Assembly (NCBI RefSeq): GCF_038502225.1
Contig: NC_091357.1
Coordinates: 7,976,639 to 8,040,638, forward strand
Reading direction: 5' to 3'
Source: Cherax quadricarinatus
Taxonomy: Eukaryota; Arthropoda; Malacostraca; Decapoda; Parastacidae
DNA: 64,000 nucleotides
Part shown: positions 1 to 64,000 of the stretch, in pieces
Layout: every line of letters begins with the position of its first letter
Position numbering within the stretch: position 1 is the stretch's first letter
The notes under the pieces: generated by a model
Databases searched by the model: none
Told to the model about the DNA's origin: nothing
The model's input: only the letters and a program-made list of their open reading frames with translations
Position numbers and translations under genes: made by a program

Positions 1-469
1 TGCCAAGCCTGTGCCCCAAAGTTGGTGTTGCAGCGTCGCCAACTGCACACACTGATGCAGTGGAAGGGGAACGAGGGAAGGGAGGAAAGAGAGAGTTTGA
101 AGGGAGGGGTGAAGGAGAGAAAGGTGGAGGACAGAAAGGTGGAGGGAAGAGGGAAGGAGGTACAAAAACAAAAAAAAAAAATAAAGAAGGTGACGAGGTA
201 TGGATGGCTTAAAATGGACTGAGAGAAGAACAAGCATCTTCTTCCATCACCTCTTATTCTCTGCTTTATCGTATTCACTTCAGTTTTCCTTCTATTTTTA
301 CCGTTTCCCTTTATTCCGTGTGGCGTCCGACTTGTGACTATTCATGGTTCCTGACCTGTCAAGCCTCATTAATGACATGCCTGTCAAGCCCTGTCATGCC
401 TCATTAATGACATACAATACTGGCAAGTTTATTAAGAAGACGCGTGCACCTTCAAGGTTAAGGGAATGA
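1..469. other. Non-genic left edge
   Basis: No supported gene. The first 220 bases are purine-rich (GGAAGG, GGTGGAGG repeats) and give one short open frame that is low-complexity and not credible. Around 350-415 a short phrase containing CATTAATGACAT is repeated twice, an embryonic tandem repeat. Confidence 0.6.
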
Positions 470-1340
470 TCACTTTTTATTAAGGCTGAGGGACTGACCA
501 CCTTCTATCAGGGCTGAAGGACTGACCACCTTCTATCAGGGCTGAAGGACTGACCACCACCTATCTAGGCTGAGTGACTACCACCTTCTATCTAGGCTGA
601 GTGACTACCACCTTCTATCTAGGCTGAGTGACTACCACCTTCTATCTAGGCTGAGTGACTACCACCTTCTATCTAGGCTGAGTGACTACCACCTTCTATC
701 AAGGCTGAGGGACTGACCACCTTCTATCTAGGCTGAGTGACTACCACCTTCTATCTAGGCTGAGTGACTACCACCTTCTATCTAGGCTGAGTGACTACCA
801 CCTTCTATCTAGGCTGAGTGACTACCACCTTCTATCAAGGCTGAGGGACTGACCACCTTCTATCTAGGCTGAGTGACTACCACCTTCTATCTAGGGCTGA
901 GTGACTACCACCTTCTATCTAGGCTGAGTGACTACCACCTTCTATCTAGGCTGAGTGACTACCACCTTCTATCTAGGCTGAGTGACTACCACCTTCTATC
1001 TAGGCTGAGTGACTACCACCTTCTATCTAGGCTGAGTGACTACCACCTTCTATCTAGGCTGAGTGATTGACTACCTTCTATCTACGCTGAGGGACTGACC
1101 ACCTTCTATCTAGGCTGAGGGACTGACCACCTTCTATCTAGGCTGAGTGATTGACTACCTTCTATCTACGCTGAGGGACTGACCACCTTCTATCTAGGCT
1201 GAGGGACTGACCACCTTCTATCTAGGCTGAGGGACTGACCATCTTTTATCAAGGCTGAGGGACTGACCACCACTTATCTAGGCTGTGCGACTGACCACTT
1301 TCTATCAAGGCTGAGGAACTAACCATCTTCTATCAAGGCC
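470..1340. repeat. 27/28-bp minisatellite
   Basis: About 30 imperfect copies of a unit reading roughly GGCTGAGTGACTACCACCTT followed by CTATCTA (27 bp). A 28-bp variant has GGGACTGACCACC. The 27-bp form keeps frame, so a 65-residue repetitive open frame appears in the middle; this is a by-product of unit length. The right end runs into a degenerate ribozyme-like module. Confidence 0.95.
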
Positions 1341-1342
1341 TC

Positions 1343-1425
1343 TATATTTGACTGAAGAAGCCTGATGCGCAGTCAAAACGTTTCCGCAATAAAGATATCT
1401 AGGATGATTAAAACATGTGCGCGAC
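1343..1425 (+). other. Degenerate hammerhead-like module (family D)
   Basis: CTGAAGA at 1352-1358 is followed by a damaged hairpin, AAAACGTTTC and CAATAAAGATAT. This is the same order of parts as the well-formed family D modules elsewhere in the window (for example 42447-42485), but helix II and helix I are largely lost. Probably a decayed tail of a Penelope-like short element. Confidence 0.5.
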
Positions 1426-1576
1426 ATATGTTTTCTTAGAGGACGGAGAATTAAGCCTACATTACTCTTAAGCCCTGAGTGAACCATATTGGTTCTTCCT
1501 TCTCTCTCTTTCCTTCCCCTTTCCCCGCTCCTTACCCTACGACTTTTTGCCCTTCTCGACTTTCTCACCTCAGCTG

Positions 1577-1617
1577 CGACTTGACAATGGTTCAGATTGG
1601 ACCGAAACGTCGCCGTA
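1577..1617 (+). ncRNA. Hammerhead-like module, TTGACAA core
   Basis: Core TTGACAA (1581-1587), one extra T, then a 6-bp hairpin GGTTCA-GAT-TGGACC (1589-1603), then GAAACGTC. Helix I (GCGAC against GCCGT) has one A:C mismatch, so this copy looks worn. U at core position 3 and A at position 8 match the other T-type modules in the window. Confidence 0.5.
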
Positions 1618-1744
1618 AGGTTCCTCTCTAAACTGTGGATTTTCGATGAATGAATTAATCTTACCACCCTGAGGCTGAAGAAGTATTTCCTAACATCCCC
1701 CTGACTAAACCCTATCAATACCGAGTATCTAATATGTCGTAATC

Positions 1745-3250
1745 ATGTTTGACATGTCTGCTGAACACCTCGCTGCCAAGATGCAAGGGAACCCTCCTTT
1801 GCTAACCGCAAAAACTGTCTTAGTTGTCGGAGGTGAAAATAAGTACGAAAAAAAAGGTTGTGGGCTCGGATATGGTAAGCCCAAGACTGCTGAGTAGATA
1901 TGCTGGCCAGCGAAGATCATCTGTAACTCGCATCAATCAGCATTGTCTAGCAAAATGTGTTGGTAATAAGCAACAGTCCAGTGTCACTCCAGTCAATCAC
2001 TTTCAAAATTACTAAGAGAATAATTTCAAGGCAAATGATGGCAATTTTTGTTTTTTTACTACAATTTGCTTCTTTGTGACCGTCGATATGGCTTAAAGAA
2101 AGGCCACACTGCTGCTGATCTCCTGTTAAACTTTTCCAATATGTGACATCAGTCACTGGATAAATCTAAGATCGGCTGTGAACTAACACTGGACACTGCT
2201 GGCACTCTTGACCGAGTATGGCACCAAGGACTGGCAAAACTGCAAGAACTTGGATTCTGTCTCTGCACTACACCATGGTGATTACCTCGAAGGTAGATCT
2301 CTAAGAGTAGTTATTAATGGGAGAGAGTCTACAAGATAATCAGCACCAGTGTTCCACGGGAAGTGTGCTTAGTCTATTGTTATGGAATGTCTACTTCAAT
2401 GACCTTCGCTTCACCCCAGAATCCCATTCCTATGCAGATAAATGACTGTACTCTGACATTTACTAACGCAAGAGAGGAAATGTCAGCTGCTCTCAGGCAC
2501 ATCAATTACCAGATTACAGCTATATCAGCCTGGGGGAAAATGATGGCAGATTGCATTTGCTTCTGAGAAAACACAAACAATGGGCTCTAGGCATCATGAT
2601 TTTAATGCTGAAGCAGTGGTAAGAATGAGTGGAAGAGTGTTACAACCCAGGGATGAGGTGCATATCCTAGGGGTGAAATTTCACTCCAAAACATCTATGA
2701 AGAATAACGTGGTAAATCTTACAAGTAAGGCAACCAAGAAGCTAACAACACTATGGTGTATCTCATACCTGCTCGACAGCAGAGGCTGTAAAACACTGTA
2801 TGAGGCATAAATGCATTCACACTTTGATTATGCACCACTTTCTTGGTTTGCTAGGTGTCATCTACGACTTTTGGACAGAATGGAGAACGGAGCAAGATGA
2901 CTTCTCTCTCGCCTGGCCTCGGCCTGGATGGTTGTCATTTCAACAGAACCTTCAACACTGGAGAGAAGAGGTAGCCTTACTATTAGGTACAGGGACAGTA
3001 TTGTCAATGTACAATATTTGGCTCTACTTCGCGGACAGCGTGAAGACAGCTTCTACACAACAAGATGGGCAGCATACAACTACACTGGATGTACCCTTCA
3101 AGAACATTACTTCACACGAGATCATTCATTCTTAGAATCACTCATGTTTGGAACATGTTCGTACAGCATAACAACACAGCTGACCAAATGAAATCACTGG
3201 ACCACAGGTGGCTCCTACTTTATCCTGTTCCCTACTTGTATGCTTCATAA
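1745..3250 (+). pseudogene. Jockey-type non-LTR retrotransposon RT fragment, decayed
   Basis: Reading across frames recovers in order: a pre-RT stretch (SPRLLSRYAG, INQHCLAK at 1875-1965), an A motif region (ELTLDTAGTLDRVWHQGL, about 2170-2240), a stretch ending DYLEGRSLRVVINGRES (2280-2330), the site of the YADD box (2431 onward), SAALRHINYQITAISAWGK (about 2480-2540), ILGVKFHSK, and a C-terminal region (ATKKLTTLWCISYLLDSRG, EDSFYTTRWAAYNYTGCT). These are reverse-transcriptase motifs of the Jockey clade. Frameshifts and stops separate nearly every block, so it is not functional. The catalytic box is disrupted by four extra bases near 2440. No endonuclease region was seen upstream. Clade assignment is from motif style, not a tree. 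Confidence 0.7.
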
Positions 3251-3350
3251 CAATAAAATTGTAAATGGTAATGCTAGGTAAAGCTTTCAAATTAAAGTGA
3301 CAGCTGTTAACTTGTAAATAAAAAGACGAACTTCTGAACCTAACCTTGTA

Positions 3351-3455
<105 letters not shown>

Positions 3456-3604
3456 GGGAGGAGAGATACTCAATACAGCTCCCACACTGGCGCCAACACG
3501 CAAACAAGACCCAAGAAACACGATAGTGCTTCAGATGACCAGGAGGAGCCTTACAAACACTTCACAGCCAACTAGACGTGTGCTGCGCTCGCTGCGCCAT
3601 CCCA

Positions 3605-3792
3605 GACAGGTATCCCCGTATCCCATAAATCCAGGCCCCTCTACCTCTCCCTTAAACCCAGGCCCCTCTACCTCTCCCATAAATCCAGGTTCCTCTACTT
3701 CTCCCTTAAACCCAGGCCCCTCTACCTCTCCCATAAACCCAGGTTCCTCTACATCTCCCTTAACCCAGGCCCCTCTACCTCTCCCATAAACC
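3605..3792. repeat. 27-bp minisatellite, proline/serine-like in one frame
   Basis: Seven or so copies of a 27-bp unit built on CCCATAAATCCAGGCCCCTC plus TACCTCT. Because the unit is a multiple of three, one frame reads as a SPINPGPST-like repeat. Nothing else supports a protein. Confidence 0.9.
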
Positions 3793-4227
3793 CGAGTAAA
3801 GTATCTCTGTAACCGATAACTCCTGGCCGGTCTATTTCAATGCACAGAGAGCAGAAAAAAAGTTTCTGCCATGATTCAATATCAGTGATGAAGATGTGAA
3901 GAAAATCATAAGCACTGACAAATCATCACATGGAAACAAATATCACGATTTCTACGATAAAAAAAAATGGTGAATGTTCCTGTAGAGTCCAAAATTACTG
4001 AACAACAGGTGTTATACCAAAACAAGGTGTCATCCTTGTCTTAAGATGCAACAGTTTTATTTTTTAAAATTTAAAACTTCAGGAAAGGCATACTCAAGTT
4101 TTTCAGAGAAAAAAAATTAAATAAATTGTCATATACGCCTATAATACTCCAAACCTTCTAGGTAAGAATCGCTGTTTGATGTTTGAAGCTGATCAGAAGA
4201 GGCTTTCTCAAATTCTTTTTTTTTCAA
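3793..4227. other. No gene seen
   Basis: AT-rich sequence with A-runs. No motif or repeat could be recognised. Confidence 0.5.
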
Positions 4228-4410
4228 CAAAATGGCCATATCCCACCTAGGCAGGGTGACCTAAAGAGAAAAGCGTGAGTTTCTCTTTTTAAATTTAGTA
4301 ATTTATACAGGAGAAGGGGTTACTATCCCATTGCTCCTGGCATTTTAGCCGCCTCTTACGACAGGCATGACTTACGGAGGAAGAATTCTGTTCCACATCG
4401 CCATGGAATT
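4228..4410 (-). mobile_element. RTE-type 3'-end/SINE-like repeat
   Basis: Contains CCCACCTAGGCAGGGTGACC near the left edge and CTTACGGAGGAAGAATTCTG near the right. The same pair of phrases recurs at 54568-54753, and the first phrase at 30106-30150 next to RTE sequence. Read on the minus strand it would be the 3' end of an RTE-like element or a SINE sharing that tail. Confidence 0.6.
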
Positions 4411-4814
4411 ACCGCACCGAAACCAAATCCGAAAAAACTGACCAGAGAGCGCTTGCAGAGGCCAGTAACAGCAAGAACCTTCCCGTAGTTACAGTGCACC
4501 AGCGTAAAAAAATTGAAGTCGAACGGATGAGGCATTCTCCACTTATAAACCAAAACCTTAGAGGAATATAGTAGTAGGTTCGCCGGTGTTGACCCGGCCC
4601 GAGTCTTTTCCAGTTGGTGACCCGGTGGAGGAAGGAAAAAAAATGAATAGTGAGGCAAGCACCTAAACATAACTTGGAGATACCTAATTATAGGTATGAG
4701 AATGACGGAGCGAGGGACTAACATCTTCCTCTCCCGGCTCCCTGCCACAAATCTTGCCTGAGTCTGGGAATACTGCCACACATCCTCTCCACAACCATCA
4801 ACATGTAAATGAGC
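4411..4814. other. No gene seen
   Basis: Mixed-composition spacer between an RTE-like tail and the 25-bp array. No supported feature. Confidence 0.5.
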
Positions 4815-7211
4815 AACACCAAGTGGTGGATACAGCAACACAACGATGTGGATACAGCAAAACAACGAGGTGGATACACCAACATAACGAGGGGATACAG
4901 CAACATAACGAGTTGGATACAGCAACACGACGATGTGGATACAGCAACACAAGGTGGTGGTGGATACAACAACACAAGGTGGTGGATACAGCAACACAAG
5001 GTGGTGGTGGATACAGCAACACAAGGTGGTGGATACAGTAACACAAGGTGGTGGTGCATACAGTAACACAAGGTGGTGGTGCATACAGTAACACAAGGTG
5101 GTGGTGGATACAGCAACACAAGGTGGTGGTGGATACAGCAACACAAGGTGGTAGTGGATACAACAAAACAAGGTGGTGGTGGATACAGCAACACAAGGTG
5201 GTAGTGGATACAACAACACAAGGTGGTTGTGGATACAGCAACACAAGGTGGTGGTGGATACAGTAACACAAGGTGGTGGTGGTGGATACAGTAACACAAG
5301 GTGGTGGAGGATACAGTAACACAAGCTGGTGGATACAGTAACACAAGGTGGTGGAGGATACAGTAACACAAGCTGGTGGATACAGTAACACAAGGTGGTG
5401 GAGGATACAGTAACACAAGCTGGTGGATACAGCAACACAAGGTGGTGGTGGATACAGTAACACAAGCTGGTAGATACAGCAACACAAGGTGGTGGTGGAT
5501 ACAGTAACACAAGGTGGTGGTGGATACAGCAACACAAGGTGGTGGTGGATACAGCAACACAAGGTGGTGGTGGATACAGCAACACAAGGTGGTGGGTGGA
5601 TACAGTAACAAGGTAGTTGTGGATACAGTAACACAAGGTGGTTGTGGATACAGAAACACAAGGTGGTGGTGGATACAGTAACACAAGGTGGTTGTGGATA
5701 CAGAAACACAAGGTGGTGGTGGATACAGCAATACAAAGATGTGGTGGATACAGTAACACAAGGTAGTGGAGGATACAGTAACACAAGGTAGTGGAGGATA
5801 CAGTAACACAAGCTGGTGGATACAGCAACACAAGGTGGTGGTGGATACAGTAACACAAGGTGGTGGTGGATACAGCAACACAAGGTGGTGGTGGATACAG
5901 TAACACAAGGTGGTTGTAGATACAGTAACACAAGGTGGTTGTGGATACAGAAACACAAGGTGGTGGTGGATACAGCAACACAAGGTGGTGGTGGATACAG
6001 CAACACAAGGTGGTGGTGGTGGATACAGCAACACAAGGTGGTGGTGGTGGACACAGTAACACAAGGTGGTGGTGGATACAGCAACACAAGGTGGTGGTGG
6101 ATACAGCAACACAAAGTGGTGGTGGATACAGCAACACAAGGTGGTGGGTGGATACAGTAACACAAGGTAGTTGTGGATACAGTAACACAAGGTGGTTGTG
6201 GATACAGAAACACAAGGTGGTGGTGGATACAGTAACACAAGGTGGTTGTGGATACAGAAACACAAGGTGGTGGTGGATACAGCAATACAAAGATGTGGTG
6301 GATACAGTAACACAAGGTAGTGGAGGATACAGTAACACAAGGTAGTGGAGGATACAGTAACACAAGGTAGTGGAGGATAAAGTAACACAAGGTGGTGGTG
6401 GATACAGTAACACAAGGTGGTGGTGGATACAGCAACACAAGGTGGTGGTGGATACAGTAACACAAGGTGGTTGTAGATACAGTAACACAAGGTGGTTGTG
6501 GATACAGAAACACAAGGTGGTGGTGGATACAGCAACACAAGGTGGTGGTGGATACAGCAACACAAGGTGGTGGTGGTGGATACAGCAACACAAGGTGGTG
6601 GTGGTGGATACAGTAACACAAGGTGGTGGTGGATACAGCAACACAAGGTGGTGGTGGATACAGCAACACAAGGTGGTGGTGGATACAGCAACACAAGGTG
6701 GTGGTGGATACAGAAACACAAGGTGGTGGTGGATACAGAAACACAAGGAGGTGATGGATACAGCAACACAAGGTGGTGGTGGAAACAGCAACACAAGGTG
6801 GTGGTGGTGGATACAGTAACACAAGGTGGTGGTGGATACAGCAACACAAGGTGGTGGTGGATACAGCAACACAAGGTGGTGGTGGATACAGCAACACAAG
6901 GTGGTGGTGGATACAGCAACACAAGGTGGTGGTGGATACAGCAACACAAGGTGGTGGTGGATACAGTAACACAAGGTGGTGGTGGATACAGCAACACAAG
7001 GTGGTGGTGGATACAGCAACACAAGGTGGTGGTGGATACAGTAACACAAGGTGGTGGTAGATACAGAAACACAAGGAACTGATGGATACAGCAACACAAG
7101 GTGGTGGTGGTAGTGGATACAGCAACACAAGGTGGTGGTGGTGGTGGATACAGCAACTCAAGGAGCTGGTGGTGGATACAGCAACACAAGGTGATAGATA
7201 CAGCAACACAA
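4815..7211. repeat. 22-28-bp minisatellite (GGATACAGCAACACAA)
   Basis: Roughly 95 copies of GGATACAGCAACACAAGGTG followed by one to four GGT steps, giving unit lengths of 22, 25 and 28 bp. C-to-T changes (CAGTAAC) are spread in patches, and longer blocks are duplicated (the stretch around 5590-6100 resembles 6130-6600). On the minus strand the unit has no stop codon in any frame, which produces three overlapping pseudo-proteins of more than 900 residues rich in CCIHHHLVLLYPPPP. These are not genes. Confidence 0.97.
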
Positions 7212-7512
7212 GGAGCTGGTGGATACAGCAACACAAGGTAATGGATACAGCAACACAAGATGATGGATACAGCAACACAAGGAGCTGGTGGATACAGCAA
7301 CACAAGGTGATGGATACAGCAACACAAGATGATGGATACAGCAACACAAGGAGCTGGTGGATACAGCAACACAAGGTAATGGATACAGCAACACAAGATG
7401 ATGGATACAGCAACACAAGGAGCTGGTGGATACAGCAACACAAGGTGATGGATACAGCAACACAAGATGATGGATACAGCAACACAAGGAGCTGGTGGAT
7501 ACAGCAACACAA
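7212..7512. repeat. 69-bp higher-order repeat at end of the array
   Basis: Three unlike sub-units (GGAGCTGGTGGATACAGC..., GGTGATGGATACAGC..., GATGATGGATACAGC...) repeat as a fixed trio. GGAGCTGG occurs at 7212, 7281, 7350, 7419 and 7488, exactly 69 bp apart each time. Confidence 0.95.
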
Positions 7513-7864
7513 GAAGGCGGATACAGCAACGTACTTCCCACAGTAATGAAGAAAAGACACCAGTGAAGAGCAAACTTTTAATTCGACTACGTTTCGTTCT
7601 ATAAAGAGAGAAATGTTTCCACAAGAGAACTTTGTTGTGCTCCTGTGTTTTACCACCACACGAGGTTTTGGCTGTATTGAATCAAATATAATTATGAGTT
7701 CTAGGGTTTAAGAGAGGTAATTATAGCAGCAGCGTGTTGGGTGACCTTGTTCAATTCAGTGAAGCTTTAATTTTAGCTGACAGTCTTGTCGGGTGTACCT
7801 AAGACCTCTTTACCAGTTAAGTGCTATATCCGGGTTGTAGTTCCCTTCCTCTCTCACACGCATA

Positions 7865-7867
<3 letters not shown>
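7513..7867. other. No gene seen
   Basis: Unique sequence between an array and a CT microsatellite. No motif recognised. Confidence 0.5.

Positions 7868-7901
<34 letters not shown>
7868..7901. repeat. (CT)n microsatellite
   Basis: Pure CT dinucleotide run. Confidence 0.97.
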
Positions 7902-7903
<2 letters not shown>

Positions 7904-7914
7904 TATACACAACA

Positions 7915-9440
7915 CTCCTACGGAGAAAAGACACTGGGGTAACCCAGGGTTCAACTGACAATGTGGCAGGCAAAAGCTAGGAACACAGAATCACGTAAGC
8001 GTGCAGAACGAACTCATAGAAGCTAGCAGGAGAGCAAGAAATTATATCTAGGTGAGGAGGGTAACTGGAAAATAACTGGAAATAAACGCAGTCAAGGCAA
8101 AGACAGAACCAAAGGTGTTCTGAAACCACATCAGAAACAAGTGACAAGATAAAAACAGGTTTCATTTTTTTTTACAAAGAAACAAGACCTAGTTAGCATC
8201 AAAGATAATTATTATTATAATCAAGGGGGAAGCGCTAAACCCGGAGGATTATACAGCGCCTGGGGGGGGGGAATGTGGAAGGCATTCAGGCTTAATTCGG
8301 GGAACTGGAGCAGATCCAATTCCCTAAATCAAGAACCCCTCACCAACATCAAGGAACCTTCCTTGAGGGGGCATCAAAGATAAGAGACAGAGCACAGCAA
8401 ATAAAATAGAACAATTAAGCATTGAAACGAGAGATTATAACGAAGGATATTAAGGGACGGGAGCTGTAATAATATGCAGGCCAGTCATACTTGAATAAAT
8501 CACTTGAGACTGGCAACGTGCCAGATGACTGGAAGGTAACCCACTCAATACCAGTATCCAAGAAAGGTGACAGGTAAGAGATCCCCAAACAACATCCAGG
8601 GGGTCGCTGACGATCGTAATATACAAACTACTGGAAACCATCATAAGAGACTTGTTAAATATAAAGAGAGTGCTGGATTTCCTTCCCGATGTTTCACCCT
8701 AATGAAGCACGTGGTCAATCTTCTTTCACCCTGAACTAGCACGTGGTCAGTCTTTCATTCAGAAAAAGAACGTGGACAGTCTTCTTGCAACTGTACACAG
8801 GAGAAACTTCAATAAAGTGTCTCTGTACCAGTGTTTCTTCCTGCACAGCATCAATCACCACCAGATCATTTATGCACAGTATAAATGATGTGGTGAAAGC
8901 TATTAGACGACGCCAAATAATCAAACACAAACTGAAGAGGATGAAAAGTTTCACGACATGGATAGCTTCACGAACAGTCACAAAAAATGGTTTTTAGAAT
9001 TTAAGTCCAGCAAAAGCAAGGTTATGAAGCTGAGGGACTGAGAAAGGCGGCGATAAACAGAGCTCACAGAAAGAGCTAAAAGAAAAAAAAGAGATAATTG
9101 CTCCCCATACCTGTCTCCTGTGGCACATGTAAACAAAATAACATCGGCAGGGAAGGTTAAGCATGCAAACATAAGAGTGAAGACTTTATCCCTTTTGTGT
9201 GTGACAAATTCTTCAATATGCCGGTTGGAACCCACACCTGGCAAAAAAATAGTGAAGCTTAGCTTGTGGATAGGGACACTTGTGCCCAGTTCAAGACATT
9301 AAATAAAACCTTTTGCCACGAGTGGCTCTACCAGTCCTAGTGCAGAATATGCTATAAGAGGATATTATAGTGCCCATTTCCACAAAATGGAGCTTGAGAG
9401 AGTATAAAGGAGAACATCGAGACTGGTGAACGAGATGAGG
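7915..9440 (+). pseudogene. Fossil non-LTR retrotransposon X1 (RT part)
   Basis: Very decayed. Frame-hopping translation gives a basic linker (RKRAERTH near 8000), an RT block LETGNVPDDWKV then SKKGDR (about 8505-8575), a KSKVMKL block near 9015, LSPVAHVNKITSA near 9110-9150, and EYAIRGYYSAHFHKMELERV near 9345-9405. These match the order of RT and C-terminal motifs in CR1/Rex-like elements. Stops occur in every block. A SINE-like repeat interrupts it at 8222-8370. Assignment to a named clade is uncertain. Confidence 0.5.
8222..8370 (+). mobile_element. SINE-like dispersed repeat (GAAGCGCTAAACCC type)
   Basis: Begins GGGGGAAGCGCTAAACCCGG, continues TACAGCGCCTGG and ends with CCCTCACCAACATCAAGGAA then CCTTGAGGGGG. 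The same phrases in the same order recur at 15872-16022, more weakly at 28915-29040, and the start alone at 63565-63640. No coding capacity. A run of ten G lies inside. Confidence 0.7.
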
Positions 9441-9970
9441 GACGTATGCTGCAGGGGAAAAAAAATAGGTGAAATCAGCCAAGGAAAACTACTGGGTGTC
9501 AGTGATCATGTTGCATTAAGTTTTGGGCACATGGTGTAAAAGGAAATGGGAGAATTAAGAAGTAGAAAATCGGACTAGAGGAGAGAAAATAATGACGGTA
9601 TGAAAACACCTGAATAGTTCAGAGGGAAAGGAAACTGGTAGGCAAAACGGTACGAAATTGGGATAGAGAAAGTTCCAACAGGCAAAGGAAAGATTTACGA
9701 AAGGCATGAAAAAAAAAAGATAGAGCTTATGGTTCAACTAGGAATGCAGAAAGTCACTGTGAGATGCTCGACCAAATATAAGCACATAAATAAAGCAGAA
9801 AACATGTAAACAAGAAACAGGAAACACGCAAAATGGCAGAGAATGTGTAAGAAAGCAAGAAAGGAGTGAGAAGAGAAGCTGCAAGACAGTTAAAAATAAT
9901 AGAGTAAAGTTCAAAACTTAACCAGAGCTATTTTACAGTAAAAAGAAAAATTACAGTTGCACTCACTCTT
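9441..9970 (+). pseudogene. Fossil non-LTR retrotransposon X2, endonuclease end and linker
   Basis: LLGVSDHVALSF (about 9487-9525) resembles the C-terminal SDH box of an APE-type endonuclease. After it come lysine/arginine-rich stretches (KIYERHEKKKIEL near 9680-9720; VRREAARQLKI near 9865-9900) typical of the endonuclease-RT linker. The fossil stops at the 25/20-bp minisatellite and its RT part reappears on the far side at 14740-15290. Frames are broken. Confidence 0.5.
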
Positions 9971-9974
9971 TCAG

Positions 9975-12900
9975 TGAAGTGGAGTGGAACTGTGGAGTGT
10001 GAAGTGGAGTGGAACTGTGGAGTGTGAAGTGGAACTGTGGAGTGTGAAGTGGAGTGGAACTGTGGAGTGTGAAGTGGAACTGTGGAGTGTGAAGTGGAGT
10101 GGAACTGTGGAGTGTGAAGTGGAACTGTGGAGTGTGAAGTGGAGTGGAACTGTGGAGTGTGAAGTGGAACTGTGGAGTGTGAAGTGGAGTGGAACTGTGG
10201 AGTGTGAAGTGGAACTGTGGAGTGTGAAGTGGAGTGGAACTGTGGAGTGTGAAGTGGAGTGGAACTGTGGAGTGTGAAGTGGAGTGGAACTGTGGAGTGT
10301 GAAGTGGAGTGGAACTGTGGAGTGTGAAGTGGAACTGTGGAGTGTGAAGTGGAGTGGAACTGTGGAGTGTGAAGTGGAACTGTGGAGTGTGAAGTGGAGT
10401 GGAACTGTGGAGTGTGAAGTGGAGTGGAACTGTGGAGTGTGAAGTGGAGTGGAACTGTGGAGTGTGAAGTGGAGTGGAACTGTGGAGTGTGAAGTGGAAC
10501 TGTGGAGTGTGAAGTGGAGTGGAACTGTGGAGTGTGAAGTGGAACTGTGGAGTGTGAAGTGGAGTGGAACTGTGGAGTGTGAAGTGGAGTGGAACTGTGG
10601 AGTGTGAAGTGGAGTGGAACTGTGGAGTGTGAAGTGGAGTGGAACTGTGGAGTGTGAAGTGGAACTGTGGAGTGTGAAGTGGAGTGGAACTGTGGAGTGT
10701 GAAGTGGAACTGTGGAGTGTGAAGTGGAGTGGAACTGTGGAGTGTGGAGTGGAACTGTGGAGTGTGAAGTGGAGTGGAACTGTGGAGTGTGAAGTGGAAC
10801 TGTGGAGTGTGAAGTGGAGTGGAACTGTGGAGTGTGAAGTGGAACTGTGGAGTGTGAAGTGGAGTGGAACTGTGGAGTGTGGAGTGGAACTGTGGAGTGT
10901 GAAGTGGAGTGGAACTGTGGAGTGTGAAGTGAAGTGGAACTGTGGAGTGTGAAGTGGAGTGGAACTGTGGAGTGTGAAGTGGAGTGGAACTGTGGAGTGT
11001 GAAGTGGAGTGGAACTGTGGAGTGTGAAGTGGAGTGGAACTGTGGAGTGTGAAGTGGAACTGTGGAGTGTGAAGTGGAGTGGAACTGTGGAGTGTGGAGT
11101 GGAGTGGAACTGTGGAGTGTGAAGTGGAGTGGAACTGTGGAGTGTGAAGTGGAACTGTGGAGTGTGAAGTGGAGTGGAACTGTGGAGTGTGGAGTGGAGT
11201 GGAACTGTGGAGTGTGAAGTGGAGTGGAACTGTGGAGTGTGAAGTGAAGTGGAACTGTGGAGTGTGAAGTGGAGTGGAACTGTGGAGTGCGGAGTGGAGT
11301 GGAACTGTGGACTGTGAAGTGAAGTGGAACTGTGGAGTGTGAAGTGGAGTGGAACTATGGAGTGTGAAGTGGAGTGGAACTGTGGAGTGTGAAGTGAAGT
11401 GGAACTGTGGAGTGTAACTGTGGAGTGTGAAGTGAAGTGGAACTGTGGAGTGTGAAGTGAAGTGGAACTGTGGAGTGTGAAGTGGAGTGGAACTGTGGAG
11501 TGTGGAGTGGAGTGGAACTGTGGAGTGTGAAGTGAAGTGGAACTGTGGAGTGTGGAGTGGAGTGGAACTGTGGAGTGTGAAGTGGAGTGGAACTGTGGAG
11601 TGTGGAGTGGAACTGTGGAGTGTGAAGTGGAGTGGAACTGTGGAGTGTGAAGTGGAGTGGAACTGTGGTGTGAAGTGGAGTGGAACTGTGGAGTGTGAAG
11701 TGAAGTGGAACTGTGGAGTGTGAAGTGGAGTGGAACTGTGGAGTGTAAAGTGGAGTGGAACTGTGGAGTGTGAAGTGGAGTGGAACTGTGGAGTGTGAAG
11801 TGGAGTGGAACTGTGGAGTGTGAAGTGGAACTGTGGAGTGTGAAGTGGAGTGGAACTGTGGAGTGTGAAGTGAAGTGGAACTGTGGAGTGTGAAGTGGAG
11901 TGGAACTGTGGAGTGTGAAGTGGAGTGGAACTGTGGAGTGTGGAGTGGAACTGTGGAGTGTGAAGTGGAGTGGAACTGTGGAGTGTGAAGTGAAGTGGAA
12001 CTGTGGAGTGTGAAGTGAAGTGGAACTGTGGAGTGTGAAGTGGAGTGGAACTGTGGAGTGTGGAGTGGAACTGTGGAGTGTGAAGTGGAGTGGAACTGTG
12101 GAGTGTGAAGTGGAGTGGAACTGTGGAGTGTGGAGTGGAGTGGAACTGTGGAGTGGAACTGTGGAGTGTGAAGTGGAGTGGATCTGTGGAGTGTGAAGTG
12201 GAGTGGAACTGTGGAGTGTGAAGTGGAGTGGAACTGTGGAGTGTAAAGTGGAGTGGAACTGTGGAGCGTGAAGTGGAGTGGAACTGTGGAGTGTGAAGTG
12301 GAGTGGAACTGTGGAGTGTGAAGTGGAGTGGATCTGTGGAGTGTGAAGTGGAGTGGAACTGTGGAGTGGAACTGTGGAGTGTAAAGTGGAGTGGAACTGT
12401 GGAGTGTGAAGTGGAGTGGATCTGTGGAGTGTGAAGTGGAGTGGAACTGTGGAGTGTGAAGTGGAGTGGAACTGTGGAGTGTGAAGTGGAGTGGAACTGT
12501 GGAGCGTGAAGTGGAGTGGAACTGTGGAGTGTGAAGTGGAGTGGAACTGTGGAGTGTGAAGTGGAGTGGATCTGTGGAGTGTGAAGTGGAGTGGAACTGT
12601 GGAGTGGAACTGTGGAGTGTAAAGTGGAGTGGAACTGTGGAGTGTGAAGTGAAGTGGAACTGTGGAGTGTGAAGTGGAGTGGAACTGTGGAGTGTGAAGT
12701 GGAGTGGAACTGTGGAGTGTGAAGTGGAGTGGAACTGTGGAGTGTGAAGTGGAGTGGAACTGTGGAGTGTGGAGTGGAGTGGAACTGTGGAGTTTGAAGT
12801 GGAGTGGAACTGTGGAGTGTGAAGTGGAGAGGAACTGTGGAGTGTGAAGTGGAGTGGAACTGTAGAGTGTGAAGTGGAGTGGAACTGTGGAGTGTGAAGT

Positions 12901-14735
12901 GAAGTGGAACTGTGGAGTGTGAAGTGGAGTGGAACTGTAGAGTGTGAAGTGGAGTGGAACTGTGAAGTGTGAAGTGGAGTGGAACTGTGGAGTGTGAAGT
13001 GGAGTGGAACTGTGGAGTGTGAAGTGGAGTGGAACTGTAGAGTGTGAAGTGGAGTGGAACTGTAGAGTGTGAAGTGGAGTGGAACTGTGAAGTGTGAAGT
13101 GGAGTGGAACTGTAGAGTGTGAAGTGGAGTGGAACTGTGAAGTGTGAAGTGGAGTGGAACTGTGAAGTGTGAAGTGGAGTGGAACTGTGGAGTGTGAAGT
13201 GGAGTGGAACTGTGGAGTGTGGAGTGGAACTGTGGAGTGTGAAGTGGAGTGGAACTGTGGAGTGTGGAGTGGAACTGTGGAGTGTGAAGTGGAGTGGAAC
13301 TGTGGAGTGTGAAGTGAAGTGGAGTGGAACTGTGGAGTGTGAAGTGGAGTGGAACTGTGGAGTGTGAAGTGGAGTGGAACTGTGGAGTGTGAAGTGGAGT
13401 GGAACTGTGGAGTGTGGAGTGGAGTGGAACTGTGGAGTTTGAAGTGGAGTGGAACTGTGGAATGTGAAGTGGAGAGGAACTGTGGAGTGTGAAGTGGAGT
13501 GGAACTGTAGAGTGTGAAGTGGAGTGGAACTGTGGAGTGTGAAGTGAAGTTGAACTGTGGAGTGTGAAGTGGAGTGGAACTGTAGAGTGTGAAGTGGAGT
13601 GGAACTGTGAAGTGTGGAGTGGAACTGTGGAGTGTGAAGTGGAGTGGAACTGTGGAGTGTGAAGTGGAGTGGAACTGTAGAGTGTGAAGTGGAGTGGAAC
13701 TGTAGAGTGTGAAGTGGAGTGGAACTGTGAAGTGTGAAGTGGAGTGGAACTGTAGAGTGTGAAGTGGAGTGGAACTGTGAAGTGTGAAGTGGAGTGGAAC
13801 TGTGAAGTGGAGTGGAACTGTGGAGTGTGAAGTGGAGTGGAACTGTGGAGTGTGGAGTGGAACTGTGGAGTGTGGAGTGGAACTGTGGAGTGTGGAGTGG
13901 AACTGTGGAGTGTGGAGTGGAACTGTGGAGTGTGAAGTGGAGTGGAACTGTGGAGTGTGGAGTGGAACTGTGGAGTGTGAAGTGGAACTGTGGAGTGTGA
14001 AGTGGAGTGGAACTGTGGAGTGGAGTGGAACTGTGGAGTGTGAAGTGGAATGGAATTGTGGAGTGTGAAGTGGAGTGGAACTGTGGAGTGTGGAGTGGAA
14101 CTGTGGAGTGTGAAGTGGAGTGGAACTGTGGAGTGTGAAGTGGAGTGGAACTGTGGAGTGTGGAGTGGAACTGTGGAGTGGAACTGTGGAGTGTGAAGTG
14201 AAGTGGAACTGTGGAGTGTGTGAAGTGGAGTGGAACTGTGGAGTGTGAAGTGGAGTGGAACTGTGGAGTGGAACTGTGGAGTGGAGTGGAACTGTGGAGT
14301 GTGGAGTGGAATTGTGGAGTGTGAACTGGAGTGGAACTGTGGAGTGTGGAGTGGAACTGTGGAGTGTGAAGTGGAGTGGAACTGTGGAGTGTGGAGTGGA
14401 ACTGTGGAGTGTGAAGTGGAGTGGAACTGTGGAGTGTGAAGTGGAGTGGAACTGTGGAGTGTGAAGCGAAGTGGAACTGTGGAGTGTAAAGTGGAGTGGA
14501 ACTGTGGAGTGTGGAGTGGAACTGTGGAGTGTGAAGTGGAGTGGAACTGTGGAGTGTAAAGTGGAGTGGAACTCTGGAGTGTGAAGTGGAGCGGAACTAT
14601 GGAGTGTGAAGTGGAGTGGAACTGTGGAGTGTGAAGTGGAGTGGAACTGTGGAGTGTAAAGTGGAGTGGAACTCTGGAGTGTGAAGTGGAGCGGAACTAT
14701 GGAGTGTGAAGTGGAGTGGAACTGTGGAGTGGAGC
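9975..14735. repeat. 4.8-kb minisatellite of 25- and 20-bp units
   Basis: About 200 copies of GAAGTGGAGTGGAACTGTGG plus AGTGT (25 bp), and a 20-bp form lacking one GAGTG step. The left end alternates 25/20 in 45-bp pairs. To the right variants (GAGTTTGAAG, GGAGAGGAAC, GGATCTGTGG) mark larger block duplications: GAGTTTGAAG near 12791 and 13436 are 645 bp apart, and ACTCTGGAG at 14571 and 14671 are 100 bp apart. The minus strand lacks stops and gives a 1694-residue pseudo-protein (HSSTPLHTPQF repeats). Confidence 0.97.
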
Positions 14736-14739
14736 TAAG

Positions 14740-15290
14740 AGGATGACAGAAGTATATTAAGAGCTTAGCAGATGAGATCTTCACATAAGAATGTGGAGAC
14801 ACAAAAACAAGAAAAACAGGAAAGGGCAGACCGCATTTTCCTGGATTGCAAAAGAAATAAAGGTATATAACTGAATAAAAGACTGCTTCAGAAATTATAT
14901 GAGTATGCGCCAAAAAAGGCAATATTTTCCCAAAAGATGAAGAAATAATTAAAAAATACAAGGCAGACAATAACAGCAAGGTATAAAGCATCAAAATGCT
15001 GTCGTTCCGCAAGGTCCCTAATTAGGGCCGCTACTGTTCCTAATATACGTCAACGACCTATCAGATACGATTGATTATGTATGACTAACGATAAAGATAA
15101 AAAAAAAAAAGATAAAAAGGCTTCACGAATATATGTACAAAATGACCTGAAACTAATGCAAGGTTATGCAGATTGAGGAAGTTACGGGAAGAACAAACAC
15201 AGTACAGAATGGGAGGACAGAAGTAGCAAATAACACTGTAGATAATGATCTGAGGGTAACTATGACATCCAGCAAATTGATAAGTCATCA
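14740..15290 (+). pseudogene. Fossil non-LTR retrotransposon X2, RT part
   Basis: At 15003-15065 one frame reads VPQGP, a stop, then LGPLLFLIYVNDLSD, which is RT motif B of CR1-like elements with a single nonsense codon. At about 15162-15285 another reads KVMQIEEVTGRTNT, then NDLRVTMTSSKL, the post-catalytic KVM...DLGV region. The catalytic FADD box was not found between them. With 9441-9970 this suggests one element split by the minisatellite. Confidence 0.6.
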
Positions 15291-15480
15291 ATGTGCCCTT
15301 TATTGTTGAAACGTTTTGCCTACAGCCCTACACGGTAAGCTTCTTCAGTGAAATATATAGTAGTGGGGAGGTAAAAATGAAGTAATTAGTCCATCAACCT
15401 GATTACATCATCTTACCTCGCCACTTGTGTTGCCTACAATCCATTCTCTGTATCTGATACCTAACTATTGGACATGTGAC
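15291..15480 (-). mobile_element. Short Penelope-like element with worn ribozyme module
   Basis: On the minus strand CTGAAGA (15342-15348) is followed by a damaged hairpin, AAAACGTTTCAACAATAAA. To the right, AGTCCATCAACCTGATTACATC matches the body of family D short elements (compare 63840-63880). Helix I is not paired here, so the copy is old. Confidence 0.5.
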
Positions 15481-16285
15481 TTACTCATCGCCTCGTTGGT
15501 ATCTTGTACCACAATCAACATCTCGCACAGACACATCAACACTAGCTAACCACAGAACAACGTTCACGAACAATCTTTCAGAACGTCATAAGACGTATGT
15601 TTCTGGAGACTAAACAAGGGTCATTCATACCATTCATGTACAAGGATCATTCAGATTTTCTAGTGACAAAAGCGAGACCTTCCATAGTTTTAGCAAATAA
15701 TAAGGAGGTCCACCTACCTTTTCCAGAGCTGGAAGGCAGTCTGTATTTGAGTGTACAGAAGAAGGGTCAATTATATTTGCAGTCACGGAAATACAGTTTG
15801 TACTTTTAGTATAAAAAAGTGGGTAATTTACACTTTGTGGAAGGGAATCATCATATTTAGGATATATCCTATTTAAGGGGAAGCGTTAAACTCGTGTGGG
15901 TGTAACATAGCGGCTAGGAAGTGTGAGGCAATTACCTTCAATATATAAAAAAGGCAAAGAGCAAGTCCAATTCCTCAGATGAAGAGCCCCTCGCCGGTAT
16001 CAGGGAACCTCCGTAGAGGGGTTTCAATACGAAAAAAAAGGAGAGGATCGTAAATTTCCAGTAGGTAGGACAACCACCATCTGGATTTCCAGCAGCAGGA
16101 GAGGATCATTTGCATTTCCAAAAATAGGAAAAAAAGCCATTTGCCTCTCCGGTGATAAGAGAAGTACCATCTGTACTTGCAGCCACAGCAACAGCACTCT
16201 TTGTACTCAAGTGTCAGGAGCAAAAATAAGGTAACTCCTCTGTTGTTTCACGAACAAAAGAGGCGTCACTATTTGTGATGAAAAT
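15481..16285. other. Decayed tandem repeat, no gene
   Basis: Scattered echoes of TTTCCAGCAGCAGGAGAGGA/ATTTGCATTTCCA at about 35-40-bp steps suggest an old minisatellite. A 70-residue open frame at 15597-15809 lies in the same material and has no recognisable domain. A SINE-like repeat is inserted at 15872-16022. Confidence 0.35.
15872..16022 (+). mobile_element. SINE-like dispersed repeat (GAAGCGCTAAACCC type)
   Basis: GGGGAAGCGTTAAACTCGTG, then CATAGCGGCTAGG, then AAGAGCCCCTCGCCGGTATC and GGAACCTCCGTAGAGGGG: the same order of phrases as the copy at 8222-8370. Confidence 0.65.
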
Positions 16286-16287
16286 AG

Positions 16288-16860
16288 TATCTACTGTATA
16301 GAGGGTTGTCCCTACTATTACCAGTTATAGAGGGTTGTCCCTACTATTACCAGTTATAGAGGGTTGTCCCTACTATTACCAGTTATAGAAGGCTGTCCTT
16401 ATTACCAGCTATAGAAGACTGTCCCTCTTATTACCAGTTATAGAGGGTTGTCCCTGCTATTACCAGTTATAGAAGGTTGTCCCTATTACCAGTTATAGAA
16501 GGCTGTTCCTACTATTACTAGTTATAGAAGGCTGTCCCTACTATTACCAGTTATAGAAGGCTGTCCCTACTATTACCAGTTATAGAAGGCTGTCCCTACT
16601 ATTACCAGTTATAGAAGGCTGTCCCTACTATTACCAGTTATAGAAGGCTGTCCCTACTATTACCAGTTATAGAAGGCTGTCCCTACTATTACCAGTTATA
16701 GAAGGCTGTCCCTACTATTACCAGTTATAGAAGGCTGTCCCTACTATTACCAGTTACAGAAGGCTGTCCCTACTATTACCAGTTATAGAAGGCTGTCCCT
16801 ATTACCAGTTATAGAGGGCTGTCCCTACTATTACTAGTTACAGAAGGTTGTCCCTTCAGC
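16288..16860. repeat. 29-bp minisatellite
   Basis: About 20 copies of TATAGAAGGCTGTCCCTACT plus ATTACCAGT. The left copies carry AGAGGGTTGTCC and a few lack the CTACT step, giving 24-bp units. Confidence 0.95.
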
Positions 16861-16989
16861 GCAAGCAGTAGCGGCAGCTGGATCCTCCGTCAAGTTCTGC
16901 TACTGTATGGTCCTCAATGACAGTGTTTCCTGTGAATAAAAAAAATCACAATGCTGTGTCAGGGACGATCCAAGACTAACCCAAACATT

Positions 16990-17278
16990 ATCTTTGTGAG
17001 TAGTGTGTCCTGTTTATTTCATAGCAGTGTGTCCTGTTTATTTCTGAGCAGTGCATCCTGTTTATTTCTGAGTAGTGTGTCCTGTTTATTTCATAGCAGT
17101 GTGTCCTGTTTATTTCTGAGTAGTGTGTCCTGTTTATTTCTGAGTAGTGTGTCCTGTTTATTTCTGAGTAGTGTGTCCTGTTTATTTCATAGCAGTGTGT
17201 CCTGTTTATTTCTGAGTAGTGTGTCCTGTTTATTTCATAGCAGTGTGTCCTATTTATTTCTGAGCAGTGCATCCTGTT
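16990..17278. repeat. 24-bp minisatellite
   Basis: Twelve copies of GTGTCCTGTTTATTTCTGAG plus TAGT; a TTCATAGCAGT variant recurs at every second or third unit. Units are a multiple of three and open on both strands, so the flanking open frames are artefacts. Confidence 0.95.
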
Positions 17279-17814
17279 TTTTCTGTCCGGTCTTTACCAG
17301 TTCCTCGCGTCTGATTCTACGCCTGTCAACATGACTCAAAGCTGGGAACGCTATCCTCACAGCTAGTTCTACTACCCCTAGTTAGCATTATCTCTACCCA
17401 CCATTCCTCTGGGCTCCCCGCAGCTGGATCAACCCACCACACAGCTGGTTCATCACCCTACTATCACCAGGCGGCAGCTGGCAAGGCCAAATGGGGAGGA
17501 CTGTGAAGGCTGGCAGGTTTTATGCTTGGCTGGCAACCCACTCTCAAATATTACTCCAACGACTGCCTCTGTCAGCTCCTCCCCTCGCTCGGCGGGGCTG
17601 ACGCTCCTGGCTGCTGACAGCCTCACTCTCCTCCTTGCTGATAAGATGGCACTAGCGCTCTAGCTGCTGGTGGAGCCCACGTATTTTTTCCCCCACAGAC
17701 TGACTTCAGTATGGGTGATGTTGTAGCGCTGAAGGTGCCAAAGGCATGCCACAGCGCTTGTAAGTGATGCATGGATTGTGCAAAGTTGCAGCATGAGGCT
17801 GAAGACATTGATGT
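17279..17814. other. No gene seen
   Basis: Moderately GC-rich unique sequence; nothing recognised. Confidence 0.5.
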
Positions 17815-18028
17815 TGGGTAGTTTCAAAATTAGGTTGGATAAATACATGAGTGGGATGGGTTGGATTTGAGTGGGACTTGCACATCAGAGCTTAGTTCTT
17901 GGGTAGCACTGAAAATTGGGTAGGTCAAATGTTTGTTAGTGGGATGAATTGTAAAGGACCTGCCTAGTATGGGCCAACAGGCCTGCTGCAGTGTTCCTCC
18001 TTTCTTATGTTCTTATGTTCTTATGTCG
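17815..18028 (+). mobile_element. CR1 3' end, truncated
   Basis: Starts in the CR1 ORF2 C-terminus (FKxRLDKYMSGMGWI style, with a lesion), carries the 3' UTR phrase GTAAAGGACCTGCCTAGTAT and ends in three TTATGTTC steps, the terminal microsatellite typical of CR1 elements. Same family as CR1-A and CR1-B but opposite strand. Confidence 0.85.
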
Positions 18029-18235
18029 TGTCTAAAGACAATAATCACTCATTACTGAGGTATACAGAGAGTAATAACCTTTCCGAAATGTCTAGGTATG
18101 TTAGTGAAAATATAAGACACCGAACATTTCAAGCAAATAACTTAAATTTGCTTGCAAAAGACGAGCCATAATGTGTAGATATACAGTAACAAAGCCACGA
18201 GGGAGGGTTAGATAACAGGTCTAGGTCTTTAAGAA
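18029..18235. other. No gene seen
   Basis: Short AT-rich spacer between two oppositely oriented CR1 3' ends. Confidence 0.5.
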
Positions 18236-18382
18236 CATAAGAACATAAGAAAGGAGGAACACTGCAGCAGGCCTGTTGGCCCATACTAGGCAGGTCCTTT
18301 ACAATTCATCCCACTAACAAACATTTGACCAACCCAATTTTCAATGCTACCCAAGAAATAAGCTCTGATGTGCAAGTCCCAC

Positions 18383-18497
18383 TCAAATCCAACCCCTCCC
18401 ACTCATGTACTTATCCAACCTAAATTTGAAACTACCCAAAGTCCTAGCCTCAATAACCCAACTAGGTAGACTGTTCCACTCATCAACTACCCTATTT
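18383..18497 (-). CDS. CR1-A ORF2, C-terminal end beyond the PLE insertion
   Basis: Encodes the last part of the ORF2 protein (DEWNSLPSWVIEARTLGSFK and on to a YMSGRGWI end). It is separated from the rest of ORF2 by PLE-A. The join falls in the 13-bp target duplication AACTACCCTATTT, present at 18485-18497 and 20214-20226, so before insertion the frame would have been continuous. Confidence 0.8.
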
Positions 18498-18528
18498 GGA
18501 AATAAATGGTATAAAATACCGACACAAT

Positions 18529-19054
18529 GGAAATATAAACACAAATGCAGTATAATGTGATCCTTTATTGACAACGTTTCACCCACGCAGTGGGCTTTTT
18601 CAAGTCACACACGGATCTACCTGGGGTTGGAAGGTACGGGAGTATTTATAGTTCAGAACGTTGAGGTCAGGTGGAGATTGCTGCATCAGATGATCTACCG
18701 GGTGGGGTTATAGAGTCTTGGGTAGCTAGGCGGGGATATTGGACAAGTTGTGAGTAGACCTTCTGCAGTGTTCTATGTTCTTATGTGGGATAGCGATGAA
18801 GAAGTTTCTTGGCGAGTGGTTCAGCTATGTTATAGAAGCCATTGTTCTGGTTGAAATTGTTGGTTATAGAGATAAACGATGATTCCAGGATTCTTCTGTA
18901 TTGAGTGTTGTCTTCTGTGGCTATAAGTCTTGAGTTTCTGTAGTTAATTAAATGGTTGTGTGAATTGCGATGTTGTACACAGGCATTCCTTGTATCGTCA
19001 GTCCTGCTTGCATATTGGTGTTCTGAAATACGTGTTTGGAGGTCTCTTGATGTT
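18529..19054 (-). repeat. PLE-A inverted arm (left)
   Basis: Reverse complement of 19688-20213 with few differences; carries antisense endonuclease and the minus-strand ribozyme module. The long open frame that runs through it into the RT is partly antisense and should not be read as protein before about 19055. Confidence 0.9.
18569..18607 (-). ncRNA. Hammerhead-like module, family A, inverted copy
   Basis: Same as the module at 20135-20173 but on the minus strand (core TTGAAAA at 18597-18603). Confidence 0.65.
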
Positions 19055-19961
19055 TTCGCTCCGTTATGTTGACGACATTCTCCTCATAACTCCTAAACGC
19101 TTCAACGTTCAAGCTCTCCAAGACAAGCTCAACCAGGTCGAGCCTTCAATCCAATTCACACTTGAAGAAGAAGTCGACAACACTCTTCCTTTCCTTGATG
19201 TTCTACTCTGCAAAGCTGACCACGAACTTCGTTTTAAAGTCTATCGAAAACCCACCAACCAAAACGATCTTCTCCACTTCTACTCTCACCACGACACCAA
19301 AACCAAACGTGGTGTAATTATAGGCTTCTTCCTGCGTGCACTCAGAATCTGCAGCAACGAGTTCCTTGAGGAAGAATGCACTATAATTGAACAAGTATTT
19401 TCCAAACTCCACTATCCTCGTCACTTCATCAGAGACTGCAGACGGCGAGCATTAAACATCTTCAACACACCCAGAGAAGACACTGCCGAGAAGAGATACA
19501 TAGTCCTTCCCACCAACTCCATTGCCAAACATGTTTCCAACATCTTTGCCAAAACATCATTCCAAGTATCTACCTCCACAACCACGACCATCAAGGACAT
19601 CACCAGTAGTAGACAGGACAAGCCTCCATCCTCTGCAGGGGTATACATAATCCCTTGTAATGACTGCAACAAATTATATGTGGGCGAAACATCAAGAGAC
19701 CTCCAAACACGTATTTCAGAACACCAATATGCAAGCAGGACTGACGATACAAGGAATGCCTGTGTACAACATCGCAATTCACACAACCATTTAATTAACT
19801 ACAGAAACTCAAGACTTATAGCCACAGAAGACAACACTCAATACAGAAGAATCCTGGAATCATCGTTTATCTCTATAACCAACAATTTCAACCAGAACAA
19901 TGGCTTCTATAACATAGCTGAACCACTCGCCAAGAAACTTCTTCATCGCTATCCCACATAA
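19055..19961 (+). CDS. Penelope-like RT C-terminus plus GIY-YIG endonuclease (5' truncated)
   Basis: The protein would reverse-transcribe the element and nick target DNA. Starting in the RT palm it shows SLRYVDDILL with the catalytic YVDD, then PFLDVLL, FKVYRKPTNQ, FFLRALRICS and LHYPRHFI, which are the C-terminal RT/thumb blocks of Penelope-like elements. About 190 residues after YVDD comes a GIY-YIG endonuclease: GVYIIPCNDCNKLYVGETSR, then an arginine in LQTRISEH and the C-terminal helix ending in KKLLHRYPT. The N-terminal half of the RT is missing; the apparent start upstream lies in the inverted arm. No internal stop is seen, so the copy is recent but dead by truncation. The stop is 178 bases before the ribozyme-like core. 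Confidence 0.9.
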
Positions 19962-20090
19962 GAAGATAGAACACTGCAGAAGGTCTACTCACAACTTGTC
20001 CAATATCCCCGCCTAGCTACCCAAGACTCTATAACCCCACCCGGTAGATCATCTGATGCAGCAATCTTCACCTGACCTCAACGTTCTGAA

Positions 20091-20100
20091 CTATAAATAC
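20091..20100 (+). promoter_or_regulatory. TATA-like box of PLE-A
   Basis: CTATAAATAC, 39 bases before the ribozyme-like core. TATA-like words also precede the module in families B, D and E. A promoter role is inferred from position only. Confidence 0.35.
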
Positions 20101-20134
20101 TCCCGTACCTTCCAACCCCAGGTAGATCCGTGTG

Positions 20135-20173
20135 TGACTTGAAAAAGCCCACTGCGTGGGTGAAACGTTGTCA
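20135..20173 (+). ncRNA. Hammerhead-like module, family A
   Basis: Helix I TGAC (20135-20138) pairs with GTCA (20170-20173). Core TTGAAAA (20139-20145) has U3 and A8 in place of the usual C3 and G8, which keeps the 3-8 pair. One extra A follows, then helix II GCCCAC-TGC-GTGGGT (20147-20161), GAA, and ACGT as a self-complementary helix III, then T (the expected cleavage base at 20169). AATAAAGG follows immediately. Hammerheads are known in Penelope-like elements. Deviations: the extra base before helix II, a loopless helix III that would need a dimer, and the swapped core pair. Confidence 0.7.
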
Positions 20174-20213
20174 ATAAAGGATCACATTATACTGCATTTG
20201 TGTTTATATTTCC

Positions 20214-23048
20214 AACTACCCTATTTCCAAACCAATACTTTCCTATGTCCTTTCTAAATCTAAACTTATCTAATTTAAATCCATTACTGCGGGTTCTCTC
20301 TTGGAGAGATATCCTGAAGACCTTGTTAATATCCCCTTTATTAATACCTATCTTCCACTTATACACTTCGATCAGGTCTCCCCTCATTCTTCGTCTAACA
20401 AGTGAATGTAACTTAAGAGTCTTCAATCTTTCTTCATAAGGAAGATTTCTAATGCTATGTATTAATTTAGTCATCCTACGCTGAATGTTTTCTAACGAAT
20501 TTATGTCCATTCTGTAATATGGAGACCAGAATTGAGCTGCATAATCTAGGTGAGGCCTTACTAATGATGTATAAAGCTGCAGTATGACCTCTGGACTTCT
20601 GTTGCTTACACTTCTTGATATAAATCCCAATAATCTATTTGCCTTATTACGTACGCTTAGGCATTGCTGTCTTGGTTTAAGGTTGCTGCTTACCATAACC
20701 CCCAAGTCCTTTTCGCAATCTGTATGGCTAAGTTCTACATTATTTAACTTATAAGTGCTATGGTTATGGACACTTCCGAGCTTCAGAACCTTGCATTTAT
20801 CTACATTGAACTGCATCTGCCACTTTTCTGACCAAGAGTAGAGTTTGTCTAAATCCTCCTGAAGTTCCCTAACATCTACGTTTGAATCAATTATCCTACC
20901 TATCTTCGTGTCATCGGCGAATTTGCTCATATCACTAGTAATTCCTTCATCAAGATCATTGATATATATTATAAACAACAACGGGCCCAAGACTGATCCC
21001 TGTGGAACGCCACTCGTTACTGATGTCCACTCGGATTTAACCCCATTTATGGACACTCTCTGCTTCCTGTCTGTGAGCCATGATTCGATCCACGAGAGCA
21101 CTCTTCCCCCAATGCCATGAGCTGCTACTTTCTTCAACAGTCTTTGGTGCGGAACTCTATCAAATGCCTTACTAAAATCTAAGTAAATAATATCAAATTC
21201 TTTATCGTGGTCAACAGCCTCAAAAGCTTTACTGAAAAAAGTTAATAAATTAGTTAGACAAGACCGGCCTCTTGTGAATCCATGCTGAGTATCATTAATC
21301 AAGCTATGCTTATCGAGATGGCTTCTTATAATTTGAGCTATAATTGACTCTAGTAATTTGCCTACAATTGAGGTCAGGCTTATTGGGCGGTAATTTGACG
21401 GTAACGACTTGTCCCCTGTTTTAAAAATAGGAATTACATTAGCCATCTTCCACATATCAGACACTACACCTGTTTGAAGAGATAAATTAAAAATATTAGT
21501 TAATGGTTCACAGACTTCCATTTTGCATTCCTTTAGAACCCTTGAAAAAACCTCATCAGTACCCGGTGACTTATTTTGCTTCAGTCGGTCTATCTGCTTC
21601 ACAACCATTTCACTAGTGACTGTGATGTTACATAATTTATCTTCTTCTGGCCCACTATAAAAATTAATTACCGGAACACTACTATTGTCTTCCTGTGTAA
21701 AAACCGAGAGAAAATAATTATTTAAAATCGAGCACATTTCATTCTCTTTGTCAGTAAGATGCCCATAGTTATTTTTAAGGGGACCTATCTTATCTCTGAC
21801 TTTTGTTCTATATACCTGGAAAAAACTTTTTGGGTTAGTTTTAGAATCCCTAGCAACTTTAATTTCATAGTCCCTTTTAGCTTTTCTTATCCCCTTTTTA
21901 ATGTCCCTCTTAGTGTCAATATACTGATTCATAAGATGACCCTCGCCTCTTTTGATACGCCTATAAATTCCTTTCTTATGCCCTAGTAGATATTTCAGCC
22001 TATTATTCATCCATTTTGGGTCATTTCTATTTGATCTAATTTCTTTATAAGGGATAAATGTTCTTTGAGCAGCATGTATTGTGTTCAGAAAACTGTCATA
22101 TTGATAGCTCTCTTCGTTACCCCAGTCAACAGATGATAAGTGTTCTCTAAGCCCATCGTAATCTGCTAAGCGAAAATCTGGGACTGTTACTGAGTTATCC
22201 CTACTATCATACTTCCATTCAATTCTAAATGTAATTGATTTGTGGTCGCTAGCACCCAGTTCTTCTGAAACTTCTAAATTATTAACAAGGGATTCATTGT
22301 TTGCCAGAACTAAGTCAAGCAGGTTATTACCCCTTGTAGGTTCTGTCACAAACTGCTTCAGAAAACAATCCTGAACTACTTCTAAGAAGTCGTATGATTC
22401 TAAATTCCCAGTCAAGAAATTCCAATCAATATGACTAAAGTTAAAGTCTCCTAGAATTACTACATTATCGTGCCTTGTGGCCCTAACAATTTCCTCCCAT
22501 AGTAGTCTTCCCTTGTCCCTATCTAAATTTGGGGGACGGTATATCACACCTAAAGTTAATTTTTCATGCCCCTCTGAAAATTCTATCCAAACAGACTCTG
22601 TATGTGTTACTTCAGACTTAATACCCGTTTTAATGCAACAGTTCAAGCGATCTCGGACATACAATGCCACCCCACCCCCCTTCCCGATACTTCTATCTAC
22701 TTGGAACAATTTGAAACCCTGAATGTGACATTCTGCAGGCATGTCCCGACTTTTTGAATTAAACCACGTCTCAGTAATGGCAAATACATCTATGTTACCT
22801 GCACTAGCAACTAGTCTCAACTCGTCCATCTTATTCCTAGCACTGCGACTATTTGTGTAATATATACTTAAGGACCCTCCTTTCTCTTTATCATTCCTGC
22901 TCCTTTCTGTTATTCCACTAAACCTATTACTGTCCTTGTCAATTAGTGCCACTGGCCTTCCGATATCCACCTCATTTTGCCTATTACTAGTTCTCCTAGT
23001 ACTCATATTACTACCCTGAGACTTCACAGTTTTTCCGCAGAAACCCAT
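20214..23048 (-). CDS. CR1-A ORF2: AP endonuclease and reverse transcriptase (interrupted at 3' end)
   Basis: Nicks target DNA and copies the element RNA into it. Residues 58-280 form an APE-type endonuclease: ITETWF with its glutamate near 93, GVIYRPP (167), LGDFN (199) and GASDHKSI (265). The RT follows with KSPGTDEV (493), VIPIFKTGD (538), NYRPISL (552), LDFSKAFDRV (623), GVPQGSVLGPLLF (680) and the catalytic FADD (710-713). The C-terminal region carries RSHLDY-style VRPHLDYAAQFWSP and IQRRMTKLIH. The start ATG at 23048 lies 14 bases after ORF1 ends. The frame is open for 945 codons, then hits PLE-A; the remaining residues lie at 18383-18497. Confidence 0.93.
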
Positions 23049-23062
23049 ACCACTAACTATTC

Positions 23063-24028
23063 CTAGTTTAAAGACCTAACAGCTCCCTCCACTGCGTTGG
23101 CCAGTGCTCCCACCCCACACCTAGACAAGTGAACCCCATCCCTGGCATACATGTCATTTCTGCCATAGAAGAGGTCCCAGTTGTCAATGAATGTTACCAC
23201 ATTTTCCTTACAGTATTTGTCCAGCCAGCAATTGACACCAATTGCTCTGGACAACCATTCATTTCCAACTCCTCTCCTTGGCAAAATGCCACATATGACA
23301 GGTTTCCCACCCTTCTTCCTAATTATCTCTATTGCTGACCTATACCTGCTAATCAGGTCCTCACTCCTACGTCTGCCAACATCGTTGCCTCCAGCACTGA
23401 GACAGATAATAGGATTGCTCCCATTACCTCTCATGATGTCATCCAGACGGCTAACAATATCCTTCATCCCAGCCCCAGGAAAACACACTCTCTGCCTCCT
23501 ACTCCTATCCTTCAAACAGAATGCCCTATCCATGTACCTAATCTGACTATCCCCAACAACAACAATGTTTTTACCTTCCTTGGCGTCGTCCGTAGTGATG
23601 CTCCGAGTAGTCGACTCAAATTCGCCAGGTAGCATTACACCACTTGTAGAATTCGTCATGACGTTCTCGATGGTCTTCGTTGGGGTTTCTAGGGATGTCT
23701 CACTCACGTCTGCCAATGTTTCCTTGGTGCTCGTTGTGGCATTCCCAGTAGAACACTCACATTCGTCAGGTAGCACCGAGAATGAGTTGGAAGTTTCCAC
23801 GGCAGTCTTCTGGTTTCTCGTTGTTTCTGCCTCTCCAACCGTTTTCTTAATCTTCAGCTTGGTTCCATGTTGCCCGACCACTGACCAAGCTCCCCTCTTA
23901 ACCTGGGGACTCACAACAGGAGGATTACTACGAATCCTCTTGTTCTCTTCCGTTAATCGCCGTATCTCCAGTTTAGCAACTCTGAGTTCTTCTCTCAGCT
24001 GCTGGTAAAGCTGCTCAAGAGAGGGCAT
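23063..24028 (-). CDS. CR1-A ORF1 with SGNH-hydrolase-like domain
   Basis: A 321-residue ORF1. Residues 1-33 are a heptad-like charged helix (LYQQLREELRVAKLEIRRL), probably a coiled coil. A serine/threonine-rich linker follows. From about 150 there is an SGNH/GDSL esterase-like fold: IVVVGDSQIRY (serine box, 155-165), FPGAGM (183-188), CLSAGGNDV (209-217) and ARDGVHLS with the Asp/His pair (295-302). Esterase-type ORF1 proteins are known in CR1-group elements; their role in transposition is not settled. Start ATG at 24028, no internal stop. Confidence 0.9.
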   Translation of the reverse strand: MPSLEQLYQQLREELRVAKLEIRRLTEENKRIRSNPPVVSPQVKRGAWSVVGQHGTKLKIKKTVGEAETTRNQKTAVETSNSFSVLPDECECSTGNATTSTKETLADVSETSLETPTKTIENVMTNSTSGVMLPGEFESTTRSITTDDAKEGKNIVVVGDSQIRYMDRAFCLKDRSRRQRVCFPGAGMKDIVSRLDDIMRGNGSNPIICLSAGGNDVGRRRSEDLISRYRSAIEIIRKKGGKPVICGILPRRGVGNEWLSRAIGVNCWLDKYCKENVVTFIDNWDLFYGRNDMYARDGVHLSRCGVGALANAVEGAVRSLN

Positions 24029-24118
24029 CCTGGTTCAGATTCACAGAGAGCACACAAACAGGTCTTCACAGAGCTAAGTACACGTCACCAATGAGCTAAG
24101 TACACGTCACCACTTCGT

Positions 24119-24345
24119 CAGGAGCATGCAATGAGGAAATTGCAAGCTACCTACGAAGCGCTGGAAACAGCACCGAAGACCTAGAGCTGCGACCTTCCCC
24201 CTCCCCTCCCCGATTTGATGTTGTTAACTGATAACTTGTTGGCGATTATTTGCAATGTGTACAGAGTAAATATCCAGATGTTTTACTGTTAACCCTTTTA
24301 TGGACTAGCTCCTAGGATAAGATTTTTTTTTATTACGGTAGGATA
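24119..24345. other. No gene seen
   Basis: Flank beyond the CR1-A 5' end; C-rich patch near 24195 and nothing else recognised. Confidence 0.4.
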
Positions 24346-24349
24346 AGGA

Positions 24350-24460
24350 AATCTACTGGTTTAGCAAGACACGTGAGCAAACACTATTTATTAGAAAACG
24401 TTTCGGTCCTAGTGTGCTCACGTGTCTTTCTGAACCAATTTGTCGGTATCAAATACCAAG
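24350..24460 (-). mobile_element. Mini Penelope-like foldback remnant
   Basis: GACACGTGAGCA (24369-24380) and TGCTCACGTGTC (24415-24426) form a 12-bp inverted pair around a minus-strand ribozyme 3' half (GGACCGAAACG, antisense at 24397-24407). The right end carries the terminal hairpin TGTCGGTATCAAATACCA (24441-24458). The CTGANGA half of the core is missing. Confidence 0.55.
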
Positions 24461-24597
24461 GTCTATACCACAAAATCTGTAAAATTTATGACAGGAAAAT
24501 CACTACGTGTCGAAGGCAGCCAATAAAATTCCGCCTGTTACATGGTGTACTGGGCGGTAATGAGCATGACACTGGCTCCCTCACCGTCGTGTCTTAG

Positions 24598-24640
24598 TGT
24601 GACTTGTAAATGGTCCAAGTCGGACCCAAACATCGTCACA
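24598..24640 (+). ncRNA. Hammerhead-like module, worn copy
   Basis: Helix I TGTGAC pairs perfectly with GTCACA (24635-24640). Core TTGTAAA (24604-24610), extra T, helix II GGTCC-AAGTC-GGACC, then CAAACATC where GAAACGTC is expected. The G12-to-C change would inactivate a hammerhead. Same lineage as the module at 1577. Confidence 0.5.
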
Positions 24641-24814
24641 AATTTCCGTCTCCTGTATACAGGTTGTTTGTGCACCACTGCTGTGGTCACCGTTATCTAT
24701 AAGAGAGGACAAGGTGTTACTAAGTTACTTTGACTGTTTTGGGTTATTCTAGGTTATCTACATATGTTGCTATGTATGATAATCTATGTAACTATTTGTG
24801 TATACCTGAATAAA

Positions 24815-25069
24815 TTTACTAACTTATATCAGTGTATATACACTGATAGGTCCATGTGTCTCACTGAGAGGTACATGCGTCTCTGTATATACCCTGAGAG
24901 GTCCATGTGTCTCAGTGTATATACACAGAGAGGTCCATGTCTCTTAGTGTATATACACTGTGAGGTCGATGTGTCTCAGTGTATATACACTGAAAGCTCC
25001 ATGTGTCTCAGTGTATATACACTGAGAGGTCCATGTCTTGGTATATTACAGAGGCGTATATCTCGGTGT

Positions 25070-25073
<4 letters not shown>
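24815..25073. repeat. 32-bp degenerate minisatellite
   Basis: Copies of GTGTATATACACTGAGAGGT plus CCATGTGTCTCA. The internal GTATATAC is self-complementary. Runs directly into the TA microsatellite. Confidence 0.85.

Positions 25074-25153
<80 letters not shown>
25074..25153. repeat. (TA)n microsatellite
   Basis: Pure TA run of 80 bases. Confidence 0.97.
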
Positions 25154-25156
<3 letters not shown>

Positions 25157-25864
25157 TGTATGTACACTATCATTCCTAGTTCTGGCGTCCCACCTCCTTC
25201 ATAAACACTTATTCAAACCACTGCTTCTTACAGTAATGTTTACTTTCAAATCTGGTCGTAACTTTGTGAGGAAAGCAATAAGCACCTTTGCCAACGTTGT
25301 TACTAGACATAGTTCTGACTGCTAACTTGTTAATGGTGGTGTTGTATCTGTATGATAAGTTATCGTCCACAATAAGACATATCTATTTCTCTGGGCCTCT
25401 CACTTCCATCCTTAAAACGTATAACTAACAACAGATATATAAATATAAAAAAGGGCAGCGCCACGTCTGGCAGCGTGGTGTGGGGGGCAAGTTCGGGTTA
25501 CAGGAAAAAAAAGAAAAAACACATTTCGCCAGCAAGTGACTTATTCAGAAGCCATTTGAAGCGAAACGTTTCCTTAATGTCTTTTTTCCTACAACTAGTC
25601 ACCATCACCGTACCACTGCCACCTATGCCCAGGTTACGTTCAATTATACAGTGTATTACTTATATACTTTACTGTATATGAATGTACACTGTATTACTCA
25701 TACACTTCCCTGTATGGGAATATACACCTTCCATCATTGTTTCCTGTTTATTCCTTGATATATTGATATATGAAGGTATCCTGGCTGATATTTGTCATGT
25801 ATTATAAACAGTTTAATAACATGAGTTATGTAATTTTCTCGAGTATATATGAAGTAGGTAATGC
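25154..25864. other. No gene; one very worn ribozyme-like remnant
   Basis: CAGAAGCCATTTGAAGCGAAACGTTTCCTTAATG at about 25544-25577 resembles the family D/E modules but the core and helix II are lost. Otherwise nothing recognised. Confidence 0.35.
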
Positions 25865-27440
25865 ATGGAAGTAACACTGCTCACAGAAGATGTATGAAGG
25901 AGCACAGCAGCGACGGGGATGGATTGGAGTAACACTGCTCACAGAAGATGTATGAAGGGGCACAGCAGCGACGGGGATGGATAGGAGTAACACTGCTCAC
26001 AGAAGATGTATGAAGGGGCACAGCAGCGACGGGGATGGATGGGAGTAACACTGCTCACAGAAGATGTATGAAGGAGCACAGAAGCGACGGGGATGGATTG
26101 GAGTAACACTGCTCACAGAAGATGTATGAAGGGGCACAGCAGCGACGGGGATGGATAGGAGTAACACTGCTCACAGAAGATGTATGAAGGGGCACAGCAG
26201 CGACGGGGATGGATGGGAGTAACACTGCTCACAGAAGATGTATGAAGGGGCACAGCAGCGACTGGGATGGATGGGAGTAACACTGCTCACAGAAGATGTA
26301 TGAAGGGGCACAGCAGCGACTGGGATGGATGGGAGTAACACTGCTCACAGAAGATGTATGAAGGGGCACAGCAGCGACGGGGATGGATAGGAGTAACACT
26401 GCTCACAGAAGATGTATGAAGGGGCACAGCAGCGACGGGGATGGATGGGAGTAACACTGCTCACAGAAGATGTATGAAGGGGCACAGCAGCGACGGGGAC
26501 GGATGGGAGTAACACTGCTCACAGAAGATGTATGAAGGGGCACAGCAGCGACGGGGATGGATGGGAGTAACACTGCTCACAGAAGATGTATGAAGGAGCA
26601 CAGCAGCGACGGGGATGGATGGGAGTAACACTGCTCACAGAAGATGTATGAAGGGGCACAGCAGCGACGGGGATGGATGGGAGTAACACTGCTCACAGAA
26701 GATGTATGAAGGAGCACAGCAGCGACGGGGATGGATGGGAGTAACACTGCTCACAGAAGATGTATGAAGGGGCACAGCAGCGACGGGGATGGATAGGAGT
26801 AACACTGCTCACAGAAGATGTATGAAGGGGCACAGCAGCGACGGGGATGGATGGGAGTAACACTGCACACAGAAGATGTATGAAGGGGCACAGCAGCGAC
26901 GGGGATGGATGGGAGTAACACTGCTCACAGAAGATGTATGAAGGGGCACAGCAGCGACGGGGATGGATGGGAGTAACACTGCTCACAGAAGATGTATGAA
27001 GGAGCACAGAAGCGACGGGGATGGATTGGAGTAACACTGCTCACAGAAGATGTATGAAGGGGCACAGCAGCGACGGGGATGGATTGGAGTAACACTGCTC
27101 ACAGAAGATGTATGAAGGGGCACAGCAGCGACGGGGATGGATAGGAGTAACACTGCTCACAGAAGATGTATGAAGGGGCACAGCAGCGACGGGGATGGAT
27201 GGGAGTAACACTGCTCACAGAAGATATATGAAGGGGCACAGCAGCGACGGGGATGGATGGGAGTAACACTGCTCACAGAAGATGTATGAAGGGGCACAGC
27301 AGCGACGGGGATGGATGGGAATAACACTGCTCACAGAAGATGTATGAAGGGGCACAGCAGCGACGGGGATGGATGGGAGTAACACTGCTCACAGAAGATG
27401 TATGAAGGGGCACAGCAGCGACGGGGATGGATGGGACTAA
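25865..27440. repeat. 58-bp minisatellite
   Basis: About 27 copies of GTAACACTGCTCACAGAAGA, TGTATGAAGGGGCACAGCAG, CGACGGGGATGGATGGGA (58 bp, e.g. starts at 25929 and 25987). Copies are very similar, with scattered single changes (GGAGCACAGAAGCG, GGATTGGA, GGATAGGA) that recur in groups and so record block duplications. Confidence 0.97.
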
Positions 27441-27489
27441 CACAGTAGTTGGAGATATTGTTCTGTAGTGGTGGGCACATTTAATATAT

Positions 27490-27680
27490 ACATGGAAGAA
27501 GGGAGATACAGAGATACCCTCGGACTGGAAGTATGCATGCGCTCTTGTGTATAAAAGAAGAGCATACACAACTGATTTACGAATTACAGGGAAAGAAGTA
27601 CTTCGAATATACTGGGAGAACTGTAGGAAGAAATATAATGGAAAGAGTCAGGGATTAGAGAGTAAGGGAAAGGTAACCAT
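27490..27680 (+). pseudogene. Possible RTE-type RT relic
   Basis: DWKYA near 27520, then in another frame TGRTVGRNIMERVRD (27600-27645), which resembles the RTE block PGKVYGRVIIERIKS seen at 32440-32510. Too short and shifted for a firm call. Confidence 0.35.
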
Positions 27681-27769
27681 AATGTACATGCTGAAGTTTA
27701 ACAGCCTTTTACCCACCAAAACAACACCAGTACACCATCAATCATCTTCTCAGTGTGAACACGCCGAGA

Positions 27770-27900
27770 GGCGTATATCTCAGTGTACATAGGGGTGTAT
27801 ATACAAAGAGTTGTATATCTCAGTGTATATACAAAGAGTTGTATATCTCAGTGTATATACAAAGAGTTGTATATCTCAGTGTATATATAGAAGTGAGGTA
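27770..27900. repeat. 28-bp minisatellite
   Basis: Four copies of TATATCTCAGTGTATATACA plus AAGAGTTG. It shares CTCAGTGTATATACA with the array at 24815 and with 34880, so these three arrays may have a common origin. Confidence 0.85.
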
Positions 27901-28914
27901 TATATAGAGCTGGTGTGACTTCCAAAACATCCTCAACCAGAACAATCAGAAGACATCCTTCCCTATCAGGTAATCCCGTGTCTCGCTTATGATTCAAACG
28001 CCTCACACTACCGTTCAGAATAATGACATTTTTACAAAGCCAAATCAATAAAAACATCCCCCCCCCTTAACATTTCAATTTTGTGGATGAAGGAGGAAGG
28101 GGGGTAACATTCTCCCCCTCCTTTCCCCTCGCCACACCTTCTCCTACCCCCTCCCTCACAATCATCCCACACACCCCCCTCTCTGATACTGAACTACTGA
28201 AGCTACTGGTTTGGGAAACAGCGTTGTAAATGAAGATACCTGGATGCACAACAGCTACCCAAAAGATCCACAACAGCAACCCAAAATATTCACTACGGGG
28301 ACCAACGATACTTACAATAACGACCTACGATACAATAACGACCCATTATAATCACAACGAATCACGATACACACAATATCCACAACACCCACACTAGCGG
28401 TCGACAATTTCGACCCCCACTACTTACAATTCTCACAATACCCACAATATATACACTAGTCACCCACAATACTAACAACAGCCTGATACCCGAGACTCTG
28501 GGGACCTCCAAAGGAACCCCAAAGAGTTGGGAACCTCGAAGGGAGCCCCAAAGGGAAGCAGAAATGAAACCTCAAGATGAAAGGACACACAGAACTCTAA
28601 AGGGAAGAACACAAGAGAACCCTAAAGTAATACCACGGAACACTAAGTGCTTTTGGAGCCCATCTCTTAGGATCAGAAATGCTGTTAAGTGCACCATTAC
28701 GAGCAAAAGTGCTCCAGCTGCCTGTAAGTATTCCAGCTGCTTCAAGTGTTCCTTCCAGATGCCCTCAAGTGTTCCAGCTGGGCTCCAAGTGTTCCGAAAC
28801 ACTTTATATAAAAATTCAAAATTCTTGACTTCCTCAGTTTAAGACATTAAATTCTGAAATTAAAATTAGGAAGCCTAGGAACGGAGCACTGAACGAATCA
28901 CATAACGTGGCGAT
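27901..28914. other. No gene seen; short repetitive patches
   Basis: 28280-28470 is rich in CACAATA/CGATAC words. 28700-28795 holds three or four loose copies of TTCCAGCTGC...CAAGTG. No domain could be recognised in any frame. Confidence 0.45.
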
Positions 28915-29045
28915 TTTGCAGTCAATGGGAAGCAGTAAACTCGTAGGGGGTCATACAGCGCCTGGGGAAATGGGAAATCATCAATGGAAGATCTACGATT
29001 CCTCGGATCAAGATCCTTTCACTAGCCCTGAAGGCAAGATTGTAA
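28915..29045 (+). mobile_element. SINE-like dispersed repeat (GAAGCGCTAAACCC type), diverged
   Basis: GGGAAGCAGTAAACTCGTAG, GGTCATACAGCGCCTGGGG and GGATCAAGATCCTTTCACTA occur in the family order. Confidence 0.6.
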
Positions 29046-29324
29046 GAACGGGGAGTGCTACTAGGCCAGACTTAATTACTCACCATTACTCAGGACCTAA
29101 TTATTCGCCACTCAGAACCTAATTATTCATCATTCAGAAGGTAATTATTCACCACCACTCAGGACCTAATTTCACGGAGATAAAGATAGGCCAGGAGGCC
29201 TGATCTGGAAGCGCTACCTCCAACACTTTAGGAATATCACCTAACAGGTGGCTAACCTTACCATTTCTTCCCCTCAAACTGTCACCACTTAACCAACTGT
29301 TTTACCATCTGAGGGATCAAGAAA

Positions 29325-29440
29325 TACCTGTACCGGTTTCAAGGGGTTATCGCCCCGGCGGGCCGGTCCCAGACCAGGCCTCCACGTAGCTAGCAGGGAT
29401 CAGGGAGTGCCACTGAACACCGTCCTTAAGGATCGCTTCA
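29325..29440 (-). mobile_element. Non-LTR retrotransposon tail (CCGCGGCCCGGTC family), short copy
   Basis: GGGGTTATCGCCCCGGCGGG, CCGGTCCCAGACCAGGCCTC match the 3' ends at 38247 and 61775. Only the tail remains. Confidence 0.6.
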
Positions 29441-29578
29441 GAGCGTTGCAGAAATGCTAATTTGACTCTTAGGGAATGGTTAAGGGATGCGGGTTGGCAC
29501 TATGTTGGTACACTATAAGAAAGCCACCGGAAGGGTCATCAAAGAGAGAAATGGGGAGTGACGCCTCCATCTGTAGTG

Positions 29579-29580
<2 letters not shown>

Positions 29581-29664
<84 letters not shown>
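29581..29664. repeat. (TA)n microsatellite
   Basis: Pure run directly abutting the MITE. Confidence 0.97.
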
Positions 29665-29667
<3 letters not shown>

Positions 29668-30052
29668 GTGCCGAATATGTAAAACTGGTCAATTAGCAAG
29701 AACTCATTTAAAATTAAGTCCTTTCTAAAATTTTCTCTTATGCGTTTAAAGATATATTTTTTTCATTAATGTTGATGTAAATATTTATACTTTTTCACCA
29801 AAAGGAACTTAGAAAACTTACCTAACCTTATTATAACAAGAACAATTTATTTTAGCCTAACCCAACTAAATATATTTTAGATTTGTTTACAATAATTTAA
29901 TACTAAACAAACACATTGAAATATATTTTTTTCGTTAGGTTCAGAATGATTTTGGCGAAATTATTGCATACACAAATTTTCACTTGTCCTATATGGCAAG
30001 ATGAACGTTGCTATTTAAGCCAAGATCGCAAGTTCTGCCTATTCGGCACGAC
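29665..30052. mobile_element. MITE with GTCGTGCCGAATA terminal inverted repeats, copy 1
   Basis: 388 bp, AT-rich, non-coding. The left end GTCGTGCCGAATATGTAAAA and right end TTCTGCCTATTCGGCACGAC are imperfect inverted repeats of about 20 bp. Flanked by AT on both sides inside a (TA)n tract, consistent with TA-targeting Tc1/mariner-type transposons, but no transposase is visible. Copy 2 lies at 54825-55199 in opposite orientation. Confidence 0.8.
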
Positions 30053-30053
30053 A

Positions 30054-30055
<2 letters not shown>

Positions 30056-30104
<49 letters not shown>
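30056..30104. repeat. (TA)n microsatellite
   Basis: Pure run between the MITE and an RTE 3' end; read on the minus strand it would be the RTE tail. Confidence 0.95.
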
Positions 30105-30107
<3 letters not shown>

Positions 30108-30415
30108 CACACTGGCCGATTCCCACCAAGGCAGGGTGGCCCGAAAAAGAAAAACTTTCACCATCATTCACTCCATCACTGTCTTGCCAGAAGGGTGCTT
30201 TACACTACAGTTTTTAAACAGCACGTCAAGTATTAAAAACCATTTGTCTCCATTCACTCCTATCAAACACGTTCATGCATGCCTGCTCGAAGTCCAAGCC
30301 CCTCGCACACAAAACCTCCTTTACCCCTGTGAAGGCTTACTCAGCCCTGTAATAACTTCAGACAGTATTACCAAGGCTGGCTCCTCCTCAGGAAAATTAA
30401 TGAATAGAAAAAAAA
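30105..30415 (-). mobile_element. RTE 3' end with ORF2 C-terminus
   Basis: The minus strand at about 30215-30310 encodes VKEVLCARGLDFEQACMNVF then DRSEWRQMV, the end of an RTE ORF2. Its 3' UTR ends with GGGCCACCCTGCCTTGGTGG and then the (TA)n tract. It may belong to the RTE body at 31320-34170, from which it is parted by about 0.9 kb of unrelated sequence. Confidence 0.65.
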
Positions 30416-30526
30416 ATAATAACAGACAAACATAAACACTTTATTATATAGAAAATATAAAATATAAAACACTTAATTATGAAATATTAATCCTACATTA
30501 AAGAAAATGAAAAATGAAAAATATAA

Positions 30527-30769
30527 ATGATAACTGAATTCAACGCTAATTTAAAACTTGGGTGTCTGGTGTTGGTGACACTGTGTGTTGTTGAAATCGT
30601 AGCCGTTGCTGATGATGGGGGGGGGGGGGTCGCAGGTGTTGGTTACGACCCACTGGCTAGTTCTTCACAGTATAGCCTTGAGTATTCTAACCCGATGACA
30701 GGAAAGCAGGTTCTTTACCGCTGCAATGATGAGGGGTTACGTCCTGCAATTTCATACAGGTGCACAGGT
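30527..30769 (+). CDS. Candidate first coding exon of a small secreted host protein
   Basis: Not recognised as a known gene. From ATG at 30527 (A at -3) the frame gives a hydrophobic N-terminus (KLGCLVLVTLCVVEIVAVA, residues 10-28), a good signal-peptide candidate. A glycine stretch from a 13-base G run follows, then SSSQYSLEYSNPMTGKQVLY and a cysteine-bearing end (YRCNDEGLRP, SYRCTG). The VLYRC...ISYRCTG spacing is loosely like half of a sushi/CCP module; that is only a resemblance. The frame ends soon after at ACAG-GTAATTAA, which is a good splice-donor context, so the exon may end at 30769 in phase 1. It lies between two RTE pieces. Could also be a captured or pseudogenised fragment. Confidence 0.4.
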
Positions 30770-31319
30770 AATTAAATCCAAAAAGGGGAAGTCTCAGGAC
30801 GTTAGTCCATCTCCATCAGTTCTTCTCGTTGATTGGCAGGTGACCCTCTCTGTCATCCAAGCTGGAAAGATAGACAGGTTACCCACTGCTTAAGAAATCA
30901 CTCTCCATGATAAGTACAATACCTAAAAGATGTGGTGATTATTACAACAGTCAACTTAGAGCAAGACTGAAAGGACTAAGTTTATTATTGGTCAAAAGTG
31001 AAGCTTTCAACCAATAAATCCACTAGAATACAAGGCAGGCATGTACTTACAGTAGTGCTGGGAGCTGTGAGTCTAGTGATTACTGTTTGGATCGGATCCC
31101 CACACGTCACCTTTCGGGGGGGGGGGAAGGAGGAGGGGAAGGGATAGAGGGAGCTGGACTGACCCTACCTTAACAAGCAGCCAGCAGTCAAACTATCACT
31201 TTCGGGGTGGGGGAAAAAGGGTGGGAATAGTGGGAGCTTGACTTACCCTACCTTAACAAGTAGCCGGCAATGAAACTATTGTTACTATATACTCCCTCGC
31301 TACTCCTATCTACTGAACT
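30770..31319. other. No gene; duplicated G-rich segment
   Basis: 31110-31195 and 31200-31285 are tandem copies of a segment holding ACCCTACCTTAACAAG, each beginning with a G run. If 30527-30769 is an exon this would be its intron. Confidence 0.45.
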
Positions 31320-34167
31320 TTTCCCTCACAACCCCCTCCCTCCACCTTCCCTAGGCCGACCCCTACCCCGCCTTCCTTCCACTACAGACTGATACACTCT
31401 TGAAGTCATTCTGTTTTGCTCCATTCTCTCTACATGTCCAAACCACCTCAACAACCCTTCCTCAGCCCTCTGGACAACAGTTTTGGTAATCCCGCACCTC
31501 CTCCTAACTTCCAAACTACGAATTCTCTGCATTATATTCACACCACACATTGCCCTCAGACATGACATCTCCACTGCCTCCAGCCTTCTCCTCGCTGCAA
31601 CATTCATCACCCATGCTTCACACCCATATAAGAGCGTTGGCAAAACTTTACTCTCATACATTCCCCTCTTTGCCTCCAAGGACAAAGTTCTTTGTCTCCA
31701 CAGACTCCTAAGTGCACCACTCACCCTTTTCCCCTCATCAATTCTATGATTCACCTCATCTTTCATAGACCCATCCGCTGACACGTCCACTCCCAAATAT
31801 CTGAATACATTTACCTCCTCCATACCCTCTCCCTCCAATCTGATATCCAATCTTTCATCATCTAATCTTTTTGTTATCCTCATAACCTTACTCTTTCCTG
31901 TATTCACTTTTAATTTTCTTCTTTTGCATACCCTACCAAATTAATCCACCAATCTCTGCAACTTCTCTTCAGAATCTCCAAAGAGCACAGTGTCATCAGC
32001 AAAGAGCAACTGTGACAACTCCCACTTTATGTGTGATTCTTTATCTTTTAACTCCACGCCTCTTGCCAAGACCCTCGCATTTACTTCTCTTACAACCCCA
32101 TCTATAAATATATTAAACAACCACGGTGACATCACACATCCTTGTCTAAGGCCTACTTTTACTGGGAAATAATTTCCCTCTTTCCTACATACTCTAACTT
32201 GAGCCTCACTATCCTCGTAAAAACTCTTCACTGCTTTCAGTAACCTACCTCCTACACCATACACCTGCAACATCTGCCACATTGCCCCCCTATCCACCCT
32301 GTCATACGCCTTTTCCAAATCCATAAATGCCACAAAGACCTCTTTAGCCTTATCTAAATACTGTTCACTTATATGTTTCACTGTAAACACCTGGTCCACA
32401 CACCCCCTACCTTTCCTAAAGCCTCCTTGTTCATCTGCTATCCTATTCTCCATCTTACTCTTAATTCTTTCAATAATAACTCTACCATACACTTTACCAG
32501 GTACACTCAACAAACTTATCCCCCTATAATTTTTGCACTCTCTTTTGTCCCCTTAGCCTTTATACAAAGGAACTATGCATGCTCTCTGCCAATCCCTAGG
32601 TACCTTACCCTCTTCCATACATTTATTAAATAATTGCACCAACCACTCCAAAACTATATTCCCACCTGCTTTTAACATTTCTATCTTTATCCCATCAATC
32701 CCGGCTGCCTTACCCCCTTTCATTTTACCTACTGCCTCACAAACTTTCCCCACACTCACAACTGGCTCTTCCTCACTCCTACAAGATGTTATTCCTCCTT
32801 GCTCTATACACGAAATCACAGCTTCCCTATGTTCATCAACATTTAACAATTCCTCAAAATATTCCCTGCATCTTCCCAATACCTCTAACTCTCCATTTAA
32901 GAACTCTCCTCTCCTATTTTTAACTGGCAAATCCATTTGTTCTCTAGGCTTAACTTGTTAATCTCACTCCAAAACTTTTTCTTATTTTCAACAAAATTTG
33001 CTGATAACATCTCACCCACTCTCTCATTTGCTCTCTTTTTACATTGCTTCACCACTCTCTTAACCTCTCTCTTTTTCTCCATATACTGTTCCCTCCTTGC
33101 ATCACTTCTACTTTGTAAAAACTTCTAATATGCTAACTTTTTCTCCCTTACTACTCTCTTTACATCATTCCACCAATCGCTCCTCTTCCCTCCCGCACCC
33201 ACCTTCCTATAACCACAAACTTTTGCTGAACACTTCAAAATTACATTTTTAAACCTACCCCATACCTCTTCGACCCTATTGCCTATGCTCTCATTAGCCC
33301 ATCTATCCTCCAATAGCTGTTTATATCTTACCCTAACTGCCTCCTCTTTTAGTTTATAAACCTTCACCTCTCTCTTCCCTGATGCTTCTATTCTCCTTGT
33401 ATCCCATCTACCTTTTACTCTCAGTGTAGCTACAACTAGAAAGTGATCTGATATATCTGTGGCCCCTCTATAAACTTGTACATCCTGAAGTCTACTCAAC
33501 AGTCTTTTATCTGCCAATACATAATCCAACAAACTACTGTCATTTCGCCCTACATCATATCTTGTATACTTATTTATCCTCTTTTTCTTAAAATATGTAT
33601 TACCTATAACTAAACCCCTTTCTATACAAAGTTCAATCAAAGGGCTCCCATTATCATTTACACCTGGCACCCCAAACTTACCTACCACACCCTCTCTAAA
33701 AGTTTCTCCTACTTTAGCATTCAGGTCCCCTACCACAATTACTCTCTCACTTGGTTCAAAAGCTCCTATGCATTCACTTAACATCTCCCAAAATCTCTCT
33801 CTCTCCTATACATTCCTCTCTTATCCAGGTGAATACACGCTTATTATGACCCACTTTTCGCATCCAACCTTTACTTTAATCCACATAATTCTTGAATTTA
33901 TACATTCATATTCTCTTTTCTCCTTCCATAACTGATCCTTCAACATTACTGCTACCCCTTCCATTGCTCTAACTCTCTCAGATACTCCAGATTTAATCCC
34001 ATTTATTTCCCCCCACTGAAACTCTCCTACCCCCTTCAGCTTTGTTTCGCTTAGGGCCAGGACATCCAACTTCTTTTCATTCATAACATCAGCAATCATC
34101 TGTTTCTTGTCATCCGCACTACATCCACGCACATTCAAGCATCCCAGTTTTATAAAGTTTTTCTTCA

Positions 34168-34170
<3 letters not shown>
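31320..34170 (-). pseudogene. RTE-clade non-LTR retrotransposon ORF2, decayed
   Basis: Minus-strand blocks in order: endonuclease start LGCLNVRGCSADDKK and LALSETKLKG (34168-33821); VVGDLNAKVGE and SDHFLVVATLR (33784-33125); an EN-RT linker (33082-32897); RT N-terminus with AAGIDGIKIEML and CIVPLYKG (32936-32553); GFRKGRGCVDQ, DLEKAYDRV, GLRQGCVMSPWLF and catalytic FADDTVLFG (32513-31941); C-terminus with FRYLGVDVSADG, LLYGCEAW and WFGHVERM (31907-31326). Each block is in a different frame or broken by stops, so at least five lesions separate them. The motif style is RTE. The left (5') boundary is a (TA)n tract. Confidence 0.85.

Positions 34171-34171
<1 letters not shown>

Positions 34172-34260
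<89 letters not shown>
34172..34260. repeat. (TA)n microsatellite
   Basis: Pure run bordering the RTE 5' end. Confidence 0.97.
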
Positions 34261-34263
<3 letters not shown>

Positions 34264-34879
34264 AAGTACCACCTCTATAGCTGGAATGGGGACCCTCATT
34301 GTCAGAGAAGACAATAAACGTACCTCAGGGAAAACTCAAGGTTCTCCCCAGAGCTGTTTGAATATTTTCTTCTACCACCCCCCATAATTTATATTCTATG
34401 TGAACATTTATTAATAAACAGAATACATTTGCAGAAAAACACATACATGAATACAATGTATTAAAGATCATGAATTTCCTCCAGCTCCTCCGAAGCCGGA
34501 CGCGAGCCAAGTATGCAGCAAGCATTTCCCCTCTGGATGGCCACGCTGATGCTCCCTCTCACTCAAAACTCCCTCCTTCTTTCTCTCTCAACCCAACCTC
34601 TACAGAACACTAAACCCTACTCCCTTCTGTCTCCCTTCCCTTCCTACATGGCTCCCTCTCCCTTCTCATCCTCTTCAATACCCTCTCTTTCTCACTCCCC
34701 TCTTTCCCTCACTCCCTCCCCCCTTTCTCTCCTTCCCCTTCCCTTATCCCACATGTTACGAGACAGTTTAAATCGCTTGCGTAATTTCCCTTATAATCCC
34801 CACTGCCTCCCCTTCCCTCCTCCCACCCCTGCCTTCGTGAGAACACTCTACACAAGGTCACCCCCAGACACATTTCTCG
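34261..34879. other. No gene; pyrimidine-rich stretch
   Basis: 34520-34830 is strongly CT-rich (CCCTCTCCCTTCTC-like). Open frames there are compositional. Confidence 0.5.
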
Positions 34880-35265
34880 ATGTATATACACTGAGAGCTT
34901 AGTTATACATACATCTAGAAGTGTATACACACACAGGTGTTCATCTAATGTTGAATATAAACAGAGGTTTACATCTAGGAGTGTATATACAGAGAGGTGT
35001 ACATCTAAGATTCTATATACACAGAGGTATACATCAAGGAGCGTATATACAGGGAAGTGTACATCTAAGATTGTATATACACAGAGGTATACATCTAAAA
35101 GTGTATATACAGGGAAGTGTACATCTAAGATTGTATATACAAAGAGGTATACATCTAAGAGTGTATATACAGAGAAGTGTACATCTAAGATTGTATATAC
35201 ACAGAGGTATACATCTAGGAGTGTATATACAATAAGAAGTGTACATATAAGAGTGTACATACACA
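34880..35265. repeat. 31/62-bp minisatellite
   Basis: Alternating half-units GTGTATATACAGAGAAGTGTACATCTAAGA and a partner with TACACAGAGGTATACATCTAG-type ends form a 62-bp dimer repeated about five times, with one half-unit spanning roughly 31 bp. Confidence 0.85.
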
Positions 35266-35502
35266 AGGTATGAGGAATACTTCGGGGGATACCTCCACAA
35301 GGCATTCCTCAAGGTATCCTTCACAGAGGTATATCTCGGGGTATCCCCACGTGGGGAGTTACCCGAAGGAATACATAACAGGTATCCCTGGGTGTTCCCC
35401 ACTTGGGAGATGTACTGATCACGTAAACACACATGAGAGAGAATTGTAAATCAATATTTACCAGAAAGTAAATTAACATGTTTAATTTACAGGAAAAACG
35501 CG
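35266..35502. other. No gene seen
   Basis: 35275-35415 contains several near-palindromic words around GGTATCC and CCCCACGTGGGG; no family recognised. Confidence 0.4.
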
Positions 35503-35530
35503 GACACACACACACACACACACACACACA
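35503..35530. repeat. (CA)n microsatellite
   Basis: Short pure run. Confidence 0.95.
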
Positions 35531-35540
35531 TTAAGCAGAG

Positions 35541-35668
35541 GTATGATAAAGCTCACGGTTCAGGGAGAGTGACCTAGTAGCGACCAGTGAAGAGGCGGGT
35601 CCAGGAGCTAGGACTCGACCCCTGCAACCTCAACTAGGTGAGTACAACTAGGTGAGTATAACTAGGTG

Positions 35669-35670
<2 letters not shown>
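35541..35670 (+). mobile_element. SINE-like repeat (GTGAAGAGGCGGG type)
   Basis: GATAAAGCTCACGGTTCAGG, GCGACCAGTGAAGAGGCGGG, GGACTCGACCCCTGCAACC, then three ACTAGGTGAGTA steps. A sibling lies at 36341-36430. GGACTCGACCC resembles a pol III B box, which suggests a tRNA-like head, but the A box was not established. Confidence 0.55.

Positions 35671-35730
<60 letters not shown>
35671..35730. repeat. (CA)n microsatellite
   Basis: Pure run directly after the SINE-like repeat, probably its tail. Confidence 0.95.
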
Positions 35731-35735
<5 letters not shown>

Positions 35736-35998
35736 TTTAAATCACACTCTGATTAAATTTGTATCAGCATCACCACAATTTTTGGACAATTAAATTTGAA
35801 AATTGAGTTGGTAATGGAGCAGCGCCGTAATTACCAGCTTCCATATTAACTCACCAGCAAAATCACAAATATATTAATTGACCCAAAAAAATTAACAGTA
35901 CAGTAGAGGATTAATTAAATCTCAATCAATACAGTAAGGAAGTTGATGTATTTTTTTGTAATACAATGATGATACAACACATAAGGATCAATTAAAGT

Positions 35999-36046
35999 CT
36001 TGTAGGAATATTCTAATGTCTGAGACAATCAGAATATTCCTACAAG
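35999..36046. other. 16-bp perfect hairpin
   Basis: CTTGTAGGAATATTCT (35999-36014) and AGAATATTCCTACAAG (36031-36046) are exact inverted repeats around a 16-base loop. Confidence 0.85.
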
Positions 36047-36053
36047 ATTATTC

Positions 36054-36100
36054 TTTAGATTTTGATAGACAAGTCATACATATGTCTATGAAAATCTAAA
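36054..36100. other. Second adjacent hairpin
   Basis: TTTAGATTTT-G-ATAGACA pairs with TGTCTAT-G-AAAATCTAAA: 17 pairs with one G:G mismatch and an 11-base loop. It starts eight bases after the first hairpin. Confidence 0.8.
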
Positions 36101-36449
36101 ATATATTTGAAATTTGAGGTGCTTAGATTGAAAGAATACAGCGTGGATGTGGCAGTCAATTAAGCCTATTGTTGAGTTCTGTTTCTTCTAACACACCCAC
36201 ACCAAACAGGCCAAGTATCTATTGACAAGTGTCCTTAACAACTGGTAAATACACACACACTATCAAAAACAGAGCAAATGTCTATCGACAAATGCCTTTG
36301 ACAACTAGTGACTACTACTATTACTACACACACACACAAGAGGTACGATAAAGCTCTTAGAGCAGGGAGAGGACCTTGTAACGACCAGCGAAGAGGCGGG
36401 GCCAGAAGCTGTGACTCAACCCCTATAACCACACACACACACAAAGGTT
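36101..36449. other. Duplicated spacer and a SINE-like copy
   Basis: 36215-36250 (TATTGACAAGTGTCCTTAAC) and 36280-36310 (TATCGACAAATGCCTTTGAC) are diverged tandem copies. 36341-36430 matches the SINE-like repeat at 35541 (GATAAAGCTCTTAGAGCAGG, GCGAAGAGGCGGGGCCAGAA). No gene. Confidence 0.5.
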
Positions 36450-38246
36450 GTGCGAGTGTTCCAAGACACAGGAAGTCTGTTATGTGTTCCAAGACACAGG
36501 AAGGCTGTTGTGTGTTCCAAGACACAGGAAGGCTGTTATGTGTTCCAAGACACAGGAAGGCTGTTGTGTGTTCCAAGACACAGGAAGGCTGTTGTGTGTT
36601 CCAAGACACAGGAAGGCTGTTGTGTGTTCCAAGACACAGGAAGGCTGTTGTGTGTTCCAAGACACAGGAAGGCTGTTGTGTGTTCCAAGACACAGGAAGG
36701 CTGTTGTGTGTTCCAAGACACAGGAAGGCTGTTGTGTGTTCCAAGACACAGGAAGGCTGTTGTGTGTTCCAAGACACAGGAAGGCTGTTGTGTGTTCCAA
36801 GACACAGGAAGGCTGTTGTGTGTTCCAAGACACAGGAAGGCTGTTGTGTTCCAAGACACAGGAAGCCTGTTGTGTGTTCCAAGACACAGGAAGGCTGTTG
36901 TTTTCCAAGACACAGGAAGCCTGTTATGTGTTCCAAGACACAGGAAGGCTGTTGTGTGTTCCAAGACACAGGAAGGCTGTTGTGTGTTCCAAGACACAGG
37001 AAGGCTGTTGTGTGTTCCAAGACACAGGAAGGCTGTTGTGTGTTCCAAGACACAGGAAGGCTGTTGTGTGTTCCAAGACACAGGAAGGCTGTTGTGTGTT
37101 CCAAGACACAGGAAGGCTGTTGTGTGTTCCAAGACACAGGAAGGCTGTTGTGTGTTCCAAGACACAGGAAGGCTGTTGTGTGTTCCAAGACACAGGAAGG
37201 CTGTTGTGTGTTCCAAGACACAGGAAGGCTGTTGTGTTCCAAGACACAGGAAGCCTGTTGTGTGTTCCAAGACACAGGAAGGCTGTTGTTTTCCAAGACA
37301 CAGGAAGCCTGTTGTGTGTTCCAAGACACAGGAAGCCTGTTGTGTGTTCCAAGACACAGGAAGGCTGTTGTGTTCCAAGACACAGGAAGGCTGTTGTGTT
37401 CCAAGACACAGGAAGGCTGTTGTGTGTTCCAAGACACAGGAAGGCTGTTGTGTGTTCCAAGACACAGGAAGGCTGTTGTGTGTTCCAAGACACAGGAAGG
37501 CTGTTGTGTGTTCCAAGACACAGGAAGGCTGTTGTGTGTTCCAAGACATATTAAGGCTGTTGTGTGTTCCAAGACACAGGAAGGCTGTTGTGTACCAAGA
37601 CACAAGAAGGCTGTTGTGTGTTCCAAGACACAGGAAGGCTGTTGAGTGTTCCAAGACACAGGAAGGCTGTTGTGTGTTCCAAGACACAGGAAGGCTGTGT
37701 GTTCCAAGACACAGGAAAGCTGTTGTGTTCCAAGACACAGGAAGGCTGTTGTGTTCCAAGACACAGGAAGGCTGTTGTGTTCCAAGACACAGGAAGGCTG
37801 TTGTGAGTTCCAAGACACAGGAAGGCTGTTGTGTGTTCCAAGACACAGGAAGGCTGTTGTGTTCCAAGACACAGGAAGGCTGTTGTGTGTTCCAAGACAC
37901 AGGAAGGCTGTTGTGTGTTCCAAGACACAGGAAGGCTGTTGTGTGTTCCAAGACACAGGAAGGCTGTTGTGTGTTCCAAGACACAGGAAGGCTGTTGTGT
38001 GTTCCAAGACACAGGAAGGCTGTTGTGTGTTCCAAGACACAGGAAGGCTGTTGTGTGTTCCAAGACACAGGAAGGCTGTTGTGTGTTCCAAGACACAGGA
38101 AGGCTGTTGTGTGTTCCAAGACACAGGAAGGCTGTTGTGTGTTCCAAGACACAGGAAGGCTGTTGTGTGTTCCAAGACACAGGAAGGCTGTTGTGTGTTC
38201 CAAGACACAGGAAGGCTGTTGTGTGTTCCAAGACACAGGAAGGCTG
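36450..38246. repeat. 28/26-bp minisatellite, block 1
   Basis: About 64 copies of TTCCAAGACACAGGAAGGCT plus GTTGTGTG (28 bp) with 26-bp forms lacking one GT. Neither strand has a stop codon in any of its three frames, so six overlapping long open frames appear (KTQEGCCVFQDTGRLLCVPR-like on plus, LEHTTAFLCLGTHNSLPVSW-like on minus). None is a gene. Confidence 0.97.
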
Positions 38247-38500
38247 TTTACCTGGAGTTTACCTGGAGAGAGTTCCGGGGGTCAACGCCCCCGCGGCCCG
38301 GTCTGAGACCAGGCCTCCTGGTGGATCAGAGCCTGATCAACCAGGCTGTTGCTGCTGGCTGCACGCAAACCAACATACGAGCCACAGCCCGGCTGATCCG
38401 GAACTGACTTTAGGTGCTTGTCCAGTGCCAGCTTGAAGACTGCCAGGGGTCTGTTGGTAATCCCCCTTATGTGTGCTGGGAGGCAGTTGAACAGTTGTTT
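38247..38500 (-). pseudogene. Non-LTR retrotransposon tail inserted in the minisatellite
   Basis: The minus strand encodes LFNCLPAHIRGITNRPLAVF, LDKHLKSVPDQPGCGSYVG and LVDQALIHQEAWSQTGPRGR, the C-terminus of a CR1/Rex-like ORF2, followed by its 3' UTR (GGGGGCGTTGACCCCCGGAA on the minus strand). Same family as 61775-62270 and 56886-57150. Confidence 0.8.
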
Positions 38501-40969
38501 GTTCCAAGACACAGGAAGGCTGTTGTGTGTTCCAAGACACAGGAAGGCTGTTGTGCTCCAAGACACAGGAAGGCTGTTGTGTTCCAAGACACAGGAAGGC
38601 TGTTGTGTTCCAAGACACAGGAAGGCTGTTGTGTTCCAAGACACAGGAAGGCTGTTGTGTGTTCCAAGACACAGGAAGGCTGTTGTGCTCCAAGACACAG
38701 GAAGGCTGTTGTGTTCCAAGACACAGGAAAGCTATTGTGTTCCAAGACACAGGAAGGCTGTTGTGTTCCAAGACACAGGAAGGCTGTTGTGTTCCAAGAC
38801 ACAGGAAGGCTGTTGTGTTCCAAGACACAGGAAGGCTGTTGTGTTCCAAGACACAGGAAGGCTGTTGTGTTCCAAGACACAGGAAGGCTGTTGTGTTCCA
38901 AGACACAGGAAGGCTGTTGTGTGTTCCAAGACACAGGAAGGCTGTTGTGCTCCAAGACACAGGAAGGCTGTTGTGTTCCAAGACACAGGAAAGCTATTGT
39001 GTTCCAGGACACAGGAAGGCTGTTGTGTTCCAAGACACAGGAAGGCTGTTGTGTTCCAAGACACAGGAAGGCTGTTGTGTTCCAAGACACAGGAAGGCTG
39101 TTGTGTTCCAAGACACAGGAAAGCTGTTATGTGTTCCAAGACACAGGAAGGCTGTTGTGTTCCAAGACACAGGAAGGCTGTTGTGCTCCAAGACACAGGA
39201 AGGCTGTTGTGTGTTCCAAGACACAGGAAGGCTGTTGTGTGTTCCAAGAGACAGGAAGGCTGTTGTGTTCCAAGACACAGGAAGGCTGTTGTGTTCCAAG
39301 ACACAGGAAGGCTGTTGTGTGTTCCAAGACACAGGAAAGCTATTGTGTGTTCCAAGACACAGGAAAGCTATTGTGTTCCAAGACACAGGAAGGCTGTTGT
39401 GTTCCAAGACACAGGAAGGCTGTTGTGTTCCAAGACACAGGAAGGCTGTTGTGTGTTCCAAGACACAGGAAAGCTATTGTGTGTTCCAAGACACAGGAAA
39501 GCTATTGTGTTCCAAGACACAGGAAGGCTGTTGTGTGTTCCAAGACACAGGAAGGCTGTTGTGTGTTCCAAGACACAGGAAGGCTGTTGTGTGTTCCAAG
39601 ACACAGGAAGGCTGTTGTGTTCCAAGACACAGGAAGGCTGTTGTGTTCCAAGACACAGGAAGGCTGTTGTGTGTTTGAAGACACAGGAAGGCTGTTGTGT
39701 GTTTGAAGACACAGGAAGGCTGTTGTGTTCCAAGACACAGGAAGGCTGTTGTGTGTTCCAAGACACAGGAAGGCTGTTGTGTTCCAAGACACAGGAAGGC
39801 TGTTGTGTGTTTGAAGACACAAGAAAGCTGTTGTGTTCCAAGACACAGGAAGGCTGTTGTGTGTTTGAAGACACAGGAAGGCTGTTGTGTTCCAAGACAC
39901 AGGAAGGCTGTTGTGTTCCAAGACACAGGAAGGCTGTTGTGTGTTCCAAGACACAGGAAGGCTGTTGTGTTCCAAGACACAGGAAGGCTGTTGTGTTCCA
40001 AGACACAGGAAGGCTGTTGTGTTCCAAGACACAGGAAGGCTGTTGTGTGTTTGAAGACACAGGAAGGCTGTTGTGTGTTCCAAGACACAGGAAGGCTGTT
40101 GTGTGTTCCAAGACACAGGAAGGCTGTTGTGTGTTCCAAGACACAGGAAGGCTGTTGTGTGTTCCAAGACACAGGAAGGCTGTTGTGTGTTCCAAGACAC
40201 AGGAAGGCTGTTGTGTGTTCCAAGACACAGGAAGGCTGTTGTTTTCCAAGACACAGGAAGGCTGTTGTGTGTTCCAAGACACAGGAAGGCTGTTGTGTGT
40301 TCCAAGACACAGGAAGGCTGTTGTTTTCCAAGACACAGGAAGGCTGTTGTGTTCCAAGATACAGGAAGGCTGTTGTGTTCCAAGACACAGGAAGGCTGTT
40401 GTGTTCCAAGACACAGGAAGGCTGTTGTGTTCCAAGACACAGGAAGGCTGTTGTGTGTTCCAAGACACAGGAAGGCTGTTGTGTTCCAAGACACAGGAAG
40501 GCTGTTGTGTTCCAAGACACAGGAAGGCTGTTGTGTTCCAAGACACAGGAAGGCTGTTGTGTGTTTGAAGACACAGGAAGGCTGTTGTGTGTTCCAAGAC
40601 ACAGGAAGGCTGTTGTTTTCCAAGACACAGGAAGGCTGTTGTGTGTTCCAAGACACAGGAAGGCTGTTGTGTGTTCCAAGACACAGGAAGGCTGTTGTGT
40701 GTTCCAAGACACAGGAAGGCTGTTGTGTGTTCCAAGACACAGGAAGGCTGTTGTGTGTTCCAAGACACAGGAAGGCTGTTGTGTGTTCCAAGACACAGGA
40801 AGGTTGTTGTGTTCCAAGACACAGGAAGGCTGTTTTGTGTTCCAAGACACAGGAAGGCTGTTGTGTGTTCCAAGACACAGGAAGGCTGTTGAGTGTTCCA
40901 AGACACAGGAAGGCTGTTGTGTTCCAAGACACAGGAAGGCTGTTGTGTTCCAAGACACAGGAAGGCTGG
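38501..40969. repeat. 28/26-bp minisatellite, block 2
   Basis: Continues block 1, now mostly 26-bp units, with variants GCTCCAAG, GTTTGAAGAC and GAAAGCTATT that recur in groups. Again open in all six frames. Confidence 0.97.
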
Positions 40970-41007
40970 AAATATAAACACAAAAGCAGTATAATGTGAT
41001 CCTTTAT

Positions 41008-41046
41008 TGACAACGTTTCACCCACACAGTGGGCTTTTTCAAGTCA
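41008..41046 (-). ncRNA. Hammerhead-like module, family A (in PLE fragment)
   Basis: Core TTGAAAA (antisense of 41036-41042), helix II GCCCAC-TGT-GTGGGT, GAAACGTT, helix I TGAC/GTCA. Same as 20135-20173 with one loop change. Confidence 0.65.
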
Positions 41047-41214
41047 CACACGGATCTACCTGGGGTTGGAAGGTACGAGAGTATTTATAGTCAGAATGTT
41101 GAGGTCAGGTGAAGAATGCTGCATCTGATGATCCACCGGGTGGGGTTATAGAGTCTTGGGTAGCTTGGCAGGGGTATTGGACAAGTTGTAGACCTTCTGC
41201 AGTGTTCTATGTTC

Positions 41215-41462
41215 TTATGTGGGATAGCGATGAAGAAGTTTCTTGGCGAGTGGTTCAGCTATGTTATAGAAGCCATTGTTCTGGTTGAAATTGTTGGTTA
41301 TAGAGATAAGCGATGATTCCAGGATTCTTCTGTATTGAGTGTTGTCTTCTGTGGCTATAAGTCTTGAGTTTCTGTAGTTAATTAAATGGTTGTGTGAATT
41401 GCGATGCTGTACACAGGCATTCCTTGTATCGTCAGTCCTGCTTGCATATTGGTGTTCTGAAA
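41215..41462 (-). pseudogene. PLE GIY-YIG endonuclease C-terminal fragment
   Basis: Encodes SEHQYASRTDDTRNACVQHR through the end KKLLHRYPT, nearly identical to PLE-A at 19710-19961. The GIY-YIG catalytic start is missing, so it cannot act. Confidence 0.85.
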
Positions 41463-41480
41463 CGCATTTCAGAACACCAG

Positions 41481-41950
41481 CAACAGGAAGGCTGTTGTGT
41501 GTTTGAAGACACAGGAAGGCTGTTGTGTGTTCCAAGACACAGGAAGGCTGTTGTTTTCCAAGACACAGGAAGGCTGTTGTGTGTTCCAAGACACAGGAAG
41601 GCTGTTGTGTGTTCCAAGACACAGGAAGGCTGTTGTGTGTTCCAAGACACAGGAAGGCTGTTGTGTGTTCCAAGACACAATAAGGCTGTGTGTTCCAAGA
41701 CACAGGAAGGCTGTTGTGTGTTCTAAGACACAGGAAGGCTGTTGTGTATTCCAAGACACAGGAGGGCTGTTGTGTGTTCCAAGACACAGAAGGCTGTTGT
41801 GTGTTCCAAGACACAGGAAGGCTGTTGTGTGTTTGAAGACACAGGAAGGCTGTTGTGTTCCAAGACACAGGAAGGCTGTTGTGTGTTTGAAGACACAGGA
41901 AGGCTGTTGTGTTCCAAGACTGTTGTGTGTTCCAAGACACAGGAAGACTG
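41481..41950. repeat. 28/26-bp minisatellite, block 3
   Basis: Tail of the large array beyond the PLE fragment, with more variants (GGAGGGCTG, AGACTG). Confidence 0.95.
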
Positions 41951-42022
41951 AACATTAAAATGGTATAAAATACCGACAGGTTGTTAGGTAAGACACATAT
42001 GCAACAGTTAGGTATCTTTATT

Positions 42023-42061
42023 TCGAAACGTTTCGCCTACACAGTAGGCTTCTTCAGTCGA
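42023..42061 (-). ncRNA. Hammerhead-like module, family D, left arm
   Basis: Minus strand: helix I TCGA/TCGA, core CTGAAGA, extra A, helix II GCCTAC-TGT-GTAGGC, GAAACGTT. Confidence 0.7.
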
Positions 42062-42287
42062 GTACAGAAAAGTTGCTAGAAGCATAAGAGACTTGAAGAC
42101 GATGTAATCAGTCCATCACCCTTAAAGTTTTGAGGTGTTCAGTCCCTCAGTCCCTTCAGGTCTGATACAGACCTGAAATCAACTTCGACCACCTCTACTA
42201 GTGAGAACGGCTGGATTTGAGAGGGACCTGACCTCCAACATCTGCGTTCTTACCTCTACTAGTGACCTACGTCTCACCTCCTGGCGC

Positions 42288-42296
42288 TATATAAGG
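42288..42296 (+). promoter_or_regulatory. TATA-like box of family D element
   Basis: TATATAAGG in the middle of the element, 155 bases before the plus-strand ribozyme core. Role inferred from recurrence in families A, B and E. Confidence 0.35.
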
Positions 42297-42446
42297 CTTC
42301 ATCCTGTCACTTCAACTCCATATTGTTTCAGACTATGGAACAATGCTCTTCTCCCGACTGAGGGACTGACCACCTCAAAACTTTAAGGGTGATGGACTGA
42401 TTACATCGTCTTCATCTCTCTTATGCTTCAATGAAGTTTTCTGTAC

Positions 42447-42485
42447 TCGACTGAAGAAGCCTACTGTGTAGGCGAAACGTTTCGA
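42447..42485 (+). ncRNA. Hammerhead-like module, family D
   Basis: Helix I TCGA (42447-42450) with TCGA (42482-42485); core CTGAAGA (42451-42457) fits the CUGANGA consensus; one extra A; helix II GCCTAC-TGT-GTAGGC (42459-42473); GAA; palindromic ACGT; predicted cleavage after T42481. AATAAAG follows. Confidence 0.72.
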
Positions 42486-42539
42486 AATAAAGATACCCAA
42501 CTGTTGCATGTGTGTCTTACCTAACACACAGGAAGACTG

Positions 42540-42833
42540 ATAGGTAAGACACATAGGCAACAGTTAGGCAACTTTATTCCGAAACGTTTCGCCTACACAG
42601 TAGGCTTCTTCAGTCGAATACAGAAAGTAGGCAGGAACAGTAGAGATGTGAAGACGATGTAATCAGTCCATCACCCTTGAAGTCGAAGAATTTGAGGTTG
42701 TCAGTCCCTCAGCCTGGAGAAGTTCAGTTCCATAGTCAGGAACGTTTCGGAATAAAGTTGCCTAACTGTTGCCTATGTGTCTTACCTATCAACCTGTCCG
42801 TATTGTATACCATTTTGATGTTCACACAGGAAG
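42540..42833. mobile_element. Second short Penelope-like inverted element, family D
   Basis: 294 bp placed directly against the previous element, between further copies of the same 14-mer (42526-42539 and 42834-42847). A long left arm carries a minus-strand ribozyme module (42578-42618). The right arm begins at AACGTTTCGG (42741) and ends with the terminal hairpin TGTCCGTATTGTATACCA (42795-42812), so its polarity is opposite to its neighbour. Confidence 0.8.
42578..42618 (-). ncRNA. Hammerhead-like module, family D
   Basis: Core CTGAAGA (antisense of 42607-42613); helix I TTCGA with TCGGA (one G:U); helix II GCCTAC-TGT-GTAGGC; GAAACGTT. Confidence 0.7.
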
Positions 42834-42843
42834 ACTGTTGAGT

Positions 42844-43125
42844 TAAACTGTCGGTTTTCTCATCAATGTTTTTGAGAGCTTTGCGTATCTGTAGTCCAGA
42901 GTTCATAGATGAAGAAATATCCAAAATTTATGAAATAGCTAATAAGAACATAAGAAAGGAAGAACACTGCAGGAGGCCTGTTGGCCCAAAACTTGGCAGG
43001 TCCTATACAATCCATCCCATCTGAAATACCAAGAAACGTAATTGATAAATCTTTTAAAATTGCTAGAAATACTTTTACAATCCGAAAAGGGACAACCAAC
43101 CTTTTTCAACTAAAAATATGTTGGT
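42844..43125 (+). pseudogene. Penelope-like RT fragment (PLE-D) split by a CR1 tail
   Basis: 42860-42942 encodes SSMFLRALRICSPEFIDEE then ISKIYEIA, and 43022-43125 encodes SEIPRNVIDKSFKIARNTF then TIRKGTTNLFQLK. Together they match the PLE-A block FFLRALRICSNEFLEEE...LHYPRHFIRD, from a different, more AT-rich lineage. A 77-bp CR1 3' end on the minus strand (42943-43019) sits between, with TGAAATA on both sides as a possible short target duplication. Confidence 0.7.
42943..43019 (-). mobile_element. CR1 3' end, very short
   Basis: Only the last bases of the CR1 3' UTR (GCAGGTCC...CTGCAGTGTTC style on the minus strand) and the tail TTCTTATGTTCTTA remain. Confidence 0.8.
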
Positions 43126-43132
43126 TCTCCCT

Positions 43133-43305
43133 TACATAAGAACATAAGAAAGGAGGAACACTGCAGCAGGCCTGTTGGCCCATACTAGGCAGGTCCTTTA
43201 CAATTCATCCCACTAACAAAACATTTGACCAACCCAATTTTCAATGCCACCCAAGAAATAAGCTCTGATGTGAAAGTCCCACTCAAATCCAACCCCTCCC
43301 ACTCA
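43133..43305 (-). mobile_element. CR1 3' end, truncated
   Basis: CR1 3' UTR plus the stop-codon region, ending in CATAAGAACATAAG; it abuts the tail of CR1-B, so two CR1 tails lie head to tail. Confidence 0.85.
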
Positions 43306-43399
43306 TAAGAACATAAGAAAGGAGGAACACTGCAGCAGGCCTGTTGGCCCATACTAGGCAGGTCCTTTACAATTCATCCCACTAACAAACATTTGACCT

Positions 43400-43572
43400 G
43401 TAATAAAGTTGGTAGAATTACCGACAATATGTAAAGTAAAAGGACACAAGCGCAACCAATGCGATATCCACCGTGGCAACGTTTCGTTCTCCAGGAGCTT
43501 TATAAAGCTCCTGGAGAGCGAAACGCCGCCACAACAAATGTCACACCAGTTGCACCTGTGTCCCTTTACTTT
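43400..43572. mobile_element. 173-bp Penelope-like foldback, family B
   Basis: A head-to-head pair of family B ribozyme ends sharing GGAGCTTTATAAAGCTCC (43493-43510) at the centre. It carries the terminal hairpin TGGTAGAATTACCGACA (43410-43426) at the left only. Flanked by 13-bp direct repeats AAACATTTGACCT (43387-43399, 43573-43585). Confidence 0.85.
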
Positions 43573-43636
43573 AAACATTTGACCTACCCAATTTTCAATG
43601 CTACCCAAGAAATAAGCTCTGATGTGCAAGTCCCAC

Positions 43637-43828
43637 TCAAATCCAACCCATCCCACTCATGTATTTATCCAACCTAAATTTGAAACTACCCAAAGTCCTA
43701 GCCTCAATAACCCAACTAGGTAGACTGTTCCACTCATCTACTACCCTATTTCCAAACCAATACTTTCCTATGTCCTTTCTAAATCTAAACTTATCTAATT
43801 TAAATCCATTACTGCGGGTTCTCTCTTG
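43637..43828 (-). pseudogene. CR1-B ORF2 C-terminus beyond PLE-B
   Basis: Encodes ERTRSNGFKLDKFRFRKDIG through KYMSGMGWI and stop. Separated from the body by PLE-B. Confidence 0.85.
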
Positions 43829-43901
43829 TAATAAAGTTGGTAGAATTACGGACAATATGTAAAGTAAAAGGACACAAGTGCAACTAATGTGACATTTATT
43901 G

Positions 43902-43938
43902 TGGCAACGTTTCGCTCTCCAGGAGCTTTATCAAGCCA
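43902..43938 (-). ncRNA. Hammerhead-like module, family B, left arm
   Basis: Minus-strand mirror of the module at 44834-44870 (core TTGATAA, antisense of 43928-43934). Confidence 0.65.
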
Positions 43939-44196
43939 TTACAAACAATACATGGACACAGAGGGTATATAAAGGCTCAGAGTGAGGTGAATACTAGTGA
44001 GGTACCATTCCGATGTTCACTAGTGGTAGTAGTAGTAGTAGTGGTAGTGACAAAAGCAATTAATTCGTACATGAGTAAAAGGATACAAAAGCTATTACTT
44101 GGGTAACATAAAAATAGGTTGGACAAATATAAACTGGAATGAGGCAGGTTGTTTCAGTGTTCACTCTCTGTGCTTTGTGTAGTATAACAGGAGAGA

Positions 44197-44376
44197 CTAT
44201 GTGATGGCAGGGTTTACAGTTTTCAGGAGGATTCTTGCTAAGACTTCGGAGATGGTGAAGCTGCCGTTGTTTTGTTTAATTGTATTCGAAACAGCGATCA
44301 GTGCTGATTCAAGGCATTTGCGTGTGCGGAAATTAGTTTCTTTTATCACTAATTGGGCGTCTCTGAATTTCATAAG
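44197..44376 (-). pseudogene. PLE-B endonuclease C-terminal fragment, left arm
   Basis: Encodes MKFRDAQLVIKETNFRTRKC and a tail VLARILLKTVNPAIT. The layout parallels the PLE-A endonuclease end (RRILESSFISITNNFNQNNG against KCLESALIAVSNTIKQNNG). The catalytic part is absent. Stop codon near 44197. Confidence 0.75.
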
Positions 44377-44392
44377 AATTTCCACCAATCAT

Positions 44393-44572
44393 CTTATGAA
44401 ATTCAGAGACGCCCAATTAGTGATAAAAGAAACTAATTTCCGCACACGCAAATGCCTTGAATCAGCACTGATCGCTGTTTCGAATACAATTAAACAAAAC
44501 AACGGCAGCTTCACCATCTCCGAAGTCTTAGCAAGAATCCTCCTGAAAACTGTAAACCCTGCCATCACATAG
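44393..44572 (+). pseudogene. PLE-B endonuclease C-terminal fragment, right arm
   Basis: Same protein piece as the left arm, on the plus strand. It ends 266 bases before the ribozyme core at 44838, with TATA-like TTTATATA (44799-44806) in between. Confidence 0.75.
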
Positions 44573-44833
44573 TCTCTCCTGTTATACTACACAAAGCACA
44601 GAGAGTGAACACTGAAACAACCTGCCTCATTCCAGTTTATATTTGTCCAACCTATTTTTATGTTACCCAAGTAATAGCTTTTGTTTCCTTTTACTCATGT
44701 ACGAATTAATTGCTTTTGTCACTACCACTACTACTACTACTACTACCACTAGTGAACATCGGAATGGTACCTCACTAGTATTCACCTCACTCTGAGCCTT
44801 TATATACCCTCTGTGTCCATGTATTGTTTGTAA

Positions 44834-44870
44834 TGGCTTGATAAAGCTCCTGGAGAGCGAAACGTTGCCA
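44834..44870 (+). ncRNA. Hammerhead-like module, family B
   Basis: Helix I TGGC (44834-44837) with GCCA (44867-44870); core TTGATAA (U3, A8); extra A; helix II GCTC-CTGGA-GAGC; GAA; palindromic ACGT; predicted cleavage after T44866. CAATAAATG follows. Confidence 0.7.
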
Positions 44871-44926
44871 CAATAAATGTCACATTAGTTGCACTTGTGT
44901 CCTTTTACTTTACGGGTTCTCTCTTG

Positions 44927-47670
44927 GAGAGATATCCTCAAGACCTTGTTAATATCCCCTTTATTAATACCTATCTTCCACTTATACACTTCGATCAGGT
45001 CTCCCCTCATTCTTCGTCTAACAAGTGAATGTAACTTAAGAGTCTTCAATCTTTCTTCATAAGGAAGATTTCTAATGCTATGTATTAATTTAGTCATCCT
45101 ACGCTGAATGTTTTCTAACGAATTTATGTCCATTCTGTAATATGGAGACCAGAATTGAGCTGCATAATCTAGGTGAGGCCTTACTAATGATGTATAAAGC
45201 TGCAGTATGACCTCTGGACTTCTGCTGCTTACACTTCTTGATATAAATCCCAGTAATCTATTTGCCTTATTACGTACGCTTAGGCATTGCTGTCTTGGTT
45301 TAAGGTTGCTGCTTACCATAACCCCCAAGTCCTTTTCGCAATCTGTATGGTTAAGTTCTACATTATTTAACTATAAGTGCTAGGGTTATGGACACTCCCG
45401 AGCTTCAGAACCTTGCATTTATCTACATTGAACTGCATCTGCCACTTTTCTGACCAAGAGTAGAGTTTGTCTAAATCCTCCTGAAGTTCCCTAACATCTA
45501 CGTTTGAATCAATTATCCTACCTATCTTCGTGTCATCGGCGAATTTGCTCATATCACTAGTAATTCCTTCATCAAGATCATTGATATATATTATAAACAA
45601 CAACGGGCCCAAGACTGATCCCTGTGGAACGCCACTTGTTACTGATCCCCACTCGGATTTAACCCCATTTATGGACACTCTTTGCTTCCTGTCTGTGAGC
45701 CATGATTCGATCCACGAGAGCACCCTTCCCCCAATGCCATGAGCTGCTACTTTCTTCAACAGTCTTTGGTGCGGAACTCTATCAAATGCCTTACTAAAAT
45801 CTAAGTAAATAATATCAAATTCTTTATCGTGGTCAACAATTTCAAAAGCTTTACTGAAGAAAGTTAATAAATTAGTTAGACAAGACCGGCCTCTTGTGAA
45901 TCCATGCTGAGTATCATTAATCAAGCTATGCTTATCGAGATGGCTTCTTATAATCTCAGCTATAATTGACTCTAGTAATTTGCCTACAATTGAGGTCAGG
46001 CTTATTGGGCGGTAATTTGACGGTAATGACTTGTCCCCTGTTTTAAAAATAGGAATTACATTAGCCATCTTCCACATATCAGACACTGCACCTGTTTGAA
46101 GAGATAAATTAAAAATATTAGTTAATGGTCCACAGACTTCCATTTTGCATTCCTTTAGAACCCTTGAAAAAACCTCATCAGGACCCGGTGACTTATTTTG
46201 CTTCAGTCTGTCTATCTGCTTCACAACCATTTCACTAGTGACTGTGATGTTGCATAATTTATCTTCTTCTGATCCACTATAAAAATTAATTACCGGAATA
46301 TTATTAGTGTCTTCCTGTGTAAAAACCGAAAGAAAATAATTATTTAAAATCGAGCACATTTCATTCTCTTTGTCAGTAAGATGCCCATAATTATTTTTAA
46401 GGGGACCTATCTTATCTCTGACTTTTGTTCTATAGACCTGGAAAAAACTTTTTGGGTTAGTTTTAGAATCCCTAGCAACTTTAATTTCATAGTCCCTTTT
46501 AGCTTTTCTTATCCCCTTTTTAATGTCCCTCTTAATGTCAATATACTGATTCATAAGATGACCCTCGCCTCTTTTGATACGCCTATAAATTCCTTTCTTA
46601 TGCCCTAGTAGATATTTCAGCCTATTATTCATCCATTTTGGGTCATTTCTATTTGATCTAATTTCCTTATAAGGGATAAACGTTCTTTGAGCAGCATGTA
46701 TTGTGTTCAAAAAACTGTCATATTGATAGCTCTCTTCGTTACCCCAGTCAACAGATGATAAGTGTTCTCTAAGCCCATCGTAATCTGCTAAGCGAAAATC
46801 TGGGACTGTTACTGAGTTATCCCTACTATCATACTTCCATTCAATTCTAAATGTAATTGATTTGTGGTCGCTAGCACCCAGTTCCTCTGAAACTTCTAAA
46901 TTATTAACAAGGGATTCATTGTTTGCCAGAACTAAGTCAAGCAGGTTATTACCCCTTGTAGGTTCTGTCACAAACTGCTTCAAAAAACAATCCTGAACTA
47001 CTTCTAAGAAATCGTATGATTCTAAATTCCCAGTCAAGAAATTCCAATCAATATGACTAAAGTTAAAGTCTCCTAGAATTACTACATTATCGTGCCTTGT
47101 GGCCCTAACAATTTCCTCCCATAGTAGTCTCCCCTGGTCCCTATCTAAATTTGGGGGACGGTATATCACACCTAAAATTAATTTTTCATGTCCCTCTGAA
47201 AATTCTATCCAAACAGACTCTGTATGTGTTATTTCAGACTTAATACCCGTTTTTATGCAACAGTTCAAGCGATCTCGGACATACAATGCCACCCCACCCC
47301 CCTTCCCGATATTTCTATCTACTTGGAACAATTTAAAACCCTGAATGTGACATTCTGCAGGCATGTCCCGACTTTTTGAATTAAACCACGTCTCAGTAAT
47401 GGCAAATACATCTATGTTACCTGCACTAGCAACTAGTCTCAACTCGTCCATCTTATTCCTAGCACTGCGACTATTTGTGTAATAAATATTTAATGACCCT
47501 CCTATCTCTTTACCCTTTCTGCTCCTTTCTGTTATTCCACTAAACCTATTACTGTCATTGTCAATTAGTGCCACTGGCTTTCCAATATCCTCCTCATTTT
47601 GCCTATTACTAGTTCTCCTAGTACTCATGTTACTACCCTGCGACTTCGCAGTTTTCCCGCCAAAACCCAT
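44927..47670 (-). pseudogene. CR1-B ORF2 (endonuclease plus RT), broken
   Basis: Same protein as CR1-A ORF2 with all endonuclease and RT motifs including FADD. A single T is missing near 45371 relative to CR1-A (AACTATAAG against AACTTATAAG), which shifts the frame after KLGSVHNPSTY. PLE-B then cuts the C-terminal region; the remaining C-terminus lies at 43637-43814. Start ATG at 47670 corresponds to that of CR1-A. Confidence 0.88.
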
Positions 47671-47684
47671 ACCACTAACTATTC

Positions 47685-48647
47685 CTAGTTTAAAGACCTA
47701 ACAGCTCCCTCCACTGCGTTGGCCAGTGCTCCCACCCCACACCTAGACAAGTGAACCCCATCCCTGGCATACATGTCATTTCTGCCATAGAAGAGGTCCC
47801 AGTTGTCAATGAATGTTACCGCATTTTCCTTACAGTATTTGTCCAGCCAGCAATTGACACCAATTGCTCTGGACAACCATTCATTTCCAACTCCTCTCCT
47901 TGGCAAAATGCCACATATGACAGGTTTCCCACCCTTCTTCCTAATTATCTCTATTGTTGACCTATACCTGCTAATCAGGTCCTCACTCCTACGTCTGCCA
48001 ACATCGTTGCCTCCAGCACTGAGACAGATAATAGGATTGCTCCCATTACCTCTCATGATGTCATCCAGACGGCTAACAATATCCTTCATCCCAGCCCCAG
48101 GAAAACATACTCTCTGCCTCCTACTCCTATCCTTCAAACAGAATGCCCTATCCATGTACCTAATCTGGCTATCCCCAACAACAACAATGTTTTTACCTTC
48201 CTTGGCGTCGTCCGTAGTGATGCTCCGAGTAGTCGACTCACATTCGCCAGGTAGCATTACACCACTTGTAGAATTCGTCATGACGTTCTCGATGATCTTC
48301 GTTGGGGTTTCTAGGGATGTCTCACTCACGTCTGCCAATGCTTCCTTGGTGCTCGTTGTGGCATTCCCAGTAGAACACTAACATTCGTCAGGTAGCACCG
48401 AGAATGAGTTGGAAGTTTCCACGGCAGTCTTCTGGTTTCTCGTTGTTTCTGCCTCTCCAACCGTTTTCTTAATCTTCAGCTTGGTTCCATGTTGCCCGGC
48501 CACTGACCAAGCTCCCCTCTTAACCTGGGGACTCACAACAGGTGGATTACTACGAATCCTCTTGTTCTCCGTTAATCGCCATATCTCCAGTTTAGCAACT
48601 CTGAGTTCTTCTCTCAGCTGCTGGTAAAGCTGCTCAAGAGAAGGCAT
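47685..48647 (-). pseudogene. CR1-B ORF1 with one nonsense codon
   Basis: Matches CR1-A ORF1, including the SGNH boxes GDSQIRY, GGND and DGVHLS. At 48378-48380 a GAG codon reads TAG, a single base change that stops translation after the coiled coil and before the esterase-like domain. A three-base deletion removes one residue in the coiled coil. Confidence 0.88.
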
Positions 48648-48733
48648 CCTGGTTCAGATTCACAGAGAGCACACAAACAGGTCTTCACAGAGCTAAGTAC
48701 ACGTCACCACTGAGCTAAGTACACGTCACCACT

Positions 48734-48946
48734 ATTCATTAATTTTCCTGAGGAGGAGCCAGCTTTGGTAATACTGTCTGAAGTTGTTACAGAGCTGAGT
48801 ATGAAGTTGTTACCAAAGCTGAGTATGAAGTTGTTACGAGCTGAGTATGAAGTTGTTACGTGCTGAGTATGAAGTTGTTACGAGCTGAGTATGAAGTTGT
48901 TACCTCAGCTGAGTATGAAGTTGTTACGAGCTGAGTATGAAGTTGT
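48734..48946. repeat. 22-bp minisatellite grown from an RTE tail
   Basis: 48734-48790 matches the reverse complement of 30343-30407 (CCTGAGGAGGAGCCAGC, ATACTGTCTGAAGTTGTTAC). From 48787 the word GAGCTGAGTATGAAGTTGTT is repeated seven times at 22-24-bp steps. Confidence 0.8.
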
Positions 48947-49244
48947 ACTTATCCAACCTAAATTTGAAACTACCCAAAGTCCTAGCCTCAATAACCCAAC
49001 TAGGTAGACTGTTCCACTCATCAACTACCCTATTTCCAAACCAATACTTTCCTATGTCCTTTCTAAATCTAAACTTATCTAATTTAAATCCATTACTGCG
49101 GGTTCTCTCTTGGAGAGATATCCTCAAGACCTTATTTATATCCCCTTTATTAATACCTATCTTCCACTTATACACTTCGATCAGGTCTCCCCTAATTCTT
49201 CGTCTAACAAGTGAATGTAATTTAAGAGTCTTCAATCTTTCTTC
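48947..49244 (-). mobile_element. CR1-D: CR1 ORF2 C-terminal fragment
   Basis: Encodes HEERLKTLKLHSLVRRRIRG through RLDKY, truncated at both ends. Abuts the tandem ribozyme element at its right. Confidence 0.85.
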
Positions 49245-49572
49245 ATGTGTGATGAATGGTTTGAAAAACCGACAAGTTGAAGATTGAGACACTTATGCAA
49301 CATATGAGAATCTTTATTCAGGAAACGGTTTGTTGGGATCTTAATACTTAGGAATTCTTCGCTTGCCTAATTCTTGGGCACGACCTACTTCCACATTGAA
49401 CAAATGTGACACCACCTATGACTGCTGTACCTCTCCTGCCATACGGTTTATAAGCTGCTTCTCCGCTCATATGCCGTGTTCTATTCAAGATTGATGGACT
49501 GAACACATCGACTCAAGGTTGAGGGACTGATTACCTCATTCTCCTCCTGTTCTTCAAGTTTCTCCTACGTAT

Positions 49573-49607
49573 GGACTGATGAAGCCACTGTGTGGCGAAA
49601 CGTTTCC
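49573..49607 (+). ncRNA. Hammerhead-like module, family E, unit 1
   Basis: Helix I GGA (49573-49575) with TCC (49605-49607); core CTGATGA (49576-49582), the textbook hammerhead sequence; extra A; helix II GCCAC-TGT-GTGGC; GAA; ACGT; predicted cleavage after T49604. CAATAAAG follows. Confidence 0.75.
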
Positions 49608-49944
49608 TCAATAAAGATACCCAAGAGTTGCACATGTGTCTAATTTATCAACATGTCGGTTCTCTGAACCATTCATCTACAAACCTGTCAGACACTGCAA
49701 CTTCTTGGGATCTTAATACTTAGGAATTCTTCGCTTGCCTAATTCTTGGGCACGACCTACTTCCACATTGAACAAATGTGACACCACCTATGACTGCTGC
49801 ACCTCTCCTGCCATACGGTTTATAAGCTGCTTCTCCGCTCATATGCCGTATTCTATTCAAGATTGATGGACTGAACACATCGACTCAAGGTTGAGGGACT
49901 GATTACCTCATTCTCCTCCTGTTCTTCAAGTTTCTCCTACGTAT

Positions 49945-49979
49945 GGACTGATGAAGCCACTGTGTGGCGAAACGTTTCC
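49945..49979 (+). ncRNA. Hammerhead-like module, family E, unit 2
   Basis: Identical to unit 1, 372 bases further on. In a transcript of both units, cleavage at the two sites would release one 372-nt monomer. Confidence 0.75.
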
Positions 49980-50055
49980 TCAATAAAGATACCCAAGAGT
50001 TGCACATGTGTCTAATTTATCAACATGTCGGTTCTCTGAACCATTCATCTACAAA

Positions 50056-53000
50056 TACTGGGAACGTCATGACGAACGACACCAAGGAAGGTAAGAATAT
50101 TGTTGTTGTTGGGGATAGCCAAGTTAAGTATATGGATAGGGCGTTCTGCTTGAAGGACAGGAGTAGGAGACAGAGGGTTTGCTTTCCTGGGGCTGGGATG
50201 GAGGATATTGTTAGCCGTCTGGGTGACATCATGAGAGGTAATGGGAGCAATCCTATTATATGTCTCAGTGCTGGAGGCAACGATGTGCAGACGTAGGAGT
50301 GAAGACCTGATTAGCAGGTACAGGTCAGCAATAGAAATACTTAGGAGGAAGGGTGGGAATCCTGTCATATGTGGTATTTTGCCAAGGAGAGGAGTTGGAA
50401 ATGAATGGTTGTCCAGGGCAATTGGTGTCAATTGCTGGCTGGACAAATACTGTAAGGAAAATGCGGTAACATTCATTGACAACTGGGACCTCTTCTATGG
50501 CATAAATGACATGTATGCCAGGGATGGGGTTCACTTATCTAGGTCTGGGGTGCGGGCACTGGCAACTGCAGTGGAGGGAGCTGTTAGGACTTTAAACTAG
50601 GAATAGTTAGTGGTATGGGTTTTGGCAGGAAAACAGTGAAGTCCCAGTGTAGTAATATTATAAGTGCTAGGGGAACTAGTAATAAGCAGAACAAGGTAGA
50701 TATTGAAAAGCCAGTGACACTAGGTGATAAGGACAGTAATAGGTTTAGTAGAAAAACAGAAATGAGCAGGAAGGGTATAAAAAAGGAGAGTCTTTCAATG
50801 TTTATTATGCTAATAGCCGTAGTGCTAGGAATAAGATGGACGAGTTGAGATTAGTTGCTAGTGCAGGTAACATTGATGTATTTGCCTTAACTGAGACGTG
50901 GTTTAATTAAAAATGTCGGGACATGCCTGCGGAATGTCACATTCAGGGTTTTAAATTGTTCCAAGTAGATAGAAGTGTCGGGAAGGGGGGTGGGGTGGCA
51001 TTGTATGTCCGAGATCGCTTGAACTGTTGCATAAAAAACGGGTATTAAGTCTGAAGTAACACATACAGAGTCTGTTTGGATAGAATTTTCAGAGGAGCAG
51101 GAAAAATTGATTTTAGGTGTGATATACCATCCCCCAAACTTAGATAGGGACCAGGGGAGACTACTATGGGAGGAAATTGTTAAGGTCACAAGGCACGATA
51201 ATGTAGTAATTCTAGGAGACTAACTATAGTCATATTGATTGGAATTTCTTGACTGGGAATTTAGAATCATACGACTTCTTAGTAGTTCAGGATTGTTTTT
51301 TGAAGCAGTTTGTGACAGAACCTACAAGGGGAAATAACCTGCTTGACTTAGTTCTGGCAAACAATGAATCCCTTGTTAATAATTTAGAAATTTCAGAAGA
51401 ACTGGGTGCTAGCGACCACAAATCAATTACATTTAGCATTGAAAGGAAGTATGATAGTAGGGATAACTCAGTAACAGTCTCAGATTTTCGCTTAGCAGAT
51501 TACGATGGGCTTAGAGAACACTTATCTGTTGACTGGGGTAACAAAGAGAGCTATCAATATGACAGCTTTCTGAACACTATACATGCTGCTCAAAGAACGT
51601 TTATCCCGTATAAAGAAATTAGATCAAATAGAAATGACCCAAAATGGATGAATAATAGGCTGAAATATCTACTAGGGCATAAGAAGGGAATTTATAGGCG
51701 TATCAAAAGAGGTGAGGGTCATCTTATGAATCAGTATATTGACATTAAGAGGGACGTTAAAAAGGGGATAAGAAAAGCTAAAAGGGACTATGAAATTAAA
51801 GTTGCTAAGGATTCGAAAACCCAAAAAGGTTTTTCCAGGTCTATAGAACAAAAGTTAGAGATAAGATAGGTCCCCTTAAAAATAACTATGGGCATCTTAC
51901 TGACAAGGAGAAAGAAATGTGCTCGATTTTAAATAATTATTTTCTCTCGGTTTTTGCACAGGAAGACACTAACAATATCCCAGTAATTAATTTTTATAAT
52001 GGGCCTGAAGAAGATAAATTATATAACATCACAGTCACTAGTGAAATGGTTGTGAAGCAGATAGACTGAAGCAAAATAAGTCGCCGGGTCCTGATGAGGT
52101 TTTTTCAAGGGTTCTTAAGGAATGCAAAATGGAACTCGGTGAACCATTAACTAATATTTTTAATTTATCTCTTCAAACAGGTGTAGTGTCTGATATGTGG
52201 AAGATGGCTAATGTAATTCCTATTTTTAAAACAGGGGACAAGTCGTTACCGTCAAATTACCGCCCAATAAGCCTGACCTCAATTGTAGGTAAATTACTAG
52301 AGTCAATTATAGCTGAGATTATAAGAAGCCATCTCGATAAGCATAGCTTGATTAATGATACTCAGCATGGATTCACAAGAGGCCGTTCTTGTCTAACTAA
52401 TTTATTAACTTTCTTCAGTAAAGCTTTTGAGGCTGTTGATCATGATGAAGAATTTGATATTATTTACTGAGATTTTAGTAAGGCTTTTGATAGAGTTCCG
52501 CACCAAAGACTGTTGAAGAAAGTAGCAGCTCATGGCATTGGGGGAAGGGTGCTCTCGTGAATCGAATCATGGCTCACAGACAGGAAGCAGAGAGTGTCCA
52601 TCAATGGGGTTAAATCCAAGTGGGGATCTGTAACAAGTGGCATACCACAGGGATCAGTTCTAGGCCCATTGTTGTTTATAATATATATTAATGACCTTGA
52701 TGAGGGTATTACTAGTAATATGAGCAAATTCGCCGATGACACAAAGATAGGTAGGATAATTGACTCAAATGTAGATGTTAGGGAACTTCAGGAGGATTTA
52801 GACAAACTCTATTCTTGGTCAGAAAAGTGACAGATGCAGTTCAATGTAGATAAATGCAAGGTTCTGAAGCTCGGGAGTGTCCAGATCCCTAGCACTTATA
52901 AGTTAAATAATGTAGAACTTAGCCATACAGATTGCGAAAAGGACTTGGGGGTTATGGTGAGCAGCGACCTTAAACCAAGACAGCAATGCCTAAGCGTACG

Positions 53001-53672
53001 TAATAAGGCAAATAGATTATTGGGATTTATATCAAGTGTAAGCAACAGAAGTCCAGAGGTCATACTGCAGCTTTATACATCATTAGTAAGGCCTCACCTA
53101 GATTATGCAGCTCAGTTCTGGTCTCCATATTACAGAATGGATATAAATTCGTTAGAAAACATTCAGTGTAGAATGACTAAATTAATACATAGCATTAGAA
53201 ATCTTCCCTATGAAGAAAGATTGAAAACTCTTAAATTACATTCACTTGTTAGACGAAGAATGAGGGGACACATGATCTAAGTGTATAAGTGGAAGATGGG
53301 TATTAATACTTGAGGATGTATCTCCAAGAGAGAACCCGCAGTAATGGGTTTAAATTAGATAAGTTTAGATTTAGAAAGGGCATAGGAAAGTATTGGTTTG
53401 GAAATAGGGTAGCTGATGAGTGGAACAGTCTGCCTAGTTGGGTTATTGAGGCAAGGACTTTGGGTAGTTTCAAATTTAGGTTGGATAAGTACATGAGTGA
53501 GAGGGGTTAGATTTGATTGAGACTTGCAAATGAGTGGATAGAGTTATCAGAGATTATTTCTTGTGTAGCATTGAAAATTGGGTTGGGCAAATGTTTTGTT
53601 AGTGGGATGGATTGTAAAGGACGTGCCTAGTATAGGCCAACAGGCCTGCTGCAGTGATCCTCCTTTATGTTC
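50056..53672 (+). pseudogene. CR1-C: CR1 copy with many lesions
   Basis: Plus-strand CR1 starting inside ORF1, with ORF1 SGNH part (VVVGDSQVKYMDRAFCLKD, then DGVHLSRSG to 50600), ORF2 start at 50615 and later blocks: GASDHKSITF (51405), SNYRPISLTS (52250), FADDTKIG (52731), VRPHLDYAAQFWSP (53090) and the C-terminus (53310-53510). About ten stops and frameshifts lie between. Ends in the 3' UTR and a single TTATGTTCTTATG tail. Older than CR1-A and CR1-B. Confidence 0.88.
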
Positions 53673-53682
53673 TTATGACTAC

Positions 53683-53860
53683 TACGAATCTTGTTTTCCT
53701 CGGTCAGTCGCCGAATCTCCATCTTTGCCATCCTCAATTCTTCCTTAAGCTATTGGTAAAGTTGCTCGATGGAGGGCATCTTGGTTCAGTCTGTAGAGAG
53801 CACACTCGACACGTCCTCACTAAGCTAAGTACAGGTCACCTCTGAGCTAAGTGATCACCT
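53683..53860 (-). mobile_element. CR1 5' end fragment
   Basis: Minus strand encodes an ORF1 N-terminus (MPSIEQLYQ, stop, LKEELRMAKMEIRRLTEE) preceded by a 5' UTR with GAGCTAAGTACAGGTCACC-like words. Orientation is opposite to CR1-C. Confidence 0.75.
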
Positions 53861-53931
53861 CTGAGAACTTTTTGAAAATTAATTGGATGGTTAAAATCTC
53901 TCACGTGAATAAATAGAGCATTGAAAAAATT

Positions 53932-54255
53932 TGCGATAAAGTTTATTACGGTCAAACTGGTAAAAGTCTCGAACTTAGATTAAAGCAACATAAATATAAC
54001 ATTAGAACTGGACAAGATTTCAATGCTCTATTTATTCACTTGAGAGATTTTAACCATCCAATTGATTTTCAAAAAGTTGAGAAAGTTGTATCAAGCAAGT
54101 CCATGGTTGACAGGAATATAATTGAATCTTGTTTCATAAAAACCAGTTTTGAAAATATGAATATTTCCTTAGGTTTATATAAATTAGATTCATTTATAAT
54201 TAATAAAATTTGGACAAATAATAAACCTTATTTCTTGGGTAGAATAATTTGTTAG
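53932..54255 (+). pseudogene. PLE-C GIY-YIG endonuclease fragment
   Basis: CDKVYYGQTGKSLELRLKQH is the second half of a GIY-YIG motif (YYGQTGKS, catalytic arginine in ELRLKQH). It continues to KSMVDRNIIESCFIKTSFEN and a stop at 54255. The GIY box itself and the RT are missing. A clearly different lineage from PLE-A and PLE-B. The stop is 175 bases before the ribozyme core. Confidence 0.8.
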
Positions 54256-54425
54256 TGGGATGTCTTGAGGACCTGTCTAGTTGGACCAGCGGACCTACTG
54301 CAGTGTTCCTCTATTCTTATGAGTCCGGTATTGTCCCGCGTCAGGTGTTTCTTTGTTGTGGGAGTTGACTGTGAGGTGTGGTCTAAGCCCTTTAATTGCC
54401 TTCCTTTGATGTATTACTTTCATAG

Positions 54426-54463
54426 TTCCTTGACAATGTGAGTAGTCACGAAAGCGCTTGGAA
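54426..54463 (+). ncRNA. Hammerhead-like module, family C
   Basis: Helix I TTCC (54426-54429) with GGAA (54460-54463); core TTGACAA (U3, A8); extra T; helix II GTGA-GTAG-TCAC (54438-54449); GAA; AGCGCT as palindromic helix III in place of ACGT; predicted cleavage after T54459. No AATAAA follows here. Confidence 0.65.
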
Positions 54464-54492
54464 TTTCACTACTCTTTCACAGTGGTTGTTTT

Positions 54493-54494
<2 letters not shown>

Positions 54495-54567
<73 letters not shown>
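54495..54567. repeat. (TA)n microsatellite
   Basis: Pure run; reads as the tail of the adjacent RTE-like 3' end on the minus strand. Confidence 0.97.
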
Positions 54568-54570
<3 letters not shown>

Positions 54571-54753
54571 CAAACCAGCCGTATCCCACCGAAACAAGGT
54601 GGCCCAAAAAAAGAAAAGTTTAAGTTTATCTTTTTAACTTTAGCAATGTATACAGAAGAAAGGGTTACTACCCCCTTCCTCCTGTCATTTTAGTCGCCTC
54701 TTACGACACACATGGCTTACGGAGGAAGAATTCTGTTCCATTTTCCCATGGAG
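54568..54753 (-). mobile_element. RTE-type 3'-end/SINE-like repeat
   Basis: TATCCCACCGAAACAAGGTG, GCCTCTTACGACACACATGG and CTTACGGAGGAAGAATTCTG match the copy at 4228-4410. Confidence 0.65.
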
Positions 54754-54754
54754 A

Positions 54755-54755
<1 letters not shown>

Positions 54756-54824
<69 letters not shown>
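54756..54824. repeat. (GT)n microsatellite
   Basis: Pure run that directly abuts MITE copy 2. Confidence 0.97.
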
Positions 54825-54827
<3 letters not shown>

Positions 54828-55199
54828 GTGCCGAATAGGCAAAACTTGTGATTCTGGCTTAAATAGCAACGCTCTTCTTGCCGAATAAGATAAGCGAAAA
54901 TTTGTGTATGCAATAATTTCGCAAAATCATTCGAACCTTACGAAAAAAATATATTTCATGGTGTTGAGTTATTATAAGCTCATCTAAAATATATTTAGTT
55001 GGATTAGGCTAAATTAAATTGAGCCTGTTTTAATAAGGTTAGGTAAGTTTTCTAAGGCTCATTTGGTACAAAATTATGAATTTTTACATTAACATAAATG
55101 AAAAAAAATTATCTCTAAACCTATAAGAGAAAATTTTAGAAAGGACTTAATTTTAAATGAGTTCTTGCTAATTGACCAGTTTTATCTAATCGACACGAC
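54825..55199 (-). mobile_element. MITE with GTCGTGCCGAATA ends, copy 2
   Basis: 375 bp, inverted relative to copy 1. The left end GTCGTGCCGAATAGGCAAAA is intact; the right end TTTTATCTAATCGACACGAC has decayed. Internal words such as AAATTTGTGTATGCAATAAT and GCAACG are shared with copy 1. Confidence 0.8.
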
Positions 55200-55751
55200 A
55201 TATATATATATATATTATTTCTTTCCAAGTCATGGGCTGCAAATTGCACCAAAATTTGCCGAAAGGGAAAATATCCGGCTATTTAGGCTTAACAATGGGT
55301 TATTGAGGGCAATAACCCCACCACGACGGAAGTGACCCGGCATTGGGGAATTTCAGCTGTAAGGGTTCAGGAGTTAGGGCTCAACCCCACGGCAAACTTG
55401 CACCGCTGAATACAGGTACACATAATTAGGCTTCAGGGATCCTAATTAAAAAGCTACTTACCCCAGCTTAAATGAACCAATCAATTAGCTTTCCCAGGGG
55501 GAGGGGAACACTGACAGGGGGGGATTATTATTACAACTGTTACTGTTATATTATTTTTATTATTATTATTATTATTATTATTGGTCGTACAGCCCGCGTG
55601 GAATAGTAGTGGAAGCTGAGGGAGAGGTAGGTGGGGGGGGGGGATTTGGAGAGGACTGGAATGTATAGTGAGGCCTGGAGAGGACTGGGGGAACTGAGGG
55701 ATAACTGGGGAGGAGAGAGACCTATTACCTCAAGAATACCAATACAGCAGC

Positions 55752-55753
<2 letters not shown>
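55200..55753. other. Short microsatellites and a SINE-like patch, no gene
   Basis: Short (TA)n at 55200-55216; GCAATAACCCCACCACGACG near 55300 resembles a dispersed repeat; (ATT)n at 55546-55582; a G run near 55635. No gene. Confidence 0.45.

Positions 55754-55824
<71 letters not shown>
55754..55824. repeat. (TA)n microsatellite
   Basis: Pure run. Confidence 0.97.
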
Positions 55825-55827
<3 letters not shown>

Positions 55828-56117
55828 GGGCAAGTCTTGTCGCTTCTGGCAAAAAAAAAAAACAAAAAAAAAAAGAGAGAGAGACTGGACCTGGGTCAAG
55901 ATGCACTCTCCTCTGCCATCTCCTGAGCATCCAGCATCCGGCTTCTCTGGGTGAGGGATGGGGTCGCTGCAGTTGCAAGTGATTAACGCTCATTGCTAAT
56001 GGCTGGCCATCCATTGTGTGGGAGAGACACACACACACACTACTGCTGCTGTTGCCTGAGTTCTGCTGGCGATCTGCAACACTGTCTTGGTGGCTTGTTA
56101 CATGAGGCAATACTGGA

Positions 56118-56158
<41 letters not shown>
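55825..56158. other. A-rich and (CT)n patch, no gene
   Basis: A runs near 55850 and a pure (CT)n at 56120-56157. Nothing else recognised. Confidence 0.5.
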
Positions 56159-56159
<1 letters not shown>

Positions 56160-57150
56160 ACTAGGTTTCATATCTAGAAACTTTGAGCACAAATGTTCTC
56201 GATAGTGCACTTGCTAGACTATACTTTGAGTATGCCATCTGGATTTGGTCTCCAAATTACATAAAAGACGAAGATATACTGGAGAGGGTGCAGAGACCTA
56301 CCAAACTGGCACCGTCACTCAGAAATAAACCTTATGAAGAGAGACTCACAGCACTAAACTCTCTTACGTCATAGGAAATCGTCACTACTAGATCTCATTC
56401 AAACCTCATGACTGGCTTTGACACACTAAAACATGAACTATTTGAAATACTGAATGAATAACCCGAAACACTATGAAACTGAGAGGCAGAAGATGTAACA
56501 CAAACGTAGGCACAAACTTGTAAACAGAACTATTCCAGAATGGACAAAATTACTGAGTAATGCTGTAAGCAGAACCAGCTGGACATGTACTTTACAAGTA
56601 TAGGATTCAAGTAGATGCATCGTGGTCTAATGAGAGGAGTTGCTAGAGCCTTCAGGATGTAGTAAGTCAGTGAGTGACCAGTAAGGTACAGGGGAGGATA
56701 ACAGAGAGAATTTTCCTTAGGCACTCGTTACTTTACTCTTACCAGTCACTAAACTCACATTAAAACTACTACTACTACTACTCCTGCAGCAGCAGCAGCA
56801 GCAGCAGCTGGAGTGGAGAGTGGGGAAAGCACCTGCTTCTCTATCCTTGTCTCCTACATTTACACAGCAGCAGACAGCCTCGATGTGAATTTACATGTCT
56901 TCTGCTAGCAGGAGAGCAGTGAGTACAATAAGGAAACACTATATTAACATCCGTGGCCCCATATTATTCAACATCTTATCAGAAGATATCAGAAACACTG
57001 CTGGACCAAGTGTAGAAGTCTTCAAGGGGAAACTGGGCAAATATCTTCACAAAGTGCCAGATCAACCAGGCTGTGACAGGTATATGGGGCTACAGGCCAC
57101 CAGCAGACTGACTGACCAGGTAAGCACTAGACGAGCCTAGCCCATGGCCG
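56159..57150 (+). pseudogene. CR1/Rex-like non-LTR ORF2 C-terminal region, decayed
   Basis: 56195-56370 encodes ARLYFEYAIWIWSPNYIKDE and LERVQRPTKLAPSLRNKPYE, the usual post-RT block (LEYA..WSP....LE.VQRR.TK). After a decayed middle, 56886-57130 gives TIRKHYINIRGPILFNILSE and KVPDQPGCDRYMGLQATS. The last block is the same family as 38247-38500 and 61775-62270. Stops and frameshifts throughout. A short CAG run lies at 56788-56808. Confidence 0.7.
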
Positions 57151-57540
57151 GGCTCCAGGAATAGAAAAACCCTCGGAACTCATCAAAGGAATATCAAAGG
57201 TATGGTATGTACTTCCATTACTCTCGTCTCGCACACCACCGCCTGCACTACCAACATCCATCACCCACCAACACGCATCAGAATCACCATCCAACAACTA
57301 CCACCACTATCAATTAACCACCACTACGTATCCACTACCAATCAACACCGCCCACAACATGATGAGCTTCAACCGCTGTCAAACGCTTTAAACCGATGGT
57401 CAGACAATGTTGGCGAGGAGAATGTTAGCTCCTACATACGTCTGCAACATTAACACACATGCAACATTCTTGCGAAATCTCCCCAAATGTCTGGGCCAGG
57501 GGGGTGAAAACTATGGGTAGAAATTTGCATGATTTTTTTA
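57151..57540. other. No gene seen
   Basis: CA-rich, low-complexity stretch (CACCACTATCAATTAACCACC-like). The 83-residue open frame here is compositional. Confidence 0.5.
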
Positions 57541-57704
57541 ATCACACCAGCGGCCTCCCACCAAGATAGACTCCAAAGGAATGAAAAAAAAACATTCACC
57601 ATCATTCATCCACGAGCTGCCTTGCCAGCAGCGTTTGTATGACACAGTTTACACGACCATCAGAAGTGTACGATCAAAGTGACCTTACCGTTTAACATTC
57701 TATG
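57541..57704 (-). mobile_element. RTE-type 3'-end repeat, diverged
   Basis: CCTCCCACCAAGATAGACTC and ACATTCACCATCATTCATCC, CTGCCTTGCCAGCAG parallel the RTE tail at 30120-30240. Confidence 0.55.
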
Positions 57705-57976
57705 AAACATTTAAGACGCAATCTCCCTCGCCCACAAATCAATCTCCCTCGTTCACAAATCAATCTCCCTCGTTCACAAATCAATCTCCCTCGTTCACAA
57801 ATCAATCTCCCTCGTTCACAAATCAATCTCCCTCTCCCACAAATCAATCTCCCTCGTTCACAAATCAATCTCCCTCTCCCACAAATCAATCTCCCTCGCC
57901 CACAAATCAATCTCTCTCGCCCACAAATCAATCTCCCTCGTTCACAAATCGATCTCCCTCTCCCACAAATCAATCA
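57705..57976. repeat. 21-bp minisatellite
   Basis: About 13 copies of CAAATCAATCTCCCTCGTTC plus A, alternating with a CTCTCCCA variant. Frame-preserving. Confidence 0.95.
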
Positions 57977-58154
57977 AGGTATTACCACTCGCTCTTGGCC
58001 CAAGTAACTAGAGCTAGCCCTCTACTGGAATCAAACTTGACCACCTCCCATTTTCCAGGCCCCTAAAGGTGTAGCGCTTCCTCATAATTAATAATTTATT
58101 CAGCAATTGAAATCCTCAGCCATTCCATCTCAAAAAGCTTTCTAATCCATCCAT
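57977..58154. other. No gene seen
   Basis: Short unique spacer. Confidence 0.5.
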
Positions 58155-58166
58155 CCTCTCTCTCTC

Positions 58167-58212
<46 letters not shown>

Positions 58213-58226
58213 TCTCTCTCTCTCTC
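58155..58226. repeat. (CT)n microsatellite
   Basis: Nearly pure CT run with two CCC interruptions. Confidence 0.95.
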
Positions 58227-58274
58227 GACATGTGAGATACTCCCTTTATCGCGATCTCTGGACGGAAATTACTT

Positions 58275-58670
58275 TTGACCCCCACCGACTCACCGCCCCC
58301 CGTCTGTCGAGACCGCCCCTCTCCTTCCGTCGAGACTGCCCCCCCCCTCCGTCGAAACCGCCCCTCTCCCGTCGAGACCGCCCTTCCTCCGTCGAGACCG
58401 TCCTTCTCCGTCGAGACCGCCCCCCTCCGTAGAGACCGCGTTCCCTCCATCGAGACCGCTCCCTCCGTCGAGAACGTCCTTCCTCCGTCGAGACCGCCCC
58501 TCTCCTTCCGTCGAGACTGCCCCCCCTCAGTCCGTCGATACCGCCTCTCTCCCTCCGTCGAGACTGCCTCCCCATGGAGACAGCCTTCCCTCCATCGAGA
58601 CTGCCCTCCCCTTCCGTCGAGACCGCCCTTCCTCAATCGAGACCGCCCTTCCTCCTTCGAGACCGCCAAC
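58275..58670. repeat. GTCGAGACCGCCC minisatellite
   Basis: About 20 copies of CCGTCGAGACCGCCC at irregular 18-25-bp steps with C/T-rich filler. Open frames on both strands are artefacts. Confidence 0.9.
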
Positions 58671-58679
58671 CATTCAACA

Positions 58680-58890
58680 CTAACCTTGGTGACTGCCCAC
58701 CACTATTGTAGGCAACCCACCTCTACTATAGGCAACCTACCAATACTGTAGGCAACCCACCACTACTGTAGGCAACCCACCACTACTGTAGGCAACCCAC
58801 CACTACTGTAGGCAACCCACCACTACTGTAGGCAACCCACCACTACTGGAGGCAATCCACCACTACTGTAGGCAACCCACCATTACATAA
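58680..58890. repeat. 20-bp minisatellite
   Basis: About ten copies of CCACCACTACTGTAGGCAAC. Confidence 0.95.
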
Positions 58891-59530
58891 GGTCACCCCA
58901 CCACCACTACATCACGTCACTAGCACAAGTCCTCCCACCATATCAGGTCACCCACCACCATCACTGCAGGTCACCCACCCCCACCACATCAAGTCACCCC
59001 ACCACCTCTACATAAGGTCACCAGCACAGGTCTTCCCACCACATCAGCTCACCCACCACCACCACTGCAGGTCACCCACCACCACTGCAGGTCACCCACC
59101 ACCACCACAGCAGGTCACCCACCACCACAGCAGGTCACCCACCCCACCACTGCAGGTCACCCACCACCACCACAGGTCACCCACCACCACAGCAGGTCAC
59201 CCACCACCACAGCAGGTCACCCACCACCACAGCAGGTCACCCACCACCACAGCAGGTCACCCACCCCACCACTGCAGGTCACCCACCACCACTGCAGGTC
59301 ACCCACCACCACCACAGCAGGTCACCCACCCCACCACAGCAGGTCACCCACCCCACCACAGCAGGTCACCCACCACCACAGCAGGTCACCCACCACCACA
59401 GCAGGTCACCCACCACCACAGCAGGTCACCCACCCCACCACTGCAGGTCACCCACCACCACCACAGCAGGTCACCCACCACCACTGCAGGTCACCCACCA
59501 CCACTGCACGTCACCCACCACCTCTGGACT
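58891..59530. repeat. 20-bp minisatellite, related
   Basis: About 30 copies of CAGGTCACCCACCACCACAG with added or lost CCA steps and a CCCCACCACTGCAGG variant. It shares CCCACCAC with the preceding array. Confidence 0.95.
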
Positions 59531-59689
59531 GTGTCCACCAATAAAACACTAACTCAAACAAAAGACAAGGCCCAACATAGGAATAAAACAGCAATAAAAG
59601 TGAAACATGCAGCCCGAGTGTTTTAAAACACAGTTTTAAATCGGCGTCATTTGGCCTGCCACGCAGGGAATGGGTTTAAAAATTTATTT
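59531..59689. other. No gene seen
   Basis: Short unique spacer. Confidence 0.5.
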
Positions 59690-59880
59690 AATGGGTTCAA
59701 AAAGTAGTGTGAAGGGTTCGAAAAGTGGGGTGATGGGTTCGAAAAGTGGGGGTGATGGGTTCGAAAAGTGGGGGTGATGGGTTCGAAAAGTGGGGAATTG
59801 GGTTCGAAAAGTAGCATGATGGGTTCGAAAATTGCTGGTCGAAGATATGTAAAAGCATCGAAAAATTAATGTTCGAAAAG
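59690..59880. repeat. 20-22-bp minisatellite
   Basis: About eight copies of GGGTTCGAAAAGTGGGGGTG plus AT, degrading to the right. Confidence 0.9.
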
Positions 59881-60104
59881 TACTACAATGAATTAAGAAT
59901 GCGTTATAATAGATTTATGAGCGATCTATTGTGACTGAAACGTCCTGGGACGGTTTCCAGTATTCCTGAAGACAGGCTGCAAAGATGCAGGCTGTCAGCA
60001 AAGACACAGGCTGTCAGCAAAGCCTTAGGCTGGGAGCCATGATATAGACAAGCAGCAAAGAATTAGGCAGTCAACACAGAAAACAGGCAGGCAGACCATG
60101 CAGG
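59881..60104. other. No gene seen
   Basis: Spacer with the first degenerate CAGGCTG units of the next array. Confidence 0.45.
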
Positions 60105-60950
60105 CAAGTAGGGAGCTATAGGCAGGCTGGAAGACAGGACATGGAGGCAGGCTGGAAGACAGGACATGCAGGCAGTCAGGAAGACAGGACATATAGGCAG
60201 GCTGGAAGACAGGACATGCAGGCAGGCTGGAAGACAGGACATATAGGCAGGCTGGAAGACAGGGTATGCAGGCAGTCAGGAAGACAGGACATATAGGCAG
60301 GCTGGAAGACAGGACATGCAGGCAGTCAGGAAGACAGGACATATAGGCAGTCAGGAAGACAGGACATATAGGCAGGCTGGAAGACAGGACATGCAGGCAG
60401 TCAGGAAGACAGGACATATAGGCAGGCTGGAAGACAGGACATGCAGGCAGTCAGGAAGACAGGACATATAGGCAGGCTGGAAGACAGGGTATGCAGGCAG
60501 TCAGGAAGACAGGACATACAGGCAGGCTGGAAGACAGGACATGCAGGCAGTCAGGAAGACAGGACATACAGGCAGGCAGGAAGACAGGACATACAGGCAG
60601 TCAGGAAGACAGGACATGCAGGCAGTCAGGAAGACAGGACATACAGGCAGGCTGGAAGACAGGACATGCAGGCAGGCAGGAAGACAGGACATACAGGCAG
60701 TCAGGAAGACAGGACATGCAGGCAGTCAGGAAGACAGGACATATAGGCAGGCTGGAAGACAGGGCATGCAGGCAGTCAGAAGACAGGACATACAGGCAGT
60801 CAGAAGACAGGACATACAGGCAGGCAGGAAGACAGGACATACAGGCAGTCAGGAAGACAGGACATGCAGGCAGTCAGGAAGACAGGACATATAGGCAGGC
60901 AGGAAGACAGGACATACAGGCAGTCAGGAAGACAAAACATGCAGGCAGTA
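60105..60950. repeat. 25-bp minisatellite
   Basis: About 34 copies of AGGAAGACAGGACATACAGG plus CAGTC. Three linked two-state positions (CAGTCAGG/CAGGCTGG, ATACAGG/ATATAGG, CATGCAGG) recur in patterned order. Open frames on both strands are artefacts. Confidence 0.95.
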
Positions 60951-61774
60951 TAATAAGATCTGGCAAGCAAGGAGAGAGAGGCCATGAATGCATGAAGCAA
61001 AGAAACAGGTTATGCAAGCATGCAGGCAAGGAAACAGGTTATGCAGGCAAGGATACAGTTCATGCATGCTGGCATGACGTACAGGCACAGGCAGCAGGGT
61101 TGGCATAATTGTTCACTTCTAATTTTTGGGGGGAGGTGGGGGTTAAAAATACAATAATGCTTTAGAGTAAAGCAAGTTATTACTGCCGAATGGTGACTAT
61201 CTTCTATGTATTTACCTGCCAAAGACTTAAGAAACATCATAGGCTGATAAACGTTGAAGTGGGGGAAAAAGAAGTCAGCAGAATGAGACACAATTGTGTT
61301 TAATTTTTGAAATCTGTGTTTTAGATACATGCATAATTCGTTCTAACATGTCTGCTGTCACCAGTGGCTGACAGTAGACAACATGTTCCACCCACTTGTT
61401 TGAGTGTAAGTACATGTTTGAACATCATGGCTGCTGTCACCAGTGACTGACAGCAGACATGTTCAAAGAAGATTTGCATCCACTTGCCAGAGTGTCAGTA
61501 CAAGTCTGAACACGTTGTGATCTGTTCAAACATCAGTGCAAATCTCTCACAGCTACAGACTGAACTCTTTTCAATATGCACACCTGGTCACTTTTTTTTC
61601 CTCTTCAGTAACGTAAATATGAATCGCCATTAACTATAATATTTAATTATGAATTAATTTATCATCAGGAAATCCTAAAAATGTTTACATTTAAAAAAAA
61701 ATCTGGATAGGTTAAGCTGATGGGGCTTTCCAATTTCTTTTAAACACAGTTATGGGGAAAATGGGTTAGTCAGT
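60951..61774. other. No gene; decayed repeats
   Basis: 60990-61080 holds loose GCAAGGAAACAGGTTATGCA repeats. 61345-61510 holds two diverged copies of a segment with CTGCTGTCACCAGTG-CTGACAG, itself an inverted repeat. Nothing coding recognised. Confidence 0.45.
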
Positions 61775-62270
61775 TCCTGGAGGTTACCTGGAGGTTATTC
61801 CGGGGATCAACGCCCCCGCGGCCCGGTCCATGACCAGGCCTCCCGATGGATCAGGGCCTGATCAACTAGGCTGTTACTGCTGGCCGCACGCAGTCCAACG
61901 TACGAGCCACAGCCCGGCTGATCCGGCACTGACTTTAGGTATCTGTCCAGCTCTCTCTTGAAGGCAGCCAGGGGTTTATTGGCAATTCCCCTAATGCTTG
62001 ATGGGAGGCTGTTGAACAGTCTTGGGCCCCGGACACTTATGGTGTTTTCCCTTAGTGTACCAATGGTGCCCCTACTTTTTATTGGGGGCATTTTGCATCG
62101 CCTGCCCAGTCTTTTACTTTCGTAAGGAGTGATTTCTGTGTGTAGATTTGGGACCATTCCTTCCAAGATTTTCCAAGTGCAGATTATGATATATCTCTCT
62201 CCTGCGTTCCAACGAGTACAAGTCAAGTGCTTCCAAGCGTTCCCAGTAGTTAAGGTGCTTGCCATAGAGG
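61775..62270 (-). pseudogene. CR1/Rex-like non-LTR ORF2 C-terminus and 3' end
   Basis: Minus strand: RYIIICTWKILEGMVPNLH, then RRCKMPPIKSRGTIGTLREN, RGPRLFNSLPSSIRGIANKP, LDRYLKSVPDQPGCGSYVGL and a stop region with the 3' UTR GGGGGCGTTGATCCCCGGAA. It is the best preserved copy of this tail family in the window and has an uninterrupted 152-residue frame, but the RT is missing. Confidence 0.8.
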
Positions 62271-63236
62271 GTGTAGGTGGGTAAATGCTTCAGATACCAG
62301 CACTTTAGGTACTGGGGAAAGTGTGGTGTGATATACCAGGGCCCATGAGAGGGGGTTCAGTCGGTACATTGGTCCGGGGCCCGACTGTGAATCTGTGAGG
62401 GGACCCATAGCCATAGACGTTTTATTCTGATTTTTTCATTTGATTTTTTGATTGTTAATTTCAACCATTTTTAGTTTATTTAGAGAAATGATTATGTAAA
62501 ATTCACTTAGACTGAGGGCCCTCAGCCGGCCCCCAGGGACCCCAAAGCAGTTTTGTTCCGCCTTGCAAAATTTCTCTCTAAGGCCCTGTGACATACCACC
62601 TGCCACCAAGGTCCCCACCCACCTAACTTACCAATAGATGAAAATCCACCTCTTATAGGCCGCCTATCACCTAGCTTGCAGCCCCGTCTCCACCAGTCTC
62701 AACGTCGAATAATACATTAAACAACAAAAACTGTCCGTCGAACTTTCTGTACCTGTTTGTATGTCGGTCCTAAAGTTACTCAGTTTCCCCTACTTCTTAA
62801 GAGTCCCTTTGTTTCTTGGTGCTCAAAACACACAGTGATACTGTCAACACAATACAAAACGTCCAAATGTTAACAAACGTGAATGTATGTGAATTATGTA
62901 TTATGACTGAAAATAAATGAGAATTCCTTCGTTGGTTGTCAGGAGTAACACAAAGAACACGTACGAGGATACGATAACATTTATATGTAGAACAATAGAG
63001 AATAGAGAACAAAAGGTCATAATTATCATCGTATAAAAACACTGATGCTGAAATTAGACCAGGGACTGTTTCTTTGTAAGTAAGAGTAGTACAGTACTAC
63101 AACAGGACCTAAACTTATGATAGTACTACACTCACTGCATACTTCAAGCACTTGCACGAAAAATAAACACAGACGAACCACCACAACCACAACTCTGCTC
63201 TCAGAACTATAAATAGTCAATATCCATCTCTCTCTC
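62271..63236. other. No gene seen
   Basis: Mostly unique AT-rich sequence. 62340-62600 has GGGCCC and GGCCCCCAGGGACCCC words but no recognised family. Confidence 0.45.
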
Positions 63237-63272
63237 TTGCAAGCAAGCAAGCAGGCAAGCAAGCAAGCGCAC

Positions 63273-63350
<78 letters not shown>
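63237..63350. repeat. (GCAA)n then (CA)n microsatellite
   Basis: Eight GCAA/GCAGG steps followed by a CA run with AAAC interruptions. Confidence 0.95.
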
Positions 63351-63354
<4 letters not shown>

Positions 63355-63744
63355 CAATCACTAACAATACCTAAGGGTCTGGAATAATGGCCAGAATGAA
63401 AGTAGTACAAAGGGACAGCAAGTGTACAGACTTAAGGGAACGGTAGATACGAAGAGTACAAGGACGTGTGAACTTGTTTTAAGAATCTTAAGGCGACCTT
63501 TTAAACAAAAATACCAGTGTGGATATGAATAATGACCTGGGAATGTGAATATGACCTGGATTATTCATATAATCAATTTAAGCGCTAAATCCAAAAGGGT
63601 CATGCAGCAATGCAGGGAAGGATGTGTGGAAGTAGGTATGTGCCAATGGTAGGGATGTGCCAATGGTAGGAATGTGAGAAAGATCAGGGATGTGTGATAG
63701 TAGGGGTTAGTGGAGAAAGGGAGGAGTGCAACAGGTATGTTTCT
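63351..63744. other. No gene; SINE-like head
   Basis: 63565-63640 contains TTTAAGCGCTAAATCC and GGTCATGCAGC, the start of the GAAGCGCTAAACCC-type repeat. GGGATGTG words repeat near 63640-63690. Confidence 0.45.
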
Positions 63745-63785
63745 GATGATTAAGACACATGGGCAACACTTGGGTGTCTTTATTG

Positions 63786-63824
63786 TTGAAACGTTTCGCC
63801 TACAAGGTAGGCTTCATCAGTCAA
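63786..63824 (-). ncRNA. Hammerhead-like module, CTGATGA core
   Basis: Minus strand: helix I TTGA/TCAA, core CTGATGA, extra A, helix II GCCTAC-CTT-GTAGGC, GAAACGTT. Confidence 0.7.
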
Positions 63825-63933
63825 ATACAGAAGATAATGTATTGTAATCAGTCCCATCAACCCTGCTTAATGGATTGATTACATCTTCATCCCGCCACTA
63901 CTACTGCTGTCTACAATACATTCTTCTCTGTAT

Positions 63934-63972
63934 TTGACTGAAGAAGCCTACTATGTAGGCGAAACGTTTCAA
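63934..63972 (+). ncRNA. Hammerhead-like module, family D
   Basis: Helix I TTGA (63934-63937) with TCAA (63969-63972); core CTGAAGA; helix II GCCTAC-TAT-GTAGGC; GAAACGTT; predicted cleavage after T63968. Confidence 0.7.
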
Positions 63973-64000
63973 CAATATAAATACCCAACTGCTGCACATG

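Follow-up and report, generated by a model that had tools for sequence, protein, structure and literature searches.

According to PMC6155905, all available Penelope-like elements (PLEs) carry hammerhead ribozymes, usually minimal forms that do without helix III, and these are described there as having no tertiary contact between loops I and II. The minimal type I PLE hammerheads (Cervera and De la Pena 2014; Lunse, Weinberg and Breaker 2017), known here through the papers that cite them (PMC6155905, PMC7229834, PMC10085705, PMC11167929), share their location in the PLE, their helix order and a loopless helix III with the modules analysed here. As described in those papers, they differ in two respects, namely that here the core pair 3-8 is U-A or G-C in large families, and that an extra base follows A9. 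Poseidon PAc of Anolis carolinensis (PMC11167929) is likewise a PLE with a hammerhead, and its insertions end near two adjacent starts, reverse transcription being reported to begin at two adjacent internal sites and both DNA strands to be extended. In that report, hammerhead cutting needs the PLE protein, no RNA reads start or end at the cut site, and insertion is independent of cleavage, as catalytic mutants still insert. PAc differs from the changed cores found here in having C3-G8; G3-C8 appears in that report only as a laboratory C3G/G8C double mutant, which partly restores cleavage.

Natural U3-A8 hammerheads have been reported and shown to be active in vitro (Perreault et al. 2011, PMC3088659). 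The same swap is found here, but that report speaks of 'several' examples whereas here it characterizes whole retroelement families and is joined by G3-C8. In the CChMVd(+) hammerhead, A9 and G10.1 are separated by one additional A (PMC3705267, citing De la Pena and Flores 2001), which is reported to slow trans-cleavage moderately, while a U in its place speeds it. The extra A is the same as here, but CChMVd is a viroid and not a retroelement, and its U variant may be compared with the extra U of PLE-C. Metazoan retrozymes (PMC7229834) resemble lineages E and D described below in that their tandem repeats are short and non-coding, with a single type I hammerhead in every unit; E and D are unlike them, as described in that source, in having a minimal PLE-type hammerhead, a PLE-like tail and some arrays arranged head to head. 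The kind of hammerhead is thus already known, with the loopless helix III, the extra base and U3-A8 all in print in these sources. Among the matches listed for literature pairing hammerhead ribozymes with Cherax, Penelope or crayfish, none carried a ribozyme term.

The DNA analysed, referred to as the window, is a stretch of 64,000 nucleotides from Cherax quadricarinatus. It corresponds to G000:C66:7976639-8040638 in the 3.95-Gb assembly. An initial annotation had placed hammerhead-like modules behind the endonuclease in three PLE lineages, with cores starting at 20139 (PLE-A), 44838 (PLE-B) and 54430 (PLE-C). Direct reading and a structure scan agree with these positions and with the pairing of all helices, and the positions it predicted for 5'-hydroxyl ends (20170, 44867 and 54460) are correct on the raw sequence. 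The order in all three is helix I, seven core letters, one extra base, the helix II hairpin, GAA, a palindrome, H17 and helix I. PLE-A reads TGAC, TTGAAAA, A, GCCCAC-TGC-GTGGGT, GAA, ACGT, T^GTCA; PLE-B reads TGGC, TTGATAA, A, GCTC-CTGGA-GAGC, GAA, ACGT, T^GCCA; and PLE-C reads AGTTCC, TTGACAA, T, GTGA-GTAG-TCAC, GAA, AGCGCT, T^GGAATT. The modules do lie downstream of the endonuclease stop codon, at distances of 177 nt (A), 265 nt (B) and 174 nt (C) and not the 178, 266 and 175 nt first given. The further statement that the lineages share almost no bases in helices I and II does not hold for A and B, which share three of four letters in helix I (TGAC/TGGC) and both begin the 5' strand of helix II with GC. 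Nor is there a mixture of C/U and G/A in the core, since all three have U3 and A8. The coordinates of all features are listed in Table 1.

Table 1. Hammerhead-like modules and associated features in the window (positions counted from its first nucleotide)
Feature	Position	Strand	Evidence and remarks
PLE-A module, U3-A8 core	20133..20175	+	Predicted cut 20169^20170; structure scan; 9.1e-11 with model lacking A rows
PLE-A module, inverted partner of the 20133 module	18567..18609	-	Structure scan, covariance model; 528-nt perfect inverted arms
PLE-A module, further copy	41006..41048	-	Structure scan, covariance model; A-type endonuclease frame upstream
PLE-B module, U3-A8 core	44832..44872	+	Predicted cut 44866^44867; structure scan; 2.5e-14 with model lacking B rows
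PLE-B module, inverted partner	43900..43940	-	Structure scan, covariance model
PLE-C module, U3-A8, extra U, 6-nt palindrome AGCGCT	54424..54465	+	Predicted cut 54459^54460; structure scan; found by neither R1 nor R2
PLE-D module, C3-G8 core and extra A	42445..42487	+	Structure scan
PLE-D module, inverted partner	42021..42063	-	Structure scan
PLE-D module of neighbouring insertion	42577..42619	-	Structure scan
Lineage E module, C3-G8 and extra A, first of tandem pair	49570..49610	+	Structure scan; Rfam Hammerhead_3 16.4 bits, below gathering level
Lineage E module, second in the tandem pair, offset by 372 nt	49942..49982	+	Structure scan
Lineage F module, C3-G8	63932..63974	+	Structure scan
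Lineage F module, C3-G8, inverted partner	63784..63826	-	Structure scan
Old diverged module, U3-A8, H17=C, one helix I mismatch	1575..1617	+	1.8e-9, but itself a row in both models
PLE-A frame, reverse transcriptase end (YVDD) and GIY-YIG endonuclease	19056..19961	+	Pfam GIY-YIG 1.5e-7 on 18951-19958
PLE-B endonuclease frame, C-terminal end	44390..44571	+	42-44 % identity to PLE-A C-terminus
PLE-C GIY-YIG endonuclease frame, partial	53932..54255	+	Weak Pfam GIY-YIG 0.0057, below curated cut-off
Target-site duplication CAACTACCCTATTT, left copy, PLE-A insertion	18484..18497	.	13-14 bp; first C may be tail
Target-site duplication CAACTACCCTATTT, right copy, PLE-A insertion	20213..20226	.	
Target-site duplication CGGGTTCTCTCTTG, left copy, PLE-B insertion	43815..43828	.	
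Target-site duplication CGGGTTCTCTCTTG, right copy, PLE-B insertion	44913..44926	.	
Tandem dimer of the 372-nt non-coding lineage E unit	49330..50049	+	300-nt direct repeat, 99 %, spacing 372

The structure scan required C/U at position 3, A/G at position 8, at least three helix II pairs, GAA, a palindrome ending in T, an H17 other than G and at least three helix I pairs. It returned 13 modules on the two strands of the window and none in 60 first-order Markov windows. Restricted to C-G, U-A and G-C at 3-8, it again gave 13 in the window, and 24 in 7,077 Markov windows (0.0034 per window). Overlooked in the initial annotation were the minus-strand copies with cores starting at 18603, 43934 and 41042, as well as lineages D, E and F, represented by C3-G8 modules at 42451+, 42613-, 42057-, 49576+, 49948+, 63938+ and 63820-. 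The scan and the covariation described below give a three-helix junction in the type I hammerhead order, in which helix III is represented only by the self-complementary, loopless stretch (ACGU or AGCGCU). GAA, A15.1-U16.1 and a non-G H17 were read directly in A, B and C, and elsewhere were imposed by the search pattern.

No lineage from A to F, nor family H described below, has the strict CUGANGA core with nothing between A9 and helix II. The core is UUGANAA in A, B and C, GUGANCA in H and CUGANGA in D, E and F, and one extra base is found in A to F and in H; single copies, for example one in locus L095, fit without it. Because A, B, C and H depart from CUGANGA and all these lineages have the extra base, the modules were filed as a hammerhead variant. 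Exactly one extra base between A9 and helix II gives the best fit for all 13 scan modules and for 81 of the 91 distinct modules from the window and the other loci. As D, E and F combine the canonical core with an extra A, the changed cores are not alone in having the additional base. The extra base and the loopless helix III, presented initially as non-canonical points, are indeed there, but both had already been published (PMC3705267 and PMC6155905, respectively). The truly unusual point is the rewritten core pair, which was not singled out at that stage. Among six modules folded, the hammerhead junction was the minimum-energy monomer structure only for A and D.

For PLE-A, a reverse transcriptase and a GIY-YIG endonuclease are found in one frame, with relatives that carry PF00078 and PF01541. 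These relatives reach 95 % identity over the whole query, and many have the reverse transcriptase domain PF00078. Four Cherax quadricarinatus records (P0007, P0009, P0012 and P0019) match the PLE-A frame at 95-99 % over 36-100 % of the length; there were no matches among solved structures at E<=0.01. The coding evidence for PLE-B and PLE-C consists of partial endonuclease frames. A 59-residue piece of PLE-B has no Pfam match, and the PLE-C frame has six homologues, two of them with PF01541, and over 94 residues shows 30 % identity to PLE-A. A protein tree unites A, B, G and H in one clade (99/96) and leaves C outside, G and C filling just 30-31 % of the columns; this tree does not resolve the order of the changes at 3-8. 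The top 40 scored PLE-A candidates out of 1,191 are 100 % identical over 151 nt, so this PLE-A variant has been recently mobile. Two proteins labelled bacterial, P0002 (Vibrio parahaemolyticus) and P0026 (a cyanobacterial bin), match these PLE proteins; their labels probably reflect host contamination of the records.

Pairing was assessed in an unselected set of 91 distinct modules from the window and the loci, using a search pattern without constraints on positions 3 and 8 or on the pairing of any helix. For helix I (pairs 1-4), 283 of 364 cells are paired, compared to a shuffled mean of 186.9, and for helix II (pairs 1-3) 238 of 273, compared to 184.4. The pair 3-8 is Watson-Crick in 84 of 91 modules (47.5 in shuffles), a figure that is biased because many loci were fetched by patterns fixing 3 and 8; the helix figures are free of this bias. 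None of 1,000 shuffles reached any of the three values. The pairing thus exceeds that of shuffled sequence in helix I, helix II and, with the bias noted, the core pair.

A smaller alignment, A2, was built from 20 of 30 representatives picked by hand plus one further locus (L045), so that ten representatives were left aside, namely two joins and eight more of which some paired poorly. In two C rows, whose helix III is longer, MAFFT misplaced that helix; without these, 19 rows remained. In these, 91.2 % of cells are paired, compared to 67.0 % in shuffles and at most 59.3 % in slid versions, and 43 cells are double-changed, compared to 11.6. The score of 0.730 (0.257 in shuffles; 0 of 500 reached it) is better than that of every slide. 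As the rows are related copies, the shuffles overstate the case. The pair 3-8 is Watson-Crick in 19 of the 19 hand-picked rows (13 UA, 4 CG and 2 GC). Every module search prescribed TGA, A9, GAA, the palindrome and H17, and the invariance of these elements is therefore no evidence. Judged by the covariation, the fold looks selected, a reading that is well supported.

The initial annotation had proposed searches with a custom covariance model and with the Rfam hammerhead models. A model built from 11 rows, none labelled A, B or C (R2), finds B at 2.5e-14 and A at 9.1e-11. PLE-C was not found at E<=10 by the model without A, B and C rows, and a model without C rows gave it only a partial match of 5.6 bits. 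The custom model thus recovers A and B from other lineages but not C. Since neither covariance model finds it, C rests on the structure scan, the GIY-YIG-like frame upstream and 23,080 genome matches (control 0). The Rfam search returned no match in the window that reached gathering level, and even at E<=10 it detected no hammerhead at the A, B and C modules. The relatives with a canonical core fared little better; E matched only Hammerhead_3, at 16.4 bits and E 0.36, and D matched nothing. The Rfam test is therefore blind to the minimal form and says little on A, B and C, and as a membership test it was rejected. For comparison across species, 33 stretches from viral contigs that match two related patterns were passed through the structure scan, and one passed, with 3-bp helices. 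The assignment to hammerhead-like PLE modules is backed by the covariation of helices I and II and of 3-8, together with tens of thousands of genome matches.

Genome-wide counts were obtained on both strands with patterns made up of the core, a gap of 8-22 and GAAACGTT (GAAACGYTG for U-A), the backward pattern serving as control. With C-G at 3-8 there were 132,689 matches (control 235), with U-A 39,397 (control 275) and with G-C 10,052 (control 901), and the PLE-C form, searched with a pattern of its own, gave the 23,080 noted above. U.G gave 4,388 (control 518) and C.A 4,540 (control 468), and A-U, with 810 (control 552), was near background. Amplified families thus occur for three of the four Watson-Crick pairs and not for A-U. 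As a few big families dominate these counts, they are not counts of independent events.

About 60 of the 100 G3-C8 matches listed are, by hand count, one identical sequence, designated family H. Its helix I has six pairs (TTAGAA with TTCTAA), and at two loci (L119 and L126) the module lies 113-114 nt behind an endonuclease frame that is 52 % identical to PLE-A over 277 residues. A natural G3-C8 hammerhead was not found in the literature searched, Cervera and De la Pena (2014) and Lunse et al. (2017) lying outside that search. An apparent third G-C case, on the minus strand of the window near 24421, proved to be a join of inverted insertions. The A-A, A-G and G-A modules among 70 distinct ones were likewise set aside, two being joins between inverted insertions and the other a PLE-A-like copy in which position 3 has changed. 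C3-G8 also occurs in lineage G, which is coding. The 100 U.G matches listed include D, E and B modules that differ by a single letter, as well as strings unrelated to them; by hand count there are 12 that are otherwise consensus E and 8 that are otherwise consensus D, so small U.G subfamilies may exist. The C.A matches listed, with letters for the first 62, resemble them. Natural PLE hammerheads seem, from these alignments and counts, to have exchanged the core pair for at least two others and to have spread.

The way in which these elements insert was examined in 19 inverted module pairs of lineages other than C, and shows the PLE features of a tail downstream of the ribozyme, two start sites and a target-site duplication. 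A repeat of 12-15 bp flanks the insertion in 11 of the 19, and in 10 of these 11 the tail after GAAACGTT is 41-47 nt at one end and 73-78 nt at the other. At both ends the RNA tail comes after the module. Two-sided insertions in the window include 18484-20226, 43815-44926 and 41937-42540; the inverted arms of the PLE-A insertion match perfectly over 528 nt, and a duplication of 14 bp flanks the PLE-B insertion. The tail lengths fit a process in which both DNA ends are extended, each from its own start site with about 30 nt between the two, and are reminiscent of the Anolis PLE (PMC11167929). As the module is upstream of the start sites, the templates were copied through it. The PLE-A and PLE-B insertions both lie in the end of one LINE-like family (20187-23075 and 44885-47697, minus strand). 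Long minisatellite-like stretches, open in several frames, occupy 4356-7707, 9928-15021 and 36235-42036 of the window.

Templates cut by the hammerhead would be expected to give cDNA that frequently stops precisely at nucleotide 1.1. For PLE-B, whose copies are estimated at about ten thousand or more from the share of B among the U-A matches listed, we searched for a non-T before nucleotide 1.1 with no G 13 places further up, palindromic loci being counted twice. There was no pile-up of PLE-B insertion ends at the predicted cut site, and just 81 genome matches were found. Most of the 81 are recurrent joins with GC/GCCA microhomology, including a tail-to-tail palindrome at 15 loci, one blunt form and inverted-arm joins. 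A handful have unrelated upstream letters and could be true ends. A join at the helix III palindrome was found at 11 loci, and one at the 5' edge of the core at 406 loci (e.g. G000:C1:5539-5566), which may be one mobile palindrome. This 406-locus form is a recurrent, minimal palindromic insertion of PLE-B in which two modules stand back to back, joined at the edge of the core and overlapping by GC; it represents a mobile palindrome or else a site where cDNA ends cluster. PLE-B insertions thus do not as a rule stem from cut templates, which counts against a role of cleavage in insertion and not against cleavage itself. As the insertion ends do not gather at the cut site, cleavage would not be a needed step in making the PLE-B insertion template.

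Lineages D and E consist of short non-coding tandem units with one hammerhead each. The 372-nt unit of E stands in direct tandem in the window, and when this unit is circularized its longest open run is 49 aa (plus strand). Locus L057 holds two complete and identical E units of 378 nt, and neighbouring E pairs at 360-390 nt number 7,967 genome-wide (control 0). Among the pairs listed, 25 minus-strand pairs are followed by 37 plus-strand pairs at C1:24,552,600-24,576,226, so that within 24 kb about 26 units on one strand face about 38 on the other. Further head-to-head sets of smaller size lie at C1:10.00, 12.74, 24.23 and 26.13 Mb, and other listed E arrays are one-stranded, e.g. at C1:20.37 Mb. 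For lineage D, five units, all U3.G8, are spaced 420 nt apart within each strand and arranged head to head at G000:C1:66714543-66720564, as if copied from one template. Rolling-circle copying of circular RNA from both DNA ends would explain such head-to-head arrays; unequal crossing-over could also have given rise to tandem arrays. The E copy at 49251-50049 of the window has a left inverted arm that is just 78 % alike, so this arm may stem from another E subtype.

The modules are most probably minimal type I hammerhead ribozymes of several PLE lineages in a decapod genome, for which we infer cleavage; that they are self-cleaving, or recently were, as proposed initially, is plausible. Two modules, in tandem copies or on two transcripts, would pair via helix III, and each RNA would be cut between H17 and nucleotide 1.1, perhaps with the help of the element's own protein as reported for PAc (PMC11167929). 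Cleavage would then serve transcript processing, yielding unit-length or circular RNA. The PLE-B result and the tails also suit a different reading, in which the module, though derived from a hammerhead, has lost its cutting activity and persists as a conserved structural RNA, acting as a recognition site for the PLE protein or a pausing site beside the start of reverse transcription, with 3-8 kept for the fold alone. In 10 of the 11 duplication-flanked pairs the insertion ends do lie 41-47 or 73-78 nt downstream of the module, insertions copied through the module are the rule and ends at the cut site rare, and Anolis catalytic mutants are reported still to insert (PMC11167929). However, the pair that survives the swaps is the one holding the catalytic centre together, and it does so in three pairings, which favours a working centre without proving it, and the published U3-A8 hammerheads are active (PMC3088659). 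We regard loss of cutting as unlikely. Decay of the hammerheads in A, B and C, with C3U, G8A and the extra base as damage, would account for the departure from strict CUGANGA and for the U.G and C.A copies, but is very improbable, as the changed letters are fixed as a pair in young, amplified families and lineages with a canonical core carry the extra base too. Chance, or a repeated palindrome with no meaning as RNA, such as a DNA site of the endonuclease, is scarcely credible. ACGT and AGCGCT palindromes and inverted insertions make palindromic DNA common here, but Markov windows give only 0.0034 matches each, helices I and II covary, and the single viral stretch of 33 that passed had 3-bp helices.

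An extension of the hammerhead reading, which we put forward tentatively and consider unlikely, divides the families in two. The coding PLE families (A, B and C with U3-A8, and H with G3-C8) would do without cleavage for their insertion templates, whereas the non-coding C3-G8 lineages E and D would use it to release unit-length RNA, which would form a circle and be copied repeatedly by the PLE enzyme from both cut DNA ends into head-to-head arrays. The core pair would then be an evolutionary dial for cleavage. Lineage G, which is coding yet C3-G8, does not fit this division, and unequal crossing-over could also build the arrays.

The pair 3-8 lies inside the catalytic core, and because the general acid may be the 2'-OH of nucleotide 8 (PMC6155905), the base is in principle swappable if the pair stays. 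Laboratory double mutants implied as much, and evolution seems to have done so in whole retroelement families, which makes the crayfish families ready-made natural variants for measurement. The 3-8 swaps argue for selection on the PLE hammerhead fold. The question of the purpose of PLE ribozymes is sharpened by PLE-B insertion ends that bear no sign of the predicted cut, and with the tandem arrays the link proposed between PLEs and retrozymes becomes open to testing.
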